IMG/VR virus record: IMGVR_UViG_3300021961_000274
Span: 1-36,624 of that record
DNA: 36,624 nucleotides
Direction: 5' to 3' (one strand)
Origin: a virus
Numbering within the stretch: position 1 is the first letter of the stretch; each line of letters starts with the position of its first letter. The notes beneath the pieces were generated by a model. The model was not told the origin of the DNA and ran no database searches. It saw nothing but the letters and a program-made list of their open reading frames with translations. This document shows, in pieces, positions 1-36,624 of this stretch. A program made the translations under genes and the position numbers.

Positions 1-1011
1 GTATTAAATCCAACAGAACGGTTTGATTTTGAAACAAATTTTGGTACCGAAAGTGACGGATTTACTAGAGGTATTGATAAATTCAAACAAATAGGAGTTA
101 CCCAATTTACCGATGAGAAATTAAAAAGTATAGTAAAATATTTAAATATAGAATTACCTAAAAATAAAATAGAAACAAATTCACAAGTAACTACCTTTAT
201 ATCGGCAATGTTATCAAACTCTAATAATCTTTCTAATAAAGAAATGCCTTGGGAGTTAGATATTAATGAGGTACCTGTTAAAGATGGAAGTAATACACTT
301 TACTATGGCTTAACTAATAATAGTAAATATGTAACTGTAGGTGACCCACTATATGATCCTATTATTGATGCCCAAAAATCCACCTATTTATCTTCAATAC
401 CTCTATTTACTGCGGGAACAACAAATGATATTGCATATGCACCAAAAGGTAATAATGTATTAGATGAAAGAGGTGTAAATGATAAAATTAATGAAGATAA
501 AACTAATAATAGAAAAAAAATAAATTCAATAACAGGTACTTCTACTACAGATGAACAGAATAAACAAAAATTAGATAAAGAATATAAAAAATTAGAAGAT
601 AAAGAAAAGGAGTTATATAAATATACTAATTATTACAATATTTTTAAGGGTGATGCATATAGATTTAGACCTAGAGGTTATTTATACCTTATAGGTAGAA
701 AACAATATTATGACAATTATAATTATAGGGCTATTGAAAATCCATTTCTATTAAATGATACTGAAGAAAATGCAATATCTACTTCTATAAATGTTTGGAA
801 AGGTATTTCGGGAGGAACATCCGATACTAAAACAAAAACGGCATACGAATTCTCAAATTTAGGAACCGCAGCATCTTATGGATTTTGTATCGATATTTCA
901 CATCAGTATAATCCTCCGGGTAAAGAATCAAGTTTTAACACATTTGAAAATGTGTTAAATGTATTTACGCTTAAAGATCTTACACCATTAATTGATTATA
1001 ATAACCCTTAA
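1..1011 (+). CDS. GH19/lysozyme-like protein, 5'-truncated by window edge
   Basis: The reading frame is open from base 1, so the start lies to the left; 336 residues are visible before the stop at 1009-1011. Window residues 219-240 carry a stretch with RPRGYLYLIGRKQYY that resembles the 'RGRG-x-IQLTGR-x-NY' core of glycoside hydrolase 19 and lysozyme-like folds. It is followed by ENPFLL and a helix ending in VWKG, which parallel the usual 'NPDLL...aaWFW' part of those domains. This would make it a peptidoglycan-degrading tail lysozyme or endolysin. The usual catalytic His-Glu segment (HESGG-like) is not seen; the matching place around residues 70-80 reads FISAMLSNSNN. A Lys/Glu-rich insertion (about residues 160-205) interrupts the domain. 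It could therefore be a degenerate, structural version. The fold call is by eye; the phage setting supports it. Confidence 0.42.
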   Translation, partial: VLNPTERFDFETNFGTESDGFTRGIDKFKQIGVTQFTDEKLKSIVKYLNIELPKNKIETNSQVTTFISAMLSNSNNLSNKEMPWELDINEVPVKDGSNTLYYGLTNNSKYVTVGDPLYDPIIDAQKSTYLSSIPLFTAGTTNDIAYAPKGNNVLDERGVNDKINEDKTNNRKKINSITGTSTTDEQNKQKLDKEYKKLEDKEKELYKYTNYYNIFKGDAYRFRPRGYLYLIGRKQYYDNYNYRAIENPFLLNDTEENAISTSINVWKGISGGTSDTKTKTAYEFSNLGTAASYGFCIDISHQYNPPGKESSFNTFENVLNVFTLKDLTPLIDYNNP

Positions 1012-1042
1012 TTGTTTTTTAATAAAAAAATTATTATATTTG
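1012..1042 (+). promoter_or_regulatory. Candidate Bacteroidota-type promoter
   Basis: TTG at 1012-1014 is followed, after 20 bases, by TATATTTG at 1035-1042. This fits the Bacteroidota primary-sigma pattern TTG-N17-23-TAnnTTTG. It begins directly after the stop codon of the upstream gene. Transcription would start only 3-4 bases downstream of the G, almost on the ATG at 1047, so the message would be nearly leaderless. In DNA this AT-rich an isolated TAnnTTTG is not rare; the spacing and position are what make it plausible. Confidence 0.4.
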
Positions 1043-1046
1043 TAAT

Positions 1047-1649
1047 ATGTATGTTGGAAATATAGTAACAACTTCTAAAATTGATAACGAAAATTTTAAA
1101 ATTTGTCGTAAACTAGATACTATTGATCAAAATATACCCACATTGATAATTGGTTGGGAAAATACTAAGGAGTTATTAGGTGATCAAGTTTCTATTTTAC
1201 ATAAAAAAATAAATCAAAAATTATTTTGGACATTTTCCACTAAAGAAAGAAAATCAGAATATGAAACAGATTTGGATTCTTTTATAACTTATTGTTATAA
1301 TTCTTTTGGTAATAATATACCATATGTTTATTTAGATATTATAATGGGAAAAAGAAATGTTAATTTTAGAATTATCAGAAAAATATTATCATTAAAAAAT
1401 CCAATAACCTATATAACAGATACTAATATGGTTTACATATATGGTGAAAACATAATTTTTGGTATCGATTTAAACGTTGTCTCTTTGTTCGAAAATAGAA
1501 CAGAAAAAATAATAAATAAAGTAAGGAATTTAGAAAACAATACTTTGGTAGATTTAGAGATATTTAATAAATGTAAGGATCTTATTTTAAATTTAAAAAA
1601 TAAGAACAAATATGTACCTTACATTTATGATTATGAATACAAACGATAA
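1047..1649 (+). CDS. Hypothetical phage protein, 200 aa
   Basis: I do not recognise this family. The 200-residue protein has no obvious signal peptide or membrane segment and is rich in Lys, Asn and Ile. Its segments IPTLIIGWENTKELLG (residues about 30-45) and the predicted strands VYIYGENIIFGID (about 130-145) suggest an alpha/beta cytoplasmic protein. The start at 1047 is the first ATG after the upstream stop and sits directly behind a promoter-like element; the next in-frame Met is about 100 residues further on. The 3' end overlaps the start of the next gene by up to about 17 bases (depending on the start chosen there), so the two are probably translated together. Function unknown. Confidence 0.7.
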   Translation: MYVGNIVTTSKIDNENFKICRKLDTIDQNIPTLIIGWENTKELLGDQVSILHKKINQKLFWTFSTKERKSEYETDLDSFITYCYNSFGNNIPYVYLDIIMGKRNVNFRIIRKILSLKNPITYITDTNMVYIYGENIIFGIDLNVVSLFENRTEKIINKVRNLENNTLVDLEIFNKCKDLILNLKNKNKYVPYIYDYEYKR

Positions 1650-2043
1650 AATTATAACTTTAGCGTCTTTTGTGTATTTGGATAAAGTAAAAAGTTTTAA
1701 AAAATATCTTAGTAATAGATTTAAAATAAAAGAGAATAACATATTCCAATACACGTTTAATGAAGAAGACAAAAAAATACTAACCTTTATGGTTAGATTA
1801 AAACAAGATGAAAAGGTAGACACCAGATCATTTTATCCACCTACAATCATTGTACATAAAAAAGGTGAATGTTTTTACACAATTAATGCATTAAATAAAT
1901 TAATTGAAAATATGACTGAAACAGAAACTGGTAATATAAATCATCAAGATATTAAAATTGATTGGGACATCTATCAAAATAAAATGATAATTATAAAAAA
2001 TGAGGAATTAAAAATATTCAATATAAATAAGGATTTTTCTTAA
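1633..2043 (+). CDS. Hypothetical phage protein, 136 aa
   Basis: Unrecognised soluble protein. Three in-frame ATGs compete at 1612, 1627 and 1633. I chose 1633 (MNTNDKIITLAS) because the longer forms only add residues read through the end of the upstream gene, whose stop is at 1647-1649. Any of the three leaves an overlap with that gene, which suggests translational coupling. Visible features are an N-terminal basic helix (VKSFKKYLSNRFKIKENN), a central segment with FYPPTIIVHKKGECFYTI, and a C-terminal strand pair. There are no metal-binding or catalytic motifs that I can name. The pair 1047/1633 forms a small two-gene unit ahead of the late-type cluster starting at 2072. Confidence 0.65.
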   Translation: MNTNDKIITLASFVYLDKVKSFKKYLSNRFKIKENNIFQYTFNEEDKKILTFMVRLKQDEKVDTRSFYPPTIIVHKKGECFYTINALNKLIENMTETETGNINHQDIKIDWDIYQNKMIIIKNEELKIFNINKDFS

Positions 2044-2049
2044 ATTCTT

Positions 2050-2063
2050 AATATTTATAAATA
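2050..2063 (+). promoter_or_regulatory. T4-like late promoter motif (TATAAATA)
   Basis: The sequence AATATTTATAAATA ends 8 bases before the ATG at 2072 and contains an exact TATAAATA (2056-2063), the consensus of T4-type late promoters. The 18-base stretch AATATTTATAAATAAAAG recurs with one mismatch before the tail-fibre gene at 34885. Related copies precede the genes at 13344, 21429 and 24552. If used as in T4, transcription would start a few bases before the ATG, giving an extremely short leader. Confidence 0.5.
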
Positions 2064-2071
2064 AAAGTATT

Positions 2072-2260
2072 ATGGAAACAAGTAAAAACAACAAGGAAAA
2101 AGAAACATTAGAAAATAAATTAGATAATTTTCTTTCTGATTCTAAATCACAAAAAGAAGAATGTGTTGGGGATGAGTGTTTAATTAATGATGGAAAAGAG
2201 ATTGTTGAGAGAGTTAACAAAGTATATAAGACTAATGACGGTAGACAATTATTAATGTAA
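2072..2260 (+). CDS. Small acidic/basic-mixed hypothetical protein, 62 aa
   Basis: A short, highly charged protein with a Lys/Glu-rich N-terminal half predicted to be helical (residues 5-28). A Cys pair (ECVGDEC, about residues 30-35) is followed by a second helix ending in VYKTNDGRQLL. It is not recognised. It is preceded by the TATAAATA-type late motif and followed after one base by the ATG of the acidic 242-aa protein, so it is the first gene of a late three-gene cluster. Small head-core proteins of T4 (gp67, gp68) sit in comparable positions, but nothing in the sequence proves that relation. Confidence 0.6.
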   Translation: METSKNNKEKETLENKLDNFLSDSKSQKEECVGDECLINDGKEIVERVNKVYKTNDGRQLLM

Positions 2261-2261
2261 A

Positions 2262-2990
2262 ATGGATAAGAAAAAATTACTTTCTGGAGATTTAAAAAGG
2301 TATAAACAATTGTTAGAATATACTTTTTATGTTCCCGAAGAAAAAGAAGATGAAGAAGATCTTTTATTTGATGGGATGTACATAACTGAACAAGATCCTG
2401 CAGGTGAAGAGGAGGAAGATCCATTTTCAGATGTAGGTGATGAAGAAACTCCTGAAGAAACTCCCGCACCTGAAGGTGAAGAAGATACAGAGGATACAGA
2501 AGAACCAACAGAAGGAGAGGGTGAAACTGATCCTTTTGGTACCGATTCTGAGGTAGAAGATGAATTTGCAGATGAAACAAGTGGAGATGAAGATACAATA
2601 GAAGTGGATGTTACAGATATAGTAAATAAAACCGAAGAAACTAAAACTTCTGTAGATGGAGTTAACACTAAAATGGATGAATTGATGTCTAAATTATCCG
2701 AATTAGAGTCTCAAGTTAATGGTATGGACAATGTTATCAATAAAATAGATAATTTAGAAAAAGAAATTGAAAGACGAAATCCTACACCAGTAGAAAGATT
2801 AGAAATGAGATCTATGGATTCATTCCCTTACAGTGTTAAATTAACTGATTTTTGGAAAGATAGAGAAGGTTACGACGCAACAGAAAAAGAAGAGGAGTAT
2901 ACATTGACACAATCAGATGTCGATAATTTTGATGAGAAACAAATAAAGTCATCTTTTGACTCTAATAATAAAGAAGAAGATAATTATTAA
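2262..2990 (+). CDS. Highly acidic, scaffold-like protein with coiled coil
   Basis: The 242-residue protein has three parts. Residues 1-43 form a basic-to-amphipathic start (MDKKKLLSGDLKRYKQLLEY) that ends in YITE. Residues 44-125 are a very acidic, Pro/Thr-containing low-complexity tract. From about 126 a coiled-coil segment (VNKTEETKTSVDGVNTKMDE... through IDNLEKEIERR) leads into a C-terminal segment with FPYSVKLTDFW. The I-T-E at 41-43 fits the (I/L)-x-E specificity of T4-type prohead proteases. An acidic, elongated, coiled-coil protein with such a site resembles phage scaffolding or internal core proteins. It lies one base after the 62-aa gene and one base before the next gene. The scaffold role is inference; the composition is directly visible. 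Confidence 0.6.
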   Translation: MDKKKLLSGDLKRYKQLLEYTFYVPEEKEDEEDLLFDGMYITEQDPAGEEEEDPFSDVGDEETPEETPAPEGEEDTEDTEEPTEGEGETDPFGTDSEVEDEFADETSGDEDTIEVDVTDIVNKTEETKTSVDGVNTKMDELMSKLSELESQVNGMDNVINKIDNLEKEIERRNPTPVERLEMRSMDSFPYSVKLTDFWKDREGYDATEKEEEYTLTQSDVDNFDEKQIKSSFDSNNKEEDNY

Positions 2991-2991
2991 T

Positions 2992-3534
2992 ATGAAAAAA
3001 ATTATAAAATTAACAGAAAAAGATCTACAAAGAATTGTTAAAAGAGTAATTAAAGAATCTAGACTTAATGAGTTAGGTGGGATGGATGATGGTCACCCAA
3101 GATTTGGAGATTTAAACTTCTCCAAATTAAGTAATGATGATATTATTAGAATGGGTCAAGAAGATGATTATTACCCGTCATATGACACATCAGGAGAATT
3201 CAAAGGAATGACAGAATTAAATGGGGATATGGATATTGAAGGTATAGAAGAAACATTAGATGATATTTCAGATGATGATGAATATTATGGTACTTTTGAT
3301 GGTGATTATAGAGTAGACAGAAGAAATACGACTAATTTTGATGATTATGATGAGTTTGAGGAAGAAGAGTTTGAGGACTTTGATTCTTATAGAAAAAGTA
3401 GATACGGTTCTGATAGAAAAAATAAATGGGAATTTAATTCACCTGATGAAGAAATGGGTAGAAAATACTTTAAAACATATCAAGAAAAATCTGGAGGAAA
3501 ACCATTTAGAGTAAGAAGAAGAAACCAAAGATAA
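2992..3534 (+). CDS. Acidic protein with putative capsid-targeting N-terminal peptide
   Basis: The start is taken at ATG 2992, one base after the upstream stop; a longer in-frame ATG (2956) would lie inside the upstream gene. The 180-residue product begins with a basic amphipathic helix, KLTEKDLQRIVKRVIKE (residues 6-22), followed by SRLNE (23-27). The rest is strongly acidic and disordered-looking (many Asp/Glu, FEEEEFEDFD), with a basic C-terminal tail (FRVRRRNQR). The L-N-E at residues 25-27 fits the (I/L)-x-E cleavage rule of T4 prohead protease gp21. The helix-plus-cleavage-site layout is like the capsid-targeting sequences of T4 internal proteins. I therefore suspect a protein packaged inside the head. 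A rho-independent terminator follows directly. Confidence 0.6.
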   Translation: MKKIIKLTEKDLQRIVKRVIKESRLNELGGMDDGHPRFGDLNFSKLSNDDIIRMGQEDDYYPSYDTSGEFKGMTELNGDMDIEGIEETLDDISDDDEYYGTFDGDYRVDRRNTTNFDDYDEFEEEEFEDFDSYRKSRYGSDRKNKWEFNSPDEEMGRKYFKTYQEKSGGKPFRVRRRNQR

Positions 3535-3541
3535 TAATAAT

Positions 3542-3567
3542 AAAACCTCACAAAAGTGGGGTTTTTT
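3542..3567 (+). terminator. Rho-independent terminator after the late head-type cluster
   Basis: The stem ACCTCAC/GTGGGGT (3545-3551 with 3556-3562, one G-U pair) closes an AAAA loop and extends by A-T pairs on both sides into a run of six T (3562-3567). It lies 8 bases after the stop of the preceding gene and separates the late-type cluster from the replication operon. Confidence 0.85.
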
Positions 3568-3580
3568 CTTTATAAGACTA

Positions 3581-3611
3581 TTGACTTTTTAAGATTGTAT
3601 ACGTATCATTG
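3581..3611 (+). promoter_or_regulatory. Candidate promoter of the replication operon
   Basis: TTGAC at 3581 and TATCATTG at 3604-3611 are separated so that TTG and the second element lie 20 bases apart, the same spacing as at 1012-1042. The second element matches TAnnTTTG in all but one fixed position. It lies between the terminator and the SSB start codon (3639), giving a predicted leader of about 24 bases. It is the only obvious promoter for the seven-gene block that follows. Confidence 0.45.
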
Positions 3612-3638
3612 TATATTATTAATTTAAAAAATAAAACA

Positions 3639-4550
3639 ATGAGTAGTTTAGATGCAATTTTGGCTCAGTATGAAAAAAACACTGAACCTACAAAAAGTGG
3701 AAACAAAATTTCCAGCGAAGACAGACTGAAAAAGTACTTTACTGAAAAGTTACCGAAAGGTGTAAAGTCACAAACAAAAACTTTTAGAATTTTACCGACT
3801 AAGAACGGTGAAACTCCATTTACCGAAGTTTATTATCATGAAAAACAAGTTAATGGTAAATGGGAAAAAATCTATTGTAATCATTTAAATGATGGGGAAC
3901 ATTGTCCTTTATGTGAAGCAAAAGATGCTTTATATGAAGATGGTTCTGAAAAAGCGAAAGCTTTGGCGAAAGAATTCATTCCTAGAAAATTCTACGTAGT
4001 AAAAGGGATTGATAGAGAGAATGAATCTGATGGTGTTAAATTTTGGAGATTTAAACATAAGAAAACTGGTGATGGTGTTATGGATAAAATTATTCCTGTG
4101 TTTAAGCTGAAGGGTGATATTACTGATCCTAGAGAAGGGAGAGATATTATTATTTCATCAGGTAGAAATGATAAAGGACATAGTGTTGTTAATTCTATTA
4201 TGACTGATGATGTAACTATCCTTACTACAGATAAAACATACGCTAATGAGTGGATTAACAATGAAGAAACACATAGAGATGTTTATTCTAAAAAGTCTAA
4301 TGAGTATTTAGAAATTGTTGCCACAAACAAAACTCCTATTTGGGATTCTGAACAAAAGAAATTTGTTGCGGAAGAAGACAAAGAAGAAAAAGAAACTGCG
4401 TCACTAGCAGAAGAAATCAATATGATGAGATCTGAAACAACTAAGTCATTTGAATCTGACTATAATGATGATGATGATGACGATGATGATGTTTATGACA
4501 ATGATCCTGAGGTTTCTAACTTAGATGACGATGACGAATTACCATTTTAA
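3639..4550 (+). CDS. 32: Single-stranded DNA-binding protein, gp32-like
   Basis: The 303-residue protein should coat single-stranded DNA during phage replication and recombination and recruit partners. A zinc site is visible as H67-x12-C80-x8-C89-x2-C92, close to the His-Cys3 zinc ribbon of T4 gp32. The C-terminus is a run of Asp (eight in a row, then DDDDELPF), the acidic tail that SSBs use to bind partner proteins. Its length is close to T4 gp32 (301 aa). I chose ATG 3639 (MSSLDAILAQYEKN) over an in-frame TTG at 3609, which has no support. The stop is 8 bases before the UvsX start, so the two are in one operon, as fits their joint action in recombination. The identification is strong. Confidence 0.9.
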   Translation: MSSLDAILAQYEKNTEPTKSGNKISSEDRLKKYFTEKLPKGVKSQTKTFRILPTKNGETPFTEVYYHEKQVNGKWEKIYCNHLNDGEHCPLCEAKDALYEDGSEKAKALAKEFIPRKFYVVKGIDRENESDGVKFWRFKHKKTGDGVMDKIIPVFKLKGDITDPREGRDIIISSGRNDKGHSVVNSIMTDDVTILTTDKTYANEWINNEETHRDVYSKKSNEYLEIVATNKTPIWDSEQKKFVAEEDKEEKETASLAEEINMMRSETTKSFESDYNDDDDDDDDVYDNDPEVSNLDDDDELPF

Positions 4551-4558
4551 TATTTAAT

Positions 4559-5611
4559 ATGGCTAAACAACCACTTAAGAAAAAGGCATCTGATTTTTCG
4601 TCTATAAGAAAGAAGTTTTCCTCTAGTGATAAGTACAAAGAACAAAAGTACTTTGATCTAGGGGAAGCCTTTCATAAGGCGACAGGAATACCAGGTCCTG
4701 CTATGGGTCAGATTAATATGCTTTTAGGACATTCCGATACTGGTAAAACAACCGCACTTATTAAAACTGCGGTAGATGCACAAAAGAAGGGAATACTACC
4801 AATATTCATTATTACGGAACAAAAATTTAGTTTTGAACACGCTAAACAAATGGGTTTAGAGACTGAATATGTTGAAGAAGTTGATGAACAAACTGGTGAG
4901 GTCATAGGTTATTGGGATGGGTTTTTATTATATAAATTAGGTTTTGATTATATTGAACAAGCTTTTGATTATGTAACAGAAATTTTAAATGCACAAAGAG
5001 ATGGTGAAATACCACATGATATTGTTTTCTGTTGGGACTCAATAGGTACAATACCTTGTCAGATGAGTTTTGAAGGTAAAGGTGGTAATCAACATACTGC
5101 TAGAATTATCTCTGAAAAATGGGGTATGGGTATGGCACAAAGAATCACATCTTCACGTAAAGAAACATCTCCATATACTAACACAATGGTGTTTGTGAAC
5201 CAACCTTGGGTAGAATTACCAGATAACCCATTTGGACAACCTAGAATACAACCTAAAGGTGGACAATCAATTTATTTATCCTGTGCGTTAGTATTCTTAT
5301 TTGGTAACCAAAAAAGTTCAGGAGTTTCTAAACTAAGTGCAACAAATAAAGGTAGAAAAGTTAATTTTGCAATTAGAACCAAAGTAGGTATTCACAAAAA
5401 TCATATGAATGGTTTGGGATATGCAGATAACAAAATTTTGGCAACCACACATGGTTTTATCGAAGATGAGAAAAAATACATCGATCAATATAAGAATGAT
5501 TATAAAGATTATTGGGCAGAAGTATTTGATACTGTTGGAGATGAATTAATTAATTTTGATGTCGAAGAAGGGGATGTTATCGAGGCACCTGTTGATTATG
5601 CAGATAATTGA
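4559..5611 (+). CDS. uvsX: RecA/UvsX-family recombinase
   Basis: The 350-residue ATPase should form filaments on SSB-coated single-stranded DNA and drive strand exchange. A Walker A motif GHSDTGKTT spans residues 57-65, the catalytic-type glutamate follows in FIITEQ (E87), and the Walker B strand is IVFCWDSIG (155-163). An L1/L2-like region follows, with MGMAQRITSSRKE and KGGQSIYLSCALVF. The C-terminus is acidic (VEEGDVIEAPVDYADN), as in UvsX. It is slightly shorter than T4 UvsX (391 aa). It lies between the SSB and RNase H genes with tight spacing. Confidence 0.92.
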   Translation: MAKQPLKKKASDFSSIRKKFSSSDKYKEQKYFDLGEAFHKATGIPGPAMGQINMLLGHSDTGKTTALIKTAVDAQKKGILPIFIITEQKFSFEHAKQMGLETEYVEEVDEQTGEVIGYWDGFLLYKLGFDYIEQAFDYVTEILNAQRDGEIPHDIVFCWDSIGTIPCQMSFEGKGGNQHTARIISEKWGMGMAQRITSSRKETSPYTNTMVFVNQPWVELPDNPFGQPRIQPKGGQSIYLSCALVFLFGNQKSSGVSKLSATNKGRKVNFAIRTKVGIHKNHMNGLGYADNKILATTHGFIEDEKKYIDQYKNDYKDYWAEVFDTVGDELINFDVEEGDVIEAPVDYADN

Positions 5612-5636
5612 TTGTTTAATCTTTAACCAATAATGT

Positions 5637-6680
5637 GTGAAAATCCCTAGTAAGAAAAAAGTATTCCAAAGAACATTATTAGTTGACGGGGACTCGTTGT
5701 TAAAAACCGCCTATCATGGGGCTAAGAATCTTTATTATAAAGAAACCCATATAGGCGGTATTTTTCAATTCTTAACTATGTTACGTAAGATGTTAAACGA
5801 AAATAAGTTTGACAGAGTATATGTATTTTGGGATGGTACTTTTAGTGGTAGACTAAGGTATGAATTATACAAAGAATACAAATCCAATAGAGATAAAGAT
5901 TTCTACAAAGAACAACCACCATCAGAATTAGATTTATATTTACAAAAAGAAAGATTAATTTCTTACTGTGAAGAGTTATTTATAAGACAATACAGAGATG
6001 ATATTGTTGAAGCGGATGATTCTATTGCATATTATGTAAAAAACATCTCAGATGATGAGAAAGTGGTTATTATGTCCAATGATAGAGATCTGTGTCAACT
6101 AATAAATCAAAAAGTTTCAGTTTACGTTATAAACCTTAAAAAGATTGTTACTGAAGAAAACTATTTAGTAGATTTCGATCATCACCCATCTAATTTAAAA
6201 TTAATTAAAATGATTACAGGTGATGTTAGTGATAATATAAAAGGTATAACTGGTGTTAGTGAAAAAACATTAGTTAAATATTTTCCTGAAATAATGGAAA
6301 AAACTTTGACTTTGGAATATATTTTCAGTAAAATTGAAGAAATACAAAAAGAAAGAAAAGATAGGTTGACAACACTAGATAATATATTAAACAAAGTTAC
6401 CAAAGGTTCGCAAAAAGAACTAATATATGAGGTTAATGAAAAGTTAATAAATTTGTCAGAACCACTACTAACTGAAGATTGTAAAAACGAATTAGATTAT
6501 CTATTTTCCACATCTATAGATCCTGAAGGTAGAGAAACTAAAAACGTTATAAATATGATGATAGAAGATGGTTTAATGTGGGCAATACCTGGCGGTAGAG
6601 ATGGTTATATAAATTTTTTACAACCATTCTTATCAATTATAAAAAAAGAGAAAAATTATTTTAAAAAATTAAATGTTTAG
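5637..6680 (+). CDS. rnh: 5'-3' exonuclease / RNase H, FEN family
   Basis: The 347-residue nuclease should remove RNA primers and 5' flaps during lagging-strand synthesis. The metal-binding acidic residues of the FEN/T4 RNase H family can be traced: D17 and D19 in LLVDGDSLL, the FWDG strand near residue 70, E125-D127-D128 in VEADDSIAYY, D149 and D151 in MSNDRDLCQL, and D196/D199 in TGDVSDNIKGI. The last is followed by the helix-hairpin-helix GITGVSEKTLVKYF. The start is a GTG at 5637. An ATG four bases earlier opens only a five-codon frame (MCENP, stop) that overlaps this start. It is 25 bases after UvsX and 3 bases before the next gene. Confidence 0.88.
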   Translation: MKIPSKKKVFQRTLLVDGDSLLKTAYHGAKNLYYKETHIGGIFQFLTMLRKMLNENKFDRVYVFWDGTFSGRLRYELYKEYKSNRDKDFYKEQPPSELDLYLQKERLISYCEELFIRQYRDDIVEADDSIAYYVKNISDDEKVVIMSNDRDLCQLINQKVSVYVINLKKIVTEENYLVDFDHHPSNLKLIKMITGDVSDNIKGITGVSEKTLVKYFPEIMEKTLTLEYIFSKIEEIQKERKDRLTTLDNILNKVTKGSQKELIYEVNEKLINLSEPLLTEDCKNELDYLFSTSIDPEGRETKNVINMMIEDGLMWAIPGGRDGYINFLQPFLSIIKKEKNYFKKLNV

Positions 6681-6683
6681 ATT

Positions 6684-7160
6684 ATGAAAAAGAACTATAA
6701 AAATTATCCGTATGAATTCCTATTTATGATTAATGGAAACCCTATAGTTGGTAGAAACTTCCCAGTGGTAGATTTTAATAAAGATTCATTATATTCTTAT
6801 GAATTAAAAGAAACTATTGATTCAGTAACAGAATTAATTAGAGATATGTTTAAAAATAAAACATACGACTATATGGAAAGATATTATAATTTTTTCGCAA
6901 CGACTGCCGAAGAAGAGTCATCGCCAGTCGATATTTATGAAAATGAAGACTTCTTTACTATACAGATAAAAGTTAAAGGAAAAGTAGTATGTGAAAGAAT
7001 TTTTAGTGGTAATGATTACCCACCAAACGTAAGATACGATGTAGATATAAGAAAAATTATTCCTAAAATCATCGAATACGTGCAACAGGGGTTAAGTATG
7101 AAAAATTATACAAAAAATTTGTGCGGTTATCAACTTGACGGTATATTTATTAATAACTAA
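6684..7160 (+). CDS. Hypothetical protein in replication operon, 158 aa
   Basis: I do not recognise it. It is soluble, with an N-terminal YPYEFLFMINGNPIVGRNFPV segment, a helical middle (residues 40-70) and a C-terminal region with YPPNVRYDVDIRKIIPKIIEYV. It has no nucleotide-binding or metal-binding motif. It lies 3 bases after the RNase H gene and 13 bases before the helicase gene. A role in replication, such as a helicase loader or recombination mediator (gp59 or UvsY position analogues), is possible from context alone; I see no sequence match to either. Confidence 0.65.
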   Translation: MKKNYKNYPYEFLFMINGNPIVGRNFPVVDFNKDSLYSYELKETIDSVTELIRDMFKNKTYDYMERYYNFFATTAEEESSPVDIYENEDFFTIQIKVKGKVVCERIFSGNDYPPNVRYDVDIRKIIPKIIEYVQQGLSMKNYTKNLCGYQLDGIFINN

Positions 7161-7173
7161 AATCAGATAAAGA

Positions 7174-8562
7174 ATGGCGAAAAATGAGAGTTTAAATTTA
7201 GGTTATTTAGGATATAGTTTTCAAGTAAAATTAGTTAAACAATTAGTAGAAGATCATAAGTTTTCAGAAAGTATTATTTCGATTATCGATCCAAATTATT
7301 TCGATAATGAATATATGAGACTAGTTGTTGCTGGTATAAAAGATTACTATGAAAAATACGAGACTATTCCATCTTATGAAACCATCTTTAACATAATTAA
7401 AAGTGAAGTTAGAAGAGAAATTGCTAGAGAGTCCGCTACTGAACTAATTAAAGAGGTTAGAGAATCTGACAATAGAGACTGTTTACACACACAAGATGTT
7501 GCCATTAAGTTCTGCAAACAACAAGAACTTAAGAAGGCTACCCAAAAAATTCAAAAAATCTTAGACGTTGGGGATTTTGATAGGTACGATGAGTGTGAGG
7601 AATTAGTTAAACAGGCAATATCTGTTGGTACTGAAAAAGATGAAGGTGTGGATATTTTTCACGCAATCGAAGACGTTTTAGCTGATGATTTTAGAAATCC
7701 TATTGCAACTGGTTTGGTAGGTATTGATAATCTAATGGGTGGTGGATTATCTAAAGGTGAGTTAGGTGTTATTCTAGCGGCGTTTGGTGTTGGTAAAACA
7801 ACATTAATAACTAGAATGGCGAACACTGCGTATTTAGAAGGTAAAAATGTGGTACAAATTTTCTTTGAGGACAATGTAAAAGTAATTCAGAGAAAACACT
7901 TAACATGTTTTACAGGTATTGAGTTAAGTCAATTAGGGGATAGAAAGGAAGAGGTTAAAGAATTCCTACCTAGATTCCAAAATTTAGAAAATAACCTAAT
8001 ACTTAAAAAAATGTCTAGTGATGGGACAACTATTCCACACATCAAACAATACTTACGTAAACTAATTTCATCTGGAATTAAACCAGATATTGTATTTGTT
8101 GATTACATTGATTGTATTCAACCGACAAAACAATTCAAAGACGAGTATAGTGGTGAAGGAAATGTTATGAGACAATTCGAAACTATGTTAGCAGAATTAG
8201 ATATTGCTGGTTGGACTGCGGTACAAGGTAACAGAAGTGCAATTGGTGCCGATTTGGTTGAAGCGAATATGATGGGTGGATCAATCAAAAAAGGGCAGAT
8301 AGGACATTTTATTTTATCAGTTGCTAAAACTTTAGATCAGAAAGAAGAAGGAAGAGCAACATTAGCCATTCTTAAATCTCGTTTTGGTAGGGACGGAGTT
8401 GTTTTCGATGACATTGTTTTTGACAATGGTACATTGACTATCGACACAAGCGAAAGTACAGACGTAACACTTTTACAACATGAAAAAGGACAGAAAAAGA
8501 AAACGTCTGATTTTATCGCACAAACGATAGAGAAAAAAAGAAGTTCTATAAATAATAATTAA
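7174..8562 (+). CDS. 41: Replicative DNA helicase, DnaB/gp41-like
   Basis: The 462-residue protein should be the ring helicase unwinding the phage fork. The N-terminal part (about residues 1-155) is helical, as in DnaB-type helicases. The C-terminal RecA-like motor starts near IATGLVGIDNLMGGGLSKGE. The Walker A is AAFGVGKTT with K208, a glutamate-containing motif FFEDN follows, and the Walker B strand is IVFVDYIDCI with D310. A QGNRSA motif matches the DnaB 'sQl.R' region. The length is close to T4 gp41 (475 aa). No primase gene is in the window. The C-terminus is basic (GQKKKTSDFIAQTIEKKRSS). Confidence 0.9.
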   Translation: MAKNESLNLGYLGYSFQVKLVKQLVEDHKFSESIISIIDPNYFDNEYMRLVVAGIKDYYEKYETIPSYETIFNIIKSEVRREIARESATELIKEVRESDNRDCLHTQDVAIKFCKQQELKKATQKIQKILDVGDFDRYDECEELVKQAISVGTEKDEGVDIFHAIEDVLADDFRNPIATGLVGIDNLMGGGLSKGELGVILAAFGVGKTTLITRMANTAYLEGKNVVQIFFEDNVKVIQRKHLTCFTGIELSQLGDRKEEVKEFLPRFQNLENNLILKKMSSDGTTIPHIKQYLRKLISSGIKPDIVFVDYIDCIQPTKQFKDEYSGEGNVMRQFETMLAELDIAGWTAVQGNRSAIGADLVEANMMGGSIKKGQIGHFILSVAKTLDQKEEGRATLAILKSRFGRDGVVFDDIVFDNGTLTIDTSESTDVTLLQHEKGQKKKTSDFIAQTIEKKRSSINNN

Positions 8563-8570
8563 TTAAAATT

Positions 8571-8623
8571 AGGGAGTAACTTTAGTGGTTTATTTATAAG
8601 TCATTAAGGGACTTTTACCCCCT
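8571..8623 (+). promoter_or_regulatory. Structured leader ahead of the ribonucleotide reductase gene
   Basis: Two arms, AGGGAGTAA (8571-8579) and TTACCCCCT (8615-8623), pair over nine positions with one mismatch. Between them, directly next to the right arm, is a hairpin AAGTC/GACTT (8598-8602 with 8610-8614). The element occupies most of the 67-base gap between the helicase stop and the RNR ATG at 8630 and ends six bases before that ATG. There is no T run, so it is not a standard terminator. It is too short for a cobalamin riboswitch. It could affect translation or message processing. Confidence 0.4.
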
Positions 8624-8629
8624 AAAAAA

Positions 8630-10510
8630 ATGAGAAAAAAAATTAAAAAAATGGAGTTATCAAACAAGATTTTATCAGACATTACGGTGTATATGAAATA
8701 CGCCAAATATTTACCCAAAGAAAATAGAAGAGAGACTTGGGAAGAGTTAGTAACAAGAAATAAAGAAATGCATCAAAAAAGATATCCTAATATAAAGGAT
8801 GAGATTGAGGATGTATATAAGATGGTATATGATAAAAAAATATTACCTTCTATGAGAAGTTTACAGTTTGGAGGTAAACCAATTGAAATATCTCCTAATA
8901 GAATTTATAATTGTGCATATCTACCTATTGATCATGTTGATGCATTTTCAGAAACAATGTTTTTGTTATTAGGTGGAACTGGAGTAGGATTCTCAGTACA
9001 AAAACACCATGTAGATGCATTACCTGAAATTAGAAAACCAAATCCTAATAGGAGTAGAAGATATCTTATTAGTGATTCTATTGAGGGATGGGCGGATGCA
9101 ATTAAAGTATTAGTGGAGTCTTATTTTGGGGTTAAATCCTCATCACCAACGTTTGATTATTCTGATATCAGACAAAAAGGTGCGCTATTAGTAACATCAG
9201 GAGGTAAAGCACCTGGACCTCAGCCACTAAAGGATTGTATCCATAATATTAAGAAAGTATTAGATGCAAAATCAGATGGTGATAAACTAACCTCTATTGA
9301 AACTCACGATATTATATGTCATATTGCAGATGCAGTTCTTGCTGGAGGTATCCGTAGAGCAGCTTTAATTAGTTTGTTTAGTGCAGATGACGATGAAATG
9401 ATATCTTGTAAATCTGGTGCTTGGTGGGAACTTAATCCACAAAGAGGTAGAGCTAACAATTCTGCGGTATTATTAAGACACAAAGTAACTAAAGAGTTTT
9501 TCTTAGATCTATGGAAAAGAATTGAATTAAGTGGGGCAGGTGAACCGGGAATCTATTTCTCAAACGATAAAGATTGGGGAACTAATCCTTGTTGTGAAAT
9601 AGGTTTGAGACCATATCAATTCTGTAACCTATGTGAAGTAAACGCATCTGACATTGATTCACAAGAAGACTTTGAAAAAAGAGTTAAAGGTGCTGCGTTT
9701 ATTGGAACATTACAGGCGGGATATACAGACTTTCATTATCTAAGAGATGTATGGAAGAGAACTACACAAAAAGATGCATTAATAGGTGTTGGTATGACAG
9801 GTATTGGATCAGGTGTTGTGTTGGGTTATGATATGAAATCTGCAGCTAAAGCAGTTAAAGAAGAAAACGAAAGAGTTGCAAATTTAATTGGTATTAATAA
9901 AGCAGCTAGAACAACAACGGTAAAACCATCAGGTACATCATCTTTGGTTTTAGGGACATCTTCAGGAATTCATGCATGGCATAATGACTATTATATCAGA
10001 AGAATTAGGGTTGGTAAAAATGAGGCAATTTATACCTATTTATCAATTCATCATCCAGAATTAGTAGAAGATGAAGTATTCCGTCCACACGATACTGCAG
10101 TAATATCTATCCCACAAAAGTCACCAGAAGGTTCTATCTTAAGATATGAATCACCTTTTGAATTATTGAATCGTGTTAAGAAAGTATCGCAGGAGTGGAT
10201 TAAGTATGGACACAGAGGTGGACAGAATACACATAATGTATCTGCCACAATATCTTTAAAAGAAGAAGATTGGGAACTTGCTGGAGAATGGATGTGGGAA
10301 AACAGAAAACATTACAATGGTTTATCTGTATTACCATATAATGGAGGCACGTACCAACAAGCCCCTTTTGAGGATTGCGACATCTCAACATATGAATCAA
10401 TGATGAGATCATTAAGTAATGTAGATTTGACTAAGGTTGTTGAACTACAAGATAATACTAATCTATCAGGTGAAGTTGCTTGTGCTGGTGGAGCTTGTGA
10501 AATTGTATAG
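8630..10510 (+). CDS. nrdJ: Class II (adenosylcobalamin-dependent) ribonucleotide reductase
   Basis: The 626-residue enzyme should reduce ribonucleotides to deoxyribonucleotides for phage DNA synthesis, using coenzyme B12 for radical formation. Key residues line up with the monomeric Lactobacillus RTPR. The N-x-C-x-E motif is N319-P-C321-C-E323 (radical-site cysteine). C332 lies 11 residues later, the spacing of C408 to C419. C95 in YNCAYLP is the partner redox cysteine. C618-x4-C623 at the extreme C-terminus (CAGGAC) matches the mobile reducing pair. The PSGTSS phosphate-binding motif is also present. It is shorter than RTPR (739 aa). There are no separate small-subunit genes, as expected for this class. 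The gene follows a structured leader and ends two bases before the DUF5522-like gene. Confidence 0.9.
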   Translation: MRKKIKKMELSNKILSDITVYMKYAKYLPKENRRETWEELVTRNKEMHQKRYPNIKDEIEDVYKMVYDKKILPSMRSLQFGGKPIEISPNRIYNCAYLPIDHVDAFSETMFLLLGGTGVGFSVQKHHVDALPEIRKPNPNRSRRYLISDSIEGWADAIKVLVESYFGVKSSSPTFDYSDIRQKGALLVTSGGKAPGPQPLKDCIHNIKKVLDAKSDGDKLTSIETHDIICHIADAVLAGGIRRAALISLFSADDDEMISCKSGAWWELNPQRGRANNSAVLLRHKVTKEFFLDLWKRIELSGAGEPGIYFSNDKDWGTNPCCEIGLRPYQFCNLCEVNASDIDSQEDFEKRVKGAAFIGTLQAGYTDFHYLRDVWKRTTQKDALIGVGMTGIGSGVVLGYDMKSAAKAVKEENERVANLIGINKAARTTTVKPSGTSSLVLGTSSGIHAWHNDYYIRRIRVGKNEAIYTYLSIHHPELVEDEVFRPHDTAVISIPQKSPEGSILRYESPFELLNRVKKVSQEWIKYGHRGGQNTHNVSATISLKEEDWELAGEWMWENRKHYNGLSVLPYNGGTYQQAPFEDCDISTYESMMRSLSNVDLTKVVELQDNTNLSGEVACAGGACEIV

Positions 10511-10512
10511 TT

Positions 10513-10731
10513 ATGACAGTAAAACCATCAGAAGATTGGGTACAACAATTGTATATAAGGGAGTTTGGTAACAAACTCCTTTCTACTGATTTCTATTATG
10601 ATAAAAACGGTAATATGGTTATGACTGAATCATACCATATAAGAAGAGGTAGATGTTGTGGTAATGGATGTTTACATTGCCCTTATGAACCAAAACATCA
10701 AAGAGGTAATACAAATGTTGTAACAAATTAA
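10513..10731 (+). CDS. DUF5522-like small cysteine-rich protein
   Basis: The 72-residue protein has the signature MVMTESYHIRRGRCCGNGC followed by LHCPYEP, matching by eye the 'HxxRGxCCGxxCxHCPY' motif of the DUF5522 family found in Bacteroidota and other bacteria. The four cysteines (CC-x3-C-x2-C) are likely metal ligands. It begins two bases after the RNR stop and is the last gene before a strong terminator, so it is co-transcribed with the reductase. The biochemical role of the family is not known to me. It is probably a host-derived auxiliary gene. Confidence 0.75.
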   Translation: MTVKPSEDWVQQLYIREFGNKLLSTDFYYDKNGNMVMTESYHIRRGRCCGNGCLHCPYEPKHQRGNTNVVTN

Positions 10732-10757
10732 GGATAAAAACTTAAAAACATAGTAAT

Positions 10758-10786
10758 AAAGTCAGCCTAACCGCTGACTTTTTTTT
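10758..10786 (+). terminator. Rho-independent terminator closing the replication/RNR operon
   Basis: A perfect six-base stem GTCAGC/GCTGAC (10761-10766 with 10773-10778), extended by A-T pairs, closes a CTAACC loop and runs into eight T (10779-10786). It sits 27 bases after the DUF5522-like gene. Its T tract overlaps the stop codon of the convergent minus-strand gene. On the minus strand the downstream tract is only TTTATTA, so it may stop that transcript weakly. Confidence 0.9.
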
Positions 10787-11345
10787 AAAATTGAAATTTT
10801 TTAGAATATAAATATTTAATCATTTCATCATCTTTTTTGGTAAAATTACCTGCATATTTTATAATAGTCGAACTTTCGTCTTTGTGATGATGGAATCCTA
10901 ACATATGAAACATTTCATGTTTGATAGTGTGTTGTATTTCTTTATTACTAAATTGAGTGTCTATGTGTACATCACCCTCAATGATAGTATTTTTAAGGTC
11001 TAACGATCTTTTAACATATGTTGCACCAAGATTGTCACTATGATCACAATAAGAAAATAAATTTTGGTACTCTTTATCTGTTAAAAAATAGATAATAGTA
11101 TTTGCATCTTCTTTTTTATCAACAACCCTTATTTGAACTGTTTCCATTAAATTGTTGAAATGAGATATAGTTTCATATATAGTGTTTTTACTAACAGAAT
11201 CACAATCACCGTAGATAAAAATTTTAACATCAGATTCCCATCTCTTAGATTTTGTAATTTTTACGATTTGTTCGTGAGTGAAATATGTTTGAGAAAATAT
11301 TAAGTTTGGAACTAAAATAAATAAGATAATAATTAAATTTTTCAT
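10785..11345 (-). CDS. Secreted metzincin-like zinc metalloprotease
   Basis: This is the only minus-strand gene in the window. ATG 11345 was chosen because it starts a clear signal peptide, MKNLIIILFILVPNLIFSQ, with cleavage likely after Ser18 or Gln19; a longer in-frame form from 11396 would place 17 basic residues before it. The mature part carries HEMFHMLGFHH (residues 143-153), an exact HExxHxxGxxH zinc motif of metzincin proteases. The usual Met-turn is not clear; the corresponding region reads SSTIIKYAGN. Two cysteines (C48, C100) could form a disulfide outside the cytoplasm. The product, 186 aa, should act in the periplasm or outside the host. It has its own promoter and lies between two operons, like a moron. 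Substrate unknown. Confidence 0.75.
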   Translation of the reverse strand: MKNLIIILFILVPNLIFSQTYFTHEQIVKITKSKRWESDVKIFIYGDCDSVSKNTIYETISHFNNLMETVQIRVVDKKEDANTIIYFLTDKEYQNLFSYCDHSDNLGATYVKRSLDLKNTIIEGDVHIDTQFSNKEIQHTIKHEMFHMLGFHHHKDESSTIIKYAGNFTKKDDEMIKYLYSKKFQF

Positions 11346-11353
11346 AGTTGTTT

Positions 11354-11368
11354 TATATTTATATAACA
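11354..11368 (+). promoter_or_regulatory. Possible late promoter motif between divergent genes
   Basis: The plus strand reads TATATTTATATAACA, an 8 of 9 match to the AATATTTAT core seen before other late genes, about 36 bases before the ATG at 11405. The same bases read on the minus strand give an exact TATAAATA (11356-11363) in the leader of the metalloprotease gene. It may serve either or both genes; the assignment is uncertain. Confidence 0.3.
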
Positions 11369-11396
11369 AATATAACAGTTTTTTTTTAACTGGCAA
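11367..11396 (-). promoter_or_regulatory. Candidate host-type promoter of the metalloprotease gene
   Basis: On the minus strand TTG (11396-11394) is followed after 19 bases by TATATTTG (11374-11367), matching the Bacteroidota TTG-N-TAnnTTTG pattern. Transcription would begin near 11363, leaving a leader of under 20 bases before ATG 11345. Its own host-type promoter supports expression independent of the phage operons. Confidence 0.5.
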
Positions 11397-11404
11397 AATT
11401 TTTT

Positions 11405-13282
11405 ATGAGAAATTTATTAGAACAATTAAATAGAATGAAAGATTTAATGGTGTATGAAAAAGGTACACCTATTAATGAAATTTCTACCACAGTTGGGGGA
11501 TCAACTAATGTGGAAAAAACTAAATCTTCAGAAGTAAATCTCAATAGTGGAGGTGAAACTAAATCTTCAGAAACAAATGATGACACAAAAAAATCAAATG
11601 ATTGTATAGTTATAAAAGCTTCAGGTGAATTTGTTGTTGATGTTGATGAAAATAGTGGTGCGGTAACAAACTTCATAAAAAATTTAGAAACTGTAGTAAA
11701 AAATAATCCCGACTTTAATCAGGCAAAAGTTAAAGGTGGGTCAATGTTTATTACAGAAATAACTCTACAAGGATTTGCAAGTAATTACTATAAGGGTACA
11801 ATAGAACCAGACTTTGATAATAACTGGTGTAAAAAATGGGAACGCAGGGGTAATTTATATGATGGGTTGTGTAGTGATTGGGAAATTAAATCTTTTTCAG
11901 GTAAAAAATTATCTTCATATAGTGGTAAAAAAGGTGAAAATAATCAATTAGCAAGTAGAAGGGCAGAAAATTTATATAAAGCACTTAAAGAAAAACTTAC
12001 AAAAAAGGCGGAAGAAGAAGGAATTAAGATTGATCCTAATTTAAAACCTAAATATTTGCAAGGTGGAACAATTTATACTGAAAATAAGGTTGATGAAAAT
12101 TGGAAGACACGCATAAGTCAAGGAAAAATTAACCCAGGACAAATAGTTTTATGTACTGCAACTTTATGTTATGAGTTACCTAAAGAGTGTACAGATGCTT
12201 GTATGGAAAAGGATAAAGAAGGTAATTGTAAATGTAAACCTGGATTAAAAGAGGTAGATGGTAAGTGTGTTTGTGAAAAAACTAATGAACCACCTGACGA
12301 AAATTGTGAATGTAAAGAAAAAAAAGAATGTCCTAAGTGTCAAGAGGAAGACGATAAAGGTGAATGTAAATGTAAACCTGGATTAAAAGAGGTAGATGGT
12401 AAGTGTGTGTGTGAGGATGGTTCAGAACCAGATGACGATTGTAATTGTAAAAAGAAAAAAGAATGTCCGACTTGTCAAGAACTGGATGAAGAAACTAATA
12501 ATTGTAAATGTAAGGCGGGATTAAAAGAACAAAAAGACGCTGAAGGTAATATCACATGTGTATGTGAAAAAGAAGATGAAATATTAAATACTGCGGGGGA
12601 AAGTTGTAAATGTGAAAAAAAGAAAACCCCACCTAAATGTAATCAAACTTATGATATAAAAGGTGGTAGAGGAAAAAAAGAAAATAATTTTGTAAATAAA
12701 TCGTTACAAACAGAATGGCCGTTCTCAGGAACGGGTGAAGTAACAATTACTTTCGATCCTTTAATTGTACCAGATGCGTTCTACATAAAATATGGTGAAC
12801 AAGAATTTTGGAGTGGTTTTGTTGGGGATGTTTATAACAAGTCTGAAGGGTTATATAAAATGGCTAGTGTCCCTGATGATATTAAAAATAGATTTTATAA
12901 AGACATTTTCCCTAGTAAAATAACAAGTGAAAATGACACTAGTATAGTTGATAGGTATCCTAGAAACTTCGCAGGTGAGTTAGTATGGTATAAACAAAAT
13001 GACGGTTTATTAGAGTCTATAAACGCGGAAATAAGTAAGGTTGGTGGAACACCAATTAATAACATATTTAAAAATGGTGATGGAAACGCAGAAAAAATCA
13101 CTAATGGTATAAAAAACACTAAAACCAAATTAAAAGATATATATGATAGTTATGGAGATGTTTTAAAAGGTGATAGATCATTTACTATGAAAAAATTAAA
13201 AGATGATGAAGAAAAAATAACTATATTAGTTTTCTCACCGCTAGCCGAAACAATATTTAAAATGAAAATAGAATGTAAATAA
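11405..13282 (+). CDS. OmpA-like/EGF-like Cys-repeat protein with putative head-targeting peptide
   Basis: The 625-residue protein has four parts. Residues 1-25, MRNLLEQLNRMKDLMVYEKG then TPINE, form an amphipathic helix ending in an (I/L)-x-E site, as in T4 capsid-targeting peptides. Residues about 65-255 resemble an OmpA C-terminal-like fold: a strand ITLQGFAS and the helix NQLASRRAENL (180-190), with an insertion in between; the usual 'GHTD' aspartate is missing. Residues 262-412 hold 25 cysteines in three modules of eight, with the repeated core CKCKPGLKEVDGKCVC. The C-terminal 200 residues are an unrecognised domain (WPFSGTGEVTITFDP onward). It opens the late operon ahead of gp25. A virion role is likely; whether it is internal or tail-associated is unresolved. 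Confidence 0.6.
   Translation: MRNLLEQLNRMKDLMVYEKGTPINEISTTVGGSTNVEKTKSSEVNLNSGGETKSSETNDDTKKSNDCIVIKASGEFVVDVDENSGAVTNFIKNLETVVKNNPDFNQAKVKGGSMFITEITLQGFASNYYKGTIEPDFDNNWCKKWERRGNLYDGLCSDWEIKSFSGKKLSSYSGKKGENNQLASRRAENLYKALKEKLTKKAEEEGIKIDPNLKPKYLQGGTIYTENKVDENWKTRISQGKINPGQIVLCTATLCYELPKECTDACMEKDKEGNCKCKPGLKEVDGKCVCEKTNEPPDENCECKEKKECPKCQEEDDKGECKCKPGLKEVDGKCVCEDGSEPDDDCNCKKKKECPTCQELDEETNNCKCKAGLKEQKDAEGNITCVCEKEDEILNTAGESCKCEKKKTPPKCNQTYDIKGGRGKKENNFVNKSLQTEWPFSGTGEVTITFDPLIVPDAFYIKYGEQEFWSGFVGDVYNKSEGLYKMASVPDDIKNRFYKDIFPSKITSENDTSIVDRYPRNFAGELVWYKQNDGLLESINAEISKVGGTPINNIFKNGDGNAEKITNGIKNTKTKLKDIYDSYGDVLKGDRSFTMKKLKDDEEKITILVFSPLAETIFKMKIECK
12185..12640 (+). repeat. Three tandem 8-Cys modules (about 46 codons each)
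   Basis: The NC-K-C pair of each module starts at 12227, 12365 and 12503, an exact 138-base period. The first two copies are identical over 44 bases (12227-12270 and 12365-12408), so one duplication is recent; the third copy is diverged and carries a five-residue insertion. Each module has the order EC-x2/3-C, CKC, KCVC, CxC. Confidence 0.9.
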
Positions 13283-13328
13283 AATTTTTTATATATTTTA
13301 CCATTTCTTTTCAAAAAATTTATAGTAC

Positions 13329-13342
13329 AATATTTATAAACA
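13329..13342 (+). promoter_or_regulatory. Late-gene AATATTTAT element before gp25
   Basis: AATATTTATAAACA ends one base before the ATG at 13344, and its second half is one base off TATAAATA. With T4-like spacing the transcript start would fall inside the start codon. It may therefore act as a translation-start context, or initiate closer than in T4. Confidence 0.4.
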
Positions 13343-13343
13343 A

Positions 13344-13727
13344 ATGGCAAAGACTAATTATATAAATATTGATTTCCCTTTTAAGGATAGTGACAAAGGT
13401 TTTTATTTAAATTTAAATCAAACATCGAGAGACGCTATTAGGGCTGATTTATTACATCTTTTATTAACTAATAAGGGTGAAAGACTATATTTACCCGATT
13501 TTGGTAGTGATTTAAAGAAATATATATTTGAACCTAATGATAGTATTACACATGAAGAAATTAGAGATAACTTAAATGATACCATAAAAAAGTATATCCC
13601 TAATTTAATTATTAATAGTATTATTTTTAGAAATAATGAGGTAGAAGAATCTATTGTTGTAGAAATAACATTTACAGTTACAGAAGATTCTTTTTCTAGT
13701 ACTGATACTGTGACATTAACTTTTTAA
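13344..13727 (+). CDS. 25: Baseplate wedge protein, gp25-like (GPW/gp25 family)
   Basis: The 127-residue protein matches the lysozyme-like GPW/gp25 baseplate family in length and pattern. It has an N-terminal INIDFPFKDSDKGFYLNLN, a helix with RADLLHLLLTNKGERLYLPDFGS, and the following LKKYIFEPND. The conserved 'GER.x.PxFGs' region is the family hallmark. In T4 and related contractile machines this protein sits in the inner wedge of the baseplate and contacts gp6 and the sheath. It lies three bases before the gp6-like gene, the same neighbour relation seen in many contractile tails. Confidence 0.88.
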   Translation: MAKTNYINIDFPFKDSDKGFYLNLNQTSRDAIRADLLHLLLTNKGERLYLPDFGSDLKKYIFEPNDSITHEEIRDNLNDTIKKYIPNLIINSIIFRNNEVEESIVVEITFTVTEDSFSSTDTVTLTF

Positions 13728-13730
13728 TAT

Positions 13731-15560
13731 ATGGTAAAAAAAATTGATTATAATGCTAGGAATTTCGCAGATGTAAGAAGACAACTGATAGAATTCATAC
13801 AAAAATATTATCCAGAAACATTTTCAGATTTTAATGACGCATCAGTAGGTATGATGTTATTGGAATTAAATGCTGCGGTAGGTGATATGTTATCATTCCA
13901 TACCGATAGAATGTTTAACGAGACACAAATAAATTATGCGCAAGAAAGATCTTCAGTATTAGAATTGGCAAGAACTTTTGGTTTAAATATTCCGGGGAAA
14001 AGACCTAGTATTACTATTGTAGATTGGACAGTTACTAATATACCTGTTAAGGGTGACACATTTGACATTAGTTACGCACCTAAAATATTAAAAGGTTCAC
14101 AAGCATCTGGAGCGGGTAAAGTATTCGAACTTTTAGAAGATTGTGATTTTTCTTCCCCATTTACTACTGGTGGAATACCAAATAGACTTATAATACCTAA
14201 TATAGATGGTACAGGTACTATACAAAACTATTCTTTAACTAAGAGAGAAATAATGGTTAATGGTATAACTAAAACATTTAAAAAAGTTTTAACTAGAAAT
14301 GACTATAAACCATTTTTAGAAATTATTTTACCTGAAAACAATGTATTGTCAATTGAAAATATTATAACAAAAGAAGGTACTAATTTCATTAATCAACCAA
14401 CCGAAGAAGAATATTCGGACTTCGATCTTAATTGGTACGAAGTACCTGCATTAGCACAAGCACAAGTGTATGTAGTCGATGAAAATGCGGTATCAGATAG
14501 AGAAGGTGTTGTTGTAGGTAAATGGAAAAATTCACCACAAAGATTTATTAAAGAATATACTGATAATGGATTTTGTAAAATTATATTTGGTGCTGGTGAT
14601 CAAGACACATCAGAATTAAATGAATTTGTGGGTTGTAGAGGACAAATAGAGAGGATAGGTAAAACAGTTAACAATTTATCATTGGGGGAAATACCTCAAA
14701 CAGACAATACTCTTTTTATTAGATATAGAATTGGTGGTGGTGAAGATAGTAATATTGGTCCAAACACTATAACATCATTAGGTACTGTTATTCCTATTAT
14801 AAATGGTGATGATAGTAATACTAATAGAATTATTGGACAAAGTATTAGTGTTAATAATCCTATTCCCGCATTGGGTGGTAAAGAACAACCATCTGTAGAT
14901 GAAATCAGAAATTTAATTAGATATAATTTTTCCGCACAAAATAGATGTGTTACAATAAAAGACTATCAAAGTAGAGTACCACTAATGCCTGGTCAATTTG
15001 GAGTTCCATTTAGAACTGGTGTGTATGAAGAAAGAAATAAAGTTAATGTTTCTATTTTAGCATTAGATGAAAATAGTAAATTAACAACACAATCAACTTC
15101 CGCATTGAAGCAAAATATTGCGGAGTATTTGGCGGACTTTAGAATGATTAATGATTATGTTACAATTAAAAACGGTAGAGTTTTAAATTTGGCATTTGAG
15201 ATAGATGTTTTTATAGAAAAGGCAGTACCTAAAGGACAAGTTATTAGTGGTGTTATTAAACAAGTTACAGATTATATGGATATTAATAAATGGGATATGG
15301 GAGATAATATCTATATATCTCAGTTAGTAGAAAATATTAACAATGTTGGTGGCGTATTAAATGTTACAGATTTAAGAGTATTTAATAAAGTTAATGAGAA
15401 TGGTAAGTATTCTCTTAATGAAGTCGCCCAGCCATATATTGATGATGAAACAAGACAAATAGATTTATTAGGTAGATATACATTATTTGGGGAACCTAAT
15501 GCTATGTTTGAAGTTAAATACCCTAATAAAGATATTAAAGTGACAATTTCCACTTCATAA
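13731..15560 (+). CDS. 6: Baseplate wedge protein, gp6-like (baseplate J family)
   Basis: The 609-residue protein should be the central wedge subunit that forms the baseplate iris around the hub. The N-terminal part (NARNFADVRRQLIEFIQKYY, then DFNDASVGMMLLELNAAVGD) is the typical start of T4 gp6 and baseplate J-like proteins. The RSSVLELARTFG helix follows, then the beta-rich middle. The C-terminal half carries CVTIKDYQSRVPLMPGQFG, matching the 'vTieDye.la' region of the J family, and ends in strand-rich repeats. T4 gp6 is 660 aa. It follows gp25 by three bases. I am confident in the family; exact partners are inferred. Confidence 0.88.
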   Translation: MVKKIDYNARNFADVRRQLIEFIQKYYPETFSDFNDASVGMMLLELNAAVGDMLSFHTDRMFNETQINYAQERSSVLELARTFGLNIPGKRPSITIVDWTVTNIPVKGDTFDISYAPKILKGSQASGAGKVFELLEDCDFSSPFTTGGIPNRLIIPNIDGTGTIQNYSLTKREIMVNGITKTFKKVLTRNDYKPFLEIILPENNVLSIENIITKEGTNFINQPTEEEYSDFDLNWYEVPALAQAQVYVVDENAVSDREGVVVGKWKNSPQRFIKEYTDNGFCKIIFGAGDQDTSELNEFVGCRGQIERIGKTVNNLSLGEIPQTDNTLFIRYRIGGGEDSNIGPNTITSLGTVIPIINGDDSNTNRIIGQSISVNNPIPALGGKEQPSVDEIRNLIRYNFSAQNRCVTIKDYQSRVPLMPGQFGVPFRTGVYEERNKVNVSILALDENSKLTTQSTSALKQNIAEYLADFRMINDYVTIKNGRVLNLAFEIDVFIEKAVPKGQVISGVIKQVTDYMDINKWDMGDNIYISQLVENINNVGGVLNVTDLRVFNKVNENGKYSLNEVAQPYIDDETRQIDLLGRYTLFGEPNAMFEVKYPNKDIKVTISTS

Positions 15561-15608
15561 TAATTACTTTTTAAAAAAATGAATTAGTTTTATAATAAAA
15601 TTAAAGTT

Positions 15609-15989
15609 ATGGGATGTAGTACATGTAAAAAATCAAATGAAGACACAGTTAACACAGAAGGTATAGACACAATAAAATTATTACCTGATAATCTATACGA
15701 TTTAACATTTTTTTTAAAAATAGTTACGTTTTTAGTTATAGTAGTTGCAATACCACTTATTATATTAGTATTAGTAGTACAATTGTTTCTTACTTTATTT
15801 TTACCTAAAAAATTACCTGCAGCATCTAAAAAGTTTAAAGACTTTTTTATGGGTATTTTTACAAAATATGCAGAATTTAAGGTAAAAAGAACTTTAAAGA
15901 AAAGAGAAAGACAATTTGAAAAAACTACTAACTATGTTAATGAAGAGATTGAAGAAGTAGAAATTTACGATAACGAAGATAAAAAATAA
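15609..15989 (+). CDS. Small membrane protein in the baseplate operon
   Basis: The 126-residue protein has an N-terminal MGCSTCKKS with two cysteines, a strongly hydrophobic stretch from about residue 34 to 62 (FFLKIVTFLVIVVAIPLIILVL onward, long enough for one transmembrane helix or a helical hairpin), and a basic then acidic helical tail (VKRTLKKRERQFEKTTNY, EEIEEVEIYDNEDKK). It lacks a clear cleavable signal peptide or lipobox. A membrane segment is unusual among virion genes. It could be a tail component that inserts in the host membrane during injection, or a non-virion protein such as a holin-like factor. Family unknown. Confidence 0.65.
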   Translation: MGCSTCKKSNEDTVNTEGIDTIKLLPDNLYDLTFFLKIVTFLVIVVAIPLIILVLVVQLFLTLFLPKKLPAASKKFKDFFMGIFTKYAEFKVKRTLKKRERQFEKTTNYVNEEIEEVEIYDNEDKK

Positions 15990-15999
15990 TGATTAGTAT

Positions 16000-18900
16000 A
16001 TGTCTAAGTCATACAGAATTAGGACAACACCAGGTCAAGAGAACAATGGTTATATACAAGTAAATGTTGATCTTAATCAAAACTATGATCACTTAGAGAT
16101 ACTAAGCCTTAAAATTTCTCAAAAAGACGATTACCAAAACTTTTGTGCTGATTATGGTGTAGTAGCGGGTAGAGTAATTGTCAATAATGGGTTCGGTGTA
16201 CCAAATGTAAAAGTTTCAATATTTGTTCCTGTACAAGATTCCGATTTAAGTGACCCAGTAAAATCTGCAATATATCCATATAAAGAACCATTTCCTGATC
16301 AAAAGAATAAAAATGGTGTTAGGTATAATTTATTACCTAAAAATCAACAATCATTTGATCACACACCAGTAGGCACATTTCCAAAGAAAAGAGAAGTATT
16401 AGATGATAATACAACATTAGAAATATATGAAAAATATTATAAGTACACAACGGTAACTAATGAAGCGGGTGATTATATTTTATTTGGGGTACCTGTAGGG
16501 GATCATTTCTTACATTACGATATGGATGTAAGTGATATTGGTTTTATTTCGATAAGACCTTTTGAAATGATAGACAAAGATGGTTATAGTGACGATTTAT
16601 TTAATAGTAGATTTAAATATAAAGGTTCTAATAACTTAGATAGTTTACCACAAATATTTTCTGAAAACATTCCTATCACAGTAGAACCTTATTGGTGTGA
16701 TAGTTTAAGTGTTGGTAGTGGTTTAGGTATTAATAGGTATGATATCGAACCAAATATATCAATTACACCTACCGCAATCTTTATGGGTAGTATATTTTCT
16801 GATGACGAAAAAGATTCATTAAACAAAAATTGTAAACCCGCCAGAGAGATGGGTAAACTTAATGAGGTTATCACAGGACCAGGTAAGATTGAGGCTATTA
16901 GAAGGACTGTAGATGGGAATATAGAAACATTTGACTTTAATGATAACTCTATAGATGATAATGGTAACTGGTCGGTATTAGTACCTATGAATATTAGGAA
17001 GGTTGTTACTGATGAGTTTGGTAATTTAGTTCCATCACCTGACGGAATTAAAGGTATTGCGACAGAAGGAGATTATAGATTTAGAGTGTCTATGGACGCA
17101 ACATCTAATGATAAAAGACTTAGACAAAGGGCGAAATATTTAGTACCTAATACAAACAACAACTTTAGTTTTGGGGAGTTTTCTATAAAACAATTAAAAA
17201 AAGATAGACCTTTTACTAAGAATGTACAATTAAGTCAAACAACTTTAGGTACACAATATGAAGATGACATAACAAACCAATATAACTATTTAGAAGAGTT
17301 TTTCCCTTTTAGATGGAAGAAAGTTTACACGGTAAAACAATATATTGGGAGAATGCAAAAAACTCCCATTGCTTTTGATCAAAAAGATGAATCCAGAGGG
17401 TTTATAGGGATTAAAGATATTATAAACGCAGAAGGAGTTAACAAATTCCCAACAAATAGAACAGACACAACAATTAATCCAATATATAGTATTATTTGTA
17501 TATTGGTTGTTTTATTTGGGCATATAGTAGGGTTCATCAATGGTATTATACAATTTATAAATGGACTTATAACTTTAATTTGTAATATAAAAATTCCTAC
17601 TGGAATATGTACAGAAAGTTATAAAAATAGTAGAGTACAATCGAGATATGTAGTTGAAAGGTGGAACGGTAGTGTTTGGGATACTGGTGGTGGATTTGCT
17701 AATGATGAAGGGGATAGTGCATTTACAACAGATATTGATGTTGATACAGTTAGTGGTGGTGATTTTGATGGTGGTTATGGAAATTGTGGTGATTTAGAAA
17801 CTCAAGTATTTAATGTACCTACACCACTTAATGGGTGGAAAGCTTTAGGGAGTCCATTAACTGTTTGTAATGGTAATAGTGGCACATATTGTAAATTTGC
17901 TGATAATCCTGCTACTGGACCAACTATAACTGGTGGTGCAATAGGACATCAAGGTAGATATCCTAAAGATAGTAATTTAGGAAATAATTGGGAACTAATA
18001 GGTGGTGATGCAAATGGATTGGCTAGTAGTTCTGCCGATTTTTGGTGTCCGAAAACAAGTTCAGGATTTGGACCAAATGGAGGATTATATTGTTACAATT
18101 TTGAGGATTGTTGGGATCCTGCAGGTGGTATACCTAGTAGTGAACCAGCAACTAAATGTAGAAGATGGAAATATGCCGATGGTAATGAAATAAAATTAAG
18201 AAATTGCCAGGGTGTTACTGATCAAGCAGAAAAGGCTGCATGTAGTAGTACAGGTGGGTTTCCATTATTTGGTAAGTGTTGGAGATTAAAAAGAAAATGT
18301 TTGTTCTCTACTACTCTATGTAATAATTGTAAAGATGGTTGTAATGGTGAAGAGTTTAATTGTTGTGGTAATAATGATTGCATAGAAAACCCATCAATAT
18401 GTGGGGGACCAGAAGACGGATGTTGTGGTGGAAGATGTTGTCAAAGAATAGGGTTGATTCCATTAAAGTGTGCAGATGAAGGTGTTGAATTAGAAATAAG
18501 TTTAATTAACTTACAAGGTTTTTCACCAGCTTGTAATAGAACTTATGTTAAACCATTTGCTTGTGTGAATTGTGGTGGTAGACAAACACCTGGCATTAAA
18601 GATTGGGCATCTTGTTTATTGGAACCTGTTGCGGTTTTCTTACGGATGTTAAAATTTGACTTTTATAATGATTGGGTGGGTGGTACATTATATTTCCCAC
18701 TAATAAAAAGACAATATAAGTTAAAAAAGTCAAAAAGGAAATTTGGACAAATTAAAAAAGACAAATTCTGTGATTTTGAATGTAAGGAAAGAGTAGGTTT
18801 TGAAAATAACCAATTCGGAATACCTGTTCCTGTTTTTAGTAATAATTTTCAAGGTAACCCAACATTTAAACAACATAGGATAAGAATAAGAACATTAGGT

Positions 18901-21408
18901 AACCCAGCCTTCCCTACAATAACTATTGGTGGTTGTACTGCGAGAGTATTATTAAAAAGAGCGACTGATTGGTATGGTACACCAGAAAATGATGCGGAAA
19001 TACCTAATTTGGATTTATCAGTGCAAGAATTTAAATTTAATGGTAGGGATAGTAATAATGAAAAATGTTCTATAATTTTTAACAATTTCTCGGAATTCCA
19101 AAACGAAATGAACGCGCAGGGTGTTGATTTTGACACACCTGAAAGAGAAATACAAACAGAACATGGGAAGCCTGCATATGTAGAAACAGAAGATTCTAAT
19201 GGGACATCCACTTGGAAAAATATTGGTGGTCATGCACACCATAGAAACATATGTGATGAAACTAAAATGGTTGAAAGAAAGGAATATTTTAAAACTTCTT
19301 TAGACTGTTTAAATAGTAGTTGTGAAGGCGCACAAGGAGATTTTAATGATGATGATAACCCATTAAATGGGTTTGGTCAAACAGACGATGATGGTGATCA
19401 AGATTGTTGGAGACCATTCCAACCTGAAGTAAGTAACCAATTAGCTGGTGGAGAAGATTATTGTAAATTAGTTTCGTGTAATCCTGATTGTGGTTCTAAT
19501 GGTGTAGCACCTTGTATTAAAAACAATACTGATGAATACACACAATATAGTAAAATAATTAAACATGGTTTAATAACTTGGGAAGAAGGGGAAATATATT
19601 ACACACCCTATATTCCACCACAAGATGTGAAATATAATGATGTAGAATATAAGGCGAATTTAATGTTACCTACAACAATTATGGAATTGGGTAGTAGTGT
19701 TTATTGTGATATTGATGATATCCCATTTATTATGGATGTATTACCACCTACAACATTTAACGCTAGTTACGAAGATATAAAGTATAGATTTGGACAAACT
19801 GATTCTAATTATCCTGGTCCTGATGGTAACGCTGGTACTACAGAAGATAATGGAATTTTTAAATCAATAACTAAATTTGACGATAAAAAAGATGTATCTT
19901 TAAATCTTAGGGCATATGTAGAGTTTGCTTGTTTTAAAGTAATTTGTGAGAATATTATGGCACCAGTCGTACAATCACAAATAGGTGTTGATATAATAGA
20001 TAAAAATGATATAGGTATAGAGATAGGTAATTGTTTTGTGAGATTTGATCATGATGATGAAGTAAGAAATTATTTCTGTAGAAGATTTAATGGTTATAAA
20101 GGGGGTGATTTATCTTTCCACCACCAAAGACCAGGATCTGTACAATATGAAAATGAGTATAACACATATCAAGACATAACTTTAACCGATGGTGTTAACA
20201 TATATTATCAGTTACCCGATGGAGATATTGTTAAATCAGAATATAATGATGGAGATTCTTTTACCCCTGGCGATGGTTGTGGTTATAGAAATACAAACGG
20301 ACCCACTGACTTTTTCTATGGAGTTGCACCGGGACAAACATCTTCATTTATTAACTACCCTAATGCAGACACCTCTTTTAGTGGTAATGGAACAATTAAT
20401 TTCGGACAGACTGCACAACTTGACGGTACTGATGAAATATTTATAGGTGTTGCAAATAGTGGGGGTGATATTTCATTACAAGATGACCCTAACAATGGGA
20501 GTACCCAAATTAAAGGTATTAGGTTTAATCGTAGTCAGACACCATATTATTTGTATTTTGGTTTAGTACCAGGAAAAACTGCGTTACACAAAACTGTTGG
20601 TAAATTCTTTGCGGATAGAATAAATGCAGTGACATTAGAAGGGTTAGGTGCGTCACCTGATAGTGTAGAAGAAAATATTAATAACACACCTAACATAAAT
20701 AATGTACAAGATAATACATTTAGTGTATTTAGAACTTGTTTGGGTGATACACTAATACAAACCATACCCGTTGGCGATGTATTATTAAATACTAATACCA
20801 CAGGTGGTGGATCACAAGGTAATAACAACCCATCTGGTGGATCAGGATCAAGTGGTAGTGGAACAGGTTCAGGTGGAGGTACAACAACAGGAGGTAATGT
20901 TGGGACTAGTGGTACAGGATCATCAGGTGGGGTAGGAGGAACGACACCTACATTTAATCCTGAAATCAGTTTTAATCCTTTTAGTGGTGGTATACCACAA
21001 ACACAAACAAATGATTTTACATTAGTAGACTCTTTTGGTAATACATTTAATAGTCCAGTTACTATAACATCAGCACCTTGTACTGTTTATGGTGAAGTTA
21101 CTGAAACTAGGAACTTTACAATAGAGTTAAATTCGGGTACTGCTACAATAAATGTTACTATGTATGGAGGAGGAACTTATAATTTATGTCCTAATACAAT
21201 TGGGTCAAATGGGAACGCATTTAACGTTTTAATTAACAATGGTAACGGAGGACCGATAAATCAAACAATAGTATCAGAAGTTGTTGGGGTATATAACAGT
21301 AGTAATCAAACTTATACTATTAACAATGTGGGAACATATGAGGTACAAGTTGAGGTTATACCTTACTTTAATTTTGATGGGTTTGAAATTAGCGTTAGTG
21401 TAAGTTAA
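16000..21408 (+). CDS. Giant baseplate/tail protein (1802 aa) with Cys-rich region and hydrophobic segment
   Basis: I recognise no single named family. Residues 1-50 (SYRIRTTPGQENNGYIQVN) lead into a carboxypeptidase-regulatory-like beta-sandwich at about 55-185, seen in VAGRVIVNNGFGVPNVKVS and NEAGDYILFGVPVGDHFLHY. A hydrophobic stretch lies at about 495-530 (IYSIICILVVLFGHIVGFI onward), able to span a membrane. A dense Cys cluster covers 767-814, with CC-x4-C, C-x6-CC and CCGGRCC spacings. A Gly/Ser/Thr-rich linker (about 1603-1647) separates a beta-rich C-terminal domain (1648-1802). The gene lies 10 bases after the membrane protein gene in the baseplate operon. A structural or host-penetrating tail role is inferred from position, size and domains. 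Confidence 0.65.
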   Translation: MSKSYRIRTTPGQENNGYIQVNVDLNQNYDHLEILSLKISQKDDYQNFCADYGVVAGRVIVNNGFGVPNVKVSIFVPVQDSDLSDPVKSAIYPYKEPFPDQKNKNGVRYNLLPKNQQSFDHTPVGTFPKKREVLDDNTTLEIYEKYYKYTTVTNEAGDYILFGVPVGDHFLHYDMDVSDIGFISIRPFEMIDKDGYSDDLFNSRFKYKGSNNLDSLPQIFSENIPITVEPYWCDSLSVGSGLGINRYDIEPNISITPTAIFMGSIFSDDEKDSLNKNCKPAREMGKLNEVITGPGKIEAIRRTVDGNIETFDFNDNSIDDNGNWSVLVPMNIRKVVTDEFGNLVPSPDGIKGIATEGDYRFRVSMDATSNDKRLRQRAKYLVPNTNNNFSFGEFSIKQLKKDRPFTKNVQLSQTTLGTQYEDDITNQYNYLEEFFPFRWKKVYTVKQYIGRMQKTPIAFDQKDESRGFIGIKDIINAEGVNKFPTNRTDTTINPIYSIICILVVLFGHIVGFINGIIQFINGLITLICNIKIPTGICTESYKNSRVQSRYVVERWNGSVWDTGGGFANDEGDSAFTTDIDVDTVSGGDFDGGYGNCGDLETQVFNVPTPLNGWKALGSPLTVCNGNSGTYCKFADNPATGPTITGGAIGHQGRYPKDSNLGNNWELIGGDANGLASSSADFWCPKTSSGFGPNGGLYCYNFEDCWDPAGGIPSSEPATKCRRWKYADGNEIKLRNCQGVTDQAEKAACSSTGGFPLFGKCWRLKRKCLFSTTLCNNCKDGCNGEEFNCCGNNDCIENPSICGGPEDGCCGGRCCQRIGLIPLKCADEGVELEISLINLQGFSPACNRTYVKPFACVNCGGRQTPGIKDWASCLLEPVAVFLRMLKFDFYNDWVGGTLYFPLIKRQYKLKKSKRKFGQIKKDKFCDFECKERVGFENNQFGIPVPVFSNNFQGNPTFKQHRIRIRTLGNPAFPTITIGGCTARVLLKRATDWYGTPENDAEIPNLDLSVQEFKFNGRDSNNEKCSIIFNNFSEFQNEMNAQGVDFDTPEREIQTEHGKPAYVETEDSNGTSTWKNIGGHAHHRNICDETKMVERKEYFKTSLDCLNSSCEGAQGDFNDDDNPLNGFGQTDDDGDQDCWRPFQPEVSNQLAGGEDYCKLVSCNPDCGSNGVAPCIKNNTDEYTQYSKIIKHGLITWEEGEIYYTPYIPPQDVKYNDVEYKANLMLPTTIMELGSSVYCDIDDIPFIMDVLPPTTFNASYEDIKYRFGQTDSNYPGPDGNAGTTEDNGIFKSITKFDDKKDVSLNLRAYVEFACFKVICENIMAPVVQSQIGVDIIDKNDIGIEIGNCFVRFDHDDEVRNYFCRRFNGYKGGDLSFHHQRPGSVQYENEYNTYQDITLTDGVNIYYQLPDGDIVKSEYNDGDSFTPGDGCGYRNTNGPTDFFYGVAPGQTSSFINYPNADTSFSGNGTINFGQTAQLDGTDEIFIGVANSGGDISLQDDPNNGSTQIKGIRFNRSQTPYYLYFGLVPGKTALHKTVGKFFADRINAVTLEGLGASPDSVEENINNTPNINNVQDNTFSVFRTCLGDTLIQTIPVGDVLLNTNTTGGGSQGNNNPSGGSGSSGSGTGSGGGTTTGGNVGTSGTGSSGGVGGTTPTFNPEISFNPFSGGIPQTQTNDFTLVDSFGNTFNSPVTITSAPCTVYGEVTETRNFTIELNSGTATINVTMYGGGTYNLCPNTIGSNGNAFNVLINNGNGGPINQTIVSEVVGVYNSSNQTYTINNVGTYEVQVEVIPYFNFDGFEISVSVS
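20806..20940 (+). repeat. Gly/Ser/Thr-rich low-complexity linker
   Basis: An irregular GGT/GGA/AGT-rich tract encodes a flexible linker (TTGGGSQGNNNPSGGSGSSG and on) of about 45 residues, just before the C-terminal domain of the 1802-aa protein. It is not a perfect tandem repeat. Confidence 0.8.
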
Positions 21409-21414
21409 AAATAA

Positions 21415-21428
21415 AATATTTATAGATA
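21415..21428 (+). promoter_or_regulatory. Late-gene AATATTTAT element before the 744-aa gene
   Basis: AATATTTATAGATA ends directly at the GTG start codon (21429). The second half, TATAGATA, is one base off TATAAATA. There is no leader between the element and the start codon, so a role in translation start is as likely as promoter use. Confidence 0.4.
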
Positions 21429-23663
21429 GTGGAAGAAACAAATAAAATATTATTAAATAGTCAAAGGTTACCTAACAATGTTAATGTCGACACCCAACTA
21501 CAATTTGGCTTAGAAAATACTAATAAACCTATACCTTTAAACGATATAGATACAACTGTTAGTCAGTATGAACAATTTTTAAAAGAAAGAAAAGAAAGTT
21601 CTATATATAGATTTTATGGTGTAGTTAAACCAGTTATTAGTAACCCCATTTTTAATAATAATATTAAGATTTACTTTGACGAAAATAATAATATAAAAAC
21701 TAAAGACATTTTAAGTTCTGCAATTTTTGAAAAGGACGGTTGGGTTGGTTTTTATAATGATGAACCTGATGAAGACGCATTACAATTTAACGACAATAAA
21801 AGTGCATTATGTAATTTTTCTCCATTTGATCCTGGTTATGATAGACTTACAATGTTAGATAGTGATGGTAGTCAAAACTATCTATTAAAAATACTTTACC
21901 CATTTAATAATAAAGATATAGTATTGGTTAAGAACAATGCGGGAAAATCTCTTAAAGATGGTATACCTATAATAGAACAGTTTAGTGTAGAATTAAATGG
22001 TTCACAATATGTTGGTTTTAGAACACCTATGAATCATGGTTTATCGGATGGTGATAGAATACAATTAAATAATTTTATAGATTTAACTTCACCTAACACA
22101 CTTAATTTAACTACTAAATATTATAGGGTATTTAGGACAGGAAATCAAGTTAATAGTGATAAATTTAGATCTTTTATATTAGAAATTAACCCTAGTGACA
22201 TTTCATTTACTATTGGAACATCTACAGTTAAAAGAGTTGTTAAGGATAAACCTTCACAATATTATGTTAGACAATTTAAATCAATAACTACAGATTATAG
22301 TGATTATGATTTATATCCTGCGGCTTATGGTGTTACATATTATGATGACAATGTTGCAGCGTTTAATTTTAAAACAGATATAGATGTTAGTGGTTTAGTG
22401 GATAATTTAGGGAGACCTATTACCGAATTATATTTGGGTATTATAAAAAATGATAACGACTCTGACCCTACAACTGCAAACTCACAATATTGGTTAAATG
22501 CAGTTTCAGGTTTATCTAGTACTTTAAACACTAGATTTTGGACACCTATTTCTGGGGGTTATGATTTAGAGAATAATGTGAATGTCAATTATAACGTTAG
22601 ATCGATTGGGGATCAAACATATGTACCATCCACATATTATTTAGGTATTGATGAATCTGATGACATATTTGATGGCGATATTGTTGAATATAATGAAAAT
22701 GAATTATTAGAAAAACCATTAGAGCCGATATATCATAGAATAAATACAATTTATAGAGAGTATTTAAACACCATAAATCCCGCTCTAGATAATAAAAGTG
22801 AGGGTTATCTTTACACACCCTTTAACTCGATTAAAATCAGAGAGTTTAGAAATTACATCAACCCAATAGTAGATATACAATCTACAATCAATGAGTTTAA
22901 TATAACTAATCCACAAGATTATCAAAATCTATTAAATGCATATCAAGTACCTAATTATGCTAGATTAGGTAATATAGTTAATGGTGTTACAACAGGTAAT
23001 CAGATATCGACAAATGTTTTTAGGTGGAGAGATTTAATGGATATAGGTGAGACAGATGTTTCAGGTGGAGGTGTTGACTATCCTTTTGAAAGTGGTGCAC
23101 ATTATTTATATCTTGATAAAAGATTTTATTTTCAAAGACAAGACCCACCTTGTGAGTATTTAATTATTTCAGAAGAATTAACTTTAGGTGCGTCCGACAC
23201 TAATAATCTTAATAAAAATAAATTTATTGAATTACTAAAATCGCCAACATATCTAAGATACAGTATAAACATACCAACAGTCTCATTAGATTCATTTAAT
23301 GAACAACCATCATTTATTAATCCATTGTTAGATGGGCAATTAATATTTAATGCAAATGCTGGTACTGATTTAAGTATATTACAACAAGTATTTAACAATG
23401 TGTTTAACATACCATTTAGTGACACTACGGGTTACTACAGATGGAATAGTAGTGTTAGTGCTTGGGAACCTATAGTTTTCACATTAGGGTCAGGAGTTTC
23501 TAATGTGGTAGATGTTTTAAACTACAATGGTTCTGCCGATTTAAATGTGGAAGTTACTTTAGTAGATTTTCAAGGAGAGTATGAGTTAGGTAAAAGAGAT
23601 GTTGCTGGTGGATGTGTAGACTTATCATTATTAAATCAAAATCAATTAGACGATGAATGTTGA
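21429..23663 (+). CDS. Large structural protein of unknown family, 744 aa
   Basis: The start is a GTG at 21429, directly after the AATATTTAT element; no better ATG lies nearby. The protein starts with a polar, Asn-rich segment, then KERKESSIYRFYGVVKPVISNPIF (about residues 51-74), and is beta-rich with many Asp/Asn/Tyr throughout. It has only a few cysteines, unlike the two giants on either side. No enzymatic motif is visible. Its place between two giant tail proteins, in the same direction and with an 11-base overlap into the next gene, makes a virion (baseplate or tail) component likely. Confidence 0.6.
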   Translation: MEETNKILLNSQRLPNNVNVDTQLQFGLENTNKPIPLNDIDTTVSQYEQFLKERKESSIYRFYGVVKPVISNPIFNNNIKIYFDENNNIKTKDILSSAIFEKDGWVGFYNDEPDEDALQFNDNKSALCNFSPFDPGYDRLTMLDSDGSQNYLLKILYPFNNKDIVLVKNNAGKSLKDGIPIIEQFSVELNGSQYVGFRTPMNHGLSDGDRIQLNNFIDLTSPNTLNLTTKYYRVFRTGNQVNSDKFRSFILEINPSDISFTIGTSTVKRVVKDKPSQYYVRQFKSITTDYSDYDLYPAAYGVTYYDDNVAAFNFKTDIDVSGLVDNLGRPITELYLGIIKNDNDSDPTTANSQYWLNAVSGLSSTLNTRFWTPISGGYDLENNVNVNYNVRSIGDQTYVPSTYYLGIDESDDIFDGDIVEYNENELLEKPLEPIYHRINTIYREYLNTINPALDNKSEGYLYTPFNSIKIREFRNYINPIVDIQSTINEFNITNPQDYQNLLNAYQVPNYARLGNIVNGVTTGNQISTNVFRWRDLMDIGETDVSGGGVDYPFESGAHYLYLDKRFYFQRQDPPCEYLIISEELTLGASDTNNLNKNKFIELLKSPTYLRYSINIPTVSLDSFNEQPSFINPLLDGQLIFNANAGTDLSILQQVFNNVFNIPFSDTTGYYRWNSSVSAWEPIVFTLGSGVSNVVDVLNYNGSADLNVEVTLVDFQGEYELGKRDVAGGCVDLSLLNQNQLDDEC

Positions 23664-24537
23664 TAGAAGAAAAATATTATTAGATAATTTAAATAGTGGT
23701 ACTACTATAGATATTGCATTAAAAACTAGTTTTTTTCCTGTAGACAATTCGGAATTGATAGAGGATAAGTTTGTAAAAGATGAAATAGAAAACGCCATAA
23801 ACCCAATAATAGATTATAAAAAGGTAATATTTAAACCTGCGAATAATAATTGGGAATTAATTGATAAATATAAAATTAATCTTAATTTTTATACGCCCGA
23901 AAGTATAAATTTAGGTTCTCCCACACATAGAGGTTTTGGTGCAACACCTGGATTATACAAAGACATACTTTTTACTTTTGACGATATTTTTTGTAGGACT
24001 AATAGATTTGTTAATAGTTTTATAAGGTTTTCGGTATTCGACACACCAAACAGCGGAAGTAATCAATTGTTAACATTTTCTGATATATACACACAAGTTG
24101 GTCCTGATCAAGAAAATCAATTTGGTTTTACACTACCTTTAAGTGCGTGTCCGATAACATTTACTATTGGCGATCCTGTTACACAACCAGAAGAAGTACA
24201 TGAAGGATTCCAATTATATTGGTTTCAAGATTTGGTGGATAACGCACCCAATCAGGAATACGAAGTATATGGTGTAGTACAATTTAATAATTCTTTAAAT
24301 GGTAAAGTATATCAGATGGCACCGACTAAAAACTTTGATCCAAATAATCTAACACTTAGTGAATTAGAAGGTGAAAATGGTATTACTTATTTAAAAATAA
24401 TATTAAAAAATGATAATGGGATTTATAAATATAAATTTACACCTAATAGTAATCAGAATAATATACCATTGGGAGTTAATTTAAATCCATCGGGAGGTGG
24501 TTTACCCACATTAACTTTTTGGCAAACTACTCTTTAA
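23653..24537 (+). CDS. Structural protein of unknown family, 294 aa
   Basis: The ATG at 23653 lies inside the end of the upstream gene (11-base overlap in another frame), so translation is probably coupled. The product is beta-rich with an internal segment LGSPTHRGFGATPGLYKDILFTFDDIF cut into strands and loops, and a short Gly-rich stretch near the end (NPSGGGLPTLTFWQ). No known motif is visible. The four medium-size genes 21429-26340 run together as one block. I infer subunits of the baseplate periphery or tail appendages, comparable in position to T4 gp8-gp11, without sequence support for any single one. Confidence 0.6.
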   Translation: MNVDRRKILLDNLNSGTTIDIALKTSFFPVDNSELIEDKFVKDEIENAINPIIDYKKVIFKPANNNWELIDKYKINLNFYTPESINLGSPTHRGFGATPGLYKDILFTFDDIFCRTNRFVNSFIRFSVFDTPNSGSNQLLTFSDIYTQVGPDQENQFGFTLPLSACPITFTIGDPVTQPEEVHEGFQLYWFQDLVDNAPNQEYEVYGVVQFNNSLNGKVYQMAPTKNFDPNNLTLSELEGENGITYLKIILKNDNGIYKYKFTPNSNQNNIPLGVNLNPSGGGLPTLTFWQTTL

Positions 24538-24551
24538 AATATTTATAAAAT
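24538..24551 (+). promoter_or_regulatory. Late-gene AATATTTAT element before the 291-aa gene
   Basis: AATATTTATAAAAT starts on the last base pair after the upstream stop (24535-24537) and ends directly before the ATG at 24552. The whole 14-base gap is this element. Confidence 0.4.
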
Positions 24552-25427
24552 ATGAAATACTTAAGAACAAAAAGAAATTTAGAAAATTATACGGTAAGAA
24601 GTATACCTAAAAGTGTTCTTGTCAAAAATTCTGAAGGTAAAATTGTAATAGATGTAGATAACCCTAAATATTATTATGGTAGAATACCGGAATTTAAAAT
24701 AGATAGTGAAGGTAATTTTATATTAAATTCTTTTGGGCAGAAAATAGTAAATACAATAGATATAAATATATTTCTTACCCAAAAACTAGATGATATGGGT
24801 ATTTTTACTGACAAAGAATATGTCCCTAAAAATACTTTATTAACGCAACCACCAAATAACTTTAATTCGTTTACTTATGGTAGATTAGCGGGTGCACCTG
24901 TAGATTTTTATTATAAAAATACTCCACAAGTTAGTGGATATACTGATGATAGTTTTTTAAAACAAGTTAAATCGTATAGGAAAAATAGTTTGGGTAACGA
25001 CATATATGTACCTAACCTCAACACATCTACTAATCCTAGTGAAGAATTTAGTGGGGTAATTTATGAAACTACAGACAGAACAGTTTACAAAATAAAGGCT
25101 AATAAAAACAATATACCAAATACAGGTATTGAGTTTACTACATTTAAAAATTTGTTCACACAAACTAAAAATGATTTTGGTTTTAATGAAACATACAAAA
25201 CAACTATTTTTAATGTTTATAACAGCGGGTGGAATCAATATAACACATCATTAAAGGCAATTATAAAAAAAGAAGAATATTTAGGTGTAGTTTTTAAGCC
25301 GGAAGTTAAGAGTGTGGTATTTATTAATAGAGGTATTGCTGATATATTTGAGAGACATTCATTACTATCAGAAATTAAAACAACGAATGACATTGACACA
25401 AATAGAGGTGGATTTATAAGAATTTAA
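24552..25427 (+). CDS. Structural protein of unknown family, 291 aa
   Basis: A basic N-terminus (MKYLRTKRNLENYTVRSIPK) is followed by beta-rich segments such as GRIPEFKIDSEGNFILNSFG and a C-terminal region with AIIKKEEYLGVVFKPEVK. No cysteine clusters, membrane segments or catalytic motifs are visible. The gene is preceded by an AATATTTAT element and followed after 10 bases, mostly A, by the next start. The context suggests a tail or baseplate subunit; I do not recognise the family. Confidence 0.6.
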   Translation: MKYLRTKRNLENYTVRSIPKSVLVKNSEGKIVIDVDNPKYYYGRIPEFKIDSEGNFILNSFGQKIVNTIDINIFLTQKLDDMGIFTDKEYVPKNTLLTQPPNNFNSFTYGRLAGAPVDFYYKNTPQVSGYTDDSFLKQVKSYRKNSLGNDIYVPNLNTSTNPSEEFSGVIYETTDRTVYKIKANKNNIPNTGIEFTTFKNLFTQTKNDFGFNETYKTTIFNVYNSGWNQYNTSLKAIIKKEEYLGVVFKPEVKSVVFINRGIADIFERHSLLSEIKTTNDIDTNRGGFIRI

Positions 25428-25437
25428 AAAAAAAGTT

Positions 25438-26340
25438 ATGGCTACAGGAAATTACGGAACAATAAGACCAGCAGATGTATCAGTACAGGACATAGAAATG
25501 TTCTATAGTTATGCACCTAACAGAGAATCAATAGTTAGTGTAGATTTAATACCTTTAAATCCTATAGAAGTATTAATACCTGCGAGTAACCCTAATAATG
25601 TAACTGAAATATTTGGTGGGTTATACACACTTAAATTACCTACTGCAATATTTGGTACTAAAGGTTTTTATAATATTATAATTCGACCTAGACAAATTAG
25701 AACCACAATTCAAGACTGTAGTGTTTTAGTAGATAATCAAGATGTTAAAGGAATTGTTTTTAATATCAATCAGATACCATTAGATTTACAGAATCGTTTT
25801 GAAAATGGAAATTTAGTAGGTTATAGAGTAGAATATTTAAAAGAACAATCTGGTACGGGACAAGATAAAATACAAAATTTGTATAGAATCATTACCTCTA
25901 ATAATAGGGCTTTACCCATTACACAAAATCAAGGTAATTCTAACGCTTCTGTTGCGTATACGTTTAACGACAATTCAACAAGCGTATTTTGTACGTTAAC
26001 GCCTTCTTCTGCACCATCTATTAAACCTAATGCTTTACCATTTATTGGTAATCCACAACAAGATGTTATTATAACAAATACGTTTTTTGATCCAGTTATG
26101 TTAGAGATAGAGATGGTTGAGTTCGATGACGAAACTTTAGCTTACGCTTTGTTCTCAAATCAAACAAAATCTTTAGAAGATGGTATTTATACTATATACA
26201 ACTTTGGTAACCAAATATACAGACAATATAACCTATACGAAGTTAAAGATCAGTTTACAGGTAAACCATTGTATGAAGTTAGGGAACAAAAGTTTACTAT
26301 TGACCCAACTAAAGATTTTGATGATATAACTAATTTTTAA
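25438..26340 (+). CDS. Structural protein of unknown family, 300 aa
   Basis: The protein begins MATGNYGTIRPADVSVQDIE and is beta-rich, with LYTLKLPTAIFGTKGFYNII and IRPRQIRTTIQDCSVLV in the middle and a C-terminal IYRQYNLYEVKDQFTGKPLY. No signal peptide, membrane segment or enzyme motif is seen. The ATG follows a run of nine A and GTT, a start context shared with the membrane protein gene at 15609. It ends 7 bases before the 2839-aa gene. It is probably a tail component that works next to that giant. Confidence 0.6.
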   Translation: MATGNYGTIRPADVSVQDIEMFYSYAPNRESIVSVDLIPLNPIEVLIPASNPNNVTEIFGGLYTLKLPTAIFGTKGFYNIIIRPRQIRTTIQDCSVLVDNQDVKGIVFNINQIPLDLQNRFENGNLVGYRVEYLKEQSGTGQDKIQNLYRIITSNNRALPITQNQGNSNASVAYTFNDNSTSVFCTLTPSSAPSIKPNALPFIGNPQQDVIITNTFFDPVMLEIEMVEFDDETLAYALFSNQTKSLEDGIYTIYNFGNQIYRQYNLYEVKDQFTGKPLYEVREQKFTIDPTKDFDDITNF

Positions 26341-26347
26341 AGCGTAA

Positions 26348-29300
26348 ATGGCGAACAACGATAGAATTAAAGTTTCGGGATATGTTAAAAGGATATTCTT
26401 CAATGACAACATTGAGTATCGTAATTTTAGTCCCGATTTAGTAGGATTCCAGCTTACAAGTGAGGGAGGTACTACTTTATTTACTAATGGTAATTTTAAC
26501 ATTACAGTTAATTTAGATCCTAAACCTGATGTTCTATTTACACAGGGAACTAAATCTAAATTTTTTACTTTAGATGATATTGCCGATTCAGAAGCACAAA
26601 TACAAATACAAGAAAATTTAAAAGTTAAATTAAATTTAGATTTAACTAATCCACTTAGTTATGTTTGGTATGGATCATTCAAAGAGTTATTAAGAAGTTC
26701 TTTAATTGAGATACAGAATAATTGGCCTGCAGCTATTTATGTGGATAATAAAGTTGGTAGTGTTACTGGTAATAATATCACAAATTATGTTTACGATATT
26801 TCATCGGATTCGGCTACTTTTAATGTTAATAGTAATTTCTTTGTAAATCCATACAATATAAAGTATACTATAGACTCTAAATACGTATCAACAGATAGTA
26901 CAGATAATCCATTAAGAAACTTAATGTTAAGTTATGGTTCATATGTTATAGAACATAATGGAATTACAAAAAATGTAATAGGATTTTCAGGGTCAACGCA
27001 AAAGACTAATTCTGAAATAACTTTAGTTGTAGAGGGTAACCCATTTCCTGAATTAACAGGTATATACATTCCACAATATTCATTTTTAGTTAATGAAGTG
27101 GATGCGTCTATACCATATTTTATAAAACCTAATCAAAGTCATAAAGAAAGTTTTTTCACAGGTTTAAACGAGTTACAAAATAATTTACTTAATAGAGAAA
27201 TTTATCCCGAATATAGGTCGGAAATTATTGGTAGTAAAGTTACGGATAATGGTATTTTATTAACCACTAAAAAAGTTTTAGATTTCCCAATTTTAGATGA
27301 TGGGTACAATTTAAATTTTTTCGATAGTTTTTATATCTCTTATTTAGATAAATTAAATGAATTGGCTGAAAATTTAGATGAATCTAAAACTGATATTATA
27401 CTTAGAAAATATACTACTGAAGCAATAAGTAGTTTTGACACAATTCCTAGGGCTGATGGAGATGATTTAACATTGAATGGTGAAAAGGCGACTAAACTGA
27501 TGAGAGTATACGGAGTGGAATTTGATTATATTAAAAAATATATTAATGGAATTAAATTTGCACATGTTGTAACATACAATAAGAAAAACAATGTTCCTGA
27601 TGCATTAGTTAAAGATTTGGCTTTTATGTTAGGTTTAGAACCTATAAATTTTATAAATGACACATCATTTTCTAAATTATATTTACCTAGTAACGGTGAT
27701 GGTCAATTTGCGGGAACATCAACAAACTTAAGTCAAGCACAAATCGATATTGAGTTGTACAGAAGATTAATACTTAATATCGCTTGGTTATGGAAAAGTA
27801 AGGGTAGTAGAAAAGCAGTAGAATTTTTATTTAGATTTATAGGTGCGCCTGAAATGTTAGTAAACTTTAATGAATATATTGTAGTTTTAGATAAACCACT
27901 AGACATTGAAGAGATTAAAAAATTATTATACATTTATACGGGAGAAGTTGATTTAACTAACATTCCTTATGATAGTAATGGTTATCCACAACCCCCTATT
28001 AATGGTGATTTAGTTATCACAAATTTTATTGATCCTGAAACGGGACAAGTTGTAGAAAATGGATCCACAGAAATGTACTTCCAAAAAGCTGGGGGATGGT
28101 ATAGAGAAACCTTTGGGAATAATTCAGTAACCGTTTTAAATGGTAATAACCCACACATTGGACCTTATGATGGTGGTAGTGAATATCTACAATATTTTAG
28201 TAGATGTTTTATACCTAATTTCGATAACGAACCTACTGTTGTTATAACTGCAGACACTATATTACAAAATTATTTTGTTAACTATAATTATGGTATTTTT
28301 AATACAATACCTACAGGATCTACAACTGCATTTACTACACAAGTAACCTATAACGATGTAACAGGAGCCTACCAACCAATAGATAATTGTTTAGATGTTA
28401 GTTACTCAATTATAGAAACACCATTACAAAATGATGGTAAGACAACATTACAACAAGCGTTTTCAGAGGCAGAATCACAATACAATGAATTTTTAGAAAG
28501 AATTAAAAAAGATAGTTATTTAATTTATTCACCAGAGTGGCAAATAATTAAAAATAATTATGAATTGTCTTTAAAAAATTGTTTAGAGGAAATTGAAACT
28601 GAGAATTGTGATATAAACAAAACTTTAGAAATTTGTTTAAATGATGTCGAAGTAGAAAGTGTAGAATACAATTGTGATAACTTAACATTAAATGAGTGTT
28701 TACCATTTTATTACTATACTAATGAAGAAGGTAATAAAGTAAGTTTTGATCAATTTCCACAATGTTGTTCTAGTTTGGACGCTAGATATGTTTCATATGT
28801 AAATGAGTATGGTAGATTGACAGAATATTGTGGAGCTAGCTCACCTTGTGTTGGGGAACCATTAGAACCATTACCTAATGGTATTATACCATTTTTAATG
28901 ACTAATAATACGATACCTGAAAACATATATCAAGTATCGGGCAGATGCTTTCAATATATTGGAAGCGATATAGTAGATATATTAAGTTTTGAATCATTTT
29001 TTGAATATACTCCTGAAGAAGTAATTACGTCTTTTTTATTGGGGGATTATATATTAAATGTTGAATTTGTAAAATTATTTAATGAAGTATCATGTCAATC
29101 AACTTCTATAATTAGTAGTCCTGAGTGTTGTGCATTTTATGGATTTAATTATACATTACTTAGTGATGGTACAAATGAGTATATTGCTTGTGTTAAATAC
29201 AATGATTTATTGGGTAATGATATTACTATACCACAATATCAATCACAAAATATTCTTAATTTAGATTCATATACTATACCTTTAATAGATACTAATGTTA

Positions 29301-32300
29301 ATGATAGTTATTATGATTTACAGAATCCTATAGGTGAAGTATTTAATTACTACTCAACAGATATTTATTGGGAATGTTTTTTTAAAAGTAGAATAGTTAA
29401 AGAGGTAGTTAACCAAAATAGTCTTTTAATACCACAACCTAATTCTATTTTAGATGATCCTTCACTTATGAACCCATCAAACTGGATGGTACATGCAATA
29501 GATGAATATGGTAGAGTTTCTTTTATACCTGTAATTTTTAATAATAATTTTATATTAGATTGGAATAGTAATGAACAATTAAGTGACTTATATCAATCTA
29601 TTGCTAATTATTTTGGGTATACATTTGGGTATTTCACAATAGACACTAATAGTGGTTTATTGATACCTTTTACTGGGGATAATCCATATAGTACTAATCC
29701 TAATACAATATTTAGTGCGGCAGTTGATAGTAATTATATTGGTTGTAATAATTTTAATAATGTATCTGTCATATTTGGTAGTGAGAATTGGCAAGGATTT
29801 AAGTTACCTGAATTAGAGGATTGTAGTTGTACAATTGACTTTTCGTTTGATTATATGTTAAAATATAATGCAAATAAACTAATAGAATGTGCAGACAATA
29901 TATCTTGTCATCCAGCAATAATTTATGATAATACAATAAATAATGTTAATTGTTTAAATTTTGTTGCATTTACAAATACAGACGAAGAATCCCAAACATT
30001 ACAAAATAACTTTAATGATAATGAGAATTTTGAATCTGAGTACATAATATGGAATAATACAAATGTTTTAGAACCAGATGTTGAATGTTGTAATGCAATA
30101 GGTGGTAATGTTGTTTCTGTAACACAATGGGCATCCAATAACCAAATATGGGTTAATCAGATAAACCAAACTTATGGTCAGTTATTTAATCCTACTACTG
30201 AATTATTATCTTCTTTAAACTTTAATACTGCAGAAATAATAACCTATATTGAAACATATAAAACTGTTAAATCTGAGGTTGAGTCAATTATTGAAGGGTG
30301 TTTTAACTTAGAATTATTATATCCAATATGTGATATTAACTATGGTAATTATATTAATACCCAAAGTATTTGTAATTTAAAAATTCCTTTAGAATGTGGT
30401 ATATGGTCTAAATTATTAACAGATTATAAAACTTTAGAAAATGCAATTACTAATGTCATAAATCAATATTCTTCTATATGTTTGGATGAAAACGGTAATT
30501 TGAAATCGAGTAGCGGTTTTGGGGGTAATAAAAATGCCTCTGATCCAATTACAGACGAAACTATGGATCAAATTAATAATTTAAAGGCATATAATAATTT
30601 AACTACACAATTAGAAGAAGAATTAACCAAATTAAAGTCTGAGGAAAATATTTTAAATGGTGAGATTAATGACATACAAAATAAAATAGCTCAAAAAAAT
30701 TATGATAATAATATTATAGAAAAAGCATTAACTAATGTTAACAATCCTATGGATTGTACTGTATATGATAATAAAATAACAGAATTAAATAATTTTAATT
30801 ATAACACATATTGTAATACAATTGTTTATGGTTCACCTAATATAAATAACGGTACTAAACAAATAGAATATAATAGTTGTATTACTTCTAAAACATTAGA
30901 AAATCAAAATGAATTAGTTTTATATTCACAATTATTAGAAGATTGTAAACTTAAAAATAGTATAGAAATACAATTAAAGAATGCTAAGTTTGATAATAAT
31001 GTTGAATTAGTGACGGAATTAGAAACCCAACTTAATGATGTAAATAATCATATTAACACATTAACTACTGATTACAATAATAGTATTAGTTACGATGAAT
31101 CAAAACAACCATCAACGATAGAAAGTAACGATACTCAAAATACTATAAATAAAACTGCAGAATTATTAAATACGACACCTAACAATATAACAGATGATTC
31201 AGGAAATTTAATTTTAACAGATAATCAAAAAATTAATTTAAACATTCAATATACTAAAAACAATTCACAAGTTAGTGATTTAAATATAAAATTGGGTGAA
31301 AAAATTGCGTTATTAACTGAAAATTTACAAAAACAAAATCAAGTAATTAATGGTACTAAGAACGAACAAAATAATTTAGGTGGTAAACTATTTAGTTGGG
31401 GTGTAGGATTAATCGGTCTATATTATACACTAAAAGGTTATTTAGATCCTGAAGTATATGGTGTGACTATGGCAGCAATTGGTCCTGCTGGGCCCGGAAA
31501 AGATAATGGTGGTCCTGGTGGTGGGGGTGGAGGACCATTGACATCTGGTTGTGATAAACCTAATGGGACACCTTTTGTGGTTGCAGATAGTAATAGCCCC
31601 ACAGGATATTACCAGTACATAATTAATTCATATAATCCAAATGCAGATATCATTTGTTCTTCATGGTCAAATCCTTATTTATCCACAAGCTGGTCATTAG
31701 CAGGTGGAGGTGGAAGTGGTGTATATAGTAATGGGTGTTGTACTGCAATTAGGACAACATATTCGCCCGATACAGGTGGGGGTACTGGTAATGGTATAGG
31801 TATTTTAGCACCCGATAAAGAAGATTTATTTACACCTACTGGTGATGGTGTAGGAACTGGTGGTGGTACAGGAACTGGAGGTACAGGAACTGGAGGTACA
31901 GGAACTGGTGAAGAAGCCCCAAGTGGGTGTAAATTAGATAACCCGAATTTATTTGTGCAAACACCAACAGGTGCGGTTTTATATAATGGTGCTAATATTA
32001 AAGAAGAATGTTGTAATTCTACTAATATACCTTTTGAGGGTATTTATTCATTTGACTCAATAACAAATGAATGTATATTAGTAAATACTTTTGATGGTGG
32101 TGGCGGGACGACAGATAACGTAACTTGTTGTGATTTAGTAGATGTGACACAATTACAAATATTATTAGAAACATTACAATTAGAAATACCTTCTATAGAA
32201 CAAAAAACAATAGAATGTTATGAAAATTGGTATGTCACATTACAAGAAAATTATACCACTTACGAAGAAGATAATAATAGTTATTTTGATAAGTACTTAG

Positions 32301-34867
32301 ATGATTTAAAAGTTAATTTTAAATTATTTGTTAATAATACAAATGTAGACACACAAACAAGTATAGATACAGGATTAACTTATTTACCTTACACAGAAAG
32401 TATTAATCCTATTTGGGAATGGAACCCAACTAATGGGTATACTGGTGTAATATTAGAAGGTACTGAACAAGAAATTGCGACAATAGAAGATGGAATATTT
32501 AATCACCTTTCATTGTTAAATGTCCCATACAATGCAGATATGTTTGAGCCAGCGTGGCAAACATTTAAATTTACAATTCCTGAATGTGTATGTGATGACT
32601 TAAGAAGATTATATCCAAATAAAGAGTTCTTCTTCTCAATAGGGTTAGAAAATTACGAATGTTCACTATGTTTATTAGTAGACAATATTAAAGTAAATGT
32701 TGCAGATTGTCAAACACAAAGATTATTGTCTATTAATGATTGTATGATACCACAATTAAGTTGTGTGATAGATAATAAAAAATCTTGGGTTTATTATGAT
32801 GATGGTGTCATTAAGGAAACAATATATCCTAATGGAAGTTGTAATACTGGATCAACAAATAATTATGAGATTGTCAAATTAGGGAAATCTCAAGAAAGAT
32901 TATGGTTAGATTTAGAATATAGATATACTGATTATAACATAAATCATTCAGATTTAATTCTTAATGTTAAGAATACTTCATTTAGTATTGACCCTGCTAA
33001 GGCGATAGAATGTGATGTATTTAATTATTGGAAAAATATTGATTGTGATAATTGCCCGACTAAATGTTTAGATGACTCTAAAATTTTTGAGAGTGGTGAA
33101 GACTTCTTATTTCAAGATTGTAACACTTATATTTTTGAAGATCAATCTACTGAACATCCTATAATATATAGTGGTGAAGTTTTAAACACTGGATACACAC
33201 TATATTTTGAAGATGTCCTCACAACAGGATTAACATTTAGTTGTTCTACATATACCGATTCATTAACACAAAGTGTTTTAAGTTTAAAAAATAAGTATTA
33301 TATATTGACATCAGATTACATTGAATCTTTAGATGCAACTTATCATCAGTTAATAGAAAAAGGTGGGTATTTAGATAATTTTTATATACAAAAAAATAAT
33401 TGCGGAACTGATACCATAGTAATAAATAATAATGGTGAATTAAATAATTTATTTGGTGTTATAACAGAAAATTACGATGGTAGTATATCGTTATTTGAAA
33501 CTTATTTATATAGTGGTGTTACACCTTATAGTGGTGGAGTATTAAGTGAGGTATTATCGGGAACAGGTATAACTGCACAAACATTTAACCAAAAACAATA
33601 TATTGATCAGAGTTGTTGTGAATCACTAAATTACTTATTAAATAGTGAAGGTGTAGATGGTTTAGGATTAGGTAAAAATTATACTTGGTCAGATGAAAAT
33701 TGTGGTTGTTTTTGGAAACCATTAAATGAGTGTAGTAATTGTAAGGGAGATTGTGAATATTGTGGGAATAAAAAAGAATGTGTAGATGGATTTGCGACGG
33801 GAGATACTTATAGTGTTTGCATCAACCCGTTAGATTATTTAGATATACAACCATCGGAGATTAATGTTAAGTCAGTATTTGATCAATTAGTACAAACAAA
33901 TTTAATTGACGCTAAGAGTAGACAAACAATTAGTGATTACCCATTATTAAGATTGTTCTACGAATTATATCTAAACGCTAATAATTGTGGTAAAGATTTA
34001 TCTGGTAAATTTACATACGATACTATGTTCGAATTTATGGATAAGATTGGTGATTATTGGTTAGATTTATTAGAACAAGTAGTTCCTGCGACTACAATAT
34101 GGGAAGGTTGTGATAATTCAGGTAAAATATATAGAAATACTATATTTGATAATAATAAATTTATATATAAAAGATATAGTACTAATTTTATTGATGTTGA
34201 GTCTGGTTGTACATTAACTGCACAAACTAATTTTAGTATTGGTTCAGAATCTAAATATAGTTTAGTAGAACAAAAACCTATATACCCATCTAGTCCTGAG
34301 ATAACACTACTTAAAACAGATATCTTAAATAAGGAAGTTGAGATTGCGTTATTGAAAAAAGAAATTGAAAAACAGAATTCTATATTATGTGCGATAAGAC
34401 TGCAGGATTTGAGTACACCTAATTTACAAGAACAGATTGATCAACAACAAAGTAATATAGATTTACTAAATAATGAATTAGAAGAATTAAATTTACAATT
34501 AATAGACTTAAACACTCAATTAGACGATTTAGAAAATGAGTACATATTACAACAACAAAATTATATTAATAATTTTATGAGTTGTAGTGGTATAACACAA
34601 AACTTAATAAATGCACAAAATAACTTATCAGGTTTTACACAAGGTACAACCGCATATGAGAGACAAAGAAACTTTATTGCAGGACTTAGAGATAAGTATA
34701 GTAAGTGTGTTAGAAAGGCGAATACACTAATTAGTGATTATAATACAATATTCATTACACAAATATATGATAGTAATGAATATGAAGGAAATGTTATTAT
34801 TACTGGGGATCCTGATTATGATGAAGGGGGTTCTTACTATAATCAAGAATTAATTCATAATTGTTAA
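26348..34867 (+). CDS. Giant tail/baseplate protein (2839 aa), possible gp7/gpI-like N-terminal part
   Basis: The largest gene of the window. The N-terminal 500 residues look like a baseplate protein. The segment IAWLWKSKGSRKAVEFLFRF then IGAPE (about 477-500) resembles the 'KGT..ai..ll..lG' core of P2 gpI-like tail proteins, and the wedge protein gp7 of T4 occupies a comparable role. The rest is modular. Seven Cys-Cys doublets start at residues 806, 927, 1247, 1797, 1888, 1927 and 2423. There is a coiled coil at about 1417-1460, Gly-rich linkers at about 1708-1735 and 1810-1860, a dense Cys cluster at about 2452-2480 (ECSNCKGDCEYCGNKKEC), and a long C-terminal coiled coil at about 2654-2745. 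T4 gp7 is only 1032 aa. A structural tail role is likely; the precise homology is uncertain. Confidence 0.6.
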   Translation: MANNDRIKVSGYVKRIFFNDNIEYRNFSPDLVGFQLTSEGGTTLFTNGNFNITVNLDPKPDVLFTQGTKSKFFTLDDIADSEAQIQIQENLKVKLNLDLTNPLSYVWYGSFKELLRSSLIEIQNNWPAAIYVDNKVGSVTGNNITNYVYDISSDSATFNVNSNFFVNPYNIKYTIDSKYVSTDSTDNPLRNLMLSYGSYVIEHNGITKNVIGFSGSTQKTNSEITLVVEGNPFPELTGIYIPQYSFLVNEVDASIPYFIKPNQSHKESFFTGLNELQNNLLNREIYPEYRSEIIGSKVTDNGILLTTKKVLDFPILDDGYNLNFFDSFYISYLDKLNELAENLDESKTDIILRKYTTEAISSFDTIPRADGDDLTLNGEKATKLMRVYGVEFDYIKKYINGIKFAHVVTYNKKNNVPDALVKDLAFMLGLEPINFINDTSFSKLYLPSNGDGQFAGTSTNLSQAQIDIELYRRLILNIAWLWKSKGSRKAVEFLFRFIGAPEMLVNFNEYIVVLDKPLDIEEIKKLLYIYTGEVDLTNIPYDSNGYPQPPINGDLVITNFIDPETGQVVENGSTEMYFQKAGGWYRETFGNNSVTVLNGNNPHIGPYDGGSEYLQYFSRCFIPNFDNEPTVVITADTILQNYFVNYNYGIFNTIPTGSTTAFTTQVTYNDVTGAYQPIDNCLDVSYSIIETPLQNDGKTTLQQAFSEAESQYNEFLERIKKDSYLIYSPEWQIIKNNYELSLKNCLEEIETENCDINKTLEICLNDVEVESVEYNCDNLTLNECLPFYYYTNEEGNKVSFDQFPQCCSSLDARYVSYVNEYGRLTEYCGASSPCVGEPLEPLPNGIIPFLMTNNTIPENIYQVSGRCFQYIGSDIVDILSFESFFEYTPEEVITSFLLGDYILNVEFVKLFNEVSCQSTSIISSPECCAFYGFNYTLLSDGTNEYIACVKYNDLLGNDITIPQYQSQNILNLDSYTIPLIDTNVNDSYYDLQNPIGEVFNYYSTDIYWECFFKSRIVKEVVNQNSLLIPQPNSILDDPSLMNPSNWMVHAIDEYGRVSFIPVIFNNNFILDWNSNEQLSDLYQSIANYFGYTFGYFTIDTNSGLLIPFTGDNPYSTNPNTIFSAAVDSNYIGCNNFNNVSVIFGSENWQGFKLPELEDCSCTIDFSFDYMLKYNANKLIECADNISCHPAIIYDNTINNVNCLNFVAFTNTDEESQTLQNNFNDNENFESEYIIWNNTNVLEPDVECCNAIGGNVVSVTQWASNNQIWVNQINQTYGQLFNPTTELLSSLNFNTAEIITYIETYKTVKSEVESIIEGCFNLELLYPICDINYGNYINTQSICNLKIPLECGIWSKLLTDYKTLENAITNVINQYSSICLDENGNLKSSSGFGGNKNASDPITDETMDQINNLKAYNNLTTQLEEELTKLKSEENILNGEINDIQNKIAQKNYDNNIIEKALTNVNNPMDCTVYDNKITELNNFNYNTYCNTIVYGSPNINNGTKQIEYNSCITSKTLENQNELVLYSQLLEDCKLKNSIEIQLKNAKFDNNVELVTELETQLNDVNNHINTLTTDYNNSISYDESKQPSTIESNDTQNTINKTAELLNTTPNNITDDSGNLILTDNQKINLNIQYTKNNSQVSDLNIKLGEKIALLTENLQKQNQVINGTKNEQNNLGGKLFSWGVGLIGLYYTLKGYLDPEVYGVTMAAIGPAGPGKDNGGPGGGGGGPLTSGCDKPNGTPFVVADSNSPTGYYQYIINSYNPNADIICSSWSNPYLSTSWSLAGGGGSGVYSNGCCTAIRTTYSPDTGGGTGNGIGILAPDKEDLFTPTGDGVGTGGGTGTGGTGTGGTGTGEEAPSGCKLDNPNLFVQTPTGAVLYNGANIKEECCNSTNIPFEGIYSFDSITNECILVNTFDGGGGTTDNVTCCDLVDVTQLQILLETLQLEIPSIEQKTIECYENWYVTLQENYTTYEEDNNSYFDKYLDDLKVNFKLFVNNTNVDTQTSIDTGLTYLPYTESINPIWEWNPTNGYTGVILEGTEQEIATIEDGIFNHLSLLNVPYNADMFEPAWQTFKFTIPECVCDDLRRLYPNKEFFFSIGLENYECSLCLLVDNIKVNVADCQTQRLLSINDCMIPQLSCVIDNKKSWVYYDDGVIKETIYPNGSCNTGSTNNYEIVKLGKSQERLWLDLEYRYTDYNINHSDLILNVKNTSFSIDPAKAIECDVFNYWKNIDCDNCPTKCLDDSKIFESGEDFLFQDCNTYIFEDQSTEHPIIYSGEVLNTGYTLYFEDVLTTGLTFSCSTYTDSLTQSVLSLKNKYYILTSDYIESLDATYHQLIEKGGYLDNFYIQKNNCGTDTIVINNNGELNNLFGVITENYDGSISLFETYLYSGVTPYSGGVLSEVLSGTGITAQTFNQKQYIDQSCCESLNYLLNSEGVDGLGLGKNYTWSDENCGCFWKPLNECSNCKGDCEYCGNKKECVDGFATGDTYSVCINPLDYLDIQPSEINVKSVFDQLVQTNLIDAKSRQTISDYPLLRLFYELYLNANNCGKDLSGKFTYDTMFEFMDKIGDYWLDLLEQVVPATTIWEGCDNSGKIYRNTIFDNNKFIYKRYSTNFIDVESGCTLTAQTNFSIGSESKYSLVEQKPIYPSSPEITLLKTDILNKEVEIALLKKEIEKQNSILCAIRLQDLSTPNLQEQIDQQQSNIDLLNNELEELNLQLIDLNTQLDDLENEYILQQQNYINNFMSCSGITQNLINAQNNLSGFTQGTTAYERQRNFIAGLRDKYSKCVRKANTLISDYNTIFITQIYDSNEYEGNVIITGDPDYDEGGSYYNQELIHNC
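31865..31909 (+). repeat. Three tandem copies of a 15-base Gly/Thr repeat
   Basis: GGTACAGGAACTGGA occurs at 31865-31879 and 31880-31894, and a third copy at 31895-31909 ends in T. It encodes GTGTG three times in the Gly-rich linker of the 2839-aa protein. Copy number could vary by slippage without breaking the frame. Confidence 0.9.
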
Positions 34868-34884
34868 AATTTATAATAATTTTT

Positions 34885-34898
34885 AATATTTATTAATA
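34885..34898 (+). promoter_or_regulatory. Late-gene AATATTTAT element before the tail-fibre gene
   Basis: AATATTTATTAATA ends 10 bases before the ATG at 34909. Extended to 18 bases (AATATTTATTAATAAAAG) it differs at one base from the element before the gene at 2072. This pair, in two separate late operons, is the best support for a shared late control signal. Confidence 0.5.
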
Positions 34899-34908
34899 AA
34901 AGAATAAA

Positions 34909-36624
34909 ATGGCTAAACAAAGATTAACCGATAAAACATTAACAAACAGTGTAAGTTTAGATGACTTAATACATATAGTAAAAACTGGAGACACAACTCA
35001 GAACCCTGCTGGGTCATCATATAAAGCAACAGTATCTTCTGTGGTTGCAACCCTTAGTGCGTCTACTGTTACGGGATTAACTTTTGACAACTTCTCATAT
35101 GATTTAACTTTATCTTTAGATAATGGTAATACCTTTACGGATAACTTAGGTATCTTAGCTTCAGACATTAAAGTTACTGGTGGAACTTATAATTCATCGA
35201 CTGGGGATATAACATTTACAAATAATAGTGGTGGTACTTTTGTAGTTACTGATGTATTATTTACGGGTAACACTTCGGCTAGTTGTATTACTGATTTATA
35301 TGTATCTAATCTATACGGTTGTTCACCGATAGTTGTTCATGATACAATAGAAACTGTTACTGGCATAATTAGGACATCAGGTGGTACTGGTGCCGAACTT
35401 AATTTATTAGATCAATTTGGTCCAAACGGTACGTGGTCGATTACATCTGATAATGGTAATTATAGTGCGGGTTCTAACTGGGTTTATGGGCAACCTAATA
35501 ACGGCACTCAAATTGCGTATCAAATAGACACTTATCCTGGTGAAGCTATTGGTATAGGTATTTTTGATAATGTTTCTGACGTATTATATACAGGTAAAGA
35601 AATTGTCATTAATAATAATAAAACTAGTTCAACGAGCACTGGATCATCAGATAGAAGATCAATATTTATAGGGTCAAAAAGTTCAACAATTAATTCGGGT
35701 GTAGTTAATAGTGTTGTTATAGGAGGTTCAAATATTGTTGCAAACGATTCAAATAAAGTATACGTTAGTTCATTAAATATTGATAATATTCTTTCAGGGA
35801 CTTCTCTAATTAATCTAGGATTAGATATTAATGGTAATGTTGTTACTGGTAATACTACACCACCTTTTAGTGGAGGATCAGGAAATTGTATTACAGATTT
35901 ATATATTTCAAATTTATATGGGTGTTCACCTATAACGGTACATGATATTTTACAATCAACCGAAACCGGTTTTGGTGGTTTTGGTAGTGTTACAATAAAT
36001 GATGGATCTGGTGGATTAATATTAAATTCCGACTCGTTAATAGAAGGTATAAATGCAAAATTACAGACTGGAAATGGTACAGGATATAATACGTTTGAGG
36101 TTGAGCAAATATCTGGTGGTGATGGATATTTAAAAATATATGTAAATGATTTAAATGCGTCATTTACAGATAGAAATCAAACATATATCGTCTCTAAAAA
36201 CAATCCGAATCCATTTACAACTAGGTTAGAATTGGCAAATAATAGTATAACTGCAGATAGAACATGGACTATGCCAAATAATACTGGTACAGTTGCGTTA
36301 ATTAGTGATATAGTTAATACATATGTAACAGGTGGAACATATTCTACAGGAACTGCGACATTTACAAATAATAGTGGTGGTACATTTGATGTAACTGGAT
36401 TTACAGAACCATTCACAGGAAATACATCAGGAGATTGTATAACAGATTTATTTGTATCAAACATACATTCTTGTTCACCATTAAATATTAATCCTTTAGA
36501 TGAAGGAAATGTATATTTTGGATCAACAAGTGCGGTAACGATTGATTTAGTAAATGAACGAGTTGGTGTTGGTACAACTACACCATCTGAAAAATTACAT
36601 GTTAGTGGAAACACCAAAATTAGT
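34909..36624 (+). CDS. Tail-fibre-like protein, 3'-truncated by window edge
   Basis: The frame is open from ATG 34909 to the last base (572 codons visible). The sequence is typical of a trimeric fibre: Gly/Ser/Thr/Asn-rich, with IGSKSSTINSGVVNSVVIGG (about 264-283) like the repeats of trimeric adhesin heads. The visible end has GVGTTTPSEKLHVSGNTKIS, the motif that often precedes an S74-type self-cleaving chaperone. A Cys-containing motif, CITDLYVSNLYGCSP, occurs at residues 126, 327 and 510 in variants. A longer module beginning GGTY and including FTNNSGGTF occurs at 91 and 475. It should form a host-recognition appendage. The rest, possibly with the S74 domain, lies beyond the window. Confidence 0.8.
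   Translation, partial: MAKQRLTDKTLTNSVSLDDLIHIVKTGDTTQNPAGSSYKATVSSVVATLSASTVTGLTFDNFSYDLTLSLDNGNTFTDNLGILASDIKVTGGTYNSSTGDITFTNNSGGTFVVTDVLFTGNTSASCITDLYVSNLYGCSPIVVHDTIETVTGIIRTSGGTGAELNLLDQFGPNGTWSITSDNGNYSAGSNWVYGQPNNGTQIAYQIDTYPGEAIGIGIFDNVSDVLYTGKEIVINNNKTSSTSTGSSDRRSIFIGSKSSTINSGVVNSVVIGGSNIVANDSNKVYVSSLNIDNILSGTSLINLGLDINGNVVTGNTTPPFSGGSGNCITDLYISNLYGCSPITVHDILQSTETGFGGFGSVTINDGSGGLILNSDSLIEGINAKLQTGNGTGYNTFEVEQISGGDGYLKIYVNDLNASFTDRNQTYIVSKNNPNPFTTRLELANNSITADRTWTMPNNTGTVALISDIVNTYVTGGTYSTGTATFTNNSGGTFDVTGFTEPFTGNTSGDCITDLFVSNIHSCSPLNINPLDEGNVYFGSTSAVTIDLVNERVGVGTTTPSEKLHVSGNTKIS
35179..36477 (+). repeat. Repeated fibre module with paired cysteines
   Basis: Three copies of a motif of the form (N/D/S)CITDL(Y/F)(V/I)SN(L/I)(Y/H)(G/S)CSP are encoded at 35284, 35887 and 36436. 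Two of these belong to a larger module starting with GGTY at 35179 and 36331. Its inner part, TTTACAAATAATAGTGGTGG, is identical in DNA between the two copies. The two cysteines are always 11 residues apart. Confidence 0.85.

Follow-up and report, generated by a model that had tools for sequence, protein, structure and literature searches.

A 36.6-kb virus record (36,624 nt; the whole stretch was analysed and is called the window here) includes one ORF of 2839 aa that carries seven CC doublets, at residues 806, 927, 1247, 1797, 1888, 1927 and 2423. The locus raises the question of whether these doublets are copies of a single module, what the Cys residues do, and what kind of protein contains them. 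An earlier note had listed the seven doublets, and the ORF translation contains exactly these, each at the residue given. The note's cluster ECSNCKGDCEYCGNKKEC was likewise confirmed, at residues 2461-2478 (33728-33781). The feature is real and well conserved and its first interpretation is partly correct, with a weak repeat relation among some CC sites. However, the proposed form (E/Q/S)CC-x-(G/S) does not fit the set, as it is CC-x3-G that recurs, at three of the listed sites, and the cluster does not end the Cys series, as eight further Cys, from 2491 to 2839, follow it and are mostly conserved, including the last residue. The C-terminal landmarks are:

26348..34867, + strand, giant baseplate protein, 2839 aa, 77 Cys (20 distinct full-length sequences)
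33728..33781, + strand, Cys cluster ECSNCKGDCEYCGNKKEC, residues 2461-2478, single Cys lost in varying combinations in relatives
34295..34729, + strand, C-terminal helical, coiled-coil-like segment, residues 2650-2794 (AF2 helices 736-880 of model 2)
34862..34864, + strand, Cys2839, the last residue, conserved in 23/24 aligned sequences

The window encodes a gp32-like protein, UvsX, an exonuclease, DnaB, ribonucleotide reductase, gp25 and gp6. The ribonucleotide reductase (8630-10510) shares 68 % identity with its counterpart in Microcystis phage Mel-JY01 and 61-62 % with Vibrio and Oceanospirillum phage genes named as 'recombinase', apparently in error. The giant follows gp25 and gp6, which start at 13344 and 13731, after six intervening genes, and hence occupies the position of a baseplate-cluster gene. 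Its N-terminal third includes a core that is shared with Cys-poor genes of other phages and carries RRLxxNxxWxxKSKGxRKxxEFLFRFIG.

13344..13727, + strand, gp25-like baseplate wedge subunit (phrog_261, E 2.9e-21)
13731..15560, + strand, gp6-like baseplate wedge subunit (phrog_219, E 9.7e-20; homologues in Mel-JY01 and immuto)
26348..28204, + strand, N-terminal third of the giant without Cys, residues 1-619 (Cys counts in 32 aligned sequences)
27338..27883, + strand, shared core, residues 331-512 (hhalign E 3.9e-7 to Cys-poor genes of three phages)

When an N-terminal profile was used in hmmsearch, one gene, in the matching position, was found in each of Mel-JY01 (4e-6), LR756508 (1.3e-4) and Flavobacterium phage immuto (6e-3). 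These homologues, WWT39511 (1336 aa), an unannotated ORF of 1404 aa and QQO92079 (1265 aa), respectively, share the core and lie a few genes downstream of gp25/gp6, two genes after gp6 in Mel-JY01 and immuto. The gp25 and gp6 genes upstream and the syntenic homologues support the earlier description of a long tail protein, more specifically as a baseplate protein. In contrast to the giant, the three homologues are half its length, contain 3-9 Cys and lack the Cys-rich arm. The simplest view is therefore that this lineage acquired the arm, the alternative being its loss in the other phages. The result is a baseplate protein about twice the length of its distant homologues.

A relationship to T4 gp7 and P2 gpI (BW3) is suggested by the position after gp25/gp6 and by hhalign, which gave its best alignment on the KG motif, aligned in both proteins (E 0.55 and 0.3). 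However, the sequence score is not significant, P2 gpI has only 176 aa, T4 gp7 shows nothing like the Cys-rich arm in the part examined, and Pfam and PHROG searches returned no match linking the giant to gp7/gpI. We consider a gp7/gpI-like wedge protein plausible but unproven. Sequence searches of Pfam, PHROGs and the PDB with the giant or its alignments gave no credible match. AF2 models of the giant are of modest confidence (pLDDT 65 and 59, pTM 0.37 and 0.32), and with Foldseek they had no significant match in BFVD (first model) or the PDB (both models); connexin and coiled-coil matches with E > 0.1 were disregarded. A proposal that three neighbouring ORFs of 291-300 aa are paralogues, forming beads along the arm, was not supported.

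Viral contigs yielded 37 loci of the giant in a first scan and more in a second. The first set included 20 distinct full-length proteins of 2518-3106 aa, counting the one in this phage, and 32 related sequences from IMG/VR, 30-74 % identical, were aligned. No match was found in INPHARED by tblastn with either the whole giant or the module region of L058. One relative, L068 (same contig as L060), is on a contig from the Prochlorococcus single-cell genome AG-409-L21, through either infection or contamination; psbA, a sign of a cyanobacterial host, was not found in 13 related records, many of which are fragments. L006 (14140-14240) and L033 (12580-12680) each encode the giant as two ORFs that overlap in the ATGA manner; the break point differs between them, and the pattern resembles natural gene fission. 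A frame break in L025 was rejected as a gene split since it resembles a sequence error.

The distribution of Cys in the family has a sharp boundary near residue 619, with 8 Cys in 19,826 residues before it and 2,080 in 62,059 residues after it (32 sequences). Beyond residue 620, conservation in the 27 full-length sequences is highest for Cys and Trp; 52 % of Cys positions are at least 90 % conserved, a share at which Cys ties with Trp, against 5-24 % for other classes. Doublets 806, 927, 1247 and 1927 are nearly invariant (Cys806/807 kept in 31/32 sequences, Cys927/928 in 31-32/32, Cys1247/1248 in 29/30 and Cys1927/1928 in 28-29/30), and 2423 is mostly conserved (Cys2423/2424 in 24-25/28). Cys1797 was kept in only 3/30 and Cys1889 in 12/30.

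As a bare count, seven doublets are only modestly unusual. Shuffles of the whole protein gave a mean of 2.05 CC and reached seven in 3/2000, though, with every Cys located beyond residue 619, this exaggerates the excess; for the Cys-bearing part, simple arithmetic (77*76/2220) predicts about 2.6. Conservation is the stronger evidence. That the doublets are a functionless by-product of high Cys content would be in line with the expected number, but four of them are kept in nearly all sequences (28-32 of 30-32) and Cys is conserved as strongly as Trp, and we regard this explanation as extremely improbable.

The earlier note took the doublets to be diverged copies of one ancestral CC module that had been duplicated along the whole protein, and suggested self-alignment as a check, with an absence of repeat signal beyond the CC pair counting against it. 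At the sequence level, the outcome came close to such an absence. Profile-profile self-comparison with hhalign (37 tiles) revealed no convincing repeat, the best probability being 14 %, and HMMs of single modules matched other CC sites at E ~0.02-0.1 over only 10-20 residues centred on the CC. What remains is a faint relation among doublets 806, 927 and 1247 and a site near 1085 where the CC has been lost in this phage, all of which have the motif CC-x3-G-[GYF]. When profiles were compared with the CC masked, pairs among these four made up six of the seven best of 21 (each p ~0.05-0.13), for a group that was formed after inspection of the sequences; 1888, 1927 and 2423 fell outside it. In the AF2 models, a short helix at the CC followed by a hairpin is predicted at 806, 927 and the 1085 site, and a helix followed by one strand at 1247. 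The sites are as follows:

28736..28855, + strand, CC module M1 (CC806/807, closing C828; AF2 helix 803-809, strands 813-818 and 823-829)
29108..29197, + strand, CC module M2 (CC927/928, closing C948; AF2 helix 925-930, strands 934-939 and 944-949)
29579..29764, + strand, degenerate CC module Mx (CC1085/1086 and C1125 absent here; AF2 helix 1077-1088, then strands)
30065..30133, + strand, CC module M3 (CC1247/1248) without a nearby closing Cys (AF2 helix 1245-1250, one strand, helix)
31550..32077, + strand, variable Gly-rich insertion with CC1797 and CC1888, present in part of the family
32126..32131, + strand, CC1927/1928, the start of a long helix rather than a hairpin module (AF2, conservation, CC-masked comparison)
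33593..33721, + strand, CC module M7 (CC2423/2424, C2454; AF2 helix 2421-2432, strands 2445-2448 and 2453-2456)

M7 has the helix-then-hairpin order of M1 and M2, but its sequence is unlike M1-M3. At Mx, CC1085/1086 and C1125 are present in L028 and L058-L062, together with C705; L022 also has C705, adjoining a second Cys. Real duplication is seen solely in the variable insertion of relatives, where L022 (residues 1840-1910) carries a tandem duplication of a unit of ~50 aa with an ECC doublet, corresponding to the 1888 unit (HMM E 6e-13). L025 has a short match to this unit, and both L025 and L007 contain several CC units in the insertion.

Descent of all seven doublets from one module thus draws on the motif and top ranking shared by 806, 927, 1085 and 1247, on the helix and hairpin predicted for 806, 927 and 1085, and on the duplicated 1888 unit of L022. 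However, similarity beyond the CC pair does not extend to all seven sites, the cross-matches are weak and CC-centred, 1888, 1927 and 2423 stand apart from the group and 1927 precedes a long helix. We place this account on the unlikely side. Of the proposed old internal duplications, the faint relation at four sites stands while most doublets are not copies; the related sites probably number three or four and form a small family. An alternative to common origin is convergence of the CC sites on the same local geometry.

Gain and loss of individual Cys were followed on a tree built from the almost Cys-free N-terminal region, using Cys columns with at least two changes. With gaps treated as missing, identical presence sets were found for 11/305 Cys column pairs and for 250/517,946 pairs of other residues, so that identical histories are ~75 times commoner in Cys columns; the 11 pairs are mutually dependent because they include neighbouring Cys or Cys of one module (1085, 1086 and 1125; 822, 1024 and 1026). 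Counting gaps as absence gave 22/1210 Cys pairs and 347/689,703 other pairs and added 1735-1798, 1770-1797, 2258-2452 and 2299-2423, though this count is sensitive to indels and may be inflated, and Trp had a similar rate in it on few pairs (3/164). Most of the co-variation rests on two or three tree changes, and several identical sets, for example 1161-2478, may be lineage effects. One widely separated pair is C784 and C1010, 226 residues apart and present in exactly the same 19/32 sequences, with two tree changes.

28697..28699, + strand, Cys784, candidate partner of Cys1010 (same 19/32 sequences)
29375..29377, + strand, Cys1010, candidate partner of Cys784 (same 19/32 sequences)

The Gly-rich insertion has the Cys pairs 1735-1798, 1770-1797 and 1889-1909. 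Sequences without 1770 and 1797 can retain 1735 and 1798, as though the two Cys in the 1797/1798 doublet had separate partners, 1770 for 1797 and 1735 for 1798. C2423 co-varies with C2299 in the indel-sensitive count. Co-variation is moderate evidence that the arm Cys behave as structural disulfides, from which we infer the bonds. A further pair, C2681-C2746, was dropped as a simple hairpin disulfide because the turn predicted by AF2 is not midway between the two.

The earlier note had left the choice open between disulfide and metal knots. Metal sites, either zinc knots or Fe-S, would suit the C-x2-C spacing in clusters 2462-2478, 2233-2240 and 2105-2108 and the reducing state of the cytoplasm. 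However, a zinc knot or ribbon keeps four ligands per site, and 2462-2478, the cluster examined, has no such constancy: 2462 and 2472 are lost in L024, L058 and L025, and 2462 and 2465 in L016, L018 and L060-L062. Such varied losses argue against a fixed site with four ligands. Several Cys co-vary as isolated pairs that are distant in the sequence (784-1010, 2258-2452), and neither Pfam nor the PDB gave a metal-site match. As paired gain and loss favours paired disulfides over four-ligand sites, the disulfide half of the earlier proposal is retained, and metal sites in place of disulfides appear very unlikely.

Synthesis of tail proteins takes place in the cytoplasm, which is reducing. Among 13 related contigs, thioredoxin was found in 7/13 and glutaredoxin in 7/13, with CGPC in the two thioredoxins inspected, and DsbA in none. 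Together, these points count against the disulfide reading. However, thioredoxin and glutaredoxin are usual beside ribonucleotide reductase and therefore say little on oxidation.

Not all Cys can be in intrachain pairs, since the number of Cys is odd in many relatives of the giant. This, together with the conserved Cys at the last residue, leads to another possibility, namely that the Cys form inter-subunit disulfides which keep the baseplate locked until a redox trigger releases it, a mechanism proposed for Agrobacterium phage Milano. Milano has a disulfide-linked sheath and baseplate and requires reduction for contraction in vitro (PMC10811340), and a second Cys-rich giant is encoded in the same cluster here (16000-21408). 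However, the co-variation found is within one chain, the chain compared, and neither sheath nor tube was identified in the window. We judge a lock of this type unlikely.

The interpretation that we favour, if with a modest lean, is that the giant belongs to the baseplate wedge of a contractile-tailed phage and has a disulfide-stapled arm. Its observed basis is the conservation of Cys, their sharp boundary, their gain and loss in pairs, the synteny and the homology of the core. The N-terminal third would represent the ancestral wedge domain, devoid of Cys and perhaps of gp7/gpI (BW3) type, and the other 2,200 residues would make up a peripheral arm, specific to this lineage, that many disulfides within the chain staple together. 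A CC doublet in a short helix would, at several sites, stand ahead of a hairpin and its two Cys would bond different partners, one nearby at the hairpin and one farther off. The arm would fold reduced inside the cell and oxidise after lysis, and once oxidised may be stiff, protease-resistant and able to bear receptor-facing domains; we infer this oxidation step and the function of the arm, like the gp7/gpI identity, from the observations listed. A broader claim, that this is a previously undescribed family of giant wedge proteins in which CC is a double staple, the arm stiffens post-lysis and maturation or baseplate triggering is redox-controlled, is unlikely to hold in all its parts.

Disulfide-reinforced baseplates are already known, and on our best reading a Cys-rich arm on a wedge-like protein is a new variation. 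Phage 7-7-1 has a disulfide network in its capsid (PMC12796354), and the baseplate of Pam3 is described, in a citing article, as disulfide-linked to its fibres (as cited in PMC10329688). Like Milano and 7-7-1, this phage appears to be contractile with Cys-enriched virion proteins, their virion disulfides being known and those proposed here deduced. In Milano, interchain bonds observed in the virion link many proteins, whereas here Cys are concentrated in the arm of one wedge-like protein and in a few neighbours, and the bonds of the giant are predicted from co-variation alone. Tail disulfides of phages are known from few structures. The family, which has no whole-protein match in INPHARED, would offer extensive natural data on the construction, gain and loss of such a fold, and the specific Cys pairs named are directly testable.

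Cys enrichment in baseplate proteins, as in Milano, was found in the giant (77/2839 aa) and in an ORF of 1802 aa (54/1802 aa). The other proteins in the window have 0-11 Cys, except for one of 625 aa with 31. The 1802-aa ORF (16000-21408) has CC at 788, 808 and 813, a hydrophobic, membrane-helix-like stretch at ~495-535 and a weak carboxypeptidase-regulatory-like match; its counterparts in L058, L060, L061 and L041 have 47-63 Cys. The 625-aa ORF (11405-13282, 5 % Cys) is just upstream of gp25, has no Pfam match and, at residues ~261-412, includes about three imperfect tandem EGF-like units (CKCKPGLKEVDGKCVCE... CKKKKECPxC).

The distal part of the giant also varies among relatives. The inserts and domains concerned are at L033:12628-16152, L024:15356-19030 and L016:15272-19249. 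L033 has a distal PA14-like domain (E 3.5e-4, short of the Pfam threshold), L024 has a weaker one (0.075), and the L033 protein ends in an Lcl_C-like domain (E 4.9e-7). These domains agree with a peripheral, receptor-facing arm without proving one. In L024 and L016, inserts of ~340-410 aa lie between the Cys equivalent to 2478 and 2491.
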